Shown here: in pieces, positions 1-58,348 of the stretch
Position numbering within the stretch: position 1 is the stretch's first letter
Layout of the letters: each line of letters begins with the position of its first letter
Origin: Bacteroidales bacterium
GTDB taxonomy: Bacteria; Bacteroidota; Bacteroidia; Bacteroidales; UBA932
Direction: 5' to 3'
DNA: 58,348 bases
Assembly (NCBI GenBank): GCA_017509685.1
Contig: JAFWPA010000034.1
Location: forward strand, 1-58,348
The notes under the pieces: generated by a model
Databases searched by the model: none
What the model was told of the DNA's origin: nothing
The model's input: the letters and a program-made list of their open reading frames with translations, nothing else
Made by a program: the position numbers and the translations under genes

Positions 1-2
1 AG

Positions 3-1310
3 GACGGTGCCTCCTACACCTCCCTGGGCGAAGTCCTTCCCTTCGGCGCCTCCATCTGGGAGCAGGACGCCGCCATCGGAACCGGCTGCTGCATTTACAA
101 CGAGGCCGACCAGCTGTACTACATGTATTACACCGGCCACAACGGCAACTGCACCAACCGTGAAGTGGTGCTGCGCGCCACCTCTCCGGACTTCAAGACC
201 TGGACCAAGGATTACCTCTGGGCCCTGAAGGGCGACGACTTTGGCTTTGCCAAGGACGACTTCCGCGATCCGCAGATTTTCAAGGCCGATGACGGCAAAT
301 GGCACATGGTCATTTCCAGTAACCTGCGCTTCGCCGACTTCGTTTCCAACGACCTGAAAGACTGGACCCTTGTGGGCGGCTTCAACATGGTTTGGGACCG
401 CATGTGCGAATGCCCGGACGTGTTCAAGATGGGCGACTGGTGGTACTTCATCTACAGTGAAGGCTACCGCGCTCCCTGGAGCCGCAAGGTCAAATACATG
501 ATGGCCGACTCCTGGGAAGGCCTGAAGAACTGCTTTGGCGATCCGGGCGCCCACTGGCCGCAGGATATGCACGAAGGCGTACTGGACAGCCGCGCTTTCT
601 ATGCGGGCAAAACCGCATCGGACGGCGAAGACCGTTATATCTGGGGCTGGTGCCCTACCCGTACCGGTGCCACCATCTTTGACCGGAACGTCAATGTAGG
701 CGCCGCCAGCGAACCCAACTGGTCCGGAGCCCTTGTCTGCCACAAGATTCTCCAGAAGGCAGACGGCACCCTCACCCTGGGTGAAGTGCCCGCAATCGCC
801 GACAAGTACAACCAGGCCAAGACGCTGAAAGTGATGGCTTCCAATGGCTTCACGCCCGCCAATGGCACGGACGGCAAACTTTCCGGTGACAATGCCTATG
901 TGCTGTATAACCGTCTGGGCGCCCACAACCACATTGCCTTCACGGTGACCACATCCAACAAATGGGACAAGTTCGGCATCTCCCTGGTACGCGGAACCGA
1001 CTCCAAGAAGTACTACACCATGGTGCTCAATCCCGAATGGGATGAGGCGGTTGCCCGCAAGGTAAACTTCGAGGAAGAAGGTGAAGAAGGCAAAGGCTTT
1101 ATTGAAGGCATCGACGGCTACATCTTCGCCCGCCCGGAAGACAATGTGTACAACATCGACATTTACACTGACAACTCCGTAGTTGTCATGTACATCAACG
1201 ATGTATGCGCCTATACCCAGCGTATTTACGGTATCCAGAAGAACTGCTGGAGCATCAATAACTACGGTGGGAACATCACGGTATCCGATTTGGAAGTTAC
1301 CCAGTATTAA
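3..1310 (+). CDS. GH32-family fructan hydrolase, 5'-truncated by window start
   Basis: The reading frame is open from base 3, so the true start lies upstream and only the C-terminal part is seen (about 435 residues; the first in-frame Met at 123 is internal). What is visible is the later beta-propeller and the C-terminal beta-sandwich of a GH32 enzyme: FRDPQIF carries the transition-state-stabilising Asp of the RDP motif (GAT at 267), and ECPDVF carries the acid/base Glu of the EC motif. The N-terminal NDPNG nucleophile motif is expected just outside the window. GH32 enzymes hydrolyse beta-fructosyl linkages of levan, inulin or sucrose. It is followed after 29 nt by a second GH32 gene, then by MFS, fructokinase and regulator genes, which fits a fructan locus. 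The exact linkage specificity cannot be read. Confidence 0.88.
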   Translation, partial: DGASYTSLGEVLPFGASIWEQDAAIGTGCCIYNEADQLYYMYYTGHNGNCTNREVVLRATSPDFKTWTKDYLWALKGDDFGFAKDDFRDPQIFKADDGKWHMVISSNLRFADFVSNDLKDWTLVGGFNMVWDRMCECPDVFKMGDWWYFIYSEGYRAPWSRKVKYMMADSWEGLKNCFGDPGAHWPQDMHEGVLDSRAFYAGKTASDGEDRYIWGWCPTRTGATIFDRNVNVGAASEPNWSGALVCHKILQKADGTLTLGEVPAIADKYNQAKTLKVMASNGFTPANGTDGKLSGDNAYVLYNRLGAHNHIAFTVTTSNKWDKFGISLVRGTDSKKYYTMVLNPEWDEAVARKVNFEEEGEEGKGFIEGIDGYIFARPEDNVYNIDIYTDNSVVVMYINDVCAYTQRIYGIQKNCWSINNYGGNITVSDLEVTQY

Positions 1311-1327
1311 TTCCGGAGTTTTTTAGC

Positions 1328-1335
1328 TAACTTTG
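1328..1335 (+). promoter_or_regulatory. -7 box TAACTTTG, 4 nt before the GH32 ATG
   Basis: This is an exact match to the Bacteroidota -7 consensus TAnnTTTG. Only AAGC separates it from the ATG at 1340. No clear -33 TTTG is visible. If active, the transcript would start at or next to the start codon (leaderless). Confidence 0.5.
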
Positions 1336-1339
1336 AAGC

Positions 1340-3100
1340 ATGAAAAGACTCTTAACGCTTTTGGCTCTGTTGCTCCCGGTGGTTGCCGGGGCACAGAGCC
1401 TTACCATTACCCACCTGAGTGAAACCCACAGCATGGTGCAGGTGAGCGGTCACAACCGCTACATCCTGCTCCCTGTGCAGGAGACGGCCCAGGAGGCTGT
1501 TGTAAAAGTTTTGTCCAATGGAACAGTGGTCCTCAAGGCCAATGTTTCCCTGGCTATTGACAAAACCGATTACCTGGTTCCGCTGGACCTGGGCGAGTGG
1601 AACGGCAGCAGTATCCTGCTGGACATCACCATGCGTCAAGGCCGCGGCGTGCGCCGGGATCCTTCGGACGATGTGTGCTGGAGCGAGATGACCACAGCCC
1701 CCGCTTTCAACTTTGCCAACAAGGAGAAGAAATACCGTCCTACTTACCACTTCTCTCCCGACTGGGGCTGGATGAACGACCCCAACGGCATGGTGTACAA
1801 GGACGGAGAATGGCATCTTTTCTTCCAGTACAACCCGTACGGCAGCTTCTGGGGCAACATGCACTGGGGACACGCCGTTTCCAAGGATCTGGTGCACTGG
1901 GAGAACCTGGGCATTGCCCTGGCTCCGGACGATTTGGGCGCCATTTTCAGCGGCAGCGCCATTGTGGACAAAGAGAATGTGGCAGGTTTCGGCCGCAATG
2001 CCATCATTGCCATGTACACCTCCGACGGCGACAGCCAGACCCAGAGCATCGCCTATAGCCTGGACAACGGCCGCAGCTTCACCAAATATGCCGGCAACCC
2101 GGTAATTATGGCGGAAGACACCCGGGATTTCCGCGATCCCAAGCTGTTCTGGGACCCCCAGAGCAAACAGTGGAAGGTGATTCTGGCCGCCGGACAGGAA
2201 GTGCAGTTCTGGTCGTCCGACAACCTCAGGGACTGGACCTACGACAGCAGCTTCGGCCTGGCCTATGGCAACCACAACGGCGTGTGGGAGTGCCCGGACC
2301 TGGTCCGTCTGCCTTTCGAGGGCAAGGACAAGTACGTGCTCATCCTCAACATCAACCCCGGCGGTCCCTTCGGCGGCAGCGCCACACAGTATTTCGTGGG
2401 CAGCTACGACGGCAAAACCTTCAAGTGCGACGACCTTCCCACCGTTACCCGCTGGATGGACTATGGCAAGGACCACTACGCCACCGTTACCTGGAGCAAC
2501 GCGCCGGATAACAGGACCGTAGCCATCGCCTGGATGAGCAACTGGCAGTACGCCAACTCCGTACCCACCACCCAGTTCCGCAGCGCCAACTCCGTTCCGC
2601 GCGACCTCAGTCTCATCCGCAAAGGCAAGGAAGTGCTCCTGAAGAGCACCCCGTCCCCGGAAATGGAAGCCCTGCGCGGCAATCCCGTGCAGATGACCCT
2701 CTCCACCGCCCCGGTGGAGCTGTTCGACACGCCGCAGCGTGCCTATGAACTGGTCATCCGCTTTAACCTTTCCAAAAAGGACGATGCCACTTTCGTGCTT
2801 TCCAACGAGACCGGCGAACAGGTGGTCCTTTCCTACAATGCCGCCACGCAGACCTTCTCCATGGACCGTCGCGGCAGCGGCACCGTAAAGTTCTCCAAGT
2901 CCTTCGCGGCCGTCACCACCGCCCCCACCGCCGTGGGTGGCAAGATGGAGCTCCGCCTCCTGGTAGACAGCGCCAGCATCGAAGCCTTCGGCGAGGACTT
3001 CGCCATGACCAACCTGGTGTTCCCCACCTCCCCGTATAACATCCTCAAGATGTACGGCAATACCAAGGCCGACGTAACCCTTTATCCGATTGCAAAATGA
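1340..3100 (+). CDS. Secreted GH32 levanase/fructan exo-hydrolase
   Basis: A 586-residue secreted enzyme with a signal peptide (MKRLLTLLALLLPVVAGAQ). An N-terminal beta-sandwich-like region of about 120 residues, as in many Bacteroidota GH32 proteins, comes before the catalytic five-bladed propeller. All three active-site carboxylates are visible: the nucleophile D147 in WMNDPNG, the stabiliser D266 in FRDPKLF, and the acid/base E317 in WECPDL. The C-terminal part (about 450-586) fits the usual GH32 beta-sandwich. The family releases fructose or fructo-oligosaccharides from levan, inulin or sucrose, most likely in the periplasm or at the cell surface here. Its last four bases overlap the MFS start (ATGA), so the two are translationally coupled. 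Exo versus endo action is not decidable by eye. Confidence 0.93.
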   Translation: MKRLLTLLALLLPVVAGAQSLTITHLSETHSMVQVSGHNRYILLPVQETAQEAVVKVLSNGTVVLKANVSLAIDKTDYLVPLDLGEWNGSSILLDITMRQGRGVRRDPSDDVCWSEMTTAPAFNFANKEKKYRPTYHFSPDWGWMNDPNGMVYKDGEWHLFFQYNPYGSFWGNMHWGHAVSKDLVHWENLGIALAPDDLGAIFSGSAIVDKENVAGFGRNAIIAMYTSDGDSQTQSIAYSLDNGRSFTKYAGNPVIMAEDTRDFRDPKLFWDPQSKQWKVILAAGQEVQFWSSDNLRDWTYDSSFGLAYGNHNGVWECPDLVRLPFEGKDKYVLILNINPGGPFGGSATQYFVGSYDGKTFKCDDLPTVTRWMDYGKDHYATVTWSNAPDNRTVAIAWMSNWQYANSVPTTQFRSANSVPRDLSLIRKGKEVLLKSTPSPEMEALRGNPVQMTLSTAPVELFDTPQRAYELVIRFNLSKKDDATFVLSNETGEQVVLSYNAATQTFSMDRRGSGTVKFSKSFAAVTTAPTAVGGKMELRLLVDSASIEAFGEDFAMTNLVFPTSPYNILKMYGNTKADVTLYPIAK

Positions 3101-4248
3101 ACAAGAAACTGCAACTGATTCCGGTGATGCTCTGCTTCTTCGCCATGGGGTTCGTGGACCTCGTGGGCATCGCCTCCAACTATGTGCAGCAGGACCTGAA
3201 CCTGTCAGACTCTGCCGCCAATATCTTCCCCTCGCTGGTGTTCTTCTGGTTCCTCATCTTCTCCGTTCCCACGGGCATCCTGATGAACCGCATCGGCCGG
3301 AAGAATACCGTGCTGCTTTCCCTGGTAGTGACGGTCGTCTCCCTCATCCTTCCCATTTTCGGAGAAAGTTACGGCCTTATGCTGGCCGCCTTCTCCCTGC
3401 TGGGCATTGGCAACGCCCTCATGCAAACCTCGCTGAACCCCCTTATTACCAATATCATCAAAGGTGACAAGCTGGCCAGCACCATGACTTTCGGCCAGTT
3501 CGTGAAGGCCATCGCTTCCTTCATGGCACCGTACATTGCCATGTGGGGCGCCACCGCCGCCATGCCGTCCTTCGGCCTGGGCTGGCGGGTGCTGTTCCCG
3601 GTGTATGGTGTCATCGGCATCCTGGCAGCCCTGTTCCTGTCCCTCTCCCCCATCGAGCGGGAGCAGGTGGCCGACAAGGCTTCCGGCTTCGTGGCCTGCT
3701 TCAAGTTGCTGGGAAAACCCATCGTCCTGCTCAGCTTCCTGGGCATTATGTGTCACGTGGGCATTGACGTGGGTACCAATACCACCGCACCCAAGCTCCT
3801 GATGGAACGCGTTGGCATGACCCTCACGGAAGCCGGTTTCGCCACCAGCCTGTACTTTATTTTCCGTACCATCGGCTGCCTGAGCGGCTCGTTCATCCTG
3901 TCCAAGTTCAGCCACCGGAAGTTCTTCCTGGTCAGTGTCATCCTCATGGCCCTTTCCATGTGCGGCATGTTCTTCGGCACCACCAAGGCCATCCTGTATG
4001 TGGCCATCGCCCTGGTCGGTTTCGGTAACTCCAACATCTTCTCCATCGTGTTCTCGCAGGCCCTGCTGGCCGTTCCCGAGAAACAGAACGAGGTGAGCGG
4101 CCTCATGATCATGGGCCTGTTCGGCGGTACCGTGTTCCCGCTCCTGATGGGCTTTGCCTCCGACGCTATCGGCCAGGCCGGCGCCATTGCTGTCATGGCC
4201 GTGGGTGTGGTGTATCTGTTCACTTATCTGAATAAAGTTGGGAAATAA
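3097..4248 (+). CDS. MFS sugar permease, probably fructose
   Basis: A 383-residue, very hydrophobic protein with about 12 predicted membrane segments. The MFS loop 2-3 signature is recognisable as NRIGRKN after the second helix (about residue 65). A basic loop near residue 275 separates the two six-helix halves. It resembles the sugar:cation symporters (FucP/FHS-like) found in Bacteroidota fructan loci. The role inferred from context is import across the inner membrane of fructose freed by the two GH32 enzymes. The ATG overlaps the previous stop by four bases, and the fructokinase begins two bases after its own stop, so the three genes form one tight operon. Substrate is inferred from neighbours only. 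Confidence 0.85.
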   Translation: MNKKLQLIPVMLCFFAMGFVDLVGIASNYVQQDLNLSDSAANIFPSLVFFWFLIFSVPTGILMNRIGRKNTVLLSLVVTVVSLILPIFGESYGLMLAAFSLLGIGNALMQTSLNPLITNIIKGDKLASTMTFGQFVKAIASFMAPYIAMWGATAAMPSFGLGWRVLFPVYGVIGILAALFLSLSPIEREQVADKASGFVACFKLLGKPIVLLSFLGIMCHVGIDVGTNTTAPKLLMERVGMTLTEAGFATSLYFIFRTIGCLSGSFILSKFSHRKFFLVSVILMALSMCGMFFGTTKAILYVAIALVGFGNSNIFSIVFSQALLAVPEKQNEVSGLMIMGLFGGTVFPLLMGFASDAIGQAGAIAVMAVGVVYLFTYLNKVGK

Positions 4249-4250
4249 TT

Positions 4251-5120
4251 ATGAGTAAATTCGTTATAGGTATCGGAGAAGCCCTCTGGGACATGCTTCC
4301 CGAGGGAAAGAAACTGGGTGGAGCACCCGCCAACTTCGCCTACCATGCCAGCCAGTTCGGGCTGGAAGGCCTGGCGGTGAGCGCCATCGGCCAGGACAAA
4401 TTGGGCGAGGAAATTGTGGAGGCCCTGGAAGAGCACCATCTGCCCTACCACCTGGACCGCGTGGATTATCCTACCGGCACCGTGCAGGTGACCCTGGACA
4501 GCCGCGGCGTTCCGCAATACGAAATCAAGACCGGCGTGGCATGGGACAACATCCCGTACACCAGGGAACTGGCCCAGCTGGCCCTGCAGTGCCAGGCCGT
4601 GTGCTTTGGCTCCCTGGCCCAGCGCAGCCCCGTTTCGCGGGAGAGCATCGGCCTGTTCCTGGACGCCGTACCGAAAGACTGCCTCAAGGTGTTCGACATC
4701 AACCTGCGCCAGGACTTCTATGACAAGGAAGTGCTGGAGGCCTCTTTCCGCCGCTGTGACATCCTGAAAATCAACGACGAGGAACTGGTGGTGATGGCCC
4801 GGATGTTCAACCTGCCCGGCCTGGCCCTGGAAGAGAAATGCCGTTACCTGATCAAGGAATACGACCTGAAAATGCTCATCCTCACCTGCGGCGTGAACGG
4901 CAGCTATGTCTTCTACGAAGGCGGCATGTCGTTCCTGGATACCCCCAAGGTGAAGGTGGCCGACACCGTTGGCGCCGGAGATTCCTTCACCGGTGCGTTC
5001 GTCGGCTCCCTGCTCACGGGAAAAACGGTCACCCAGGCCCACGAAACCGCCGTCAAGGTATCGGCCTTCGTGTGCACCCAGAGCGGTGCCATGCCCATTG
5101 TTCCGGATAATCTCAAGTAA
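4251..5120 (+). CDS. PfkB-family fructokinase
   Basis: A 289-residue sugar kinase of the ribokinase/PfkB family. The N-terminal GGAPANFAYH motif is the substrate-binding signature, and DTVGAGDSFTGAF near residue 239-251 is the second PfkB signature, with the catalytic base D244 and the anion hole formed by GAGD. Expected reaction: ATP + D-fructose to D-fructose 6-phosphate in the cytoplasm, feeding glycolysis. It follows the MFS permease by two bases and abuts the regulator start (TAA directly followed by ATG). The arrangement hydrolase, permease, kinase, sensor is the one known for Bacteroides fructan loci. Fructose specificity is an inference from this context. Confidence 0.9.
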   Translation: MSKFVIGIGEALWDMLPEGKKLGGAPANFAYHASQFGLEGLAVSAIGQDKLGEEIVEALEEHHLPYHLDRVDYPTGTVQVTLDSRGVPQYEIKTGVAWDNIPYTRELAQLALQCQAVCFGSLAQRSPVSRESIGLFLDAVPKDCLKVFDINLRQDFYDKEVLEASFRRCDILKINDEELVVMARMFNLPGLALEEKCRYLIKEYDLKMLILTCGVNGSYVFYEGGMSFLDTPKVKVADTVGAGDSFTGAFVGSLLTGKTVTQAHETAVKVSAFVCTQSGAMPIVPDNLK

Positions 5121-7715
5121 ATGACCAAAAAGCTTTTACTACTCATATCAGCGGTACTTCTTCTCACCGGTTGCTCCGGTGGGAAGAAGTCTCTGGTTAT
5201 AGGCGTATCGCAGTGCAGCGACGACATCTGGCGCAGCAAGCTGAACGACGAACTCTCCCTCGCGGCCCGCGTGGAGGGGGTGACGCTGCGTTTTTCATCG
5301 GCCGATGACGACAGCCAGAAGCAAATGGCGCAAATCCGCCGCTTTGCCGAAGAAGGCGTGGACCTGCTCATTGTCTCGCCCAACCAGTCGCACACCATTA
5401 CCCCTGCCGTAGAAGAAGCTTTTGACGCCGGCATCCCGGTCATCCTGTTCGACCGGAAAATCGACTCGCACAAATACACCGCCTTCATCGGGGCCGACAA
5501 TGTGGAGATTGGCCGCATCATGGGGCACTACATCGCCGATTTCCTGAACAAGAAAGGCCGGGTGGTAGAAATTCCGGGCCTGGAGGGTTCCTCCCCTGCC
5601 GATGACCGCCACAAAGGCTTTGCAGAGGCACTTGCGCAGTATCCCGGCATGACGCTCACCGTGGCGCCGTACGGCGGCTGGCTCCGGGAAGGCGGCTTTG
5701 ACGCCATGGAAGAGGTGATGGCCCGCGGCATCCGGCCCGATGCCGTTTTTGGCCAGAACGACCGCATGGCGCAGGGCGCGCGGGAAGCCCTGGGCTCCCC
5801 TGCCGATGTGGCTTTCTTTGGCGTGGACGCCCTGCCGGAAGCCGGCCTGCAGGAAGTGATTGACGGAGAGCTCACCGCCTCCTACCTGTACCCCACCCGC
5901 GGCGACCTGGTGATGGAACTGGCCTTGAATATCCTTCGTGGAGCGCCCTTCCAGCGGGAGAACCTGCTGGAGAGTGCCCTGGTAGACAGCCGCAACGCCC
6001 GCATCCTCAAGATGCAGGAAGCGGAAGTGGCCAACCAGCGGGCCAATGTAGAGAACATCAACGCCCGGCTGGACACCTTTCTGATGGAATACAACACCCA
6101 GCGCATTATCATGTGGCTGGTGATTGCCTTTGCCTTCCTGGTGGTATTGATTGCCGCCCAGTCCTACTGGAGCTACATGCGGACCCGGGAACTCCAACAG
6201 AAACTGGAAGAAAGCACCGCGGCCAAGCTGCGTTTCTTCACCCAGGTGAGCCACGACCTCCGGACGCCCCTCACCCTGGTTGCCGGGCCGCTGGAGCATG
6301 TCCTGGAAGGCCCGCTGTCAGCGGACCAGCAGCAAACGCTCCTGATGGCACGCCGCAATGTGACCGTTCTTCAGCAACTGGTGAATAACATTTTGGATTT
6401 CAGGCGGATAGAGAGCGGGAACCGTCCGCTAAACGCCTCCCGCTTTGACCTCCCCGCCGCCGTGCGGGAATGGATGGGCGGGTTCAGCGGCACCTCCCAA
6501 AGCCTTACCTACGAAGGCTTCCCGGCCCTTACCGTCGAGGCCGATATGCGCCTTGTGGAGCGGGTGCTGTTCAACCTCCTGGGCAACGCCATCAAGCACA
6601 CCCGGCCGGACGGGCACATCACTGTTTCCGTGAAGCAGGAAGGAGCATCGGCACTCCTATCCGTTGCCGATGACGGAGAGGGCATCCCGCCGGAAAAACT
6701 GCCGTATATCTTCGAGGAATTCTACAAAGCCAATGAGTCCAGTAACGGTACCGGCATAGGCCTGGCGCTGATAAAAGCCGTAGCGGAGCTGCACAAGGGC
6801 AGCGTGAGCGTGGAAAGCACGCTGGGCAAGGGCTCCACCTTTACCCTGCGCCTTCCGCTGGTGCAAAAAGGCGCAAGCGTGAGCGAAGGCAAAGCGGCAT
6901 CGGCCTATACGGAGCGCTACGAGGAGACCTATCTCCGCGAGGACAGCCACAAGCAGGAGGCCGCCAGCCGGGTGAGCGAAAGCGACCGTCCCACCATCCT
7001 GGTGGTGGACGACAACGCAGACCTTCGCCGCTTCATTGGCACACTGCTGGAAGGCGAATACCGCATCCTGAGCGCCTGTGACGGCCGGGAGGCGCTGGAA
7101 AAAGCCACGCGCGAACTGCCGGACCTGGTGGTTTCGGACGTGATGATGCCCGTGATGGACGGCCTGGAACTTTGCAAGGCGCTCAAGGGGCAGCTGGCCA
7201 CCAGCCACATCCCCGTCATCCTCCTTACCGCCAAATCGCTGGAAGACCAGCGCGCGGAGGGCTACGATTCCGGGGCCGATGCCTACATTTCCAAACCCTT
7301 CAGCGAACGGGTGCTGCTTTCCCGTATCGGCAATCTCCTGAAAAGCCGCATCCTGCTCAAGGAGCATTACCTGGAAACCGGCGAAAGCGCCGCCCGGCCG
7401 CAGGAAAACGACTTCCTGTCCCGCTTCCGCACCCTGGTCCGCGGACGCCTGGGCGACGAAGACTTGAGTGTGGAACAGTTGGGTTCCGAACTGGGTCTCT
7501 CGCGCGTGCAACTGTATAGGAAGGTGAAAGCCCTTACCGGCTACTCCCCCGTTGAGCTGGTGCGCATTACGCGCCTGAAAGCGGCGGAACAGTTGCTCAA
7601 AACCACGGACAAAACCGTAGCGGAGGTCGCCTATGCCGTGGGCTTTGGCACACCGTCTTACTTCAGCAAATGCTACAAGGAACTCTTCGGCCATGTCCCG
7701 GGAGAAGAACGCTAG
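5121..7715 (+). CDS. Hybrid two-component system, periplasmic-sugar-binding sensor with AraC output
   Basis: An 864-residue single-chain regulator. Domains in order: signal with a lipobox-like cysteine (LLLTGC, possible lipoprotein signal or signal anchor); RbsB/LacI-like periplasmic sugar-binding domain (about 25-290); coiled linker; one membrane helix (about 328-350); HisKA with phospho-acceptor H378 in VSHDLRTPLTL; HATPase with GTGIGLALI; receiver with phospho-Asp D673 in VSDVMMPVMDG; and a C-terminal AraC-type helix-turn-helix (about 765-860). This architecture matches the fructose-binding regulator BT1754 of the B. thetaiotaomicron fructan locus, which uses a periplasmic-binding fold instead of the usual Reg_prop propeller. 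Inferred role: sense periplasmic fructose and activate the upstream GH32-MFS-kinase genes. It directly abuts the kinase gene. Confidence 0.93.
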   Translation: MTKKLLLLISAVLLLTGCSGGKKSLVIGVSQCSDDIWRSKLNDELSLAARVEGVTLRFSSADDDSQKQMAQIRRFAEEGVDLLIVSPNQSHTITPAVEEAFDAGIPVILFDRKIDSHKYTAFIGADNVEIGRIMGHYIADFLNKKGRVVEIPGLEGSSPADDRHKGFAEALAQYPGMTLTVAPYGGWLREGGFDAMEEVMARGIRPDAVFGQNDRMAQGAREALGSPADVAFFGVDALPEAGLQEVIDGELTASYLYPTRGDLVMELALNILRGAPFQRENLLESALVDSRNARILKMQEAEVANQRANVENINARLDTFLMEYNTQRIIMWLVIAFAFLVVLIAAQSYWSYMRTRELQQKLEESTAAKLRFFTQVSHDLRTPLTLVAGPLEHVLEGPLSADQQQTLLMARRNVTVLQQLVNNILDFRRIESGNRPLNASRFDLPAAVREWMGGFSGTSQSLTYEGFPALTVEADMRLVERVLFNLLGNAIKHTRPDGHITVSVKQEGASALLSVADDGEGIPPEKLPYIFEEFYKANESSNGTGIGLALIKAVAELHKGSVSVESTLGKGSTFTLRLPLVQKGASVSEGKAASAYTERYEETYLREDSHKQEAASRVSESDRPTILVVDDNADLRRFIGTLLEGEYRILSACDGREALEKATRELPDLVVSDVMMPVMDGLELCKALKGQLATSHIPVILLTAKSLEDQRAEGYDSGADAYISKPFSERVLLSRIGNLLKSRILLKEHYLETGESAARPQENDFLSRFRTLVRGRLGDEDLSVEQLGSELGLSRVQLYRKVKALTGYSPVELVRITRLKAAEQLLKTTDKTVAEVAYAVGFGTPSYFSKCYKELFGHVPGEER

Positions 7716-7733
7716 GTTTTTGCTGCGGAAAAA

Positions 7734-7764
7734 TTTGTGATTCTGAGAATTATTCGTATCTTTG
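7734..7764 (+). promoter_or_regulatory. Promoter of rplU-rpmA-serS
   Basis: TTTG at 7734-7737 and TATCTTTG at 7757-7764 are separated by 19 nt, matching the Bacteroidota -33/-7 consensus. It lies between the regulator stop and rplU and leaves a leader of roughly 90 nt. Confidence 0.75.
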
Positions 7765-7770
7765 CAGTCC

Positions 7771-7858
7771 ATTTTTTGAGATGACCGCTAAGCTCAGTCA
7801 AGTCCCGCCCGTGAGGGGCAGGCGCTTACGGCCGAAAACTTTAACAAGTTTTTATAGC
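7771..7858 (+). other. rplU 5' leader with hairpins
   Basis: The leader contains GCCC-GTGAG-GGGC and, just before the start, AAAACTT-TAAC-AAGTTTT (about 7836-7853), a perfect seven-pair AT stem. The whole leader is also open in the rplU frame from an ATG at 7781, giving a possible 26-residue N-terminal extension. A regulatory leader, as seen for several ribosomal operons, is plausible but not proven. Confidence 0.35.
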
Positions 7859-8170
7859 ATGTACGCTATCGTAGACATTGCAAGCCAGCAGTTTAAAGTG
7901 GAAGCTGGCATGGATATCTTCGTGAACCGGCTCGCGGCCAAGAACGGAGAATCCGTAGAGTTCGACAAAGTCCTCCTCGTAGACAATGAGGGTAAGGTCA
8001 AAGTCGGCACCCCTTATGTGAAGGGCGCTAAGGTTACCGCCACCGTCGTAGACGATGACGCCAAAGCCAAGAAGGTGCTCGTATTCAAGAAAATCCGTCG
8101 CAAGGGTTTCCAGACGCTGAACGGCCATCGCCAGAAGCTCACCAAAATCCACATCGACGCTATCGCTTAA
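7859..8170 (+). CDS. rplU: 50S ribosomal protein bL21
   Basis: A 103-residue protein beginning MYAIVDIASQQFK and containing the family's conserved basic C-terminal region with FKKIRRKGFQTLNGHRQ. It binds 23S rRNA in the large subunit. The start at 7859 gives the canonical N terminus; an in-frame ATG at 7781 would add 26 residues with no resemblance to bL21 and is rejected. It is followed after 20 nt by rpmA, the near-universal rplU-rpmA pair. No Shine-Dalgarno is visible, which is normal for this phylum. Confidence 0.97.
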   Translation: MYAIVDIASQQFKVEAGMDIFVNRLAAKNGESVEFDKVLLVDNEGKVKVGTPYVKGAKVTATVVDDDAKAKKVLVFKKIRRKGFQTLNGHRQKLTKIHIDAIA

Positions 8171-8190
8171 CTTTTAAAGACTGAAAGATT

Positions 8191-8451
8191 ATGGCACACA
8201 AGAAAGGTCAATCCAGTTCTAAGAACGGTCGTGAGTCGCATTCCAAACGTCTTGGTATCAAGAAGTTCGGCGAGGAAGTCGTAAAGGCCGGCAACATCAT
8301 CGTGCGTCAGCGCGGTACTGTTCACAACCCTGGTCTCAACGTGGGTATGGGTAAGGATCACACCCTCTACGCTCTGGTAGACGGCACCGTGAAATTCACC
8401 CGCAAGCGTGAAGACAAGTCTTATGTTTCCGTTCTTCCCTTTGAGAACTAA
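8191..8451 (+). CDS. rpmA: 50S ribosomal protein bL27
   Basis: An 86-residue protein starting [22 protein letters not shown], with the conserved [10 protein letters not shown] core and the motif [15 protein letters not shown]. The flexible basic N-terminal tail reaches the peptidyl-transferase centre. No N-terminal cleavage extension of the Firmicutes type is present. It sits between rplU and serS in one operon, three bases before the serS start. Confidence 0.97.
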
Positions 8452-8454
8452 GAA

Positions 8455-9726
8455 ATGCTGACATTAAAACTTTTGCGTGAGTCTCCGGATTTTGTAATCC
8501 GGAGACTTGCTGTTAAAAACTTCGACGCCAAGGAAATCGTCGAAAAAGTGATTGCGCTGGACGACAAGCGTAAGGCTCTCCAGACCGAGAGCGACGCCCT
8601 CCTGGCCCAGCAGAAGAAAGCTGCCGCCGCTATCGGCCAGCTGATGAAGGAAGGCAAGAAGGCCGAAGCCGAAGCCGCAAAGGCCGAAGTGAGCACCTTG
8701 AAGGAACGCTCCAACGCCCTCCTCAAAGAGGCCGATGTCACCATCGAAGAACTCCAGAACCAGCTGGTCCTGCTGCCCAACCTCCCCTGCGACATCGTTC
8801 CGGAAGGAAAGGGCGCCGAGGACAACCTGGTGGTGAAGATGGGTGGCCCGGAAGTGAACCTTCCCGAAAACGCCCTCCCGCACTGGGAACTGGCCAAGAA
8901 GTACGACATCATCGACTTCGACCTGGGTGTGAAGATCACCGGCGCCGGCTTCCCTGTATATAAAGGTAAGGGAGCCAAGCTGCAGCGCGCCCTCATCAAC
9001 TACTTCCTGGACCGCAACACCGCCGCCGGTTACAAAGAGGTTGAGCCGCCCGTGATGGTGAACGCCGCCTCCGGTTTCGGCACCGGCCAGCTGCCCGACA
9101 AGGAAGGTCAGATGTACCACGCCAACCTGGACGACTTCTATATGGTTCCCACCGCCGAGGTTCCCGTCACCAACATCTTCCGCGACGTGATCCTGAGCGT
9201 GGAGCAGTTCCCCCAGAAGCTCACCGCCTATACGCCCTGCTTCCGCCGCGAGGCCGGTTCCTACGGCAAGGACGTGCGCGGCCTCAACCGCCTGCACCAG
9301 TTTGACAAGGTGGAGATTGTGCGCATTGAACGGCCCGAGAACAGCTATGCCGCCCTGGACCAGATGGTAGCCCACGTGGAAAGCCTGGTGAACGAGCTGG
9401 GTCTGAAGTACCGTATCCTTCGCCTCTGCGGCGGCGATATGAGCTTCACATCGGCCATCACCTATGACTTCGAGCTGTGGAGCGCCGCACAGGGACGCTG
9501 GCTGGAGATTTCCTCCGTGTCCAACTTCGAGAGCTACCAGGCCAACCGCCTCAAGTGCCGCTTCAAGGACGAGGAAGGCAAGATGCAGCTGGCCCACACC
9601 CTCAACGGAAGCTCCCTGGCCCTGCCGCGCGTAGTGGCCGCCCTGCTGGAAGACAACCAGAAAGACGGATACATCGAAATACCGGAGTGCCTGAGGCCCT
9701 ACACCGGTTTCGACCGCATCGACTAA
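8455..9726 (+). CDS. serS: Serine--tRNA ligase
   Basis: A 423-residue class II synthetase that charges tRNA-Ser (and tRNA-Sec where present) with serine in the cytoplasm. The N-terminal 110 residues are the charged antiparallel coiled-coil arm that grips the long variable arm of tRNA-Ser (KALQTESDALLAQQKKAAAA region). The catalytic core shows motif 2 around CFRREAGSYGKDVRGLNRLHQF and motif 3 near the C terminus (LNGSSLALPRVVAALLE). Length is normal for the family. It is the last gene of the rplU-rpmA-serS unit and ends in a strong terminator. Confidence 0.97.
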   Translation: MLTLKLLRESPDFVIRRLAVKNFDAKEIVEKVIALDDKRKALQTESDALLAQQKKAAAAIGQLMKEGKKAEAEAAKAEVSTLKERSNALLKEADVTIEELQNQLVLLPNLPCDIVPEGKGAEDNLVVKMGGPEVNLPENALPHWELAKKYDIIDFDLGVKITGAGFPVYKGKGAKLQRALINYFLDRNTAAGYKEVEPPVMVNAASGFGTGQLPDKEGQMYHANLDDFYMVPTAEVPVTNIFRDVILSVEQFPQKLTAYTPCFRREAGSYGKDVRGLNRLHQFDKVEIVRIERPENSYAALDQMVAHVESLVNELGLKYRILRLCGGDMSFTSAITYDFELWSAAQGRWLEISSVSNFESYQANRLKCRFKDEEGKMQLAHTLNGSSLALPRVVAALLEDNQKDGYIEIPECLRPYTGFDRID

Positions 9727-9759
9727 AAAAAGTCTCGGACTTACTCCGAGACTTTTTTT
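9725..9759. terminator. Bidirectional terminator between serS and the sirtuin gene
   Basis: A perfect 9-bp stem AGTCTCGGA (9731-9739) and TCCGAGACT (9745-9753) with a 5-nt loop, flanked by six A on the left and six T on the right, so it can work on both strands. The sirtuin stop codon (9741-9743, minus strand) lies inside the loop. Confidence 0.9.
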
Positions 9760-10445
9760 ATGAACGTTTCCATTCCCTTGGTGGCCACATCCTGGATAAA
9801 GGTAACCCGGGGATCGGCCAAAGGAACCGGTTTGGGGTCGATTACGTAGATGGGGCAGCCATTGGGCGCATAGCGGTACAGGCCGGCGGCAGGGTAAACC
9901 TGCAGGGAGGAGCCCACGATGAGCAGGATATCGGCGCGGGACACCAGGTCGATAGCCTTTTCGATATTGGGCACGGCCTCGCCGAAGAAGACGATGTGGG
10001 GCCTTAACTGACTTCCATTAGGGGCCAGGTCTCCCAGAATCACGGGACGGTAGCCCACGTCGATGACCTCGGCCTCGGAGGCGGTGCGGTCATAGACGCC
10101 GTTTTCAGGGCGCACCTTGGTGAGTTCGCCGTGCAGGTGCAGCACGCGGGTGGAACCGGCGCGCTCGTGCAGGTTGTCCACGTTCTGGGTAATCACGTCC
10201 ACGTCATAAGACTTCTCCAACTCGGCAATGGCGAAATGCGCTGCATTGGGCTTGGCGGTGGCCAGTTGCTCCCGCCGCTGGTTGTAGAAGTCCAGCACCA
10301 GCTTGCGGTTGCGGTACCACCCCTCGATGGAAGCGACGTCGTTCACGTCATACTGCTCCCACAGGCCGCCGGTGTCGCGGAAAGTGGCGAATCCGCTTTC
10401 GGCCGATACGCCGGCCCCGGTTAAAACGACAATGTGCTTTTTCAT
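9741..10445 (-). CDS. Sir2-family NAD-dependent deacylase lacking zinc cysteines
   Basis: A 234-residue sirtuin. The NAD-binding motif GAGVSAESG (10-18) followed by FRD, the QNVDNLHERAG motif (87-97) and the catalytic H105 in LHLHGEL are present, as are GSSLQVYPA and the IDPKP end. Sirtuins remove acetyl or longer acyl groups from lysine using NAD. The usual two CxxC pairs that hold a structural zinc are absent: the segment between HGEL and LRPHIVFFGE is short and contains no cysteine. It is the last gene of a three-gene operon. Its ATG overlaps the stop of the ATPase gene by one base (TGATG), so translation is probably coupled. A regulatory or ADP-ribosyl-related activity cannot be excluded. 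Confidence 0.9.
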   Translation of the reverse strand: MKKHIVVLTGAGVSAESGFATFRDTGGLWEQYDVNDVASIEGWYRNRKLVLDFYNQRREQLATAKPNAAHFAIAELEKSYDVDVITQNVDNLHERAGSTRVLHLHGELTKVRPENGVYDRTASEAEVIDVGYRPVILGDLAPNGSQLRPHIVFFGEAVPNIEKAIDLVSRADILLIVGSSLQVYPAAGLYRYAPNGCPIYVIDPKPVPLADPRVTFIQDVATKGMETFIKKVSE

Positions 10446-11593
10446 CAGTCTTTGATTTCAAAGTAATACTTGCGCAGCCAGTACTCGAACAGAGGGTCGA
10501 CGACGGAGGGTTTCTCGTCCTCGTCAAACTGGAGCACTTCCTTCTTCATCAGGGCGTCCTTCACGCGCTTGACATTGGCCGATGAATTAAGCGCATAGTT
10601 GCGGATGACATCGGCGCTGGAGAAGCGCGTGACGCCGTCTACGGTGGCCCGCAGCAGGCTAACCTGGTGTGTGGTAAGTCCGTTCACCATATCCTGGAAA
10701 CGGGGTTCGTGCACGGAGATAAGGGCGTTCAGGGCATCCACCAGGCCGCTTTCCATCAGGAAACCGCGCGTCATGCCGTCGCAGATGGAGGCAAAGTGGT
10801 TGATGTACCAGGCATGCCCCTTGAACAAGCGGCAGGCACCCACCAGCAGGTCCTTCTCCACCACCTTGCCGGCAGTGGTGAAACCGCGGTGGATGTGGTC
10901 CGCCATCTCCGTCTCGTCCAGCGGGGAGAGTTTCACGGGCTCTACCAGCCGATGGAAAAGGAGGCTCCCCTTGAAGATGCCCTTCATGGCGTTGACGCCG
11001 GAACCGCAGAAGATATAGGAGAAACGCTTGTTTTCCCGGTTCTCCTTGAGCGAGGCGCTCAAGGGACGCAGGATGGCGTCGGGGTCGTCCAGCAGCGTGA
11101 CGCACTGGAATTCGTCCACGATGAGGATAAGGCGGTCTCCCCGCTCCTGTGCCAGACGGAACGGCAGGCTGAGGAGGGCGGTGACATCGGCCGGTTCCAG
11201 GTCCCAGTTCAGGGAAAGGAGGCGGCCTTCGTTCTCAAACGCCACGGGGTCGAAGACGAAGTGGGTGCCGCCCAGGAAACGGGCGGTGAGGTCGGCGTAT
11301 TCGGCCGGCGTATGACCCACCATCCGCAGGACGGTGGAACCCAGCCGGAGCAGGAAGGCTTCGGGGGTGCGGATATTCAACACACTGAACTGCCCCACAG
11401 AGAAAGTGAACGCCTTCAGGCGCAGGGAATACAGCGTCTGCTGGACCAGGGAGGTCTTTCCGGTCTTGGGCGGTTCACTCAGCACCACGTGCTCGCCCTG
11501 GGAAAGCAGGTTTCCCAGGACGGTGACGTCGGTGCGGCGGCCGACAAAGTTCTTGCCGGTCACGTATTGGTCATAGGGGAAGTAAGTATCCAT
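10445..11593 (-). CDS. AAA-type ATP-binding protein (archaeal-ATPase-like)
   Basis: A 382-residue P-loop ATPase starting MDTYFPYDQYV at 11593; a TTG six bases upstream is a weaker choice. The N-terminal FVGRR box and Walker A region EPPKTGKTSL (40-49) are followed by Walker B LILIVDEFQ (about 160), a sensor-like CGSGVN, and a C-terminal winged-helix-like part (about 290-382). The first glycine of the canonical GxxxxGK[TS] is Glu40, a departure that may be a family trait. The family resembles the ATPases of mobile and stress systems (PF01637-like); its substrate is unknown. It overlaps both neighbours by one base (TAATG with the EF-hand membrane protein, TGATG with the sirtuin), so all three are probably made together. 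Confidence 0.8.
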   Translation of the reverse strand: MDTYFPYDQYVTGKNFVGRRTDVTVLGNLLSQGEHVVLSEPPKTGKTSLVQQTLYSLRLKAFTFSVGQFSVLNIRTPEAFLLRLGSTVLRMVGHTPAEYADLTARFLGGTHFVFDPVAFENEGRLLSLNWDLEPADVTALLSLPFRLAQERGDRLILIVDEFQCVTLLDDPDAILRPLSASLKENRENKRFSYIFCGSGVNAMKGIFKGSLLFHRLVEPVKLSPLDETEMADHIHRGFTTAGKVVEKDLLVGACRLFKGHAWYINHFASICDGMTRGFLMESGLVDALNALISVHEPRFQDMVNGLTTHQVSLLRATVDGVTRFSSADVIRNYALNSSANVKRVKDALMKKEVLQFDEDEKPSVVDPLFEYWLRKYYFEIKD

Positions 11594-13710
11594 TACCAAA
11601 TCTTAACGATGCCTGTGCCGATAACAAAGCCGGCGGCGATAAACAGCAGGGCCAGGATGAAGATGATCCAATGACGGACGCGCTTGGAGCGGGCCTCGCG
11701 ATCCACAGCCGTGAGTTTGGGGAACTTGGCCAGGGAGGTGAGGGTCTTGCCGAAGCGCACGTTCACCAGGGACTTGGCGTTGATGGCCCATCCGTTGGCG
11801 TTGAGGATGGGACCCAGGTCACGCTTGCGCAGTTTCCTCCAGGCAATGAACATGGACGGACCGGAAATGAGCAGCATAATGCCAACAATCACCAGCAGCA
11901 GCTGCCAGAACTTGAGCGAAGCGGCACCTTCCACCAGTTTCACCAGGAATTCCCCGATGAAGCCGATAGCCATGCCGATGGCGGCGAAGATACCGGCGAA
12001 CTTGGCAATGTCGAAGGACGAAGTGATGGCGGTGGCGGCCTCCTTGCCGTCTCCTTCCAGCTTGGTGGAGGTAGCGGTTTCGGTGGCCGATGTGAGCCCG
12101 GCCATGGACTTCTCGTTCTTTTCGGCGGCGCTCTTGTCAATCTTGTCGCTGATCATGCGGGCCACCTTCTTATAGGGGCTCCAGAAGGCCTGGCGGATGG
12201 AAACGGGATTGTCCACGATGGCCACCACCTTGGCGGTGTAGTCGTTGCCATCCCTGTCATAGAACACGGCGTTCTTGCCTTCGCGCAGGCCGTCCACGTC
12301 GCCGTCGGTGAGCACGGCGGCAATGTTGAAGCTCTTGCCCAGTTTCTCGCTGGTGCAGGCGCAGTACAGGATGAACATCCCGCTGAGGGAAGAGATTTCC
12401 GGAGCGGGACCGGCCACCTTCACGCACAGCTGAGTGCTGCGCTGGTCGATGAACAGGGTACCGGCCTGGAACATGGCCTTGCGGTCCTTGTCATAGAAAT
12501 CGGCCAGCACCACATAGTTGTTCAGGAAGCGGAAGAAGTATTTGTTAAGACGAAGGACCTTGTCCACTTCTTCGATGGAGAGGGCGTTGGCTTCCTCGGC
12601 CTTGTCCTTCTCCACCAGCTCCAGCAGGGCGGCTTTCTTGTCTTCCTTGAGGATAGCTTTCACGGCATCCAGGCCCAGGCCTTCCACTTCAGCGCCCTTC
12701 TTGGCGGCCAGCCAGGTGATGTAAGGGGCGAATGCGGCCAGCAGGCCTTCCCAGTCGGCCTCGGTGACGGGCTTCTTGGCGCCCAGGCCGGTGAGGGAGG
12801 TCACGGCCTCTACGGCAGCCTTCCAGGCGGGGTTCACAGCCTTCAGGTCCAGGAGTCCCTGCGGATTGGGCTTGGCCAGCGGCTGCTGGGCAATGAGGTC
12901 GGCGGCGTCGGCCAGGTTGCCGTCGATACCGGCAATCTTGTCCACGTTAACGTCCACAGCGCCGGCCAGTCCGGCCTCGAAGCCGATGAGCTTGCAGCGC
13001 ATGAAGAAATCGGCCACCTTGTTCTGGATGGCCTCCACGGCGGCCAGGGCGTCGGCGGTCTTGTCCCCGAACGGGAAGACTTCCTTGGTGGCGGCGGCCT
13101 GCCAGGCTTCAAAGTCGGCGCAGGCGGTGTAGAAGGCTTCGATATGTTCGGCGGTGATGCCGGCCGCACCGCTGCGGTCTACGGCCGATGCGATGGAAGC
13201 AATGGTCTCGATGAGCTTGGCAGTGGTCTCGTCGGACGCGCTGGAGGGGGTGATGATGCCGTCCCCGTTGAACTGGGTATCGGCGAAGATCTTCACGTTG
13301 TCAGCGGTATCCTCCAGGGCAATCTCGTCCTTCTCCAGGCCCAGATTCTTCAGGATCTGGCGGGCCGATGCCTGCAGGCGGGCACCGTCGGGATCATCGA
13401 CGTTGAAGTCTTCCAGTTTCAGGGCATCGGCCTCGTTAAGGAGAATATCGGCATCCTTGATGATGCGCGTGAGCCATTGGGAGGTCTTGATGACTTCATC
13501 CACGCGGATTCGGCCGTCCTTGTCGATGTCGATCATCTGCAGGGCCTTGGTGTCGAATTCCAGGCCTTCGGTGGGACAGCTGAGGACCGTCCACATCTTG
13601 CGGTCCAGCTGATAAAGGTTGCGGATGTCCTCGCCGCAGGTAATCTTTACGCGGACCGTGCCGCCTACGGATGAGAATTTCCAGGGATAGGTTTCGGTTT
13701 TTTTCTTCAT
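11593..13710 (-). CDS. Large EF-hand-containing membrane protein of unknown function
   Basis: A 705-residue protein I cannot assign to a characterised family. It has no signal peptide. A canonical EF-hand loop DIDKDGRIRVDE lies near residue 60-71, and a second, poorer one (DTQFNGDGIITP) near residue 150, suggesting calcium binding in the cytoplasm. The middle is long, Ala-rich and helical (about 160-560). Three membrane helices follow in the last 150 residues (FAGIFAAIGMAIGFIGEFLV, FWQLLLVIVGIMLLISG, WIIFILALLFIAAGFVIG). It is the first gene of the operon with the ATPase and the sirtuin, joined by a TAATG overlap. A role in calcium-responsive or stress signalling would be speculation. Confidence 0.72.
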   Translation of the reverse strand: MKKKTETYPWKFSSVGGTVRVKITCGEDIRNLYQLDRKMWTVLSCPTEGLEFDTKALQMIDIDKDGRIRVDEVIKTSQWLTRIIKDADILLNEADALKLEDFNVDDPDGARLQASARQILKNLGLEKDEIALEDTADNVKIFADTQFNGDGIITPSSASDETTAKLIETIASIASAVDRSGAAGITAEHIEAFYTACADFEAWQAAATKEVFPFGDKTADALAAVEAIQNKVADFFMRCKLIGFEAGLAGAVDVNVDKIAGIDGNLADAADLIAQQPLAKPNPQGLLDLKAVNPAWKAAVEAVTSLTGLGAKKPVTEADWEGLLAAFAPYITWLAAKKGAEVEGLGLDAVKAILKEDKKAALLELVEKDKAEEANALSIEEVDKVLRLNKYFFRFLNNYVVLADFYDKDRKAMFQAGTLFIDQRSTQLCVKVAGPAPEISSLSGMFILYCACTSEKLGKSFNIAAVLTDGDVDGLREGKNAVFYDRDGNDYTAKVVAIVDNPVSIRQAFWSPYKKVARMISDKIDKSAAEKNEKSMAGLTSATETATSTKLEGDGKEAATAITSSFDIAKFAGIFAAIGMAIGFIGEFLVKLVEGAASLKFWQLLLVIVGIMLLISGPSMFIAWRKLRKRDLGPILNANGWAINAKSLVNVRFGKTLTSLAKFPKLTAVDREARSKRVRHWIIFILALLFIAAGFVIGTGIVKIW

Positions 13711-13749
13711 ATCGTAGTGTGTTTTGGTTATAATAACAATGTTGTTTCA

Positions 13750-13757
13750 CAAAAATA
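13750..13757 (-). promoter_or_regulatory. -7 box for the EF-hand/ATPase/sirtuin operon
   Basis: On the minus strand this reads TATTTTTG, matching TAnnTTTG, with about 39 nt to the ATG at 13710. The region is AT-rich and back-to-back with a + strand box. Confidence 0.45.
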
Positions 13758-13771
13758 GTGATTTTTTTTCT

Positions 13772-13779
13772 TATTTTTG
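13772..13779 (+). promoter_or_regulatory. -7 box for the BACON-like lipoprotein gene
   Basis: TATTTTTG matches the -7 consensus and lies 23 nt before the ATG at 13803. It is divergent to the minus-strand box at 13750-13757, only 14 nt away, so the two promoters may compete. Confidence 0.45.
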
Positions 13780-13802
13780 TGCGATTTATACATTTATATT
13801 CT

Positions 13803-15011
13803 ATGAAGCATCGTTGGGTATCTATATTTCTCGCCTTCCTGGCGTTCTCCTGCGCGCTCCCGGAGAGCGAGAGAATCCCGGAAGTGATGGAGATGTTCCT
13901 GACGGACGAAAAACCGTCGGCCCTTATCTCCAGCATTAACGTACAGGTCAAGTGCGACCTGCACTGGACCGTAGAACTGGAAGACAAGTCCTGGGGTTCC
14001 GTGGCCGTAACGCTGGTGAGCGAAGGCAGCGGCGGCACCTGCACCGTCACCCTGGGTGTGAACAAGGGCCGGGAAGCCCGGGAGAACACCCTTATCCTCA
14101 AGGCCGGCAAGGGAGAACTGCGCAAGACCATTACCCAGCAGGGAATGGCAGACTTCTTCAATCCCGAGCAGGTTATTCTGGCGGGTGTCCAGGAGACGGC
14201 CCTCTCCTTCCCCGCCCCATCGGCCTGGACGGCCGCTGCGCAGGAGGACTGGATTGTCCTGAGCACCACCTCCGGAGAAAAGGGATGGGCCCGGTTGAAC
14301 GTGAGCGCCAGGGACTTCAACAAGAACCTGGGTGACCGCGAAGGGAAAATCACCTTCACCATCGACGGAAACGACTATGACGTCCCCGTGGCGCAGCGTC
14401 AGACCGACGTCATTCTCTCCGACGACACGGACGTCAGCTTTGCATACGAGGGAGGAGAGTTCACCGTTACCACCCGCTACAACGTAGAATATGAGATAGA
14501 GGTGTCCGACAGCTGGGTCACCCACGTGGGCACCAAGGCTCCCCTGAACCAGAGCACAGAGACTTTCTCGGTGGCCCTGAACGAGAGTCCCGAGGCGCGT
14601 ACCGCCACGGTGAGCTTCTCCGGGGCCGATGCCGGCACGCTGGTCATCACCGTTTCGCAGGAGGGGAAAGATCCCGTACTGAACATCATCCAGCCCGGTT
14701 TCTACGGAATTGACGGAACAGACTTCGTGCTGGGCGCCAATGGCTGGAACCAATACTCCACCCTGGTGAGTGCCGAGGGCGGCATGCGCTACCGGCTTCT
14801 CAGGGCCGCCACCCTCTCCTCCGTGGACCTGGAAGGCCTTGACACTTACCTTCAGAAAGGGGATACTACCAGTGTCACCGTGAAGAGACGCAACATCGAC
14901 GGCGGGGGCTTCAAGACCAACAACTATCAGGTTCTGATGCTCGAAGAGAAAGAGGGTCTGGCCTGGTTCAAGGAAAACGGCGGTACCGCTTATTTCATCG
15001 TTAAAGAGTAA
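13803..15011 (+). CDS. BACON-like Ig-domain surface lipoprotein
   Basis: A 402-residue protein with a short lipoprotein signal (FLAFLAFSC, lipid on Cys). It contains at least three Ig-like repeats of about 85-95 residues of the BACON type, recognised by the pattern aromatic-W near the start, GxxxLNVSA..N in the middle and a terminal VAQRQ/ISQEG strand. A C-terminal segment of about 80 residues is different and unassigned. BACON domains occur in Bacteroidota surface proteins and are thought to bind carbohydrate or mucin or to act as spacers. The ATG at 13803 was chosen because it starts the signal peptide; a frame extension to 13758 lies in the promoter. The M6-like protease follows after 15 nt, suggesting a joint surface or secreted role. 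Confidence 0.75.
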   Translation: MKHRWVSIFLAFLAFSCALPESERIPEVMEMFLTDEKPSALISSINVQVKCDLHWTVELEDKSWGSVAVTLVSEGSGGTCTVTLGVNKGREARENTLILKAGKGELRKTITQQGMADFFNPEQVILAGVQETALSFPAPSAWTAAAQEDWIVLSTTSGEKGWARLNVSARDFNKNLGDREGKITFTIDGNDYDVPVAQRQTDVILSDDTDVSFAYEGGEFTVTTRYNVEYEIEVSDSWVTHVGTKAPLNQSTETFSVALNESPEARTATVSFSGADAGTLVITVSQEGKDPVLNIIQPGFYGIDGTDFVLGANGWNQYSTLVSAEGGMRYRLLRAATLSSVDLEGLDTYLQKGDTTSVTVKRRNIDGGGFKTNNYQVLMLEEKEGLAWFKENGGTAYFIVKE

Positions 15012-15026
15012 AGGAGGAACTGCAGT
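15011..15026 (+). promoter_or_regulatory. Strong Shine-Dalgarno for the M6 protease
   Basis: AAGGAGGAA at 15011-15019 contains a full AGGAGG, nine bases from the ATG. Such motifs are rare in this phylum, whose ribosomes mask the anti-Shine-Dalgarno. Only rpsU in this window has a comparable one. Confidence 0.6.
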
Positions 15027-17600
15027 ATGAAGAAGATTCTTGTATCCCTTGCCGCTCTCCTTCTTTCCCTGAGCGCGCTGGCCATTCCGGCCAAACCGGG
15101 CGTCTTCACCTATACCCAGCCCGACGGCAGCGTCGTGCGCCTGGAACGCCACGGAGACGAATTCTATAGCTGGACCACCCTGGCAGGCACCACCCAGGCG
15201 GTAGAGCTGGACGCCGATGGTTTCTGGCGTCCCGTCACGCTGGATCCCGCCGTCCGGAATACCGCCCGTGAACGCCGGCTGCAGGCCAACCGGCAGCGCA
15301 GCGTTCAGCTCCGCACCCACAACGACGACCCCATGACCCACGGTACCCGGCACATCCCGGTGTTTCTGGTGGAATTCCAGGACGTAGCGTTCAAACTGCA
15401 GGATCCCAACAGCAAGTTCAACGCCTTGCTCAATGAAAACGGATATTCGGCAAACGGCGGTACGGGTTCTGTCCAGGACTTCTATCTGGACAACTCCAAA
15501 GGTGCCTTCCAGCCCATCTTCGACGTCTACGGACCGGTGAAACTGCCCGAAAAAATGTCCTACTACGGCAAAAGGAGTGGCCGGGACAACGATGCCCGCC
15601 CCGAGATTGCGCTCTACCACGCCGCCCTGCTGCTGGACAGTACCGTAGACTTCAGCCAATATGACTACAACAACGACGGCTATGTGGACATGACCCTGTT
15701 CTACTATGCCGGGTACAACGAAGCCGAAGGCGGTTCTACGAACACCATCTGGCCTCACCAGTGGAGCCTGCAGTATTCCTCCAACCAGGAGGCACGCGAT
15801 GCGCGCTTCGACGGATTGGGCCTGGACGCCTATTTCTGCACATCCGAGCTCAAGGGATATCAGGGCACCAATATGTGCGGCATCGGCACCACTTGCCACG
15901 AATTCGGCCATTCCCTGGGCCTGCCGGACTTTTACGATACCGACTACGAGGAAAACGGATCGTGCTCGGCCCTGAGCTCTTTTTCCACCATGTGCAGCGG
16001 CTCCTACAACAATGATGGACGTACGCCGCCCTATTTCAACGCCGAGGAACGTGTTTACCTGGGCTGGATGATTGACAGCGACATTCAGGATCTGCCCGCG
16101 GGAGAGATTTCCTTCGGCTCCGTCAAAGACGACATCGCTTACCGAAGCTACACCGACGTGGAGGGAGAATACTTCCTGTACGAATGCCGGGATGGCAACG
16201 GCTGGGACGCTCCCCTTCCCAAAGGCCTGCTGGTATACCACGTAGACAAGTCCCAAGTGCGCAAAGTGGGCAATATCACACCCTACGAACACTGGACCCA
16301 CTGGAGCTGGTACAACCAGATCAACGCCTACGGAGACCATCCCTGCTTCTATGTGATTCCGGCGGCCGACCAAAGCAATCTTCAGTACAACAACTCCTTG
16401 GATTACTGGGTGTTCCCCGGAACCAAAAAGGTCAAGAGCTATGTTCCTGTAGACTGGAACGGAAGCACCACCGACACCAGTCTGAGCAACATTGCCTATG
16501 CAGACGGAAAGGTGAGTTTCACCGCCGTCATCAACTCATCCAAAATCATCTCGGGACAGGTTACCGACATGAGCGGCCATCCCCTGGAGGGAGTGCAGGT
16601 GGTCCTGACACCCAAGGAACAGTCTTCCGGCGCTCCCAGCCTCAGAAAGATCTCACTGCGCACCGTCTCCGTTGAGGCCGGCACCGACGCCAACGGTTAC
16701 TTCAGTATGGAAATAGACGGATTTGAAGCCACCCTGGGACACCTGACTTTCTCTCTGGAAGGTTTCCAGACCGACGGTATGGACGTAGAACTGAACAAGA
16801 AAAAAATCACGGTTCAGTTCCAGCTCAAACGCAACGACGAGGGAGAACTCATCCTTTACCGTTACTGGGACCCCGGCTCCGACAGGTATGTCTTTGGCGA
16901 CGGTGAAAACAATTCCCTCATGGCCGCCATCCGTATCCCGGCCGAAGAAGTCCCTCAAAATGGTGGCACCCTCCTTTCCGTAGCCTTCACTCCTTTATGG
17001 ACGGCCAAATCCCACTATGTCATTGTAGACGCCGGGACCGAGCGCCTGTATACCATACCGCTTCATTTCAATGAAGAGGAATACGGAATGCTGGATGTGG
17101 ACCTGAGCGACTACAATCTCACCGTACCCGGCGGCAAAGACCTGTACATTGGCTATGGCTTGGAGGAGGCTCAGCCTTATTACGGCTACGATGGGTACCT
17201 GTTTATGGGCGTTAATGGACAAAGTAATTACTACTTGGGCAGCCTGAACCTCCAGCATAGTGATTGGGACAGTATATCAGATGTTGCCCTGATGCTGGAC
17301 GCTTATATCCTGGAAAACAAGGACGGCGGCTCCGGTGGAGATCCCGAAGAACCCAGCTTTGCCAAGATGGGCATCACGGCCATCCAGGATCCTGGCCTGG
17401 GAACCTACCAGGCGGGGGATGTGTTCCAGTTGGAGTTGGAAGTCCCCGAAAACGAGCAGGTACAGGTGAGCTGGAAGTTCGACGGTCTCACGGTTACCGA
17501 TCCCGTCACCCTCCAGGCTGGATCCCACGTGGTCACCGCCACCGTGCAGCATGCCAACGGAGACGTTGAAACCCTGGAACTTCTGATTGAGGTGAAATAA
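15027..17600 (+). CDS. Secreted M6-family (immune-inhibitor-A-like) metalloprotease
   Basis: An 857-residue secreted zinc protease. It begins with a signal peptide (MKKILVSLAALLLSLSALA). The catalytic region (about 100-440) carries the zinc motif CHEFGHSLGLPDFYD with H291, E292 and H295. Around residue 515 a carboxypeptidase-regulatory-like beta-sandwich begins (ISGQVTDMSGHPLEGVQV). Ig-like or glycan-binding-like modules make up the C-terminal 250 residues. No type IX sorting domain is obvious. The family degrades host or dietary proteins outside the cell. It is downstream of the BACON-like lipoprotein gene with 15 nt spacing and has an exceptional Shine-Dalgarno. Confidence 0.88.
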   Translation: MKKILVSLAALLLSLSALAIPAKPGVFTYTQPDGSVVRLERHGDEFYSWTTLAGTTQAVELDADGFWRPVTLDPAVRNTARERRLQANRQRSVQLRTHNDDPMTHGTRHIPVFLVEFQDVAFKLQDPNSKFNALLNENGYSANGGTGSVQDFYLDNSKGAFQPIFDVYGPVKLPEKMSYYGKRSGRDNDARPEIALYHAALLLDSTVDFSQYDYNNDGYVDMTLFYYAGYNEAEGGSTNTIWPHQWSLQYSSNQEARDARFDGLGLDAYFCTSELKGYQGTNMCGIGTTCHEFGHSLGLPDFYDTDYEENGSCSALSSFSTMCSGSYNNDGRTPPYFNAEERVYLGWMIDSDIQDLPAGEISFGSVKDDIAYRSYTDVEGEYFLYECRDGNGWDAPLPKGLLVYHVDKSQVRKVGNITPYEHWTHWSWYNQINAYGDHPCFYVIPAADQSNLQYNNSLDYWVFPGTKKVKSYVPVDWNGSTTDTSLSNIAYADGKVSFTAVINSSKIISGQVTDMSGHPLEGVQVVLTPKEQSSGAPSLRKISLRTVSVEAGTDANGYFSMEIDGFEATLGHLTFSLEGFQTDGMDVELNKKKITVQFQLKRNDEGELILYRYWDPGSDRYVFGDGENNSLMAAIRIPAEEVPQNGGTLLSVAFTPLWTAKSHYVIVDAGTERLYTIPLHFNEEEYGMLDVDLSDYNLTVPGGKDLYIGYGLEEAQPYYGYDGYLFMGVNGQSNYYLGSLNLQHSDWDSISDVALMLDAYILENKDGGSGGDPEEPSFAKMGITAIQDPGLGTYQAGDVFQLELEVPENEQVQVSWKFDGLTVTDPVTLQAGSHVVTATVQHANGDVETLELLIEVK

Positions 17601-17601
17601 A

Positions 17602-17633
17602 TTTGCAAGGGTGAAAAATTATTTCTACCTTTG
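17602..17633 (+). promoter_or_regulatory. rpsU promoter
   Basis: TTTG at 17602-17605 and TACCTTTG at 17626-17633 with 20 nt between them are a near-ideal Bacteroidota -33/-7 pair. The leader is about 28 nt. Confidence 0.8.
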
Positions 17634-17650
17634 CACCCCAATCAGAAAAA

Positions 17651-17658
17651 AGGAGGTG
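17651..17658 (+). promoter_or_regulatory. Strong Shine-Dalgarno of rpsU (probable autoregulation)
   Basis: AGGAGGTG ends eight bases before the rpsU ATG and is fully complementary to the 16S tail. In Bacteroidota, bS21 with bS18 and bS6 hides the anti-Shine-Dalgarno on the ribosome. A strong site on rpsU itself is thought to let ribosomes lacking bS21 make more of it. Confidence 0.8.
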
Positions 17659-17665
17659 TAAAAGC

Positions 17666-17860
17666 ATGATCATCGTACCCGTAAAAGAAGGCGAAAACAT
17701 CGAAAGAGCCCTGAAGAAATTCAAGCGTAAATTCGAAAAGACCGGTGCCGTCCGCGAGATGCGCAACCGCAAGAACTTTGAGAAGCCTTCCGTGAAGAAG
17801 CGCATGGCGCTCCAGAAGGCTATCTATGTTCAGCAGCTTCGTCTTAAGGAAGAGCAGTAA
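17666..17860 (+). CDS. rpsU: 30S ribosomal protein bS21
   Basis: A 64-residue basic protein (MIIVPVKEGENIERALKKFK at the N terminus). It shows the family's FKRKFEKTG core, the REMRNRKNFEKPSVKKR region and a basic, helical C terminus. It binds next to the 16S 3' end on the platform of the small subunit. It has its own promoter, a strong Shine-Dalgarno and a terminator, so it is a single-gene unit. The expression logic is noted in the findings. Confidence 0.97.
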   Translation: MIIVPVKEGENIERALKKFKRKFEKTGAVREMRNRKNFEKPSVKKRMALQKAIYVQQLRLKEEQ

Positions 17861-17883
17861 GCTTTTACCACCTTTTATTATAA

Positions 17884-17913
17884 AACAACCTGTTTCGCAG
17901 GTTGTTTTTTTTT
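17884..17913 (+). terminator. rpsU intrinsic terminator
   Basis: AACAACCTG / CAGGTTGTT (17884-17892 and 17898-17906) with loop TTTCG, followed by a run of T. It lies 23 nt after the rpsU stop. Confidence 0.9.
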
Positions 17914-17915
17914 GT

Positions 17916-17923
17916 TACCTTTG
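17916..17923 (+). promoter_or_regulatory. dnaX -7 box
   Basis: TACCTTTG matches the -7 consensus exactly and lies six bases before the dnaX ATG at 17930. The -33 region would fall inside the rpsU terminator stem, where no good TTTG exists. A leaderless transcript is predicted. Confidence 0.55.
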
Positions 17924-17929
17924 TGTGTT

Positions 17930-19612
17930 ATGAGTGAGTACATTGTATCGGCCCGCAAATACAGGCCGGATTCCTTTGAGAGCCTCATCGGCCAGGATAC
18001 CATCGCCCGCACGCTGTCCAACTCCATCAAGAGGGGGCAGTTGGCGCACGCATACCTGTTCTGCGGTCCCCGTGGCGTGGGCAAGACCACTACGGCGCGT
18101 ATCTTCGCCAAGATGATCAACTGCGCCAACCCGGGTCCCAACATGGAGCCCTGCGGCGAATATGAATCCTGCGTTTCCTTCCAGGAGGGCCGAAGCTACT
18201 GTATCCACGAGCTGGATGCCGCTTCCAACAACAGCGTAGAGGACATCAAGACCCTGATGGAGCAGGTACAGGTGCCGCCGCAGGTGGGACGTTACAGTGT
18301 GTATATCATCGACGAGGTCCATATGCTGTCGCAGGCGGCCTTCAACGCTTTCCTCAAGACGCTGGAGGAACCCCCGGCACACGCCATTTTCATCCTGGCC
18401 ACCACGGAGAAGCACAAGATCCTGCCCACCATCCTGTCCCGTTGCCAAACCTACGACTTCAACCGGATCTCCATTCCGGACATGGTGCGCAACCTGCAGG
18501 GCATCGCGGCCAAGGAAGGCGTAACCATAGACGACAAATCCCTGCACGTGATAGCCTCCAAGGCCGATGGTGCCATGCGCGACGCCCTCACCATCTTCGA
18601 CCAGACGGTGGCCTTCTGCGGCAAGGACGTCAAGTACGAGGACGTCATCCGCAACCTGAACGTGCTGGATTACGAGTTTTGCTTCTCGCTGGTGGACAAC
18701 TTCCTGGCGGGAGATTATGCCAGCGCGTTCCTCACCTTTGACAAGATTTTAGCCAAGGGCTTCAACGCCCTGCACTTCGTGGGCTCGCTGTCCACGCACC
18801 TGCGCAACCTGGTGGTGGCCAAGACCGGCGGTCTGGAACCGCTGTTGGAACTGCCCGACTCCCTCAAGAAGGAATACGCCGCACAGGCAGCCAAGTGCTC
18901 CCATCAGTTCCTTTTCGAAGCTCTGAGCCTCACCACCGCCTGCGAAACCGGCTACAAGGCGGCTGTCAATCCCCGCCTCCACATAGAATTTACCCTGATG
19001 AAGCTAAGCTATCTGATGGGTAAGCCCACAGATAAACCGGTGGCTGCTGTGGCGGCTGCACCGGTGGCCGAAGTGAAACCGGCGCCTGTAGCGGCTCCTG
19101 TTGCCGCGCCTGTTGAAACTTCTTCGCCCGCTCCCGCTAGACGTCGCGTAGCCAAAGGATCGGCCCTGAGTATGAGCGCCATCATGGAGGAGAAGCCGCA
19201 GGAGGAAGTGGCCGAAACGGCGGCTCCGCAGGAGGTCAAGCTGCCCGACGACAACACCCTGAAAATGCAGTGGAAGGAACTGGCCGGGCAGTATGGCAGC
19301 AAGCCCAGGCTGGCCAGTATGCTCTCCAGCGGCAAGGTAGAGGTGAAGGAGGAGAACGGCATCAAATTCGTAGAGTTCTTCGTGACCAACGACTCCCAGA
19401 AGCAGTGGATAGAGGAAAAGATGCTGCGGGAACTGGAAGGCAAACTCCGGGACCTGACAGGCTGCCTCAAAATCAATGTGCTGGTTTCCGTCATCCCCAT
19501 CGAGGAAGGCGAAAAAGTGCCTTATATGCCGGAAGAGAAGGCCAAGGACTTAATGGAAAAAGAACCCTCCGTGCGGGAATTCGTTGCTGCCATGGGGCTG
19601 GATACTAAATAG
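17930..19612 (+). CDS. dnaX: DNA polymerase III subunit gamma/tau
   Basis: A 560-residue clamp-loader ATPase. The start [16 protein letters not shown] at 17930 is the usual N terminus; an upstream in-frame CTG/TTG region is promoter. Walker [13 protein letters not shown] (about residue 45), the four-cysteine zinc module (C in [17 protein letters not shown] and SYC) and Walker B IDEVHMLS are visible. A Pro/Ala-rich linker (about 370-405) precedes the C-terminal tau-like domain. It loads the sliding clamp and tethers polymerase at the fork. No obvious slippery A-run plus stop that would make a short gamma form was noticed. lptB starts two bases after the stop. Confidence 0.96.
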
Positions 19613-19614
19613 TT

Positions 19615-20418
19615 ATGAAACTAAGAGCAGAAAAACTGGTGAAGAAATACGGCGTCCGCACGGTTGTGAAGGGCGTTTCCATGGAAGTGGAGCAGGGAGA
19701 AATTGTGGGCTTCCTGGGCCCCAACGGTGCCGGCAAGACCACCAGTTTCTATATGATTACGGGCCAGATCAAGCCCAACGACGGCCGCATCTTTCTGGAC
19801 TACGACGACGGCACCACCGTAGAGGTGACCAAACTGCCCATGTACCAGCGCGCCCAGAAGGGCATCGGCTATTTGCCGCAGGAAGCCTCCGTGTTCCGCA
19901 AGATGAGCGTGGAAGACAACATCATGTCTGTGATGGAAGTATCCAAGAGCACCCGCGAAATGACCAAGGAACAGCGGGTGGCGCGTATGGAGCAGCTTAT
20001 TGACGAGTTCAACCTGTCCAAGGTGCGCAAGTCCCTGGGCATCCAGCTCAGTGGCGGTGAGCGTCGCCGCTGCGAGATTGCCCGCGCCCTGGCCGTAGAC
20101 CCCAAGTTCATCCTGCTGGACGAACCCTTCGCCGGTGTGGACCCCATTGCCGTGGAGGACATCCAGTACATCATCGCCAAGCTCAAGTACCGCAACATCG
20201 GCGTCATTATCACCGATCACAACGTGGGTGAAACCCTGGCCATCACAGACCGCGCCTATCTGCTGTACGAAGGCGTCATCCTCCAGGCCGGAACGCCCGA
20301 AGCCCTGGCCGCCGACGAAGACGTACGCACCAAATACCTGGGCTCCGGGTTCGTCCTCAAGCGCTCCAAATCCGTGGAACGCGCCCGCAAGGAAGTGGAA
20401 AACGAACACAGGGTATAA
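19615..20418 (+). CDS. lptB: LPS export ABC transporter ATP-binding protein
   Basis: A 267-residue ABC ATPase. It shows Walker [12 protein letters not shown] (about residue 37-47), the Q-loop [11 protein letters not shown], the signature [15 protein letters not shown], Walker [13 protein letters not shown] and the H-loop [10 protein letters not shown]. The Q-loop and signature wording is characteristic of LptB, which with LptFG extracts lipopolysaccharide from the inner membrane for transport to the surface. It follows dnaX by two bases and is probably read from the dnaX promoter. Confidence 0.95.
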
Positions 20419-20421
20419 AAA

Positions 20422-20452
20422 ATGGCGACTCCTACCGAGCCGCCATCTTTTT
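20422..20452 (+). terminator. lptB terminator
   Basis: TGGCG-a-CTC (20423-20431) pairs with GAG-c-CGCCA (20437-20445) around loop CTACC, with one mismatch, then TCTTTTT. It lies four bases after the lptB stop. Confidence 0.7.
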
Positions 20453-20517
20453 ACCAATATTAACTAAACCAACTAAAACTAACCTTGACCCTGTAATTGC
20501 AAGTGCCGTGCCAAACT

Positions 20518-22101
20518 TTATAGCGTTTTGAGCGCTTCTTCCACGGTGTTGTCTACGGGCAGGTAGTATTTATAGAAGGCGTTTTCGCCCAGCTTGGAGT
20601 AGCGGGCCACCAGGGCGTTGAGCTGGGGCACCAGGTAGGAGGCGGTAGCGTCCCATTCGGCCTCGGTGCACTTGATGCCGTCCCTTTCACGGGCGAAGGC
20701 GGGGAATGCCACCTTGAAGTTAAGGCTTTTCAGGAAGCGGTCCATGTCCGGGTAGTTGTCGATGGCCGACAACTCACGCGCGTGGCGGTCGAAGACGGCC
20801 GATGCGAAACGCATCTGGGTGGCCTTCTTGTTGCAGGCCACGTAGAAGTTGCTGGCGCGGGTGGTATCCATGGGCACGAAGACATCGGGCATAATGCCAC
20901 CACCGCCGTATACGGTGCGACCGCTGCGGGTATGGTGTACGTCGGTGCTGTCCAGGCGCACGCTGTCGGCGCTGAAGACTTCACCGTCGGCGTAGCGCTG
21001 ATAAATGTCGTAGGCGTAATCCTTCTCGCCGTTGTAGGGCTTCTGGATGCATCGGCCGCTGGGGGTGTAATACCGCGCCACGGTGAGGCGGATGCCCGAA
21101 TTGTCGCTGAAGAAGAAGGGCTCCTGTACCAGGCCCTTACCGAAGGAACGGCGGCCCACCACGGTGCCGCGGTCGTTATCCTGGACGGCTCCCGCGAAGA
21201 TTTCGCTGGCCGACGCCGTATTCTCGCTGATGAGCACAGTGAGGCCTACGTCCTGCAGAGAGCCCCTGCCATCGGCCTTATACACCTCGCGGGCGCGATG
21301 ACGGCCCTCGATGTACACCAGGGTGTCACCGCGGGAAAGGAAGTCGTTGCACAGCAGGAGCGCCTGGTCCATATAGCCGCCGGTGTTGTCCCGGAGGTCG
21401 AAGATGAGATGCTTCATCCCCTCCTTCTGCAAGCCGAGAGCGGCTTCGTGACACTCCTTGAAGGTAGTGCGGGTGAATTTGGCCAGCCGCAGATAACCCA
21501 CGGTATCCGTGAGCATGAAGGCGGCATCCACGCAGCGTACCGGAATTTTTCCACGGGTAATCTCGAAGGGAATCACTTCGCTCCCCCGCTTCACGGTAAC
21601 GGTCACCTTGGTGCCGGAAGGGCCTTTGAGGTGGCGCACCATACTGTCCTGCGGGAACTTGACACCGGCAATCACCAGGTCGTCCACCTTCAGCAGGCGG
21701 TCTCCGGGCATCAAGCCCACCTTTTCGGACGGGCCGCCGGCAATCACCTCCAGCACGATGGCGGTGTCGTTGGGCACGTTGAACTGGATGCCGATTCCGT
21801 CAAAATTCCCGGCCAGTTCTTCCTCGGACGCTTCCAGTTCCACGGGCGGCAGATACACGGAATGGGGGTCCAGACGGGACAGGGCCGCGCTAACGGCTGC
21901 GTCCGTCATCCCCTTCCGGTTCAGGGTGTCCACGTAGTTTTTCTCCACGATGTCCAGCACCAGGTTCAGCTTGCCCCAGTCTGTATAACGGGTTTTGATG
22001 AGGTGCTTGGCTTCCCGGTAGCGCACGATAGACAACGTGACCAGGGCGCCAATCACAACGCCCAGCACCACCTGGAGGACCTGCCATTTGCGGAACTGCA
22101 T
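20518..22101 (-). CDS. S41-family carboxyl-terminal processing protease
   Basis: A 527-residue periplasmic serine protease anchored by one N-terminal helix (VLQVVLGVVIGALVTLSIV). A PDZ domain (about 95-175, with the GIGIQF and GGPSEKVGLMPGD elements) precedes the catalytic core. The nucleophile Ser is in the TASASEIFAGA motif and the Lys base in GRRSFGKGLVQ. CtpA/Prc-type enzymes trim or degrade periplasmic and cell-wall-associated proteins from their C terminus. It is the last gene of a four-gene minus-strand operon, three bases after dCMP deaminase. Confidence 0.93.
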   Translation of the reverse strand: MQFRKWQVLQVVLGVVIGALVTLSIVRYREAKHLIKTRYTDWGKLNLVLDIVEKNYVDTLNRKGMTDAAVSAALSRLDPHSVYLPPVELEASEEELAGNFDGIGIQFNVPNDTAIVLEVIAGGPSEKVGLMPGDRLLKVDDLVIAGVKFPQDSMVRHLKGPSGTKVTVTVKRGSEVIPFEITRGKIPVRCVDAAFMLTDTVGYLRLAKFTRTTFKECHEAALGLQKEGMKHLIFDLRDNTGGYMDQALLLCNDFLSRGDTLVYIEGRHRAREVYKADGRGSLQDVGLTVLISENTASASEIFAGAVQDNDRGTVVGRRSFGKGLVQEPFFFSDNSGIRLTVARYYTPSGRCIQKPYNGEKDYAYDIYQRYADGEVFSADSVRLDSTDVHHTRSGRTVYGGGGIMPDVFVPMDTTRASNFYVACNKKATQMRFASAVFDRHARELSAIDNYPDMDRFLKSLNFKVAFPAFARERDGIKCTEAEWDATASYLVPQLNALVARYSKLGENAFYKYYLPVDNTVEEALKTL

Positions 22102-22104
22102 AAC

Positions 22105-22512
22105 TTACTGACTTTGTTCTACTTCCACGCCGGCCCGCTTGAGGAGGTCGATGCCGTCCGTGAGACGGTAGGCATCCCGGTAAACCACCCGTTTGATGCC
22201 GGCCTGGATAATGAGTTTGGCACATTCGGCACAGGGAGAGGCCGTAACGTAAAGCGTGGCGCCCTCGCTGCTGTTGCCGCTCTTGGCCACCTTGGTGATG
22301 GCGTTGGCCTCGGCGTGCAGCACATAGGGCTTGGTGACGCCGTTCTCGTCTTCGCAGATGTTCTCGAAGCCGGAAGGCGTTCCGTTGTAACCGTCACTGA
22401 TGATGGTGCGGTCCTTGACCAGCAGGGCACCCACCTTCCTGCGCTTGCAGTAGGAGTTCTGGGCCCATACTTCGGCCATTTCCAGATAGGGTTTGTCGAA
22501 CTTACTGGGCAT
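22105..22512 (-). CDS. dCMP/cytidine deaminase-family protein
   Basis: A 135-residue zinc deaminase with the catalytic HAEANAITK motif and the zinc-binding PCAECAKLI motif. The NGTPSGFENICED loop is typical of dCMP deaminases, which make dUMP for thymidylate synthesis. Its ATG overlaps the acyl-CoA synthetase stop by one base (TAATG) and it is followed by the CtpA protease after three bases. ComEB-like naming is possible, but a role in competence is not implied. Confidence 0.9.
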   Translation of the reverse strand: MPSKFDKPYLEMAEVWAQNSYCKRRKVGALLVKDRTIISDGYNGTPSGFENICEDENGVTKPYVLHAEANAITKVAKSGNSSEGATLYVTASPCAECAKLIIQAGIKRVVYRDAYRLTDGIDLLKRAGVEVEQSQ

Positions 22513-24167
22513 TAGTTTCTCTGGTACAGGTAACGTTTGATGCTCTTCTTGGGCGTGCGCTCGAAGTCTTCGGGCATCAGCTCGATCTTCTTGATCTGGG
22601 CATACTTGGGCAGCTCATCGTTGATGGCGGGCAGAAGGCCTTTGATGCGCTTCTTGAACTCGTCGCGGGTGAAGCCGTCCAGTTCTCCCTGATGCCAGTC
22701 GGGATAGATGAGGGCAGTGAGGCCGCCGTCGTCCTCCACTACCAGGGAATCCACCACGTAGTTGAAGTTGTTGATGGTTGCCTCCACTTCTTCCGGATAG
22801 ATGTTCTGGCCGGAAGGACCCAGCACCATGCACTTGGAGCGGCCCTTGAGGAAGAGGTAACCGTCTTCGTCCACCACTCCCATGTCGCCGGTGCGGAACC
22901 AGCCGTCGGACGTAAAGGACTCCTGGGTGGCCTTTTCGTTCTTGTAGTAGCCCAGGCACACGTTGGGACCCTTCACCTGCACTTCGCCGGGGATGTGGCG
23001 CGGATCGTCTGAGTCGATGCGGATCTCCATGTTCAGGGCGGCACGGCCGGCCGATCCCACTTTCACCTTGCTCCAGTGGGCATAACAGATGATGGGGCCG
23101 CACTCCGTCATGCCGTAACCCACCGTGTAGTGGAAGCCAATCTTGTTCAGGAATTTCTCCACCTCCGGGTTGAAGGCGGCACCGCCCAGGATCACTTCTT
23201 CGAACTGACCGCCAAAGGCGTTGGTGAGTTCCGTGCAGAACTTCTTCTCGATGGTGGGACCCAGGATGGGGATACGGCGATAGAGTTTGGTTTTGTCGAT
23301 GAGGGGCTTGAGCTTGCTCTTGTACACCTTCTCCATCACCAGCGGCACAGCGATGATGATGTCCGGATGGACCTCGCTGAATGCCTGCATGATGATCTTG
23401 GGGCTGGGCACGCGGCTCAGGAAGTGCACGTGCATGCCGATGGTCATCTCGAACAGGAACTCGAACATCATGCCGTACATATGGGCCGACGGCAGCATGC
23501 TCACCACGTTCATCCCGGCCTTCAGCATAGGACAGGCGTCCTTGGCGGCGAACTCGATATTGGAGTACAGGGCCCTGTAGGGCAGCATCACGCCCTTGGA
23601 GAAGCCCGAAGTACCGGAGGTATAGTTGATGATGGCCAGTTCCTCGGGGCTGTCCTCGTAGTAGTTGATGTCCGAGGGCTCGAACTCGTTGGGATAGCGC
23701 TTGCCGAATTCCTCGTTCAGGTGTTCGCGCACCTGGGCCAGTTCTTCCGTGGCGGCATACAGGAACTTGAAGTTATTGATCTGAACCACCACGGCCAGGT
23801 CAGGCATCTCTTCGGCCGACAGGCCTTCCCAGATAACCTCGTCCACAAACAGGACACGGGCCTCCGAGTGATTCACCAGGTAATGGATATTGCCGGGCTT
23901 GAATTCGTGCAGGATGGGAACGGCTACGGCGCCGTAGGTAATGGCTGCCAGGAAACTCACGCCCCAGTTGGCCTGGTTGCGGGAGCAGATGGCCACCTTG
24001 TCCCCTTTCTGGAGACCGCATTGCTCGAAGGCAATGTGCAGGTTGGCGATTCTGCGGGCCACATCGCGATAGGCCAGGGTCATACCGTGGAAATTGGTAA
24101 GGGCGGGACGGTCCCAGTTGCGGACCATACTTTCCTGTAGCGCCTTGTTAACAGATGAAAACTCCAT
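22512..24167 (-). CDS. Long-chain fatty-acid--CoA ligase (AMP-forming)
   Basis: A 551-residue ANL-superfamily enzyme. It shows the P-loop-like YTSGTSGFSKGVMLPYRAL motif, YGMTECGP, the TGDMGVVDEDGYLFLKGRSK hinge and a C-terminal Lys in KKSIKRYLY. It activates an acid by adenylation and transfers it to CoA. A long-chain fatty acid is the likely substrate by overall resemblance to FadD/AMP-dependent synthetases; this is inference. It overlaps the dCMP deaminase by one base and follows the anchored 705-residue protein by 16 nt. Confidence 0.88.
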   Translation of the reverse strand: MEFSSVNKALQESMVRNWDRPALTNFHGMTLAYRDVARRIANLHIAFEQCGLQKGDKVAICSRNQANWGVSFLAAITYGAVAVPILHEFKPGNIHYLVNHSEARVLFVDEVIWEGLSAEEMPDLAVVVQINNFKFLYAATEELAQVREHLNEEFGKRYPNEFEPSDINYYEDSPEELAIINYTSGTSGFSKGVMLPYRALYSNIEFAAKDACPMLKAGMNVVSMLPSAHMYGMMFEFLFEMTIGMHVHFLSRVPSPKIIMQAFSEVHPDIIIAVPLVMEKVYKSKLKPLIDKTKLYRRIPILGPTIEKKFCTELTNAFGGQFEEVILGGAAFNPEVEKFLNKIGFHYTVGYGMTECGPIICYAHWSKVKVGSAGRAALNMEIRIDSDDPRHIPGEVQVKGPNVCLGYYKNEKATQESFTSDGWFRTGDMGVVDEDGYLFLKGRSKCMVLGPSGQNIYPEEVEATINNFNYVVDSLVVEDDGGLTALIYPDWHQGELDGFTRDEFKKRIKGLLPAINDELPKYAQIKKIELMPEDFERTPKKSIKRYLYQRN

Positions 24168-24183
24168 ATCTTCAGGTAGGTTT

Positions 24184-26301
24184 TTAGTTCAATTTGATTT
24201 CGCGCACCTTGCCGTCGTAGCACTCTGCGTTCACGCCCTTGGACGTGGGCTTAAGGATGGCGTCCGGTTTGAGCATCTTGCCGCCGTCGGCCTTGTACAG
24301 GGGCTCACCGCCCTCGAAGGGATAGATAAGCGTCTGGATGGAGGTGCGCACCACCCAGTAGCGTTTGCCGCCCAGCTCCAGGAGCTCCGGCAGGTTCTTG
24401 ACGGTTTCGGGAGCATGGATGCCCTTCCAGCCTGCCACGCGTTCTCCGTGCAGGTTGTATCTTTCCAGGGTGTTGTCCGTGTGCAGGATCATCACCGTAT
24501 AGCCGCCGGCTCCGGTGAAATCATACACGTCGGGGCCCAGCAGGACGGTCTTCTTCAGGGTAATGGGGAAGCCGTTCACCCAGCGGCCCAGCCGGTCCAT
24601 CAGGTACATCTTGCTCCCGGCGCAGAAGAGCCACTGCAGTTTCTTGTTATTGTAGAAGTCGATGGTCTGTACCCGGCCACAGATGGTCTCCTTGAAGGGA
24701 ACGCCCCAGACATCCTTGTCGTTTTCGTCGCGCAGGCAGATGGACTTGTGGGCGTTCTGGTACAGATAATTGGTTTTTCCGGTGGCAAAGTTGGTCACGG
24801 GGAACAGGCCGCCGGGCACCACTACCACGGTATCCCGCTCCAGAACCTGCACCTTGGTGCCCTTCAGGGCCCGGGTATCCACCTGGATGCGCATGAAGGG
24901 ACGTTCTCCGGAGAGATCCAGCGCAGCGGCGGCGGGTGCGAAGCCCGCACCTTTCACATAATCCTGCAGCGGTGCGGCCAGATTGTCGGCAAAGATTTCG
25001 GTGGCCGTGCCGGGAGCATCGGAGAAGGAGGCGTAGGCCACGAAGCCGTCGGGCAGGGACACGGAAGCATCGGCCAGCCGGCTCTTGAGGGGATATTCCA
25101 GGAAGGATTTGTCGGCGAAAAGACGCACGGTGGGAAGGTCCCCGAACACGCTCCAGCGACTGTTCACCGCGGCACACACGCTGTCCTGCACGGCAAAGCC
25201 GTCTCCCAGCACGGTGGCCAGGCAGCCGCTATATGCGTTGGCCGATTCACTCCCCAGCTTGAGGTCCTTGGCGCTGCGCACCAGGACAGCTTCCCGCAGC
25301 ACGCCGTTGGCGTCCTGGAAGGAGGCTTTCACCACTTCCCGGGGCTGCAGGCTGGTGAACCACTCTTCGGGGCTCAGGCTGCGGCCGCCTTTGGCCTTGA
25401 GGACCCTGTTGTACTGCACCAGGTTGGCGTTACCGTCTTCCTGGGCACGGCGGGCGGCGAAGAAGGCCGCCACATCGGATACCGGCACAGACACGGCCTT
25501 GGCGGTGAAGTACGGAAGGACTTCTGGGAATTCCGGCTGAAGGGCCGGGGTGCCGTCAAAGGCGGCGAAATAACTGCCGGAGCCCTCTCCGGGGAGGGCC
25601 TGGCCACTCAGGACCAGGTGGTTATTGGACATGGACTGCACGCTCCAGGCGCTCCAGGCCGTGAGGTTCTTCACAAAGGAAGCCTCTTTCTGCAGGCCCT
25701 TGGCGGCATACATCTGCATTAGTTTGGGGGCATGGGAATGGGCTACCAGAATCACTTCGGGGCCGGAAACTGTGTTCACCAGGTCCTGCAGATGGCGGGT
25801 ACCCAGGATGGAATGGCCGCCTTCCAGCTGGCGGGCGCCGGCGTTCAGGAAGGTTTCGCTGCGGGAGGCCAGCAGGAATCCGTTGGAGCGCATCAGCTTG
25901 AGACCGGCCTTGGCGGCCAGGGCCTCCAGCGTGGAATCGGCCAGTTCGGATTCGGCCGCCACCAGGGGAACCAGCGAGCCGCTGTTGTGCAACGAGACGG
26001 CCACCTTGCGGTGACTCAGGGCATTCAAGTATTGCATGAAGGCGGGATTGCCCGGGGCCAGGAAGCCCTGCAGGAAACCGGTGGAGTCGGCCATGAGCCC
26101 GGCCGCACGGGAGGAGCCGTCAAACACCACCACGGCGGTGGCGTCTGAAGGAACGGCGCCCAGTACGTTCCAGGAGGCCGCTACCTGCTTTTCGGCAGTG
26201 CCAGGGCCCGCTGGTTTATATAGCCGTATCACAGCCAGCGCAATACCGGCCAGAAGCAGAGCCAAGACGGTTACAGCCACTATGGTTGACCTTTTTCCCA
26301 T
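24184..26301 (-). CDS. Membrane-anchored periplasmic protein of unknown function (possible DUF3352-like)
   Basis: A 705-residue protein starting MGKRSTIVAVTVLALLLAGIALAV, an N-terminal signal anchor. The rest is soluble and periplasmic. The first 400 residues are alpha/beta and resemble the DUF3352 style of proteins by eye. The last 200 show repeated short strands ending in W or Y with GxxxxY turns, as in a beta-propeller or pseudo-propeller (for example KKLQWLFCAG, MYLMDRLGRW). No catalytic motif was recognised. It heads the operon with acyl-CoA synthetase, dCMP deaminase and CtpA, so a link to envelope quality control is possible. An in-frame TTG nine bases upstream is less likely than ATG 26301. 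Confidence 0.6.
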   Translation of the reverse strand: MGKRSTIVAVTVLALLLAGIALAVIRLYKPAGPGTAEKQVAASWNVLGAVPSDATAVVVFDGSSRAAGLMADSTGFLQGFLAPGNPAFMQYLNALSHRKVAVSLHNSGSLVPLVAAESELADSTLEALAAKAGLKLMRSNGFLLASRSETFLNAGARQLEGGHSILGTRHLQDLVNTVSGPEVILVAHSHAPKLMQMYAAKGLQKEASFVKNLTAWSAWSVQSMSNNHLVLSGQALPGEGSGSYFAAFDGTPALQPEFPEVLPYFTAKAVSVPVSDVAAFFAARRAQEDGNANLVQYNRVLKAKGGRSLSPEEWFTSLQPREVVKASFQDANGVLREAVLVRSAKDLKLGSESANAYSGCLATVLGDGFAVQDSVCAAVNSRWSVFGDLPTVRLFADKSFLEYPLKSRLADASVSLPDGFVAYASFSDAPGTATEIFADNLAAPLQDYVKGAGFAPAAAALDLSGERPFMRIQVDTRALKGTKVQVLERDTVVVVPGGLFPVTNFATGKTNYLYQNAHKSICLRDENDKDVWGVPFKETICGRVQTIDFYNNKKLQWLFCAGSKMYLMDRLGRWVNGFPITLKKTVLLGPDVYDFTGAGGYTVMILHTDNTLERYNLHGERVAGWKGIHAPETVKNLPELLELGGKRYWVVRTSIQTLIYPFEGGEPLYKADGGKMLKPDAILKPTSKGVNAECYDGKVREIKLN

Positions 26302-26307
26302 ATCATG

Positions 26308-26315
26308 CAAAGATA
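26308..26315 (-). promoter_or_regulatory. -7 box before the anchored-protein operon
   Basis: Reads TATCTTTG on the minus strand, six bases before the ATG at 26301. No -33 element was found. Leaderless transcription is predicted. Confidence 0.5.
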
Positions 26316-26339
26316 CGCATTTTTTCTCACTTTATAGCC

Positions 26340-28868
26340 TTACCGCGCCCAAAGTTCATCTATAAAGATGAAGCCCGGAGCGCCGGCACCGGGATGCCAG
26401 GCAGGAATGGTGCCGATATTCCGCGCATAAACCTTCACGTAACGGGCGGTGCAGTCCACGGGCAGTTCTGCATCCCACACCTGAACCTGATAGTCCTGTT
26501 CATCCACGGTGGTATCCAGCCGGCCCGCCGGGGTAAAGTGTTCGCCGTCGGAAGACACGGAGAACTCCACCCACCGCGGCATCCATATCCAGGAACGGGC
26601 GTCCTGGAGAAAACCGGCTCCCAGCACGCACAGAGGCCGTTCCTGGAGCAGGTCCAGCACCGCCTCGAAGTCCGTGTCCTGGTAACCCTGCCAGCCGCCC
26701 GTGCGCCAGTTGAGACCGCCGCGGGTGCTGTCAATGAGACCTTCGTCCCCGCCTGCCGTGTACTGCCTGCTGTAACGGGAATGGATGGAAACGGCGCGGT
26801 CTTTCTGCACCTGCCGCACCCGGGAGCGGGTGACGAAACTCTTCTTGCCGTCCTTCACGGCCCAGGCGGTGAGTTCACACGGCTCCTTCACGGTGAAGGG
26901 GCCCTTGTACAGTTTGTGCGAACCGCCGCCCACGGTGTAAAACAGCAGTCCATCCCCTTCCAGGTCCACTTTCAGGGAGTCCGTGAAAATGTCGTTCTCC
27001 ATCACGAACGCCGGATTGGTAATGATGGCCGGCACGGCGGGCTCCTTTTCCGTCATCCCCGGACAAACGGGGTATTTGCCAATGGAAGAGAGCACGTACC
27101 AGGCGCTCATCTGGCCGCAGTCGTCATTGCCGCACAGGCCGTCGGGGGCGCTGGAATACAGCGTTTCCAGAATCTGCTCTACCCGCGCCTGCCGCTTTTC
27201 CGGCTTACCGATGGCATCGTACAGATAGGCCACATGGTGACTGGGTTCGTTGCCGTGGGCATACTGGCCGATGAGGCCGGTGATATCGGCCTGCGTGCGT
27301 CCCGTGGTCTGCTCCGGCGCTTCAAAGAGGGCGTCCAGCCGGGCCTCGAAGGCTTCCGGCCCGCCCAGAGCTTCGATGAGCCCGGGAATGTCATGCGGCA
27401 CGAAGAAACTGTACTGCCAGGAGTTGGCCTCAGTATAGTGGTTGTTCACTTCGCGGGGGTCGAAGGGCGTAACCCAACGGCCGTTGAGCCGTGCGCGCAT
27501 GAACTTGGTCTCGGGATCCAGCACATTCTTCCAGTACTGGGCGCTTTGCATAAACTCCTGATATTCCTGTATATGCCCCAGCCGGAGGGCCACCTGCGCC
27601 ACGCACCAGTCGTCGTAGGCGTATTCCAGCGTCTTGGACACGCTCTCGTGCTCGTCGTCGGCCAGCACCAGACCGTTTTTCCGGAAGCTGTCCAGGCCGA
27701 ACTCGGGATTGTGGGCCGATGCCACCAGCGCCTGGAAGGCATGCTCATAGTCGAAGCCCGTGATGCCGCGGGCCATGGCATCGGCGATCACCGGCGCGCT
27801 GTTGTAGCCTATCATGCAGTTGGTTTCCCAGCCGGAGAGCTCCCACACGGGCAGTTTGCCGGCCTCGTCAAAGATGGAAAGCATGGACTGGATGAAGTCC
27901 ACGGTGCGTTCCGGCTCTATCTCCGTGAGCAGCGGATGCAGGCCGCGGAAGGTGTCCCAGAGGGAGAAAACGGTGTAGCGTTCCCAGCCATCGGCCTTAT
28001 GCACTTCCCCGTCCATGCCGCGATACTCCCCGTTTACGTCTGAATACAGGCTGGGGTGGATGCCGGTATGGTATAGAGCGGTGTAAAAGCGGGTTTTGTG
28101 CTCCTTATCTTTATAGGGGCAGGGCACTTTGGCCAAATAGTGTTCCCAAGCCTTTTCGGTGGCCTTTTTCTGGGCTTTCAGGCTGGAAGGATACTCGCTG
28201 TAGAGATTGGCTTTGGCGTTTTCCACGGAGACCGAGGAGATGCCTATCCGCACTTCCACGTGGTGGCCCGGGAAGCAGATATCGGCCACTTCCCCCTGGA
28301 TATCGGCCCAGACGGGGGAATCGCTGAACTCCATATAGAAGTACACCCGCTGATGCCGCGCCCAGCTGTTGGAAACGCGGTATCCGTAGCAGGCATTCCC
28401 ATCAACCTGGATGTCGTAGTCCTCCAGCGGGTCCCGGTGCTTGAGGTCTACGGTGATGGTTGCCTTCTCCTTAAACCGGTACTGATGCAAGGCGCTGCGG
28501 CGGCCGGCACTTAGTCTGGCCTGCACCTGCGTGTCTTCCAAATACACCTCATAGTAGCCCGGAGAGGCCTTTTCCCGGCTGTGGGAAAAGCGCGAGGGTT
28601 TGCCACCGGGGGTGATGAGGATGTCACACCAGTCGTCGCAGCCCGTACCGCTCAGGTGCGTGTGCGAGAATCCGTAAATGATACTGTCGCTGTAATGATA
28701 CCCGCTGCAGCCGTCCCAGTCCCCCGGGTTGGGCCGCGTGTCCGGGCTCAGCTGAATCATGCCAAAGGGGTAAACCGCCCCGGGAAAAGTGTGTCCGTGC
28801 GCATCCGTACCCACAAAGGGATTCACGTACGGCAGCAGGGATACCAAAAGGACAATCAGTGTATTCAT
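26340..28868 (-). CDS. GH92 alpha-1,2-mannosidase
   Basis: An 842-residue exo-mannosidase. The start MNTLIVLLVSLLPYVNPF at 28868 gives a signal sequence and directly precedes the family-typical GTDAHGHTFPGA motif (residues 20-31). A longer open frame upstream crosses the GH3 gene on the other strand and is spurious. Further GH92 landmarks are NGRWVTPFDP, YTEANSWQYSFFVPHD and GNDDCGQMSAWYVLS, which include the catalytic acid and base region. GH92 enzymes are calcium-dependent and invert alpha-mannosidic linkages of N-glycans. About 180 C-terminal residues form a discoidin-like glycan-binding domain. It diverges from the GH3 gene with only 36 bp between start codons, both with -7 boxes 4 nt from the ATG. 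Confidence 0.93.
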   Translation of the reverse strand: MNTLIVLLVSLLPYVNPFVGTDAHGHTFPGAVYPFGMIQLSPDTRPNPGDWDGCSGYHYSDSIIYGFSHTHLSGTGCDDWCDILITPGGKPSRFSHSREKASPGYYEVYLEDTQVQARLSAGRRSALHQYRFKEKATITVDLKHRDPLEDYDIQVDGNACYGYRVSNSWARHQRVYFYMEFSDSPVWADIQGEVADICFPGHHVEVRIGISSVSVENAKANLYSEYPSSLKAQKKATEKAWEHYLAKVPCPYKDKEHKTRFYTALYHTGIHPSLYSDVNGEYRGMDGEVHKADGWERYTVFSLWDTFRGLHPLLTEIEPERTVDFIQSMLSIFDEAGKLPVWELSGWETNCMIGYNSAPVIADAMARGITGFDYEHAFQALVASAHNPEFGLDSFRKNGLVLADDEHESVSKTLEYAYDDWCVAQVALRLGHIQEYQEFMQSAQYWKNVLDPETKFMRARLNGRWVTPFDPREVNNHYTEANSWQYSFFVPHDIPGLIEALGGPEAFEARLDALFEAPEQTTGRTQADITGLIGQYAHGNEPSHHVAYLYDAIGKPEKRQARVEQILETLYSSAPDGLCGNDDCGQMSAWYVLSSIGKYPVCPGMTEKEPAVPAIITNPAFVMENDIFTDSLKVDLEGDGLLFYTVGGGSHKLYKGPFTVKEPCELTAWAVKDGKKSFVTRSRVRQVQKDRAVSIHSRYSRQYTAGGDEGLIDSTRGGLNWRTGGWQGYQDTDFEAVLDLLQERPLCVLGAGFLQDARSWIWMPRWVEFSVSSDGEHFTPAGRLDTTVDEQDYQVQVWDAELPVDCTARYVKVYARNIGTIPAWHPGAGAPGFIFIDELWAR

Positions 28869-28872
28869 ACTC

Positions 28873-28880
28873 CAAATATA
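28873..28880 (-). promoter_or_regulatory. -7 box of GH92 gene
   Basis: TATATTTG on the minus strand, four bases before the ATG. It is 12 bp from the + strand box at 28893-28900, so the two divergent promoters overlap. Confidence 0.55.
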
Positions 28881-28892
28881 CGATTTTTTCAC

Positions 28893-28900
28893 TAACTTTG
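28893..28900 (+). promoter_or_regulatory. -7 box of GH3 gene
   Basis: TAACTTTG, four bases (AGGT) before the ATG at 28905. No -33 TTTG was found. Confidence 0.55.
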
Positions 28901-28904
28901 AGGT

Positions 28905-31001
28905 ATGAAAACACAACTGATCACCCTTGCCGTGGTTCTGACGGCGGCCGTGTGCGGCTGCGCGGAACCCACTCCCCGCCAGAAGGCGGAAAAAGAAGCC
29001 CAGATCAAAGCCCAAGCCCTGCTGGAACAGCTTACGCCGGACGAAAAGGCATCCCTGCTGCTGTATACTTCCCCAGCCATCGAGCGGCTGGGCATCCGGT
29101 CCTACAACTGGTGGAACGAAGCCCTGCACGGCGTGGGCCGCAACGGCAGCGCCACCGTGTTCCCCATGCCTGTGGGAATGGCGGCTTCCTTTGACGAACC
29201 CCTGCTGGAAGAGGTGTTCACGGCGGTGAGCGACGAAGCCCGCATCAAGCATCATCTGGCTCCTGAAAGCGGCTGGTACCAAGGGCTTACGTTCTGGACG
29301 CCCAATATCAACATCTTCCGGGATCCGCGCTGGGGCCGCGGCATGGAAACCTATGGCGAAGATCCGTACCTCACGGGCGTGATGGGCATGGCGGTGGTGC
29401 GCGGCCTGCAGGGAGACCCCGATTCGGCCGTGGAGAAACTCCACGCCTGCGCCAAGCACTTTGCCGTGCACTCCGGAACAGAGCGCAACCGGCACCGCTT
29501 CGACGCACAGGTGAGCGAAAGGGACCTGCGGGAAACATACCTACCCGCCTTCAAGGACCTGGTCACCAAGGCCGGCGTGAAGGAAGTGATGACGGCCTAC
29601 AACCGCTTCCGGGGCGTTCCCTGCGCTATGAACGACTATCTGGTGAACGATATCCTGCGGGGCGAATGGGGTTATAAGGGACTGGTGGTATCGGACTGCT
29701 GGGCCTTGTCCGACGCCTACGTTCCCGGGCGGCACGACTATTCGGCCGATGCGGCCATCGCGGCTTCCCAGGCCTTGAAAAACGGCGTGGACGTGGAGTG
29801 CGGCGAAACGTATGCCTACCTGCCGGAAGCCTACTCCCGCGGCCTGATTGACGACAAAGACCTGGACAAGAGCCTGCTTCCCGTCCTGAAGGAACGCTAC
29901 CTGCTGGGCGAAATGGACGGCGCGTCCCCCTGGGACAACCTGGATCCCGCCCTGGTGGAAGGCCCCGAGCACAGGGTCCTGTCCCGCAAGATGGCCACAG
30001 AGTCCCTGGTCCTGCTGCAGAATGGCGGCGTCCTGCCCCTGAATGCAGACTTGCGCCTGGCGGTGGTTGGCCCCAACGCCGACGATGAAGAAATGATGTG
30101 GGGCAACTACAACGGCGTGCCCAACGAAACTATCACACTGTTGGAGGCCCTCCGGGAGCGCATCCCCGGCATCCCTTACATCAAAGGCTGCGGCTGGGTG
30201 GACAGCCCGGAGAAAGACGTGCTGAAGAAGCTGGCCGATGTAGACGTGGTCATCTTCGCAGGCGGCATCTCGCCGCGCCTGGAAGGTGAGGAAATGCCCG
30301 TGGAGGTGCCTGGATTCGATCTGGGAGACCGCACCAGCCTGGAACTGCCCGCCGTACAGCGGGAACTGCTGCAGCAGCTGCACAACGCCGGCAAGCAGGT
30401 GGTGCTGGTGAATTTCTCAGGCAGCGCCATGGGCCTGGTGCCCGAAACCAGGAGTTGCAACGCCATCCTCCAGGCCTGGTATCCCGGCCAGGAAGGCGGT
30501 CCCGCCATTGCCGACGTCCTGTTTGGCGACGCAGCCCCATGCGGCAAACTTCCCGTCACTTTCTACAAGAGCGTCGAGGACCTGCCGGAGGTGGAGGATT
30601 ATAATATGGAAGGTCACACTTACCGCTATTTCCGCGGAGAACCGCTGTTCCCCTTCGGTTTCGGTCTCAGCTATACCCGCTTCGAATACGGAGAGGCCCG
30701 GGTGCACAAGGGCGAGCTCATCATTCCCGTAACCAACGCCGGTTGCGTGGACGCCACGGAAGTGGTACAGCTGTACGTGCAGCGGCCTTCGGATACGGCC
30801 GGCCCCAACAAGACCCTGCGCGGTTTCCGGCGCGTGACTATCCCGGCCGGCGAGACCGTGGAAGTAACATTCCCCCTGAACGCCGACACCTTTATCTGGT
30901 GGAACGAGGAGGAGGAGGATATGCTTCCTTTACGGGGGGCTTACAAACTGCTGTACGGCGGCGACAGCCAGCACGTGAAAGCGCTGGACTTCAAGTACTA
31001 G
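28905..31001 (+). CDS. GH3 beta-glycosidase (beta-glucosidase/xylosidase type), lipoprotein
   Basis: A 698-residue glycoside hydrolase with a lipoprotein signal (AAVCGC, lipidated Cys). The N-terminal TIM barrel carries the nucleophile D264 in VVSDCWALSD, and the usual FRDPRWGRGMETYGEDPYL region is intact. The second alpha/beta sandwich holds NFSGSAMG and GEEMPVEVPG and supplies the acid/base. A fibronectin-III-like C-terminal domain follows (about 600-698). Family members with ALHGVGRNG and NWWNEALHG near the start are mainly beta-xylosidases or beta-glucosidases; the substrate cannot be chosen by eye. At 698 residues it lacks the PA14 insert seen in many family members. The stop lies two bases from the convergent CoA-transferase stop. 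Confidence 0.92.
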   Translation: MKTQLITLAVVLTAAVCGCAEPTPRQKAEKEAQIKAQALLEQLTPDEKASLLLYTSPAIERLGIRSYNWWNEALHGVGRNGSATVFPMPVGMAASFDEPLLEEVFTAVSDEARIKHHLAPESGWYQGLTFWTPNINIFRDPRWGRGMETYGEDPYLTGVMGMAVVRGLQGDPDSAVEKLHACAKHFAVHSGTERNRHRFDAQVSERDLRETYLPAFKDLVTKAGVKEVMTAYNRFRGVPCAMNDYLVNDILRGEWGYKGLVVSDCWALSDAYVPGRHDYSADAAIAASQALKNGVDVECGETYAYLPEAYSRGLIDDKDLDKSLLPVLKERYLLGEMDGASPWDNLDPALVEGPEHRVLSRKMATESLVLLQNGGVLPLNADLRLAVVGPNADDEEMMWGNYNGVPNETITLLEALRERIPGIPYIKGCGWVDSPEKDVLKKLADVDVVIFAGGISPRLEGEEMPVEVPGFDLGDRTSLELPAVQRELLQQLHNAGKQVVLVNFSGSAMGLVPETRSCNAILQAWYPGQEGGPAIADVLFGDAAPCGKLPVTFYKSVEDLPEVEDYNMEGHTYRYFRGEPLFPFGFGLSYTRFEYGEARVHKGELIIPVTNAGCVDATEVVQLYVQRPSDTAGPNKTLRGFRRVTIPAGETVEVTFPLNADTFIWWNEEEEDMLPLRGAYKLLYGGDSQHVKALDFKY

Positions 31002-31003
31002 AC

Positions 31004-32293
31004 TTACATCATTTTCCAATGCGGACCGAATCGCTCAAAAGCGGCCCGGTCCAATTTTTCGCGGTCGTCGGGATGGGCGATACCTATGAGCAGCCGGGCA
31101 CGTTCCTGCAGGGACTTGCCATAGAGATTGGCGGCGCCGTATTCGGTCACCACCCACTGGACATCGGCCCGGGGGGTTACTACGCCGGCACCGGGCTGGA
31201 GCACGGGGACAATCTTGGGGAGGCCCTTGGCGGTGCGGGAAGCCATTGCGATGATGGCCTTGCCGCCTTCGGAGAGCTTGGCGCCCCGCACGAAGTCCAG
31301 CTGGCCGCCGGTGCCGGAAAACATCCGCTCCCCTATGGAATCGGCGCACACCTGGCCCGTGAGGTCTATCTCCACGGCCGAATTGATGGACACCACTTTG
31401 GGATTCCGGCCGATGACGTAAGGGTCGTTCACGTACTTGATATCCCGCATCAGCACGGAGGGGTTGTGGTCGATGAAATCGTACACCTTCTGAGAACCCA
31501 GGAGGAACGACGCCACCACTTTCCCCCGGTCCAGTTCCTTGTTGGCGCCGTTGATGATGCCTTTCTCAATGAGGTCCAGGGCACCGTCGGCAAACATTTC
31601 CGTGTGCAAGCCCAGATCCTTGTGGCCGGTGAGGGAAGCGCACACGGCGTTGGGCAGGGAGCCGATTCCCATCTGCAGGCAGGCGCCGTCGGGCACCAAC
31701 TGCGCGCAGTTTTGGCCGATGATACGGTCGGTTTCAGACGGGGCCGCATACGCCTTGGTGAACAGCGGCGTGTCGTCGGAGACCAGGTAGTCGAAGCGGT
31801 CCAGCGGCACCAGGTCCCCGTAGGCGAACGGGACGTGGGGATTCACCACGCCTATCTTGAGTTTGGCTACGTCCAGGGCTGCGATGGAGCAGTCCACGGA
31901 GGTGCCCAGGGAGACCATCCCGTTTTCGTCGGGCGGGGAAACCTGCACCAGCGCCACGTCGCAGGGTAGGGCGCCGGAGCGGTACATCGCCTGGGTCTCA
32001 AAGAGGTGGGCGGGGAGGTAATCGGCATACCCGGCATTCACGTTGGCGCGCACGTTGGGTCCCACGAAGAACCCCTGCTCGAAGAAGACGCCTGCGTACT
32101 CCGGAGCGCTGTAGGGGGCCGGACCTTCCGTGTGGAAATGGTGGAAGTGAAGGTCCCGCACCTCACCGGCATCGGCCCGTTTCTGCAGGGCGCGGATGAG
32201 GATATGGGGGACGCTGGCCACACTGCCCAGATGGATGTGCGAGCCGCTTTTGATCCGGGAGACCGCCAGGTCCGGGGAGACGAAATTTACCAT
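31004..32293 (-). CDS. Acetyl-CoA hydrolase/CoA-transferase family protein
   Basis: A 429-residue class I CoA-transferase of the acetyl-CoA hydrolase/4-hydroxybutyrate CoA-transferase type. The conserved Glu that forms the thioester is in NSAVEIDLTGQ. The terminal ANLYGKSLQERARLLIGIAHP segment is diagnostic. It exchanges CoA between acids such as acetate, propionate or succinate. The start ATG overlaps the stop of the porin-like gene by seven bases, so translation is coupled. The substrate is not determined. Confidence 0.88.
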   Translation of the reverse strand: MVNFVSPDLAVSRIKSGSHIHLGSVASVPHILIRALQKRADAGEVRDLHFHHFHTEGPAPYSAPEYAGVFFEQGFFVGPNVRANVNAGYADYLPAHLFETQAMYRSGALPCDVALVQVSPPDENGMVSLGTSVDCSIAALDVAKLKIGVVNPHVPFAYGDLVPLDRFDYLVSDDTPLFTKAYAAPSETDRIIGQNCAQLVPDGACLQMGIGSLPNAVCASLTGHKDLGLHTEMFADGALDLIEKGIINGANKELDRGKVVASFLLGSQKVYDFIDHNPSVLMRDIKYVNDPYVIGRNPKVVSINSAVEIDLTGQVCADSIGERMFSGTGGQLDFVRGAKLSEGGKAIIAMASRTAKGLPKIVPVLQPGAGVVTPRADVQWVVTEYGAANLYGKSLQERARLLIGIAHPDDREKLDRAAFERFGPHWKMM

Positions 32294-33624
32294 CTAACCG
32301 AGAATAGTCTAGGATTCACCACCAGGGAGAACCAGCCCCAGCGGGCCTGGCTGCTGCCACCCTCCTGTTTCAGGCGGGCCATGGTTTCCGTACCGAACAT
32401 ATGGGTATAGCCCAGCACCAGGGAAACGTCCTTGGTGAACTGATAGCTCAGTTCCACTTCGATGCTGTGACCCAGCGTCATGGACAGGTCCTGGAGGTGG
32501 GTGGCCACCGCCAGATAATGGTAGGTGAGCTTACCGTTCAGCTTCCCCACGGGATTGCCGGAAACGCCCACGAAGGCATTCTGGAGACCGGGCGTGAAGC
32601 CGTTAATGTAGGCGCTCTCATAGAAATAGTCCAGGATACCGTAGAACTGGGTACGGGAGCCGTACAGCGGGGAGAAACCTTTATCTACGTCGTGTCTGAT
32701 CATGCCTAACTGGCCGCCGTAGGGCACCGGGACGAAGTCGTCGCCGCTCAGGTGGTCGTAGCCCAGTTCCAGGCCCCATTTATCGCTGGGCTTGTAACCG
32801 GCCTTCACGCTGGCCATCCAGGCCATCACGCGGCGCGCACGCATTTCGTCGTTGACGTGTTTGCCGGACTGGCGGTAATAGGAAGCCTCCAGGGAGAACT
32901 GCTTGGGATGGAAATTCAGGTAACCACCCCAGAACTGCATATACTCAACGCGGGGCAGATTGTCCGGCTTGTCCGGATCGCCGGCCTGCAGGCCCATATT
33001 CATAAACAGCAGGGAGGCGCCAAGGGGGAACGTGGGCAGGTCATAGTGATACCACACTGTTTGCATGGACTTGTACAACTGCGATCCGCCCGTATAATAG
33101 GTACCGTAATAGACGTTGTTTCCGTTCTGGTTGAAGGAGAAGATGCCGTGTACCTTATGGCCGTGCCCTTCGTATCCCACGCGCAAGGCGTCGTGCGAGA
33201 GGGCGGCGGCGGCAAAGTCGTTGGGGCCGATGATACGTCCGTCGTCGTAGGACAGCGCAATGCGGCCCACCTGGGCGAACAGTCCGCCGCGGCTCTTGAA
33301 CTTGACCCAGCCCTCGTACAGGTTGAGGGCCTGACTGCCGCTCATTCCCCAGACCGCCAGGTTCTGTACCACGGCCTTGGACTCCAGCCATGTGTTGTCA
33401 AAGGTGAGAACAAGGCGGGTACGGCCCAGAAGAAAGGCCGACCGCTGCTCGGTAGACTGGGCTGCGCGGGGCAGACCGCCGCCGCAGATTTCCCCGTGGG
33501 CCAGGAAGTTCAGGTCCAGGTTCACCTGCCGCTTCTTAAGAGTATCCGTCTGTCCGAAGACAGGGGCCGCCAGCAGAAGGGCTGCGGCCAAACAGGCCAT
33601 TATATGGAAATGTAGCTTCATCAT
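32287..33624 (-). CDS. Outer-membrane porin-like protein (alginate-export-like)
   Basis: A 445-residue protein with a signal peptide (MKLHFHIMACLAAALLLAAPVFGQ). The body is rich in alternating-hydrophobicity strands ending in aromatic residues (LLGRTRLVLTFDNTWL, LFAQVGRIALSYDDGRIIG), with a C-terminal FSVRW strand. This is as expected of a beta-barrel of the alginate-export/porin class. Transported substrate unknown. Two adjacent ATGs (33624, 33621) could start it. A -7 box lies five bases upstream. It is followed by, and overlaps by seven bases, a CoA-transferase gene, an uncommon pairing. Confidence 0.7.
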   Translation of the reverse strand: MMKLHFHIMACLAAALLLAAPVFGQTDTLKKRQVNLDLNFLAHGEICGGGLPRAAQSTEQRSAFLLGRTRLVLTFDNTWLESKAVVQNLAVWGMSGSQALNLYEGWVKFKSRGGLFAQVGRIALSYDDGRIIGPNDFAAAALSHDALRVGYEGHGHKVHGIFSFNQNGNNVYYGTYYTGGSQLYKSMQTVWYHYDLPTFPLGASLLFMNMGLQAGDPDKPDNLPRVEYMQFWGGYLNFHPKQFSLEASYYRQSGKHVNDEMRARRVMAWMASVKAGYKPSDKWGLELGYDHLSGDDFVPVPYGGQLGMIRHDVDKGFSPLYGSRTQFYGILDYFYESAYINGFTPGLQNAFVGVSGNPVGKLNGKLTYHYLAVATHLQDLSMTLGHSIEVELSYQFTKDVSLVLGYTHMFGTETMARLKQEGGSSQARWGWFSLVVNPRLFSVRW

Positions 33625-33629
33625 ATATA

Positions 33630-33637
33630 CAAAATTA
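33630..33637 (-). promoter_or_regulatory. -7 box of the porin-like gene
   Basis: TAATTTTG on the minus strand, five bases from the first ATG. Leaderless transcription is predicted. Confidence 0.5.
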
Positions 33638-33700
33638 GCATTTTTCTCGCATTAGGCAAAAAAATTAATCAATACTAACCGGATTAAAAAGAAATATCAC

Positions 33701-33708
33701 TATATTTG
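33701..33708 (+). promoter_or_regulatory. -7 box of the five-gene signalling operon
   Basis: TATATTTG, five bases before the ATG at 33714. No -33 element was found. Confidence 0.5.
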
Positions 33709-33713
33709 ACATT

Positions 33714-35636
33714 ATGGAAAAATGGTTGACCACTTGTGTGTTCTTCGTCGCTGTAAGCCTGGTGCTTGCCGCGCAGAACAACCCATACGGTATCGATGAC
33801 GACTGTTATGCCCTGTACCAGAAGACAGAGAACCAGCTGGGGCAGCCTGGCTTCCGGAGAGCTAACGAGGAACTGCTGAGCAAGGCAGTGGAAAAAGGGG
33901 ACGCGAAAGCCCAGACGCTCTATTATGTAGAACTTTTGAAAAACAGCACGGAGGTGCTGAAAGACAAGCCGGTAACCACTCTGGAAGAGGATACCGCCGT
34001 CCTTGCTTTGATGGAACAGGTAAAGAGCGTGGCCTCGGACCTGAACCAGACACAGTTATTCTATTACTCCTACGAAATCGTCCAGAATTACTTCTACAGC
34101 CACGGCAAACTGGTCCATACCATGGAACTGGTCCAGGCCATGCAGGAAGAGGCCATCTCGCGGAAAGAGCCTTATGGCATCTGGATGGGAGACCGCTACC
34201 TGATAGCGCTTTACATCGGCCAGAATGACTATATTTCGGCCAAGAAATACATTAAGGAGGCCCTCCAGGTCTATGAGACCACCACCGACCCCGTCATCAA
34301 GCGGGAATCGGCCACACGCCTGTACTGTGACATGTCGGACACCTTCCCCATCGGCAACGACTCCGTCCCCTATTTCCTGGATAAAGCCGACGCCGCCCGT
34401 CTCTTCCACATGGACACGCTCCGCTGCGAATACCACCACGCCAAGCTGGCCGCTTACCAGCGGGACGTCAAACGGTATGAATCGGCCCGGGACTATTGCC
34501 TGTCCGATCCCCACCTGGCGCAAATCAGCGCTACCGCAGCCAAGATGTTCGGCTATATCGACAAGCTCGTTTACGGGGAGCAGATCGAAGACTTTGACAT
34601 CGTGACCATGTCCAAACACCTCCGGGAGGTCAAGTATATCGCCAACATTGCAGAAGAGTACAACTACAAGGAGCTGGCTTTCAACATAGAGAAGCACCTG
34701 GTGGCATACGAGGAACAGGTCCTGGCATCGGCCAATCAGTCCAGGCTGTCGGAAATCGAGGCCAAGATGGGCAACGATGTATTGTCGGCCCAGATCAGCG
34801 AAGAGACGCATCGCACTCAACGGGCCATGCGCGCGGTGATGCTCCTTATCATCGTCATCCTCATGGTCATCTCGCTCTTCCTGTTCATCTATACCAGCAA
34901 TCTGCGAAGGACCAACGAAAAAGTGAGGATGGCCGATGCCGCCAAAACCCGTTTCGTCCAGAACATGAGTCATGAAGTCCGCACGCCCCTGAACGCCATC
35001 GTGGGCTTCTCCCAGTTGCTGTCCCTTCCGGATGGCAGTTTCCCCGAGGAAGAGAAGGCGGAATTCAGTTCCCACATCGTCAACAACACCAAGATGCTCA
35101 CCATGCTGCTGGACGACATCCTCAATGCATCGGCCATGGACAGCGGGAACTACAGCATCCAGTATGAGGAAGGGGAAATGAACTATATGGCTTTGGCCGC
35201 CATATCCAGTTCGGAACACCGTCTGCAGCCCGGCGTACGCATGTATTACGCTCCCGAAACAGAGGGACCTTTCACGTTCATGACAGACCCGCGCCGTGTG
35301 CAGCAAATCCTCATCAACCTGCTCACCAACGCCTGCAAGCATACGTCTTCCGGAGAAATCAAGCTGTCCAGTTCCCTGACGGAACATCCCGGCATGGTCA
35401 CGTATGCCGTCACGGACACCGGCCCTGGAGTCCCGCCGGAACAGGCCGAAAAGGTTTTCGAGCGCTTTACCAAGCTGAATGACTTTGTCCAGGGCACCGG
35501 TCTGGGCCTAAGCATCTGCCGGGATATCGCCAGCCGCATGGGGGCCAAAGTCTATATGGATACCACCTATCAGGAAGGCGGCGCCCGCTTTGTGCTGGAG
35601 TTGCCCTGTGAGCCCAACCAGGAACAAAAGAAATGA
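33714..35636 (+). CDS. Membrane sensor histidine kinase with helical-repeat sensor
   Basis: A 640-residue kinase. A signal peptide (MEKWLTTCVFFVAVSLVLAAQ) is followed by a periplasmic helical sensor of about 345 residues rich in short TPR-like helix pairs, beginning with NNPYGIDDDCYALY. A membrane helix (about 368-392) leads to a HisKA domain with phospho-His H420 in SHEVRTPLNAIVGFS and a HATPase with N box NACKHT, G1 DTGPGVP and G2 GTGLGLSI. All key boxes are intact, so it should be active. No receiver is fused. The gene overlaps the next by ATGA. Ligand unknown. Confidence 0.88.
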   Translation: MEKWLTTCVFFVAVSLVLAAQNNPYGIDDDCYALYQKTENQLGQPGFRRANEELLSKAVEKGDAKAQTLYYVELLKNSTEVLKDKPVTTLEEDTAVLALMEQVKSVASDLNQTQLFYYSYEIVQNYFYSHGKLVHTMELVQAMQEEAISRKEPYGIWMGDRYLIALYIGQNDYISAKKYIKEALQVYETTTDPVIKRESATRLYCDMSDTFPIGNDSVPYFLDKADAARLFHMDTLRCEYHHAKLAAYQRDVKRYESARDYCLSDPHLAQISATAAKMFGYIDKLVYGEQIEDFDIVTMSKHLREVKYIANIAEEYNYKELAFNIEKHLVAYEEQVLASANQSRLSEIEAKMGNDVLSAQISEETHRTQRAMRAVMLLIIVILMVISLFLFIYTSNLRRTNEKVRMADAAKTRFVQNMSHEVRTPLNAIVGFSQLLSLPDGSFPEEEKAEFSSHIVNNTKMLTMLLDDILNASAMDSGNYSIQYEEGEMNYMALAAISSSEHRLQPGVRMYYAPETEGPFTFMTDPRRVQQILINLLTNACKHTSSGEIKLSSSLTEHPGMVTYAVTDTGPGVPPEQAEKVFERFTKLNDFVQGTGLGLSICRDIASRMGAKVYMDTTYQEGGARFVLELPCEPNQEQKK

Positions 35637-36841
35637 AAAAGTTTGTCCTCATACTGATGCTTCTGGCAGTCGCTTTTACGGCCGCCGCCCAGAACAATGC
35701 ATATGGAATTGACGACGCATGCTTTCCATTCTTTACCACGGCCGAACACTCCGTGGACGACTTCGAATCCGATGTCTTTGAAACGGCTATGCAACAGTTG
35801 CTGGAAACCGCCGTCCGAAAGAAAGACACCAAAGCCCAGACACTGTATTATGTTGATCGGCTCAAACGGACATCCCACCTGGCCCAGCATGAACGGAATA
35901 AGGACCTGGGGGCATGGGACAGCCAGGAATGGAACCGGAGGCTGGAGGAAGACAAGGAAACCGTCCAGCGCATTGCCCGGGCCACCGGGTATATGCAGTA
36001 TTACTATTATGCCTCCGAGCTGTGCCAGACTTATTATTATAATACAGCGCAGAGTGTTCAGGCATCGGCTATGCTCAGTGACATGATGGCCGAAGCCAAG
36101 GAGACCGGGGACCAGTACGCCATGTGGAAGACCCTCATCTACCTGGCCAAACTGTATCAGCGCACCAGCGACCGTATCAGCACCCAGAAGTACTTGCTGG
36201 AGGCCGTGCACATCTACGAGACGTCTCAGGATCCCACCATCCAGCGCCAAAGCATGACGCTCCCCTTCTGTGACCTGGCCGATACCTATCCGGTAGCCTC
36301 GGACTCGGCCCGTCTCTTTTACCGGAAGGCGGAAGACTGCCAGGCAACCCGGTATGACACCCTGCGGGTGAATTACTACAAGGCCCAGCTGGCCGCCTGG
36401 GACAACGACCTTCCTGCCTACCGCCTCAACCGGGACTATTGCCGGTCCGTCACGTCGTTCCCCAGTCTCATCCGGGGCGGCAGCGCCTGTCTGGACTGCA
36501 TGGATAAAATGCTGGCGAAGGCGCCTTTTGGACAATACCGGGACAAGATTCAGGAACTGTATTCCCGTCAGCAGCTGGATTTCTTATCCAGCCTGGCCGC
36601 GAAACTGGAACAATGGGAGGCATCGGCCACCATACAGGTCCGGCATGTGTCCCGCCTCTATTTCGATATTTATTTCATTGACAGCCAACGCCTGGAGGAG
36701 TTGTCGGCCCAGTACGGACATCATCGTCTGTCCGAAGACCTGGAGCAGGCATCGAAAAGGGTGACACGGATTTCCATTCTGGTGGCCGTGCTGCTTATCC
36801 TGCTGGCCTCAGGCATCTTACTAATAACCAAAAAGAAATGA
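35633..36841 (+). CDS. Kinase-less paralogue of the adjacent sensor
   Basis: A 402-residue protein with signal peptide and a sensor clearly paralogous to the neighbouring kinase's: it begins NNAYGIDDACFPFF and shares KAQTLYYV, the TTDP/SQDP spacer and the DTLR.xYYKAQLAA block in the same order. It ends with one membrane helix (ISILVAVLLILLASGILLI) and KKK, and no kinase domain follows. This is either a decoy/accessory sensor that pairs with the kinase, or a duplicated gene that lost its kinase. The stop overlaps the receiver start (ATGA). No frameshift is seen. Confidence 0.8.
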   Translation: MKKFVLILMLLAVAFTAAAQNNAYGIDDACFPFFTTAEHSVDDFESDVFETAMQQLLETAVRKKDTKAQTLYYVDRLKRTSHLAQHERNKDLGAWDSQEWNRRLEEDKETVQRIARATGYMQYYYYASELCQTYYYNTAQSVQASAMLSDMMAEAKETGDQYAMWKTLIYLAKLYQRTSDRISTQKYLLEAVHIYETSQDPTIQRQSMTLPFCDLADTYPVASDSARLFYRKAEDCQATRYDTLRVNYYKAQLAAWDNDLPAYRLNRDYCRSVTSFPSLIRGGSACLDCMDKMLAKAPFGQYRDKIQELYSRQQLDFLSSLAAKLEQWEASATIQVRHVSRLYFDIYFIDSQRLEELSAQYGHHRLSEDLEQASKRVTRISILVAVLLILLASGILLITKKK

Positions 36842-37257
36842 TTCCTTTCTACGCACAAGACCACGACTATTCCCGGTTCAACGTACTGGCCGTGGACGAC
36901 ATTCCCCTGAACCTGCTGCTGGTTCAGAAGATGTTGTCCCGATTCAATTTCAAAATCCGCACGGCAACGGGCGGGCAGCAGGCGCTGGACGCGGTGGCAG
37001 AACTGAAACCCGACCTCATCCTGCTGGACCTGATGATGCCCGGCATAGATGGTTTCGAGGTCATTCGCCGCGTTCGGGAGAACCCGGAGACGGCAGACAT
37101 CCAGATTGTCATCCTGAGTGCCCTCAACTCCCAGGAAGACGTAGTAAAAGGCTTCAACGCGGGTGCCAACGACTTCATCATGAAGCCCATCATCATGGAA
37201 AAACTCCTCACCTGCGTAGTGACACAGCTGCAGATTGCCGAAAGCAAGCGATCATAG
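36838..37257 (+). CDS. Stand-alone response-regulator receiver
   Basis: A 139-residue single receiver domain. Visible: acidic pair AVDDIP, phospho-acceptor D64 in LLDLMMPGIDG, Ser in VILSALN, and K116 in IMKP. It lacks any DNA-binding or enzymatic output. Expected partner is the kinase two genes upstream. The response may be passed to another protein, as with CheY or Spo0F. It abuts the next gene (TAG then ATG). Confidence 0.92.
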   Translation: MIPFYAQDHDYSRFNVLAVDDIPLNLLLVQKMLSRFNFKIRTATGGQQALDAVAELKPDLILLDLMMPGIDGFEVIRRVRENPETADIQIVILSALNSQEDVVKGFNAGANDFIMKPIIMEKLLTCVVTQLQIAESKRS

Positions 37258-38568
37258 ATGAAAAGGGCCTTGACGCTGCTCCTGATGGTTTTTCTGTGCC
37301 TGATTTCCCAGGCGCAGATTGTGAACCGTCTCCGAGTGGACCAGGTCACATTCCAGCGCTATGCCCGGGGACGCATGCAGGAATTCAATCCCGATAACCT
37401 GACACTGGCCGATTCCCTGTATGCCGAAGGAGTACAAAAGAACGATTTCCGCTACAAGTGCCTGGCGCTGTCGCTGGAATTCCCCGTCTGCTATGCTACC
37501 GAAGACTATGAGCGGATGGATGCGGCCGTGCAGGAAATCAAGGAACTCATCGGGGATCGGAAAGACCTCCGGGAGTTCTATTTCCCCACCCTGCACGAAT
37601 ACTGCCAGTTCCTGGTGCATATCGGCCGTTCCGGAGACGCCCTTCTGGAAGCCCGCTCGATGGAGCGCATTGCATCGGCCGAAAAGAAACCGCTGGGCAA
37701 GATGTACTCCTACCGCATCATCGGCCTCATCCAAAGTTACCGGGAAAACCATTATCTGGCTGTACAGAACTTCGAAAAGGCCATGAAGTTTTCCAAGGAG
37801 GCACGCGCAGAGCAGGACCTTCCCAACCTGTACGTGCTCATGGCGCAGGAATGCATCTATATGGAAGACTTCGCCAAGGCGTCCGATTATTGTGCCATGG
37901 CCGAACAATACCAGGAGTTCAATGATGCCATCCGGCTCAAATGCCTCATGACGCGGGCCGCCATTTGCTACGCATGGGGGCGCAAGGACGAATTCCAGAA
38001 ATATTACCGGGAATTGAAGGCCGATCTTCGCTACCCTCACCAGACCGACGCCGACACCCGTACGGAGATGGACATTTGCTACCTCCGTTCCCTGGGACTG
38101 CTGAATCAGGCGCTTTCCCTGGCCGATTCCCTGGGAACGTCCCGTGCCCGTATGGAGCAAAAACACGGCTTGTATGCAGAATTGGGGGCCTATAACCAGG
38201 CATACCTTCAGCTTGCCGGCCTCATGTCAGAGAAAGACTCCACCTACATCAAGGTCCAGAATGAAGACCTGGCCATCATGGACGCCGAGATGAACAACGC
38301 CCAGCTCCGGGAAGAGGCCCAGCGGCTGCAGGCCCGGAACCAGATTACCATCCTGCTGGGTTTCCTGTTCATGTTCGCCATCGCATTTCTCTCCATCCTG
38401 GTGCAGCAGTGGCGTCTGCGGGAAAACCTGGACCAGATGAAAAAGCGAAACACGGAGATGCTCCGTGCCCGCAGGGCCTACCAGCGGGCGCTGGATGCCA
38501 AGGAGGCGGAGAACAATATGAAAATCAAGATACTGCAAAACCGAAAGTCTTCAACGATCAAGTTATGA
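37258..38568 (+). CDS. Signal-peptide helical-repeat membrane protein with cytoplasmic coiled coil
   Basis: A 436-residue protein. A signal peptide (MKRALTLLLMVFLCLISQAQ) is followed by a periplasmic helical-repeat domain with TPR-like turns (YAWGRKDEFQKYYREL, LYAELGAYNQAYLQLAGL). There is one membrane helix (ITILLGFLFMFAIAFLSILV) and then a 45-residue charged coiled coil. This is the layout of a sensor kinase whose kinase is missing, and sequence likeness to the two upstream sensors is weak. It may be a third sensor or a scaffold. The stop overlaps the next ATG (ATGA). Confidence 0.7.
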   Translation: MKRALTLLLMVFLCLISQAQIVNRLRVDQVTFQRYARGRMQEFNPDNLTLADSLYAEGVQKNDFRYKCLALSLEFPVCYATEDYERMDAAVQEIKELIGDRKDLREFYFPTLHEYCQFLVHIGRSGDALLEARSMERIASAEKKPLGKMYSYRIIGLIQSYRENHYLAVQNFEKAMKFSKEARAEQDLPNLYVLMAQECIYMEDFAKASDYCAMAEQYQEFNDAIRLKCLMTRAAICYAWGRKDEFQKYYRELKADLRYPHQTDADTRTEMDICYLRSLGLLNQALSLADSLGTSRARMEQKHGLYAELGAYNQAYLQLAGLMSEKDSTYIKVQNEDLAIMDAEMNNAQLREEAQRLQARNQITILLGFLFMFAIAFLSILVQQWRLRENLDQMKKRNTEMLRARRAYQRALDAKEAENNMKIKILQNRKSSTIKL

Positions 38569-38987
38569 AACTGTCTTCCCTGATAAAATACCACAAAAAT
38601 GAACTGGTCGCCCTCCTGCTTTTCATGATAGGCGGAACGCTGGGAATGCTGGGACTTATCCAACGGGTACCCCTGGTCCTGGGAATCCTGGGTATTGTCA
38701 TCCTGGCGTCCGGTCTGTTCTACTATTGCCTCCACTATTCTTCAGAGAGCGTGTACAAGAACTACTACAAGGAGAGTTATGAGATCGAGCATGAGACCAT
38801 TGCCGACGAAATCCGCAAGTCCATGGTCTATCACCGCTATCAGGAAGCCGTCATCAACCGCTATGAGAGTGCCTGCCGGGACTTGGGCCTCTCCGAAGAA
38901 CAGAAAGACTGGCTGCTCACCCTTCTGATGGAGCAGAAGAATAAAGTTGATCAAGAACTGGAAGCCCAAGGGGGCGGACACATTTAG
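38565..38987 (+). CDS. Small two-TM protein, unknown
   Basis: A 140-residue protein starting MKLSSLIKYHKNELVALLL at 38565; a longer frame upstream is a shadow of the preceding gene. Two membrane helices (about 15-35 and 40-60) are followed by about 80 charged helical residues (YKESYEIEHETIADEI). It could be the output or an anchoring subunit of the preceding signalling proteins. Its stop overlaps the stop of the convergent Sel1-like gene. Confidence 0.65.
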   Translation: MKLSSLIKYHKNELVALLLFMIGGTLGMLGLIQRVPLVLGILGIVILASGLFYYCLHYSSESVYKNYYKESYEIEHETIADEIRKSMVYHRYQEAVINRYESACRDLGLSEEQKDWLLTLLMEQKNKVDQELEAQGGGHI

Positions 38988-40300
38988 ACACTGATTCGTT
39001 TGAGCCCGTCACCCACGGCCTCCTTTTCATAAATCTGTCCGTCTGTGGTTCTGTACCGGCCCGGGAAACCGGGCACCGGGGATGCGGTCACATCCGAGCC
39101 CAGCGGCCCTGCACCATAGATAATGATATCGCCCGGCTTGGGTCCGCTCACTTTGACAATGGCACCAACCAGCAGGATGCCGGCTATGATGGCGATAACC
39201 TCGCTGAAGATGGAAAGTGCGCCGCCCAGCAGATAGAAGAGCAGGTTGGCCATAAGTGTGGCGAGGATGTATTTCAACAGCGTCCACACGGTGAGCCGGC
39301 CTTGTTTTTTCAAATGGCCGATGCCCCTGATAAACACGAACACAAAGACCAGGATCCACAGCCAGGTGGCCCAGGTGCAGATGTCCGACATTAAACTATA
39401 AGTAGCGGGCTGACGGGTGAGATGGCACATGCCGTCGAAGCTGCCTATCATGCTGTCCACGTTCTCCCATACGCCATCGGCAATGAAGAACAGGGTGAAT
39501 CCGTTGAGCCAGCCATACGCGGCGCTGGTGCCAATAGAGACGGCCGAATCTCCCTTGAAGCAGAAGCCATAGAAGACGACGCCGATGAACACCACCAACA
39601 TCACCAGCAGCATCAGCAGTCCCTGCCACCACCTTCTGGAAACAATGGTGGACACGCTATTGCTGAAACAGTCCTGCAGGAAGTGGAAAGTGGCGTTGGA
39701 CGCCTTGCAGAAGAAAGACTGCCCGCGGGCGTTGTAATGCCAGATTTGCTGGAACACAAAACGCGGACGGGAGAGTACATTCACAGTTCCGTCCTTGTAC
39801 TTGAGGCTGTTACGGGCAAAGGCGTGACAGCTGTCGGCCGCCTGCCGGGTCCACTTCATGGCCAGATCGGCATCGTAATAAGGATTGTCCACGAAGGTGC
39901 TGTTGGGGGAAGCGATCTTCTTGCGGGAGTACTCCCCTGCCAGCTGATACATACAGTCGGGGTTGCCCTTTTCGGCACCCTTTTTCATCCACTTGATATA
40001 CCGGGCCGTTTCCTTTTTATCACGCATGACCTCCCAACCGGGGTTGCCGCCGCTTTCTTGGGCTAGTTTATACGTCAACGCCTTATAATTGCCGGCCGCA
40101 GCCAGTATGTCCGTGTAGCGCTGCAGGAGCGAATCCGGCGCCACGCCGTCTCCATGACACATGAGCACCTCCATGGACTTCAGGTTCCCGGCCTCGGCCT
40201 GTTCCTGCAGCCGCTTCACATCCTTCGGCCGCATCTTACACGACGGCAGAATGAGCAAAGCGCACAGGCCAATGGCAACAGTGGTCAGTATCTTCTTCAT
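38984..40300 (-). CDS. Sel1-repeat lipoprotein with membrane helices
   Basis: A 438-residue protein starting with a lipoprotein signal (LCALLILPSC). Two or three Sel1/TPR-like repeats follow (AEAGNLKSMEVLMCHGDGV, KKGAEKGNPDCMYQLAGEYS). After about residue 195 there are several membrane helices (GLLMLLVMLVVFIGVVF, WLWILVFVFVFI, FSEVIAIIAGILLVGAIV). The combination of an outer lipoprotein signal and a multi-pass domain is unusual, and the signal may instead be an inner-membrane lipoprotein signal. Function unknown. It is convergent with the operon above. Confidence 0.6.
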   Translation of the reverse strand: MKKILTTVAIGLCALLILPSCKMRPKDVKRLQEQAEAGNLKSMEVLMCHGDGVAPDSLLQRYTDILAAAGNYKALTYKLAQESGGNPGWEVMRDKKETARYIKWMKKGAEKGNPDCMYQLAGEYSRKKIASPNSTFVDNPYYDADLAMKWTRQAADSCHAFARNSLKYKDGTVNVLSRPRFVFQQIWHYNARGQSFFCKASNATFHFLQDCFSNSVSTIVSRRWWQGLLMLLVMLVVFIGVVFYGFCFKGDSAVSIGTSAAYGWLNGFTLFFIADGVWENVDSMIGSFDGMCHLTRQPATYSLMSDICTWATWLWILVFVFVFIRGIGHLKKQGRLTVWTLLKYILATLMANLLFYLLGGALSIFSEVIAIIAGILLVGAIVKVSGPKPGDIIIYGAGPLGSDVTASPVPGFPGRYRTTDGQIYEKEAVGDGLKRISV

Positions 40301-40305
40301 AAGTG

Positions 40306-40313
40306 CGAAGATA
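40306..40313 (-). promoter_or_regulatory. Weak -7 box of the Sel1-like gene
   Basis: TATCTTCG on the minus strand, one mismatch to TAnnTTTG, five bases before the ATG at 40300. Confidence 0.3.
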
Positions 40314-40355
40314 CAGAAAAAATCTCACTTACAGAAGCCGCCGTGGACACAAGCG

Positions 40356-40988
40356 TCATTCTGAGACGGGACGCACTTTATGTCCGCGGAAACGCTCATC
40401 ATAGGTCCCTATGATATTGCTTTCAGAGAAGATTACATAGTACGCACTTAACGGACCTTCCTCGTCAAGCGAGGAAGACCATATATATTTTCCGCCGTAG
40501 GGAATGAAGATAGCGTTTTTGTTCACCAGATAGGTGATCATCCAACCGTATTGTCCGTTAACGAACTTCAATTGCCACCGATAGTTATCATTGATTTGTG
40601 TTGAAATGAGTTCCTCCACCTCCCGTTTCGTCGGCATTCTCCATTTACCGCCCAACTGTACGTGGGCGACATCGTCGGCGGCGTCCAGCACCACCTTGTT
40701 GTCTACCGTTCCGTAATAACTGCTATTGTTGTATTTGGTTAAAAACGGGGCATTATCGCCGTCGAGGTGGTACCACTGATAGGATGCAAAGCTGAAAACC
40801 TCTTTTGTCTGCGTTTCCCCCCAGGCATAAGAGTCGCCGTAACCCTCCGGTGCCTCAGCCCCCAAATTGGCATTTGCCCATTTTACGGAAAGCCCTATGT
40901 CCACTGCGCCAATTCTGAATTTCTGGTTCTCCTTCCCACAAGAAAACATCACCAGTGCGGCCGCTGCAATAAAAACGATTCTTCTCAT
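40356..40988 (-). CDS. FISUMP-like lipoprotein
   Basis: A 210-residue lipoprotein starting MRRIVFIAAAALVMFSC at 40988. The body has the pattern of Fibrobacter-succinogenes-major-paralogous-type domains: DIGLSVKWANANLGA, SYAWGETQTKE, GKWRMPTKREVEELIS, YIWSSSLDEE, GHKVRPV. These surface proteins have no known enzymatic function. The start was chosen because the signal peptide begins there; the longer frame runs through the repeat element upstream. A -7 box TATCTTTG is found 20 nt upstream. Confidence 0.8.
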   Translation of the reverse strand: MRRIVFIAAAALVMFSCGKENQKFRIGAVDIGLSVKWANANLGAEAPEGYGDSYAWGETQTKEVFSFASYQWYHLDGDNAPFLTKYNNSSYYGTVDNKVVLDAADDVAHVQLGGKWRMPTKREVEELISTQINDNYRWQLKFVNGQYGWMITYLVNKNAIFIPYGGKYIWSSSLDEEGPLSAYYVIFSESNIIGTYDERFRGHKVRPVSE

Positions 40989-41008
40989 CTTTGCGATTTG
41001 GTTTTCTA

Positions 41009-41016
41009 CAAAGATA
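41009..41016 (-). promoter_or_regulatory. -7 box of the FISUMP-like gene
   Basis: TATCTTTG on the minus strand, 20 nt from the ATG at 40988. Confidence 0.5.
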
Positions 41017-41030
41017 GCAAATAATTGGGA

Positions 41031-41133
41031 CTTTCCCCCAGTCCGTGTGCAAAACGCCCCCCCTATGCACACGGAGCATACTTTTCCCCCGGTCGGTGTG
41101 CACCAGAAGGCGTTTTTGCACACGGAGAACATA
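41031..41133. repeat. Two tandem imperfect repeats, each an inverted repeat
   Basis: Unit 1 is 41031-41080 and unit 2 is 41081-41133. Each starts CTTT(T)CCCCC, then CGTGTGCA or GGTGTGCA, a spacer of about 14 nt, and ends TGCACACGGAG...CATA. In unit 1 the arms CCGTGTGCA (41043-41051) and TGCACACGG (41066-41074) pair perfectly over 9 bp. It lies in a 229-bp intergenic space between divergent genes. Confidence 0.75.
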
Positions 41134-41217
41134 CCATTGGCATTGGGGAGAGGGCGCGATTGGGTGGTGAGATATAGATTTTCTTACTATCTTAGCAGAA
41201 CGAAATGAAAGGAAAAT

Positions 41218-42567
41218 ATGCGTATTAAGAATCATTCCGTCCTGGTGGCCGTCGTCCTCGTCTTCGGATTTGCGGCCTTCACCTCTTGTAACAAAGATAA
41301 TCCGCCTAAGGAAGATCCCACCTACAGCACTTTAAAGGAGGCCCTTAATGATATCAGTCTATTTTCCAACATCAAGGAGAATCCAGACACGGGCAGCGAG
41401 TTTGATTATAAAGAGCAGTACAGCATGTTCTTTACCCAGGATCTGGACCATAGCGATGAGGGTGGAGATACTTTCCGGCAGAAAGTGTGCATCCTTTTCC
41501 GCGGGTTCGACCGCCCCACCATTATGGTGACGGAAGGATACTACTTCTGGGGCTTCAGGGATGCCGGGGATTTGGGAATCAATCTGAATGCCAACATGGT
41601 GCACGTGGAGCACCGCAATTACGGCGAATCCTACAACGAGGACTTCGGCCGGTGGGAATACCAGACCATCGCCCAGGCATCGGCCGACCTCCACGCCGTC
41701 TATCAGGCCCTCAAGCCCATTTTCAAGGGGAAATGGATGAGCGCCGGCACCAGCAAATCAGCCGAAACTTCCATCGCCTACGCCTATTTCTATCCCCAGG
41801 ATATGGACCTGGCCGCCAGCTTCTGCGGGCCTTTTGTCCAGGGCCTCGATGACCAGCGCTTCGGAGAGTATTTCTTCAATGAAGTTGGCACCGCTGAAGA
41901 ACGTGATCTTATGAAAACCGGTATCCGCCATGCTCTGGAGAACGGTGAGGAAGGGCTCTACTCATACGTGAGCCAGCAGGTGGAAGACGACGGGCTGCGT
42001 GTCCCAGGGTTCTCGGAATATGTCTTTAACGTCTTTGATACCTATTTCCAGGTGTTCCAGTATTATACGCAAATCACGGGGAGAAAGCAGTACCTGGAGG
42101 CCATGGCGGCTGACAATGAAATACTGGCCACTGAGGTTTATACCGTCCTTGAGGATAATAGGGACGAAGCATTTCGTTCCTATTTCGTCGAGTGCGCTAA
42201 GGAAATGGGCTGGCAGGACAATGGCTACAAGTACTTCCAGGATCTTTTGGAAGGCACCAGTTTCAACAAAGCAGATGTGTTGCCACAGGTTCTGGAGGAG
42301 GAAGACCGGCCGGTTGTGAAAACCTACGACGGCAGGGTCTATGAAGACATCGTGAATCGTTTCTTTTTCACCAGCACCTGTCCCCTTCTTCTTGTCTACA
42401 GCCACGACGATCCCTGGAGCGCCGGCAAGCCTGAGACGGTGGGCAGCAATGTCAAGGTAGTGATGAACCCTATCGGCTCCCACAGCCCCTACCTGAACGA
42501 CCCTGATTACTGCTCCGAGGCCACCAAAAAAGAGGTGATGGACTGGGTGCAGACTTACATCTTTTAA
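41218..42567 (+). CDS. S37-type tripeptidyl/prolyl aminopeptidase lipoprotein
   Basis: A 449-residue alpha/beta-hydrolase. The lipoprotein signal ends in FAAFTSC. The likely triad is S179 in AGTSKSAET, D397 or D398 in SHDDPW and H422 in GSHSPY. The overall pattern (REALNDI start, NAxMVHVEHRNYGES, then FCGPFVQG) fits Pfam peptidase S37, which releases tripeptides or prolyl peptides. It is probably at the cell surface or in the periplasm. The start at 41218 gives the signal peptide. Confidence 0.75.
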   Translation: MRIKNHSVLVAVVLVFGFAAFTSCNKDNPPKEDPTYSTLKEALNDISLFSNIKENPDTGSEFDYKEQYSMFFTQDLDHSDEGGDTFRQKVCILFRGFDRPTIMVTEGYYFWGFRDAGDLGINLNANMVHVEHRNYGESYNEDFGRWEYQTIAQASADLHAVYQALKPIFKGKWMSAGTSKSAETSIAYAYFYPQDMDLAASFCGPFVQGLDDQRFGEYFFNEVGTAEERDLMKTGIRHALENGEEGLYSYVSQQVEDDGLRVPGFSEYVFNVFDTYFQVFQYYTQITGRKQYLEAMAADNEILATEVYTVLEDNRDEAFRSYFVECAKEMGWQDNGYKYFQDLLEGTSFNKADVLPQVLEEEDRPVVKTYDGRVYEDIVNRFFFTSTCPLLLVYSHDDPWSAGKPETVGSNVKVVMNPIGSHSPYLNDPDYCSEATKKEVMDWVQTYIF

Positions 42568-42638
42568 CGCATTTAATGCTCGGGAAGCCGTTTTTGATAA
42601 TTGTCTGATTATTAATAAATTGCAACTTTTCCTCCCGG

Positions 42639-42745
42639 TAAATTTGACTAGAGAAAAATACATAAATGATTAACTATTAATCAATTACGAAAAATAGTCT
42701 CTTTCGGAGGCCGAAGGCCCAGCCCTCCCCCGAGGGGAGGGTTTG
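42639..42745 (+). ncRNA. Candidate small RNA or repeat element
   Basis: A TAAATTTG box at 42639-42646 is followed by about 75 AT-rich bases and the GC hairpin CCCTCCCC (42723-42730), loop CGA, GGGGAGGG (42734-42741), then TTTGG. No ORF is in between. The hairpin also resembles a common intergenic palindrome, so the ncRNA call is tentative. Confidence 0.25.
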
Positions 42746-42752
42746 GCCCCGA

Positions 42753-44279
42753 TCAAGTCCCTTCCTGCAAGGTCAGCAACTCATCCATGTATTTCCTTTT
42801 TGGAGAAAGGCGGGGGACCTTGTGCTGACCGCCCAACTTCCCTTTGGCTTCCAGCCAGTCGTAAAACAGGCCGGGGCGGGCCGCAATCGCTTCCAAGGCC
42901 TTGAGTTCCAAACTGGCACGGGACTGTTTATAGTCCAGATCTTCGGCCTGAACCATCTGTTCCAGCACGGCGGAGAATTTTGCCAAATCTTCAGGGTCTT
43001 TATCAAACTCCACCAGCCACTGGTGATGGCCGTCGGAGGGATTCTGTTCACAATAAACAGGCGCTACCGTGAAATCCTTCACACTGACCCCGAACTGGTT
43101 GCAGGCCCGGTCCAGGGCTTTTTCGGCCTGCTGGACAGACAGGTCTTCACCCCAAATGTTAATATTCTGGTGTGTCCTTCCCACAATGACAAAGCGGTAG
43201 GGCCGAAGGTTGGTAAAGCGAACCACATCTCCCATATCGTACCTCCACAGGCCCGAGGAATTGGACACCAGCATGGCATAATCTATGCCCGATTCAATCT
43301 CCCAGACAGGGACAGCCCTGGCATCCGGCTTACCGTAAGCCGACATGGGCACAAACTCGTAGAAGTTCTCATAGTCCAGCATAAGGGTCATGGCAGGGTC
43401 TGACAGGTCTGTCTGAACACCGAAAAAACCCTCGGAGGCGTTATAGTTCTCTATGAAGTGCAGCTTTCCGGACGGGAAGAGATCGCTGAGCTTGTTCCTG
43501 TAAGGAATAAGAGACATGCCGCCATGGGCAAAGAACTCCATATCGGGCCAGAGGTCTTCGGCGGTTTTTGCGCCAGTTTCCTTCACCGCCATTTCAAGGA
43601 CATTGATGTTCCAGGTGGGAACTCCGCTGAAAGACACCAGGTTCTTCCGGCTAATCTGCGCCGCCACAGTCTTGAACACAGCGCCAGCGTCTTCCATGTT
43701 CGCAATTTCGCTGGAGGGCACTATATGGAGCACTTTCCGGAAAAAGGAGGGGACGGCCTCCGACATAATGGCCGAAATAAAGCCGACCTTGATTTTTTTC
43801 CTGTCGTACGAGGAGTCGAGTCTGCCGGCAAGAATCATAGAATACCCCAGTCCCACGTGCGAGTCCCGGTTCTGATCCAGGTAAGTGGCTGTTACGTCAC
43901 GACCGCCAAGGAGATGGTTGCGCCGAAGGGCACGGTTACTCACCGGAATGTACTTGGCCACGTCGCTGGTAGTGCCGGAAGAAGTGGCAAATCGGGTTAT
44001 GAGACCCTTCCATAGCACATCCGGCTCACCCTCCATCATCTTTGCGATATAGGGTTTATGGGAAGCGTAATTCCCCATGGGCACCTGGGCCACAAAGTCT
44101 TCATAGGTACGAATCCGGGAATAAACATGCTCTTTCCCCCACTGTGTATGGCGGGCCTCCTTGATGAGCATCTCCAGCGTCCTCCGCTGCATGGCATCAC
44201 CCTGCGTTGCGTATCGTTGGATGGCTCTGACGCGGTAATGCAACAGACGCCTTACAAAAGGAGTTACCAGATCAATCAT
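42753..44279 (-). CDS. GH3-type acyl-acid-amido synthetase (auxin-responsive-like, not a glycosidase)
   Basis: A 508-residue adenylate-forming enzyme of the plant-GH3/JAR1 fold family (PF03321). Visible: FATSSGTTSD nucleotide-binding loop, NYNASEGFFGVQ, WRYDMGDVVRFTNL and the NIWGEDLS motif. In plants the family joins amino acids to acyl acids; in bacteria the substrate is unknown. Do not confuse it with glycoside hydrolase family 3. The start at 44279 is preceded by a short ORF and no Shine-Dalgarno. Confidence 0.85.
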   Translation of the reverse strand: MIDLVTPFVRRLLHYRVRAIQRYATQGDAMQRRTLEMLIKEARHTQWGKEHVYSRIRTYEDFVAQVPMGNYASHKPYIAKMMEGEPDVLWKGLITRFATSSGTTSDVAKYIPVSNRALRRNHLLGGRDVTATYLDQNRDSHVGLGYSMILAGRLDSSYDRKKIKVGFISAIMSEAVPSFFRKVLHIVPSSEIANMEDAGAVFKTVAAQISRKNLVSFSGVPTWNINVLEMAVKETGAKTAEDLWPDMEFFAHGGMSLIPYRNKLSDLFPSGKLHFIENYNASEGFFGVQTDLSDPAMTLMLDYENFYEFVPMSAYGKPDARAVPVWEIESGIDYAMLVSNSSGLWRYDMGDVVRFTNLRPYRFVIVGRTHQNINIWGEDLSVQQAEKALDRACNQFGVSVKDFTVAPVYCEQNPSDGHHQWLVEFDKDPEDLAKFSAVLEQMVQAEDLDYKQSRASLELKALEAIAARPGLFYDWLEAKGKLGGQHKVPRLSPKRKYMDELLTLQEGT

Positions 44280-44304
44280 AAATGCTTAATATACCGGTTA
44301 GGAA

Positions 44305-44367
44305 TCAAATCGTCCACATGAGCCGAGGATCTATGGGAGGGACAATGTCCATTATATGCGTTATCAT
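44305..44367 (-). CDS. Possible leaderless 20-codon ORF upstream of the acyl synthetase
   Basis: ATG at 44367, stop TGA at 44305-44307, 20 residues (MITHIMDIVPPIDPRLMWTI). It starts four bases after a TATATTTG box (44372-44379). It may be a leader peptide, a remnant or chance. No conservation can be judged. Confidence 0.25.
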   Translation of the reverse strand: MITHIMDIVPPIDPRLMWTI

Positions 44368-44371
44368 GTTC

Positions 44372-44379
44372 CAAATATA
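44372..44379 (-). promoter_or_regulatory. -7 box upstream of the acyl synthetase
   Basis: TATATTTG on the minus strand, exactly four bases before an ATG at 44367. The acyl-synthetase ATG is about 88 nt further on. Confidence 0.4.
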
Positions 44380-44493
44380 CACAACATTTCTGCTCAGAAC
44401 AAATAGCCGCTTCTGCCGTGAGGGTGCCGATGGAGAGGCTCGATATGTCGCCGGAGAGAGAAATTTGTTCCACTAATGTTCCACTAAAAACAC

Positions 44494-44540
44494 GAAAACC
44501 CTCGCTAAGCGCTGATTTACAGTCACTTGCGAGGGTTTTC
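44494..44540. repeat. Long perfect hairpin abutting the left islet repeat
   Basis: GAAAACCCTCGC (44494-44505) pairs with GCGAGGGTTTTC (44529-44540), 12 bp perfect with a 23-nt loop. It sits one base from the left direct repeat, as an analogous hairpin does at the right repeat. It can serve as a terminator for minus-strand transcripts. Confidence 0.7.
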
Positions 44541-44541
44541 T

Positions 44542-44669
44542 GTAGCCCGGAGGGGAATCGAACCTCTATTTAAAGTTTAGGAAACTTCCTATTTAAGTTC
44601 GGAATCCCCTTTAACTCAATCTGTTGGAAAAGTTTTCATAATATGGGTAAAACAATGGGAAAACAATGC
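44542..44669 (+). repeat. Left 128-bp direct repeat of the islet, with tRNA-3'-end-like core
   Basis: It pairs with 48263-48390. The first 29 bp are identical (GTAGCCCGGAGGGGAATCG onward); read in reverse they end GGTTCGATTCCCCTCCGGGC, the T-arm and acceptor end of a tRNA. The other 99 bp match at about 80 positions by hand alignment, including AAGTTTAGGAAACTT. No full tRNA is present. An att-type boundary is likely. Confidence 0.8.
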
Positions 44670-44955
44670 AAAGATATCGTCGAAGAGTTTGCCAATCAGG
44701 TAATTACAGAAGCACGTAAGTGCCGTGCGACCGAAGTTCTTAAGCATGGAGGTAACGTATATGCCTTTGACACAACGACTATCTAGCTTTGTCTGGAGAC
44801 ATTCAAACGGGTCACCTTCCGGAGAAACCAGAGAAAAAGGTGGAATCAAAGTACATACCCTGTAGGACCTTGAGACATCCATCACAATGATTATCCACAT
44901 CACAGAAGCGAGGGGCAACGACATGAATGCGATGGATGCCATTCCGTATGATTAA
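44670..44955 (+). pseudogene. Decayed transposase fragment (IS4-like DDE)
   Basis: Starting at the first base after the repeat, frame 1 reads KDIVEEFANQVITEARKC, then GGNVYAFDTTTI, then a TAG stop (44784-44786). A frame change follows, and KGGIKVHTL, another TAG (44863-44865), DLETSIT, HITEARGNDMNAMDAIPYD and a TAA continue the same protein. AFDTTTI and GGIKVHTL resemble the DDE region of Bacteroidota IS4-type transposases. Two in-frame stops and at least one frameshift show it is dead. The 5' part and both IS ends are not visible. Confidence 0.78.
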
Positions 44956-45031
44956 TCCTAATAATAATCGTCCACAACTTTTTATGGACACGCATGTAGC
45001 TGAATAAGCAATTAAAGTTTTTGTCAAAAGG

Positions 45032-45061
45032 TTGACAATTCAATTATTTTTTGTAAATTTG
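45032..45061 (+). promoter_or_regulatory. Promoter of the XRE/ImmA-IrrE gene
   Basis: TTGAC at 45032-45036 and TAAATTTG at 45054-45061, 19 nt between the TTG and the box. A 33-nt leader follows to the ATG at 45095. Confidence 0.7.
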
Positions 45062-45094
45062 TAAACCAAAAGCAAAATGCACTAAAAACTACAT

Positions 45095-46158
45095 ATGGCT
45101 TACAATCACGAAATATTCGGGCAAAGGCTCAAAAGCGCCAGAGAAATGAGGGGGCTCTCCATGGCAGACCTCTCAGAGGAACTGGAAGGCCTTGTTACCC
45201 GCCAGGCAATCTGCAAGTACGAAACCGGGAAAATGCTTCCCGACAGCACCGTGCTGATTCGTCTTGCCCGTATCTTGGGCGTCAAAACGGATTACTTCTT
45301 CCGTCCTTTCACCGTTGCTTTATCAGGAATAGAGTTCCGCAAGAAATCCACCATGTCGGCCAAGGCTGGAAAATCTGTACAACAAAAGGTACTTGATAAT
45401 GTAGAGCGCTATTTTGAAATCGAAGAAATCTGTGGTCTGACACACGAAAGCACTCCCCTTCAGCGCAACCCGGTCATCCGCACAAGAGAAGATGTCATCG
45501 CGCTGGTCGCCGACATCCGCAGAGAATGGGGGTTAGGGAACGATGGCATCACGGATGTAATCGCCCTTTTGGAAAGCAAGGGCATCAAAGTCGTGGAAAT
45601 AGAATGCGATGACAATTTTGACGGCTTAAGTGGAAAAGCCGGAGACAGCTTTGTCATCGTACTGAATAAGACCCAGCTCCATCCCGAACGCAAACGCTTC
45701 ACGGCCTTGCACGAATAGGTCACCTTGTCATGCGTTTTGACCCGGCCATCTCCGACAAGGAGAAGGAATCCCTCTGTCATCTGTTTGCTAGCGAGTTCCT
45801 CATCCCCCAGATGTCTTTTAAGGGTATTCTGGGTGATTTGGGGAAGGGCAACCTCAATCTACTCCCCTTTGCGGACATCCAGCGCACCTATGGAATCTCA
45901 ATCGATGCACAAATCCTCAAAGCACGTGATGCCGGAATGATTTCAGAAAGCCGCTACAAGAGTTACTTCATCCGCAAGCGGCAGAGCCAGAAATTCAAGA
46001 ACTTTGTCGACCGGGTTCTTATCGAAGACGAAGCGCCGCAACGTTTTAAAGCGCTTGTTTATGATGCCTATGCAAAAGACATAATCAGCGTTTCCAAAGC
46101 CGCATCCTTACTCAACACCTCCGTGGAAGAAGTACTGTCCACGGCAGTATTTGTATAA
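45095..46158 (+). pseudogene. XRE-family regulator with ImmA/IrrE metallopeptidase, frameshifted in the zinc motif
   Basis: Read as one gene it encodes an HTH (residues 1-70, ISTYE-like core RQAICKYETGKMLPD) followed by an ImmA/IrrE (COG2856) domain. The first frame stops at TAG 45716-45718, right after H206-E207 of the zinc motif. The sequence reads CAC GAA TAG GTC AC; restoring one base before GGTCAC yields HE-x-GHLVMRFDP, the family's HExxH. The downstream half (ATG at 45730, to 46158) is intact in the other frame. ImmA-type proteases cleave or relieve their partner repressors, so loss of H-E-x-G-H abolishes activity unless there is frameshifting. It could also be a sequencing error. The next gene is a PIN toxin-like protein 12 nt on. 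Confidence 0.82.
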
Positions 46159-46170
46159 ACGAAGCACAAG

Positions 46171-46683
46171 ATGGAACGAATTGTTGTAAGCGATACAAAT
46201 ATCTTTATCGACCTGGTCGAATTAGGAATCCTTGCGGACCTGTTTTACCTTCCATGGCAAATCCACACCACGGACTTTGTCATGGACGAACTTACGGACG
46301 CCACACAGTTCGATGCAGTTAATAGCTACTGCGAACGAGGCCGCCTGACTGTCGGGATGCTGACTCCGGAAGAAGTGGGAAAAATCTTCCAAATGAGCAG
46401 CTCGCCGGGATGCAAGATATCGCCTGCCGACTTTTCAGTTATCCTATACGCACAAAAAGCGAATTTCAATATCCTGACAGGAGACAAGCGGTTGAGGACC
46501 TACGCGGAAAAAGAAGGCATAGAAGTACATGGCATTTTATTCATCTTCGAAGCTTTGGTAGAACATTCAATTCTGCCTCCAACTCTGGCCATAGAGTTGC
46601 TGCAAAAGTTCAAAGAGCTCAACAAACGCACACCAGTCGAGTTAATAGATGTATTGATAAAGAAATTTGAAGGTATGATGTAA
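46171..46683 (+). CDS. PIN-domain ribonuclease-like protein
   Basis: A 170-residue protein with PIN acidic residues D8 (SDTNIFIDL), E40 (VMDELTD), D87 (ADFSVILYA) and D105 (TGDKRLRTY), all in the expected order. PIN proteins of toxin-antitoxin systems cut tRNA or mRNA. The neighbour is an XRE/ImmA-IrrE gene, a common partner of PIN proteins in predicted type II-like systems. It starts 12 nt after the ImmA frame. If the upstream partner is broken, the toxin may be unneutralised or may itself be inactive. Confidence 0.8.
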   Translation: MERIVVSDTNIFIDLVELGILADLFYLPWQIHTTDFVMDELTDATQFDAVNSYCERGRLTVGMLTPEEVGKIFQMSSSPGCKISPADFSVILYAQKANFNILTGDKRLRTYAEKEGIEVHGILFIFEALVEHSILPPTLAIELLQKFKELNKRTPVELIDVLIKKFEGMM

Positions 46684-46704
46684 AACGTGTTTCGACTATA
46701 AAAA

Positions 46705-46735
46705 GGGAGGGACCGCCGCCAAGCAAGACCCTCCC
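46705..46735. repeat. Hairpin after the PIN gene
   Basis: GGGAGGG (46705-46711) pairs with CCCTCCC (46729-46735) with a 17-nt loop and no T run. It may be a weak terminator or repeat-like. It resembles the CCCTCCCC palindrome at 42723-42741. Confidence 0.45.
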
Positions 46736-46891
46736 ATGTCCTCATCAACAGATGACCATTACAGAACTAGTCAAGCTGTAGCACAGGATATTTTCTGCAA
46801 ATTACGTCATTTTTTTCGAAAATATCAAATGACGCACAGACAGGAAATGCCCAAACAAACATAGTATTTTAACCTTTAAACTATTCTAACA

Positions 46892-48154
46892 ATGGGTATT
46901 TTAAAAACCATCAACCGGCATTTCGACGCCGAACAGCCGGATTCTCTGGTCTCCTATAACAGAGCTATTAACGTTCTGTCACGGGACAATGAATTCACTG
47001 AAGAAGTACTTAATTGCTTCGCCATTACCCTAGAAAAACGCAAACTCCCTTTGACCATCGGCAATGTGAGCCCCCTCCTTGCCGACATTCAGTCATTGGA
47101 TGAACAGGATTGGAAAATAGACATTCCTGTTCCACTGCGTAACATCAGCCTCGTCAAAGTCCTTCCCAATGACTACGCTCTCTTTCACATCTATGGGATT
47201 AAAAACGCTGAACTTATCAAGGCGCTCCGGGCCGACAACCTGGAAGTGGAATCCCGCTACTCTGCCCGAACTGACTTGCTGGAGTACTACAGTTTCAGCA
47301 AATTCGCATCCTTCCTGCATGACCATTATTTGGATGCTTATGCCAGAACCATCTTAGAGCATCTACATGCCAATCTCGAGGAGCAGTTCACTTGTTCCGC
47401 AAGGCTCCTGTATCACAAGGAAAATGCAAAATATTACTTGAGGGCTGTCACTTCTGAAAAAGGCTATAAGGATTACGGGATTAACTTCTCAGTCTTGGTC
47501 GCCCTTTTGGCAGTTGATGCCTATGCAAAGTCCAAGCAAGATTCGGTTTTCATTGACAGTTACAGTATAGATGATTCGCGCGTTAGCCTCTCCTTCCAGT
47601 TTGCAAGGGAAATTCCTCTGCGAGACGGAATGTCCCTCTCGCTCAACCTGCTGTTGGAAAACGACGAAATCCGTCAGTCATCCGTTTCTTTAAACGCCAT
47701 CTTCATAGTGAAATACGGAGAGGATGATCGGTCCCTTTTCCTCAAGCCAACGGCATATCAGAGAAAGGACGGCGAATACTCCACAGACATGCTTACCTAT
47801 ACCCATGGAATGAAAGTTGCTACTGTGTATGAGCGAATTTCCACCTTACCTCTACTAATATCCAAGTATATAGAGCAGATCCAAACCAATGCCGCCGAGA
47901 TTTTGGAAATCACCAATCCCAAGGAGACGAAAAACTATCTTCTCCGTAAAGTGCAACGTTCCCGCAAGGAAGAATTCCTCGGCTACAAAGCTTCCGTCAT
48001 TCAAAAAATCATCAGCATGGAGGTAAACACGATCTATGACCTTTTCGATCTCCTCCGCAATGTCGAAGAACTTTTTGGCGAGGACATCAAGTCTCGCAAC
48101 TATTGGCGAGAAAACCTCTACTATGCCTTGATTGAAAAAGGTCGGCGTGATTGA
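46892..48154 (+). CDS. Unrecognised islet protein, 420 aa
   Basis: I do not recognise this protein. It is soluble, without signal peptide or membrane helix. It is mixed alpha/beta with a conserved-looking middle (DYGINFSVLVALLAVDAYAKSK, about 200) and a helical C terminus from about residue 300 (ISTLPLLISKYIEQIQTNAAEILE, and EEFLGYKASVIQKIISMEV). No catalytic signature was noted. It lies inside the islet between PIN and the right repeat, separated from the PIN gene by 208 nt with a hairpin, and has an AT-rich leader with TAACC before the ATG at 46892. It may be cargo with an unrecorded function, possibly defence. Confidence 0.55.
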   Translation: MGILKTINRHFDAEQPDSLVSYNRAINVLSRDNEFTEEVLNCFAITLEKRKLPLTIGNVSPLLADIQSLDEQDWKIDIPVPLRNISLVKVLPNDYALFHIYGIKNAELIKALRADNLEVESRYSARTDLLEYYSFSKFASFLHDHYLDAYARTILEHLHANLEEQFTCSARLLYHKENAKYYLRAVTSEKGYKDYGINFSVLVALLAVDAYAKSKQDSVFIDSYSIDDSRVSLSFQFAREIPLRDGMSLSLNLLLENDEIRQSSVSLNAIFIVKYGEDDRSLFLKPTAYQRKDGEYSTDMLTYTHGMKVATVYERISTLPLLISKYIEQIQTNAAEILEITNPKETKNYLLRKVQRSRKEEFLGYKASVIQKIISMEVNTIYDLFDLLRNVEELFGEDIKSRNYWRENLYYALIEKGRRD

Positions 48155-48215
48155 GCATTTTACCGATTCTTCTGAAAATTAAGATTGTTTCAGTATCATT
48201 TTAGAAGAATATACT

Positions 48216-48260
48216 AAAATCCCCGTAAGCTATATTAAATCAAAAGCTTACGGGGATTTT
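48216..48260. repeat. 15-bp perfect hairpin abutting the right islet repeat
   Basis: AAAATCCCCGTAAGC (48216-48230) and GCTTACGGGGATTTT (48246-48260) with a 15-nt loop. Same position relative to the right repeat as the other hairpin has to the left, with a different sequence. Confidence 0.75.
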
Positions 48261-48262
48261 TC

Positions 48263-48390
48263 GTAGCCCGGAGGGGAATCGAACCTCTATTAAAAGTTTA
48301 GGAAACTTATAATATAAGTTCGGAATTTCATATAAATCAATCAGTTGTTAATTTTTCCAAAATTTGGGTAAAACAATAGGAAAACAATGC
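48263..48390 (+). repeat. Right 128-bp direct repeat of the islet
   Basis: Same orientation and length as 44542-44669. Its first 29 bp are identical to the left copy; about 19 mismatches in all by hand alignment (about 85% identity). Confidence 0.8.
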
Positions 48391-48415
48391 TAACATGCCT
48401 AATTGCTATAGATCA

Positions 48416-48449
48416 ATAGTGCCATAGCTCAAGATAGCTATAGCACTAT
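48416..48449 (-). terminator. Hairpin downstream of GH106 (possible terminator)
   Basis: ATAGTGC-c-ATAGCT pairs with AGCTAT-a-GCACTAT with one mismatch and a six-base loop, 44 nt after the GH106 stop. No T-run follows on either strand. Confidence 0.4.
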
Positions 48450-48492
48450 ATGTTCATAGAACTATGAAAGGAATCATTTCAGATGATGCCGT

Positions 48493-51400
48493 TCAGTACT
48501 TCAGTTTCTCAATAATAACAGGGCCCATCAGACCGGAAGGGAGGAGTTCTGACGCCGGGCTGTAAAAAGGAATCACGGTGTACGTGTGCTTTTCGGCCCC
48601 GGGCTGGGCGTCACCGATGAGGCGATTGGGCCAGGTGTTCACCACCCGTATCTCCAGCGTATTCTTCCCGGGATGCAGCGGAACCCGGCAGATGGCTTTA
48701 TAGGGAGCCTTCCACAAGAAACGGATTTGTTCCCCGTTCACATAAAGGTCGGCCATTTCTCCTACGGAACCCAGGTCGATGGAGAGGGCTTCAGGCACAT
48801 CCTTCTTTCCCAATGTGAAACTGTTGCGATAGATGATAGTTCCGGAGAAGTATTTCACAGCGGGGTCATCGGATTCCGTAAGGGAGCTCAGTTGGTGCCA
48901 AGTCCGTTCTCCGACAGGTGCTTCCAGTCCCTCAAACGTAAGGGCCCAGGGACCGTCCAGAGCAATGATACCGGACGGTATGCCCTCCCGTTTTTTCCCT
49001 GTTTTTCCAAAAGCCGGGTCGAAAACCACAAATACCGCCTGACGGGCCTCCAAGCTAAGCCGATGACCGTCATAGCAGGACTCCAGAACGGTCCCTGTTT
49101 CCGGATCCCATACCTGTGCAGGCGTAGACCCATCCCGGAAAGAGACAGGGGCACAAACCTGCGCGTCGCTGAGATTTCCCACCCAGTAAATATTCCTATC
49201 ACCGTTACAACGGTGCACATAACGCAGCTTGGAGGGTGCCGAATAGGCAAAATCGGGCTGAATTCCCAGCCGATTCAAGACAATAGCGACATTCTCTGTA
49301 TGCACATTGGTCCGTCCGGAATGCCAGATATCGGCTACCAGGCGGTCGAATTCGGCACAGTCATCGGACAAACTGGCCGGACGCAGAGGCTCCCGGCCGC
49401 ACAGCTGGGCACCTTCTCCGACCAAAGAGGCAAGACGACGAAGCACTTCCAGGCTCATCACGCGATTCTTTTCCTCCAGGACCAGCAGGCGATAGGTCAT
49501 TCCGGACGCTGTCACCAGCTTTCCGTCCTGCACCGATACCTGGTTCAACAGAGCATGGGGGTTGGCAAAATCGTAGGCATATCCCTCGGGAATCTGCGGC
49601 AGTTCCTGCCCGTACAGGCCGGTAATGTTGGTATCCTCCCCATAGTACCAGAGGATATCGGCTACTGCCTGGCCCTGCTGGAGCATGTAGCTGCTGCGGG
49701 CCAGATAGTCGGTCCAATAGCGGGCATATTCCGCCCAGGTCTCATGACGGGAGAACCACTGGCCGAAGATCATCAGCCCCATGCCGGGACGAAGGTCGTC
49801 AGAGGGCTGGTGAGGGCTTTCATGGATAACAAAGCGGTTGAGGCCGCACGACAGGGCCAGGTCGGCCGTGGCCTTCAGATTGCCAGGAAAATAAACATAA
49901 GCTCCGTTCAGTCCACTGGCTGTAAATGATTCGGCAGCAACCAGTTTCTGTCCGTAGAGATGGGCGACGGAAGCCGATTCCCGGATATCGGCCTCGGCCA
50001 TGCCTGCAGCACCGGTCCAAATGGCCGACATCGGAATGGCTGCCGTTCGTTTGAGATCCATGCCGTCTCCCACATAAAGCCTTCCCCCTTCGTGGGATTC
50101 GGTATAGCGTCCCTTCATACCGGCTTCTGCGCACAAGGTATTGATCCTGTCGTAATTCTCGGCAAAGAGTTCTCCTAGAGTCTGCCGCCAGTCAAAGAGG
50201 AAGCGTTCGCTTTCCGAGGAACTGTGGACCACTTCACCGGCCAAAACAGGCAGCCAGGGGATGAGGTCGTATCCGTTGCGCGAAGCAAATTCCAGCGCCA
50301 TCCCGGGCGTCCAAGTCATGGTACCGGCCTCGTAGCTGTCGGTTAGCAGGTAATCCAGCGGACGTCCCGCGGCCTCCTGATACATAGTCAAGTATGTGCG
50401 GAAATAGTTTTCCCAGGCCACTGCGTCCAATTTATCTACTTCCAATCCCGTAGCCTCGGCCGGGGCTGGATGGTTCATCTTCCCGATAAGAGATGTGCCG
50501 AATCGGTAAATGCGCCATCTTCCCTGGGGTACTTTCCAGTGGAGTACGCCATCCTGCACGAACCTCGTGAGATCCATCGCTTCCCGGGCAGCAACACCCT
50601 CCGGCGTCGGCTGCTCCAGCAGGTCGTTCGGGGCGGCGAATCCCGCCTTCTCCTGCGCCCGATGAATCTTGGGAACAGTATGCAGCACCCATTCGTGGAT
50701 GCGCGTACCCGTGGGTTCAATCACCGGAACACCGAAAGCGGCATAACTCGTATCGGCCACCGGGTTCACCACCATCAGGCGAAAATAACGGGCAGTGGTG
50801 ACGGGAATGTCGATGGTCTGCTCCACTACCCCGCAGGAAGGGATGTGACACACTTTTTCCCAGTGTTCCCCGTCCTGGCTGGAGAGCAAATAGTTGTTAT
50901 AGGAAGCCGACAGGGCAAAGTCGTCCCGCAGTTCACCGCCGGCCAGGGTAAGGGCACGAACGGTTACCGGGGCGGGAAAACTGTATTGGATCCAGGAATG
51001 GGTACCCTCCGGGTTCTTGGGCAGTTCGGCTCCGTCATTCACATCTCCATTGGAGAGCATGCCCACGGTAAAATCCCCCGCCAGGGAAGACACCTCTGCG
51101 CCCAGCTCTTCCAGGGAACACTCTTCTTCCGGCAAACGCAGCGCCACCACGGCAATGTCCTGGTACCACTGTGGCAAAGCATTGAAAACTGCGCTATAGG
51201 CCCCCGCATCCTGGTTCTGGTATCGACCGATGGTCCGGTAGGGTTCCGGCAGCATAATAGTCTGCGCCTTCTTTCCGCCTCCCTTCACTTCCATACTGCG
51301 CCAAGTAAGCTTTTTCATGGCCTGCTCCGGACGCACCCAGGGACCGCCCGTGGAACTCCAGCCGGGAGCGGAAGCAATGGTCACTTCCATGCCCAACGAA

Positions 51401-51714
51401 TCGGCCAGTTGCACGGCGTAGCGGAAATCATCCTTCCACTCCTGCTGCATATAAGGCACCCTTTCCTGCACGGGCCGAACCATCTGCATCATCGCGCCAC
51501 CGGCATCGAATTGATGAAATCCGCCGATTCCGGCCCGATGCATCCACTCCAGGTCGGCCTTGATTCCCTCCTTGGAGATATTCCCGTCTATCCAATGCCA
51601 CCAGACCTGGGGCCTGGCCTGCTGGGGAGGGTTGACAAAAACTGCTTCCTGCGCGCCGGTAACGGCACACAGGAAGCAGCTTAAAGATACCAGAAACAGT
51701 TTGCTTTTTTGCAT
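48493..51714 (-). CDS. GH106-type alpha-L-rhamnosidase
   Basis: A 1073-residue secreted enzyme. A signal peptide (KLFLVSLSCFLCAVTGAQ) precedes a barrel whose start QVWWHWIDGNISKEGIKADL and middle WTPGMALEFASRNGYDL are characteristic of the GH106 alpha-L-rhamnosidase family (PF17132). A catalytic Glu could not be named confidently. Ig-like/jelly-roll modules and a final galactose-binding-like domain (about 960-1073, YRNSFTLGKKDVPE...LYVNGEQ) follow. The enzyme cleaves terminal alpha-rhamnose from plant or bacterial polysaccharides. It is the last gene of the PUL, four bases after GH5. Confidence 0.87.
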   Translation of the reverse strand: MQKSKLFLVSLSCFLCAVTGAQEAVFVNPPQQARPQVWWHWIDGNISKEGIKADLEWMHRAGIGGFHQFDAGGAMMQMVRPVQERVPYMQQEWKDDFRYAVQLADSLGMEVTIASAPGWSSTGGPWVRPEQAMKKLTWRSMEVKGGGKKAQTIMLPEPYRTIGRYQNQDAGAYSAVFNALPQWYQDIAVVALRLPEEECSLEELGAEVSSLAGDFTVGMLSNGDVNDGAELPKNPEGTHSWIQYSFPAPVTVRALTLAGGELRDDFALSASYNNYLLSSQDGEHWEKVCHIPSCGVVEQTIDIPVTTARYFRLMVVNPVADTSYAAFGVPVIEPTGTRIHEWVLHTVPKIHRAQEKAGFAAPNDLLEQPTPEGVAAREAMDLTRFVQDGVLHWKVPQGRWRIYRFGTSLIGKMNHPAPAEATGLEVDKLDAVAWENYFRTYLTMYQEAAGRPLDYLLTDSYEAGTMTWTPGMALEFASRNGYDLIPWLPVLAGEVVHSSSESERFLFDWRQTLGELFAENYDRINTLCAEAGMKGRYTESHEGGRLYVGDGMDLKRTAAIPMSAIWTGAAGMAEADIRESASVAHLYGQKLVAAESFTASGLNGAYVYFPGNLKATADLALSCGLNRFVIHESPHQPSDDLRPGMGLMIFGQWFSRHETWAEYARYWTDYLARSSYMLQQGQAVADILWYYGEDTNITGLYGQELPQIPEGYAYDFANPHALLNQVSVQDGKLVTASGMTYRLLVLEEKNRVMSLEVLRRLASLVGEGAQLCGREPLRPASLSDDCAEFDRLVADIWHSGRTNVHTENVAIVLNRLGIQPDFAYSAPSKLRYVHRCNGDRNIYWVGNLSDAQVCAPVSFRDGSTPAQVWDPETGTVLESCYDGHRLSLEARQAVFVVFDPAFGKTGKKREGIPSGIIALDGPWALTFEGLEAPVGERTWHQLSSLTESDDPAVKYFSGTIIYRNSFTLGKKDVPEALSIDLGSVGEMADLYVNGEQIRFLWKAPYKAICRVPLHPGKNTLEIRVVNTWPNRLIGDAQPGAEKHTYTVIPFYSPASELLPSGLMGPVIIEKLKY

Positions 51715-51718
51715 AGCC

Positions 51719-53128
51719 CTATTTCAATTTCATTGCATCCAGGATAGGCTGAATCCACTCTCCGGTCTTTTCATCCCGAATCATGAAGGGTTCGCGATAG
51801 CCCCAAAGGTGGGAGGAGAACCCCCGCGCCTCGGATGCTTCGCGCATGAAGCCCAGATACCGGCAGCGGGAAGCCTCATCGGCCGTGTTGACAGCACCGT
51901 ATTCGCCCATGTTCAGCGGACGGCCATGCGTTTCGCCCCATTTCTGGCAGTAATCCAGGTCGCGAAGGATTGGGGCTTTTTCTTCTTCCGTACCGCTCCA
52001 AGCCACGTCCTTGCTTTGTTCGGCCATGGCGTAGGCCAGGCCCTGATGGGTGAACAGGTGGGGCAGATAATAGTGAAATTCTACAATCAGGTTCCACTCG
52101 TCCTTGGGAAAATCCAGGTAATTGAGGGTCCAGTGCTGTCCCAGATTGGGCGTACCGACAATGATGGTTCGGCCGGGGTTGATGGGGCGGATGGTCTTGA
52201 TCAGTCGGGCGATCATCTCGTTCCACTTATCGGCACCCATATGGGGATTCGGCTCATTGAGAAGGTCAAAGAAAAGCGTTTCGTCCGAGTAGTCCTTATA
52301 GTGGCGGGCAATCTGCTCCCAAAAACTCACCAGGCGCTCATAATTGTCGTTCTCAGAGATATTATCGTCTCCACCGCCCATATTGATATAGGGATAGTAA
52401 TGCTGGTCGATGGAAACAGCCAGGCCGGCATCCAGCGCCACGTCCACAATGTGGTCAACCTTGGCAAAGAAGGCGGGGTCGATGGTATAGGGATACTCGA
52501 ACGAAGCATGCTTGGCCCAGCAGACGTCCAGACGGATGCTCTTGAAACCCACTTCGGCAATGGAACGGATTTCATCATCGGCAAGTGGTGCATCGCACTC
52601 GTAACCCGGATGAAGATTCCCGTCCACAACGGCGTTGAGGTTGATGCCGGCGCCCAGCCTCTTATTTCGTTCAAAGGCCAGGGCCGCTTCGGCGGGAATA
52701 TCCTGTTTCGGATTCAGTTCCGCCTCCAGCGAAGCCTTGTCACGGCTCAAATGGAAATAAGTATTGGTGTAAGAGGAGGGATCCGGTCCGACTGTCAAGG
52801 GCCGCTCCAGGTTGCCAGGCCTCCCGAAATTGAGGTTCAAGTCCAGGGTTCCGTCCGGATTGAAACGGTACAGTCCGGCCGCACCCATACCGTTGGTCGT
52901 CTGGGGTAAATCGACCGTCATGGCCGATTTGTCCCAAACATAGTTACCCTGGATGTCGTAGTTGGAGTTGGACTCACTTGTGATAGAGAAGGTTCCGTCT
53001 TCGTCGAAGGACAAGGTGACAAGCGCCTTGTCCCGGAGGCCATACCACTCTCCCATGATCGTCTGCTCCTTCTCGCAGGCGGAAAGAAGTATCACGGCGG
53101 CAGCCAATAGGGTGTGCTTAATATTCAT
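51719..53128 (-). CDS. GH5 endo-beta-glycanase lipoprotein with lipocalin-like domain
   Basis: A 469-residue lipoprotein (signal ends LLSAC). Residues about 20-130 form a lipocalin-like beta domain (IMGEWYGL, DGTFSITS). The C-terminal TIM barrel has the acid/base E292 in LLNEPNPHM and the nucleophile E409 in NMGEYGAVN, the GH5 pair. Family members cleave beta-1,4-glucans, xyloglucan or mannans internally. It starts four bases after the surface-lipoprotein gene, probably on the cell surface. Its subfamily cannot be assigned by eye. Confidence 0.9.
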   Translation of the reverse strand: MNIKHTLLAAAVILLSACEKEQTIMGEWYGLRDKALVTLSFDEDGTFSITSESNSNYDIQGNYVWDKSAMTVDLPQTTNGMGAAGLYRFNPDGTLDLNLNFGRPGNLERPLTVGPDPSSYTNTYFHLSRDKASLEAELNPKQDIPAEAALAFERNKRLGAGINLNAVVDGNLHPGYECDAPLADDEIRSIAEVGFKSIRLDVCWAKHASFEYPYTIDPAFFAKVDHIVDVALDAGLAVSIDQHYYPYINMGGGDDNISENDNYERLVSFWEQIARHYKDYSDETLFFDLLNEPNPHMGADKWNEMIARLIKTIRPINPGRTIIVGTPNLGQHWTLNYLDFPKDEWNLIVEFHYYLPHLFTHQGLAYAMAEQSKDVAWSGTEEEKAPILRDLDYCQKWGETHGRPLNMGEYGAVNTADEASRCRYLGFMREASEARGFSSHLWGYREPFMIRDEKTGEWIQPILDAMKLK

Positions 53129-53132
53129 CTCT

Positions 53133-54743
53133 TTATTCAGTTACAGGCACAAATACCCAGAAGGTACACATGGTCCAGTCGTGCAGGTCATCGCCTTCGG
53201 TGCAGGGAGCGCCCAGGACCAGTTTGTCGGCCTCGCAGGACACCACAAAATATTCTTTTGGAGTATAGGAGGGCTGCTGGGAATTGATGTCAAAGCCGAT
53301 GCCGCCCAGTACGGGAATGCTGCAGGAGAGCGTGCCGATGTGCCATCCATACTCCTCGGGGAAGTCATAGGTGAAGGTGCCTTCGCGCTCGGTGGGGGAA
53401 ACAGTCATCTCACCATTTACGTTGAAGGTGATGGTGCCGCTTTCCTCGCCTGTCATGCCGAAGTAGCTGGTAAAGTACGCCAGATTGGCGTCCAGGGGCC
53501 ATTGGTTCACGGTCTCTTGATAGCCGCCCACGCCATAATAGGCCTCATCGGCAAATTTCCAGGTCTTGGTGCCTTCTTCTCCGACTAAGTTCTTCACCAC
53601 CTGGGGCAGACCGGCAGTGGGTGATTCCGCACCCGCCTGGAACACCCAGAAGGTGCACATGGTCCAGTCGTGCAGGTCATCGCCCGGTGCGCAGGAGGCG
53701 CCAAGGACCAACTTATCCGGCTCACATGACACAATGAAGTATTCGGTCGGGGTATAAGACGGCTGCTGGGCGTTAATATCGAATGCAATGCCGCCAACGA
53801 TAGGGATGCTGGTAGTAAGAGTACCTACGTGCCAGCCGTGATCATCCGGGAAATCGTAGCTGAACGTACCTTCACGACCGGTAGGGGCAACGCTCATTTC
53901 ACCCAGGACGTTCAGGGTCATGGAACCGCTTTCTTCACCCGTCATGCCAAAGTAGCCGGTAAAATAACCCAGGTAGGCATCCAGCGGCCACTGGTTGATG
54001 GTCTCCTGGTATCCGCCTACTCCGTAGTAGCTCTCTCCGACAAACTCCCAAGTTTTCTCTCCATGCTCACCCACCAGGTTCAAGACAATCTGCGGCAGGT
54101 CGTAGTCTTTGACAACTACAGTCCCCAGGTCGACCACATGTGTCTGTCCGTTAGCCAGGGTAATGGTGGCGGAAATGGGATATTCCCCGGCACCCGGCAT
54201 TTTCATGACACCCACGTTCTTGTCCAGAGTGGCGTTACCGCAGGTCCAGTCTGTAAGCACAGGGTTCGTATTCCATACGGTAACCACATTCTTTTCATTA
54301 CTGAATCCAATCAGGGAGGGGTTAAATGTGGTGCCAAAGTGGTCCGGAGCCCCTTCACTGCCGATGCAAAGACGCGCGGCAATATCGGAAGGAACGGTGG
54401 AAATGGTATCCACCTGAACGTTCAGGTCTTTCTCTACATATTTGCCACCGGCAAGACGGCCTCTGAAATGGATGGTCTTCTGGCCGATTGAGCTTGCGTA
54501 GAAAGTGTCGTAAGCCCGGGTAGAGACAGCACCGTCCAATCCCCATTCGGAGAGGACGCGGGAATGGTTCTCCACCACAATCTCGTTGCCCTTCTTGCCA
54601 TTGATATCGTTGACTGTGGCTGTGATTTCAAGCTCGGACGCAGTAAGGTTACTGTCTTCCAGGACATACCGGTCTTCGATGGGATTACAGGCCACGAAGG
54701 GGATCGCCAGGGCAATTGCCAAATGATATATTGCTTTTTTCAT
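53133..54743 (-). CDS. PUL surface glycan-binding lipoprotein with tandem module
   Basis: A 536-residue protein beginning with a lipoprotein-like signal (AIPFVAC). Residues about 1-215 are Ig-like (PKD-type). Two tandem modules of 163 residues follow: 54098-53610 (LPQIVLNLVGEHGEKTW) and 53609 to the end (LPQVVKNLVGEEGTKTW), with a 489-bp period. Both contain GYQETxNQWPLDA, YFGMTGEESG and DLHDWTMCTFWVF. The position after SusD is that of SusE/F-like or surface-glycan-binding proteins. Binding specificity is unknown. Confidence 0.78.
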   Translation of the reverse strand: MKKAIYHLAIALAIPFVACNPIEDRYVLEDSNLTASELEITATVNDINGKKGNEIVVENHSRVLSEWGLDGAVSTRAYDTFYASSIGQKTIHFRGRLAGGKYVEKDLNVQVDTISTVPSDIAARLCIGSEGAPDHFGTTFNPSLIGFSNEKNVVTVWNTNPVLTDWTCGNATLDKNVGVMKMPGAGEYPISATITLANGQTHVVDLGTVVVKDYDLPQIVLNLVGEHGEKTWEFVGESYYGVGGYQETINQWPLDAYLGYFTGYFGMTGEESGSMTLNVLGEMSVAPTGREGTFSYDFPDDHGWHVGTLTTSIPIVGGIAFDINAQQPSYTPTEYFIVSCEPDKLVLGASCAPGDDLHDWTMCTFWVFQAGAESPTAGLPQVVKNLVGEEGTKTWKFADEAYYGVGGYQETVNQWPLDANLAYFTSYFGMTGEESGTITFNVNGEMTVSPTEREGTFTYDFPEEYGWHIGTLSCSIPVLGGIGFDINSQQPSYTPKEYFVVSCEADKLVLGAPCTEGDDLHDWTMCTFWVFVPVTE

Positions 54744-54761
54744 GGTTTCGTGTTTTACGGA

Positions 54762-56528
54762 TTAGTCGAAGTTCCAAGTCGTGTACCGGGCATCGGCACC
54801 GTCCCAGCCAGGGTTCTGCTTGAGTACACCGGCCGACAGGCGGATTTGGGCGGCGGGTACGGGGAAGAATCCGTTGGTGGCCTTGTAGCGGCTTTCATAT
54901 TTACCGTCACGCATCACTACGGCAGTACCGCCGTTATTCATGGTGGTGTTATTCTGCGAAGAGAGTGCGTTTTCGGCAATGTGCCAGCGGCGGATGTCAT
55001 TCCAGCGGACGCCTTCAAAGCAGAGTTCGTGGCGGCGTTCTTTCTGAATGGCTTCCAGGCTATAACCTACGCTGGAGAGACCGGCGCGGGAACGCACCCG
55101 GTTCAGACCGGCGGCATCTTCCTTGAGCTCGCTTTGCATCAGCAGTACATCGGCGAATCGGATCAGGATCAGGTCCTGGAAGTGGGCACCCCAGTTGGTA
55201 ATACCGTAGTTGTTGGCCTGGTCAAAGTCGGGATAAGCGGCCCAGAAAATGCTGTTGACCCACGAACCCTGCCGGTCATAGGCGGCTTGGGCCAGCACCG
55301 GGATCATCTTCTTACCCCAGAGACCGCAGTCCTCCCACTGCCCGGAGACGTCACCTGTATCATAGTCGGGCAGTTCATCTTCTACCCGGAGAATGGAGGC
55401 TTTCAGGCGTAAATCTCCAGGCTCACTGGCTTCCCATTCCGTCCAAAGATGAGAAGCAACTGTGCCATATCCATTGCCATTGCCGTAGGGGAAGGTATTG
55501 CCTGTTCCGTTGGTTCCATACAAGCCGAAGAAGGGCACATAGAAATTACTGTAACCCTCCTGCCCGGGATAGTAGTAACCACAGAAATTCATGTATTTCA
55601 CAGCAAAGACCTCTTCTTTGTTGCCGTTGCCGGCCCAGCGGAGCGGCTGCCCGTCCACACCGGAAACCCCAGCGGTGTAGGCATAGTCATTCACCGTGTA
55701 TTCGTTGGTATAGGTCCACAGGTTGCGGTAATCACCCACCAGGTCATGACCGGAATGCTCGATGCAGTCGTCCACCCAGGCAATCACCTCTGATTTACTC
55801 ACGGCTCCGCCGTCGGGCAGCGGAAGGCTGTCCTTTCCATAGAAACCGGTGTAGAACAGGAACACACGCGCCATCAGCGCTTCTGCGGCCCAACGGGTAG
55901 CGTGACCGGCAGAAACATAGGCATTATAGGCTTTGTCGCTCATCAGGTCGATGCCCTGCTTTAAATCGGAAGCAATCTGTCCATACAAGTCCTCGACACT
56001 GGCCTGCGGAGAGTTGGAATCCTGCGTTGTAGCAGTAATCAGGGGAACATTTTCAAAGATACTGGCCAGCTCGAAATAGTAGAGGGCCCGCATGAAATGC
56101 GATTCACCCAGAAGCTGATTATAATATTCCTTGTCAGAGGCGCTTCCTTCCATCAACTTGAGCCCTTCAAGGGCGCTGTTGGCCAGATATACGCCTTTAT
56201 AATAATGCTCCCAGGAGAAGTCGAATACGGTTTCATTGTCCACCATCAAATGATCGATGGCTTTGTTGCTGCCACCGGAACCGGAACCTCCGCCAAAACG
56301 GTCGTCAGATGCCAGTTCCGAGACCATGAAGAAAGTTCCATCCGGCCGGGAAGTCATGTGGTTCAGGTTGGAATAGATGGCCGTCACCATCATCTCAGCT
56401 TCCTCGAACGTGGCCGGGAAGTTGGCCGTGTTGGATGCCGTATAGTTTTGCGTATCCAGCCATTTCTCGCAGGCGCTCAGGGACAGGGCGGCCACCAGGG
56501 CTGCGACGATATATTTTCTTGTCTTCAT
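54762..56528 (-). CDS. susD: SusD/RagB-family glycan-binding lipoprotein
   Basis: A 588-residue lipoprotein (MKTRKYIVAALVAALSLSAC). It follows the SusD pattern: an N-terminal EEAEMMVTAIYSNLN segment, helical TPR scaffold (AEALMARVFLFYTGFYG), a terminal QKERRHELCFEGVRWNDIRRW and KYESRYKATNGFFPVPAAQI. SusD proteins sit on the outer membrane as a lid over SusC and take up glycans. It lies 15 nt after SusC. The symbol denotes family only. Confidence 0.95.
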   Translation of the reverse strand: MKTRKYIVAALVAALSLSACEKWLDTQNYTASNTANFPATFEEAEMMVTAIYSNLNHMTSRPDGTFFMVSELASDDRFGGGSGSGGSNKAIDHLMVDNETVFDFSWEHYYKGVYLANSALEGLKLMEGSASDKEYYNQLLGESHFMRALYYFELASIFENVPLITATTQDSNSPQASVEDLYGQIASDLKQGIDLMSDKAYNAYVSAGHATRWAAEALMARVFLFYTGFYGKDSLPLPDGGAVSKSEVIAWVDDCIEHSGHDLVGDYRNLWTYTNEYTVNDYAYTAGVSGVDGQPLRWAGNGNKEEVFAVKYMNFCGYYYPGQEGYSNFYVPFFGLYGTNGTGNTFPYGNGNGYGTVASHLWTEWEASEPGDLRLKASILRVEDELPDYDTGDVSGQWEDCGLWGKKMIPVLAQAAYDRQGSWVNSIFWAAYPDFDQANNYGITNWGAHFQDLILIRFADVLLMQSELKEDAAGLNRVRSRAGLSSVGYSLEAIQKERRHELCFEGVRWNDIRRWHIAENALSSQNNTTMNNGGTAVVMRDGKYESRYKATNGFFPVPAAQIRLSAGVLKQNPGWDGADARYTTWNFD

Positions 56529-56543
56529 AACAATCCTGCTATA

Positions 56544-58348
56544 TTAAAATTTGAAATTAAGACCTACCAGATAAGTACGAGCCAGCGGATAGGAACCCAG
56601 ATCAATGCCAGAAACCCAACTGTTCCCGCCGCCGTAAGAATTGTTTCCGCCAAATCCCACTTCCGGATCCATCCCGGGGTATTTGGTAAAGGTATACAGG
56701 TTCTGGGCCGAGAAATACAGACGGAGCTGTTGGAACGGCAGCTTTTTGAAGAGGTGCTTGAGGTCGTAGCCCACACTCAGGTTCTGAATACGGAGGAAAT
56801 CACCGTTTTCAATAAGGGTGTCATCCACCTGGCCGCTAAGCGTAGCACCAGACGCCAGACGGGGGAAACGGTTCGATGTGCCTTCGCCCGTCCAATGGTC
56901 AAATACATCGGTAGTATAGGAACGGTAGCCGTAAACCAACTGATGACCGAATGCACCGTTTAAGGTGATGGCGGCATCAAAACCCTTCCAGGCGATGTTT
57001 CCACTGATACCCAGACGGAAAGCCGGGTTCGGATTGCCAATCATCGTCTTATCGGCATCATCGATAACCCCATTGTGATCCAAATCGACATATTTCAGGT
57101 CGCCGGGCTGGGGGGCAGATTGGGCCACCCCATTTCCGGCGGCTATCCATTCGTTAATCTCCTGCTGGTTCTGGAAAACGCCGGCGGTTTTATAACCCCA
57201 GAAATAGCCGATGGGATAACCTACCTGGGCACGATAGAATTCAGCGCCTCCGTGTCCCAACACCTCGGTATCACCATGGATAATTCCTTCTTCATTGGCA
57301 ATTCGGGTAACCTTGTTGTTATTGTAAGAGAAGTTGACATTGACACCATAGCGGAAGTCATTGCCCACCCCGTCATTCCAGCCCAAGGCCAGTTCAACAC
57401 CTTCGTTACGCACGTCGCCGCCGTTGATATAGGGCGCGCTGGTACCGGCCGTTGCCAGCACAGGTGCAGGGACCAGCCAGTCACGGGTATACTTCACATA
57501 ATAATCGGCTGCCAGGGAAAGGCGGCTTCTGAGGAAACGGGCATCCAGACCCAGGTCAAACTGCTCAGAGGTCTCCCAAGTGACATCAGTATTGGCCAGG
57601 TTGGTTGCATAGGCGCCGACGGGCTTAGTGGCCGTAGTGTTCAGGATGGTGTTGCCAAAATTGTAGGTATGGGAAGGGTCGAAGGCAACCGGGGAAAGAT
57701 ATTGGAAATTACTGATGGACTGGTTACCGTTCCGGCCCCAGCTGAAACGCAGCTTGAGGAAACTGAGCCAGTTTTTAGTGTTTTCCATGAAAGCCTCTTC
57801 ACTGGCCACCCAACCTACGGAAGCGGAAGGGAATACGCCCCAGCGGTGTCCGCGGGCAAAGTTGGAAGAACCGTCTGCACGGAGGATGAACGTAGCCATA
57901 TACTTGTCGGCATAGCTGTAATTGACACGGCCGAAGAAGGAAAGCAGGGCCCATTCCGGCCAGGGGGCACCAGCGATGGAGGTGCCGGTGAGGGAATTAG
58001 CCGTATTGGTAATCCAGGCGTGTGCCATATCACCCTGCATGGTCGGAAGCTGCGTCCCTTCCCGGGCTGAATTACCCACGCTCATCGTCTCTCCAACCGC
58101 CGTCTTTTCGAATGACTGGCCCAGCAGAGCATCGAAATTGTGGCGGCCCTGCTTAGGCATGGTGTACAGGAGGGTGTTCTCAAAGGAGATCCTGTGGCCG
58201 ATGTTGGCGCCCTGATTCACCACATAAGAATCGCTAGCCGTGTTGCCGGCGGCGGCATAAGGAACCGTAAGACTGCGGGAAGTCATTCCTGTCATCCTGT
58301 AGCTGAATGCCCCACGGTATTTGAGCCAGGATACAGGCATGATTTCGG
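56544..58348 (-). CDS. susC: SusC/RagA TonB-dependent transporter, start beyond window
   Basis: About the last 600 residues of an outer-membrane TonB-dependent receptor; the frame runs off the right edge (58348). The barrel strands are clear, with the typical FDLGLDARFLRSRLSLAADYYVKYTRDWLV and the C-terminal TRTYLVGLNFKF-like end with terminal Phe. Such proteins import oligosaccharides with the SusD lid. The upstream plug, TonB box and carboxypeptidase-regulatory-like domain are not visible. Confidence 0.95.
   Translation of the reverse strand, partial: EIMPVSWLKYRGAFSYRMTGMTSRSLTVPYAAAGNTASDSYVVNQGANIGHRISFENTLLYTMPKQGRHNFDALLGQSFEKTAVGETMSVGNSAREGTQLPTMQGDMAHAWITNTANSLTGTSIAGAPWPEWALLSFFGRVNYSYADKYMATFILRADGSSNFARGHRWGVFPSASVGWVASEEAFMENTKNWLSFLKLRFSWGRNGNQSISNFQYLSPVAFDPSHTYNFGNTILNTTATKPVGAYATNLANTDVTWETSEQFDLGLDARFLRSRLSLAADYYVKYTRDWLVPAPVLATAGTSAPYINGGDVRNEGVELALGWNDGVGNDFRYGVNVNFSYNNNKVTRIANEEGIIHGDTEVLGHGGAEFYRAQVGYPIGYFWGYKTAGVFQNQQEINEWIAAGNGVAQSAPQPGDLKYVDLDHNGVIDDADKTMIGNPNPAFRLGISGNIAWKGFDAAITLNGAFGHQLVYGYRSYTTDVFDHWTGEGTSNRFPRLASGATLSGQVDDTLIENGDFLRIQNLSVGYDLKHLFKKLPFQQLRLYFSAQNLYTFTKYPGMDPEVGFGGNNSYGGGNSWVSGIDLGSYPLARTYLVGLNFKF

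Follow-up and report, generated by a model that had tools for sequence, protein, structure and literature searches.

A five-gene membrane signalling unit

The window (the whole 58,348-nucleotide stretch of Bacteroidales DNA that was analysed) carries a unit of five genes, all on the forward strand and preceded by a short promoter motif:

33701..33708, + strand, TATATTTG, a TAnnTTTG match 5 nt before the HK start
33714..35636, + strand, HK, sensor histidine kinase of 640 aa (ORF list, profile searches, hydropathy)
35633..36841, + strand, HKlike, kinase-less sensor of 402 aa (ORF list, pairwise and profile comparison)
36838..37257, + strand, REC, stand-alone receiver of 139 aa (ORF list, Pfam)
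37258..38568, + strand, TPR4 (gene 4), third membrane sensor of 436 aa (ORF list, hydropathy, hhalign)
38565..38987, + strand, TM5 (gene 5), small membrane protein of 140 aa (ORF list, hydropathy, alignment)

The first-pass annotation had described these genes as nearly all joined by ATGA overlaps. Such overlaps occur at three of the four junctions (HK/HKlike, HKlike/REC and TPR4/TM5), but at REC/TPR4 a TAG is followed immediately by ATG and the genes merely abut. The inventory of gene products held up throughout: one intact kinase with H420, a kinase-less paralogue of its sensor, a receiver with D64, a third membrane sensor and a two-TM protein were all recovered, and Pfam and NCBIfam profile searches matched no DNA-binding domain in any of the five proteins, as had been stated. 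By hydropathy, HK, HKlike and TPR4 each have an N-terminal hydrophobic stretch and one transmembrane segment (TM). The five genes are real and their recurrence goes beyond chance, as the same genes, mostly in the same order, are present in 80 other genomes.

A complete kinase and a lone receiver

HK is composed of an N-terminal hydrophobic segment, a TPR-like periplasmic sensor, a TM at about 374-392, HisKA (E 9.3e-14 in Pfam) with H420, and HATPase_c (E 2.2e-24). Residues H420, N539, D568, G570 and G596 are each found in 68/68 aligned HK rows. As judged from its sequence, HK is a catalytically complete TPR-like sensor kinase; the TPR signal itself is weak (Pfam TPR_10, E 0.18). TAnnTTTG is the consensus of the Bacteroidota -7 promoter element. 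It lies within 16 nt before 29/67 HK starts, compared with 70/18,154 of all ATGs, and where present at HK it stands 4-6 nt before the ATG; it was found before 0/79 REC starts and 0/82 TM5 starts. The HK transcript is predicted to be leaderless or near-leaderless.

REC matched Response_reg (E 2.4e-28) over residues 16-126 of 139, with all other Pfam matches under their cut-offs, and is a receiver domain without an output domain, that is, a single-domain response regulator. It has a conserved N-terminal extension. D20, D21 and D64 are kept in 79/80 rows, the remaining row being a gap, K116 in 80/80, and S94 in 77/80 with T in the other 3. Both partners thus have the sequence hallmarks of a two-component system: the phospho-acceptor His with N and G boxes in HK, and the acidic pair, Asp, Thr/Ser and Lys in REC. 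Phosphotransfer from HK to REC is very likely. These residues support REC as a lone receiver with a complete catalytic set, which would have to act on another protein. No second lone receiver was found in the window's own genome, a 79% complete assembly.

Two kinase-less sensors and a small membrane protein

HKlike aligns to the HK sensor with 30% identity (E 6e-54; hhalign probability 100%). Its one TM lies at about 380-398 and the protein ends 4 residues beyond it, leaving almost no cytoplasmic tail. HKlike falls in an old duplicate sensor clade that is mostly without kinase, some members being kinase-bearing. A kinase-less gene sits between HK and REC in 16/81 loci, a count reached by leaving L108 and L154, where the HK gene is split into two frames, out of an initial 18. 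Fifteen of the 16 are frames of 399-432 aa and one is cut by a contig end; the median identity of the kinase-less HKlike genes is 39.7% over 19 aligned rows. A search of viral contigs with HKlike gave no relative.

TPR4 has a helical TPR-like region, a TM at about 363-381 and a cytoplasmic coiled coil (identified by eye), and no kinase. It is distantly related to the HK sensor (hhalign 96.3%, E 1.7e-9), and in a profile search RapF, a TPR protein, matched it weakly (E 0.003). Its frame is open in all 82 rows (419-454 aa), and the alignment shows strong conservation of its juxtamembrane region.

TM5 has two TMs by hydropathy (about 14-53) and a conserved helical tail of ~80 residues, in which H76 is present in 82/82 rows and H90 in 81/82. 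No Pfam or NCBIfam family exceeded its cut-off, and no catalytic or transport family was recognised. The structure model places helices at 79-90, 93-107 and 111-134 (pLDDT about 71-83), within a whole-protein model of mean pLDDT 66 and pTM 0.38. The best match in a PDB profile search (E 0.043) was an unrelated enzyme and was taken as chance. A longer, 192-aa version of the TM5 ORF, starting upstream within TPR4, is also listed.

The unit is conserved in relatives

We compared 81 loci, one per genome, from the home genus (74) and two sister genera (7). The lineage is represented by draft assemblies, and the alignments contain both L024 and L106, which are identical. In the genus set of 400 genomes the unit is patchy: TM5 was matched in 76, which after removal of G391 gives 75 unit-bearing genomes and 325 others; one of the 75, G345, is counted on a TM5 fragment alone and lies outside the 81 loci. 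The TM5-like matches in three genomes (G177, G270 and G391) were weak, at E 1.9e-4 to 3.9e-4; they were set aside because most of what they cover is the TM region and because their surroundings yielded no match to REC, TPR4 or TM5.

The gene order, on which the first-pass annotation had staked its reading, is kept in relatives. The REC-TPR4-TM5 core is complete in 79/81 loci, both exceptions being at contig ends, and HK or a kinase-less paralogue lies directly upstream of REC in 63/81. TPR4 and TM5 are co-directional in 81/81 loci; REC is co-directional with the pair in 70/79, and in the other 9 the pair is inverted against it. In some loci an Lgt gene is inserted between REC and TPR4. The unit is a recurrent conserved set, not a local oddity. 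Median pairwise identity is 81.7% for REC, 75.0% for TM5, 74.4% for the kinase and 60.5% for TPR4, whereas that of the sensors is about 39%, indicating that the inputs diverge while the core is conserved.

Partial distance correlations were computed between the components, a weak method here, given that the expected pairs gave only 0.12 (0.00-0.24; kinase and REC) and 0.11 (-0.03-0.23; kinase and its own sensor). The TM5 tail correlated with the kinase at 0.26 (5-95% 0.14-0.36) and with the TPR4 tail at 0.43, a value that may reflect neighbouring DNA. No residual correlation was seen between REC and the TM5 tail (-0.06). These values fit, weakly, a membrane complex touching the kinase. A direct TM5-REC partnership is not favoured by them, by a method that shows little signal for expected pairs.

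Fimbrial genes accompany the unit in many relatives

A fimbrial-family gene lies within the fetched stretch in 62/80 other loci; in 18/80, several of them on short contigs, no fimbrial family is nearby. Mfa_like_1 fimbrillins and the FimD tip adhesin occur near the unit in many relatives, a type V fimbria setting. Neighbouring families (c0-c13) were clustered from these same loci, which makes their recurrence counts partly circular, and the 20 extra stretches, chosen for known c1 or FimD or as the fimbrial contig of the window's own genome, are a non-random sample. Searched with one representative each, c2 is FimD (NF052322, E 1.2e-100), c13 is Mfa_like_1 (E 3.7e-29), c5 is DUF5119 and c4 is DUF3575; c0 has no family match, and its only profile match is to c2 (97.7%).

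FimD exceeded the cut-off in 174/400 genomes, about 64/75 unit-bearing and about 110/325 others; these are lower bounds, as at most two candidates were scored per genome, and the 64/75 comes from best E-values read against 1.6e-50, converted from a 170-bit cut-off. The presence of FimD in the unit-free genomes shows that fimbriae do not depend on the unit. Among the matches listed, FimD lies within 18.5 kb of TM5 in at least 28/75 unit-bearing genomes, and one more same-contig case is 32 kb off. The probability of 28 or more such genomes by chance depends on the FimD copies assumed per genome and is 3e-22 for 2 copies, 9e-18 for 3, 2e-12 for 5 and 4e-6 for 10. The genomes are related, and Fisher p-values therefore overstate independence.

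A further companion is family c1. In hhalign it matches Mfa_like_1 fimbrillins over 302 columns (98.1%, E 8e-14), against 1.8% for TPR4 as negative control, and by this profile comparison it is a fimbrillin-superfamily lipoprotein. A PDB profile search with c1 gave a best E of 0.15, taken as chance. Strong c1 matches are present in 65/75 unit-bearing genomes, missing in 10, and present in 3/325 unit-free genomes, the counts being lower bounds with at most five candidates scored per genome. The three exceptions (G468, G546 and G654) are 67, 80 and 74% complete, and their assemblies may therefore simply lack the stretch with the unit. In a family-wide draw, c1 was found in 3/138 genomes, all three unit-bearing. 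It adjoins the unit co-directionally in 16/80 loci (before HK in 9, before REC in 6, after TM5 in 1) and tracks it even when some 20 kb off or on another contig. In part of the loci c1 is accompanied by c3, a membrane AraC-type regulator and possible DNA-binding output: c3 is near the unit in 12/28 loci with nearby c1 and absent from the stretch in 16/28, and its members are only 24-32% identical to the first member.

In the window, the surroundings of the unit showed no recognisable fimbrial gene when all ORFs of at least 70 aa were compared with the fimbrial families and part of them with Pfam. The window's own genome has FimD on another contig (G000:C53). Neither c1 (all 12 candidates scored) nor a c3 orthologue (a match through the HTH part only) was found in this genome; at 79% completeness, this may reflect missing data or a true absence. 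These negatives speak against the fimbrial reading. Overall, the genomic association suggests that the unit helps control fimbriae, and a fimbria link of the unit family is highly probable.

Comparison with known systems

No named system of this composition was found in the open-access literature as far as consulted, in line with what the first-pass annotation had said. The nearest described system is FimS-FimR of Porphyromonas gingivalis, in which the TPR-sensor kinase FimS controls fimA via FimR (PMC11053733; PMC1974823). As these open-access accounts describe it, FimS has a TPR-type periplasmic sensor, a TM and a histidine kinase, a layout that HK fits with a weak TPR assignment, and the system is tied to Fim/Mfa-type fimbriae, as is the unit in relatives though not near it in the window. 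The likeness is one of described architecture and role. FimR binds promoters, whereas REC has no DNA-binding domain, and we found no described counterpart of HKlike, TPR4 or TM5 in FimS-FimR. According to PMC11053733, what FimS senses is not known. DivL with CckA, a pair named in PMC9430884, is an example of a kinase system with a pseudo-kinase partner, which like the unit has a catalytically silent relative that may tune a kinase; in HKlike and TPR4, however, the whole transmitter is missing rather than activity alone, and their interaction with HK is putative.

Among response regulators, DivK and CheY are single-domain, stand-alone proteins. REC likewise consists of a receiver domain only, with all catalytic residues, but its gene lies in an operon of membrane sensors, two of which lack a kinase. 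The unit shares a periplasmic sensor, a HisKA kinase and a receiver as building blocks with the Bacteroides HTCS, one of which lies in the window at 5121-7715 and combines all of its parts with an AraC HTH in a single protein; in the unit, by contrast, the parts are separate genes and there is no HTH.

Proposed mechanism and alternatives

With some reserve, we favour reading the unit as a FimS-like phosphosignalling module that is linked to fimbriae and has accessory membrane sensors. HK, HKlike and TPR4 would come together in the inner membrane as a periplasmic sensor that monitors what state the fimbrial subunits or c1 are in, with TPR4 and TM5 tuning the kinase from the membrane. HK would phosphorylate REC, and phosphorylated REC would act through protein contact; its target might be a regulator of the fimbrial operon, membrane-bound and of AraC type like the c3 of relatives, or the kinase complex itself. 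We put the chances evenly that TPR4 and TM5 are subunits of the kinase complex, an estimate lowered slightly in view of how poorly the correlation method picks up expected pairs. Output of REC through c3-type regulators is doubtful, likewise marked down because c3 is near the unit in only 12/28 c1 loci. The first-pass annotation had proposed a multi-subunit receptor whose receiver acts on another protein. Its composition, a conserved kinase with kinase-less sensors and a lone receiver, stands and the correlations fit it weakly, but it lacked the fimbrial context that c1, and partly c3, provide in relatives.

Phosphorylated REC might instead act within the unit, binding the helical tail of TM5 (or that of TPR4), so that the TPR4-TM5 pair is the effector without a transcription factor, for instance as a gate for fimbrial precursors at the inner membrane or in their handling there. 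The shared direction of REC and TPR4-TM5 in 70/79 loci, the near-invariant TM5 tail with H76 in 82/82 rows, and a window genome that has the unit and no detectable c3 or c1 would all fit. We nevertheless consider it unlikely, since TM5 belongs to no recognised catalytic or transport family, the pair runs opposite to REC in 9/79 loci, and the TM5 tail correlates with the kinase (0.26) rather than with REC (-0.06), albeit by a weak method. A module for general envelope or nutrient sensing that is simply carried along with fimbrial islands, its neighbourhood being linkage in a variable region, seems more improbable still. It would account for the separation from fimbrial genes in the window, the Lgt insertions between REC and TPR4, and the patchy occurrence (76/400 genus genomes with a TM5 match), but it sits poorly with c1 in 65/75 against 3/325 genomes, also at some 20 kb or on another contig, and with the three different positions in which c1 adjoins the unit (before HK, before REC or after TM5).

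We give very little credence to an ordinary two-component pair with decaying duplicates, in which HKlike and TPR4 are functionless remnants. HKlike does lack a kinase while its clade includes kinase-bearing members, and the sensors diverge fast. Yet 16/81 loci keep a kinase-less gene at the same place, 15 of them with frames of 399-432 aa and with a median identity of 39.7%, and TPR4 has an intact frame (419-454 aa) in 82/82 rows with a strongly conserved juxtamembrane region.

Returning to the fimbria-linked module, a more ambitious version joins its parts, and we offer it as a speculative extension with the odds against it. HK, HKlike, TPR4 and TM5 would be one hetero-oligomeric receptor kinase, in which the two TPR sensors lacking a kinase detect fimbrial subunits or c1 in the periplasm; TM5 would found a new family of membrane subunits controlling a histidine kinase via a conserved cytoplasmic helical bundle; and REC would pass the signal to the membrane AraC-type regulator or, more boldly, to His76 of TM5 in a membrane-anchored phosphorelay. 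If so, a multi-part receptor would tie the sensing of fimbria assembly to fimbria transcription. Should TM5 and the accessory sensors indeed associate with HK, this histidine kinase would have several membrane subunits dedicated to it. The near-exclusive occurrence of c1 in unit-bearing genomes (65/75 versus 3/325) makes it a testable ligand candidate for a TPR-like sensor kinase.

A lone receiver amid three related sensors

In the window, an open reading frame reading gives the following unit.

33714-38987, all on one strand: sensor kinase (HK), kinase-less paralogue (HKlike), lone receiver (REC), kinase-less sensor (TPR4) and two-TM protein (TM5)
5 nt before the HK start: TATATTTG, a promoter-type element, TAnnTTTG

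The first-pass annotation had joined nearly all of these genes by ATGA overlaps; this holds for junctions 1/2, 2/3 and 4/5, but REC and TPR4 only abut, the TPR4 ATG starting at the base directly after the REC TAG stop. By domain search and hydropathy, the N-terminal hydrophobic segment of HK is followed by a helical sensor, one TM and then the complete kinase (HisKA/HATPase). HKlike aligns with the HK sensor over residues 7-392 (30% identity, E 6e-54) and ends just past its own TM, and the domain search of REC returned a receiver and nothing more; the earlier descriptions of a kinase-less paralogue and a stand-alone receiver are thereby borne out. TPR4 has the same layout as HK and HKlike, but with a cytoplasmic coiled-coil-like tail replacing the kinase. 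In a profile comparison TPR4 came out as a distant relative of the HK sensor (96.3%, E 1.7e-9), and a 689-aa frame in one relative (G637) matches TPR4 over 1-429 (31%, E 1.6e-60) and the kinase as well. For TM5, no Pfam or NCBIfam family scored above its cut-off; the predicted model (six sequences) is all helix, with two TMs and a three-helix tail (tail pLDDT about 71-83, whole-model pTM 0.38).

The unit recurs in the genus and in two sister genera

When 400 genomes of the genus were searched, TM5 matched in 76 (E <= 1e-3), and with one weak match set aside the unit-bearing set numbers 75. Two sister genera added seven genomes with strong TPR4 matches. An order-wide draw of 295 genomes, with just one other same-genus genome and two same-family genomes among the rows listed, gave a strong match in the source genome only. 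All eight named relatives are labelled Bacteroidales or Bacteroidia, three of them with rumen or omasum.

Across 81 loci, one per genome and the window counted, gene order was conserved: REC, TPR4 and TM5 were complete in 79, the two misses both ending at a contig edge, and HK (47 loci) or HKlike (16) lay directly 5' of REC in 63. The remaining 18 had the kinase elsewhere, a diverged sensor, a split gene or none seen in the stretch. TPR4 and TM5 were co-directional in 81/81 loci, with REC in the same direction in 70/79 and inverted relative to them in 9/79. An Lgt (prolipoprotein diacylglyceryl transferase) gene lies between REC and TPR4 in L096, L109, L112, L113 and L131 (and in L128, at a contig end). 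In L140, L155 and L157-L160, a gene for an MscS-type mechanosensitive channel (c7) and a conserved gene for a protein of ~308 aa (c8) are convergent with the module.

A promoter-type element precedes HK

TAnnTTTG occurred within 16 nt upstream of 29 of 67 HK starts, with 4-6 nt separating it from the ATG, against a background of 70 in 18,154 ATGs. It was found before none of 79 REC and none of 82 TM5 genes, and before four of 82 TPR4 genes (three in loci with TPR4-TM5 inverted, one with the pair apart from REC). Among kinase-less genes there were two matches, both split HK genes. As the element stands before HK and is absent before REC and TM5, its placement supports a single HK-to-TM5 transcript, which would probably be leaderless. 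The window has eight motif-ATG sites, seven of which lead into ORFs of at least 445 aa (HK and six others), and leaderless transcripts may be common in the home genus.

Window sites with TAnnTTTG and a long-ORF ATG 4-7 nt on
1340
17930
26301 (-)
28868 (-)
28905
33624 (-)
33714

In relatives the unit is associated with fimbrial genes

Clustering of neighbouring genes gave recurrent families, whose representatives match the FimD tip adhesin (E 1.2e-100), the fimbrillin Mfa_like_1 (E 3.7e-29), DUF5119, DUF3575 and Lgt. At least one fimbrial-family gene lay in the stretch read at 62 of the 80 loci other than the window, and in module stretches FimD and a further family, c0, adjoin or sit near the unit. 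FimD was over the cut-off in about 64 of 75 unit-bearing versus 110 of 325 unit-less genomes. It lay <=18.5 kb from TM5 in at least 28 genomes; the chance of such proximity, 3e-22 at 2 copies per genome and up to 4e-6 at 10, hinges on copy number, and FimD counts per genome are incomplete.

A lipoprotein family, c1 (about 360 aa, invariant lipobox-like Cys), has no Pfam match, and 302 columns of its profile align with fimbrillins (98.1%, E 8e-14; control 1.8%). Among unit-bearing genomes 65 of 75 gave a strong c1 match, against 3 of 325 unit-less ones; shared ancestry inflates p-values here, and the counts themselves are the evidence. A family draw of 138 genomes held c1 in three, every one unit-bearing. 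At 16 of 80 loci c1 was adjacent to and co-directional with HK, REC or TM5.

In longer stretches, picked for their c1 or FimD content, the fimbrial locus runs from a second lone receiver (8 stretches) through c3 and c1 to a divergent block of DUF3575/DUF5119 genes, several fimbrillins, FimD and c0. The c3 representative carries an AraC-type HTH, and 17 members have 5 to 7 hydrophobic segments. This family adjoins c1 in 16 of 17 c1-bearing longer stretches; at 28 module loci with c1 nearby, it was in the stretch read in 12 and not in 16, and c3 without c1 was not seen among the loci read. The second receiver, 54-72% identical to REC, adjoins c3 at the far end of the locus (L180, L182, L183, L187, L193, L194, L197 and L198).

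In the window, none of the genes around the unit was recognised as fimbrial. FimD of the source genome (a 79%-complete draft in 91 contigs) is on a different contig, about 11 kb from another AraC-type regulator with hydrophobic segments, and c1, a c3 orthologue and the second receiver were not found in this draft. In the closest relatives of the window HK (G348, G405 and G862), by contrast, the unit is close to c0/FimD or adjoins c1, so we infer a fimbrial role for the family and extend it to the window.

Variable sensors and a constant core

The sensors diverge most (median identity 39.3% for the HK sensor, 39.7% for HKlike) while the conserved parts are REC (81.7%), TM5 (75.0%) and the kinase (74.4%), suggesting varied input to a constant core. 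Across 52 loci, distances gave partial rank correlations of 0.26 (5-95% 0.14-0.36) for TM5 tail and kinase, 0.40 and 0.43 for TPR4 tail and TM5, and -0.06, no link, for TM5 tail and REC. The method is weak: kinase and REC, an expected pair, reached just 0.12, and the kinase and its own sensor about 0.11. Adjacency may account for the TPR4 tail-TM5 values; the TM5 tail-kinase correlation is hard to ascribe to it, because REC and TPR4 lie between. Read with caution, these values suggest that TPR4 and TM5 are kinase-side subunits and that REC has another target, a candidate in relatives being c3.

In Porphyromonas gingivalis, the TPR-sensor kinase FimS controls fimA via FimR, and its signal is described as unknown (PMC11053733, PMC1974823; PMC5706477 agrees). 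REC lacks the DNA-binding part of FimR, and the unit is therefore filed as a variant within fimbria-linked two-component signalling rather than as a FimS-FimR member. The first-pass annotation knew of no described system with this composition, and searches of the open-access literature likewise listed no paper describing such a composition.

HKlike as a probable old duplicate

In a tree of 84 sensors, 17 kinase-less proteins, including the window HKlike, fall within one 20-row clade (support 100/99) that also holds three kinase-bearing members and is separate from the main HK clade. One more kinase-less row, L154, groups within the main HK clade and is really a split HK gene. The tree requires 4 state changes, at least 3 by starred branches. 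We infer, direction included, that the HKlike clade is an old duplicate with the kinase lost in most lines. A kinase-less gene is present at 16 of 81 loci, one truncated by a contig end. L019 has at 4088-7227 an extra HK-HKlike pair very similar to that of the window, with no REC-TPR4-TM5 alongside, starting 15 bp past a 1129-aa lipoprotein-like gene; the complete module of that genome is on a separate contig.

Other genes in the window
38984-40300 (-): 438-aa lipoprotein-like membrane protein, no Pfam match; convergent with TM5, 3' ends overlapping by 4 nt
40356-41132 (-): 258-aa protein shortly 3' of the unit, with a weak, sub-cut-off match to an Lcl_C-type domain (E 1.4e-6)
5121-7715: hybrid two-component regulator with all its parts: periplasmic binding protein, kinase, receiver and AraC HTH
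48493-53128 (-): GH106 alpha-L-rhamnosidase (E 4.6e-278) adjoining a GH5-type protein; the two probably form a cluster for glycan degradation
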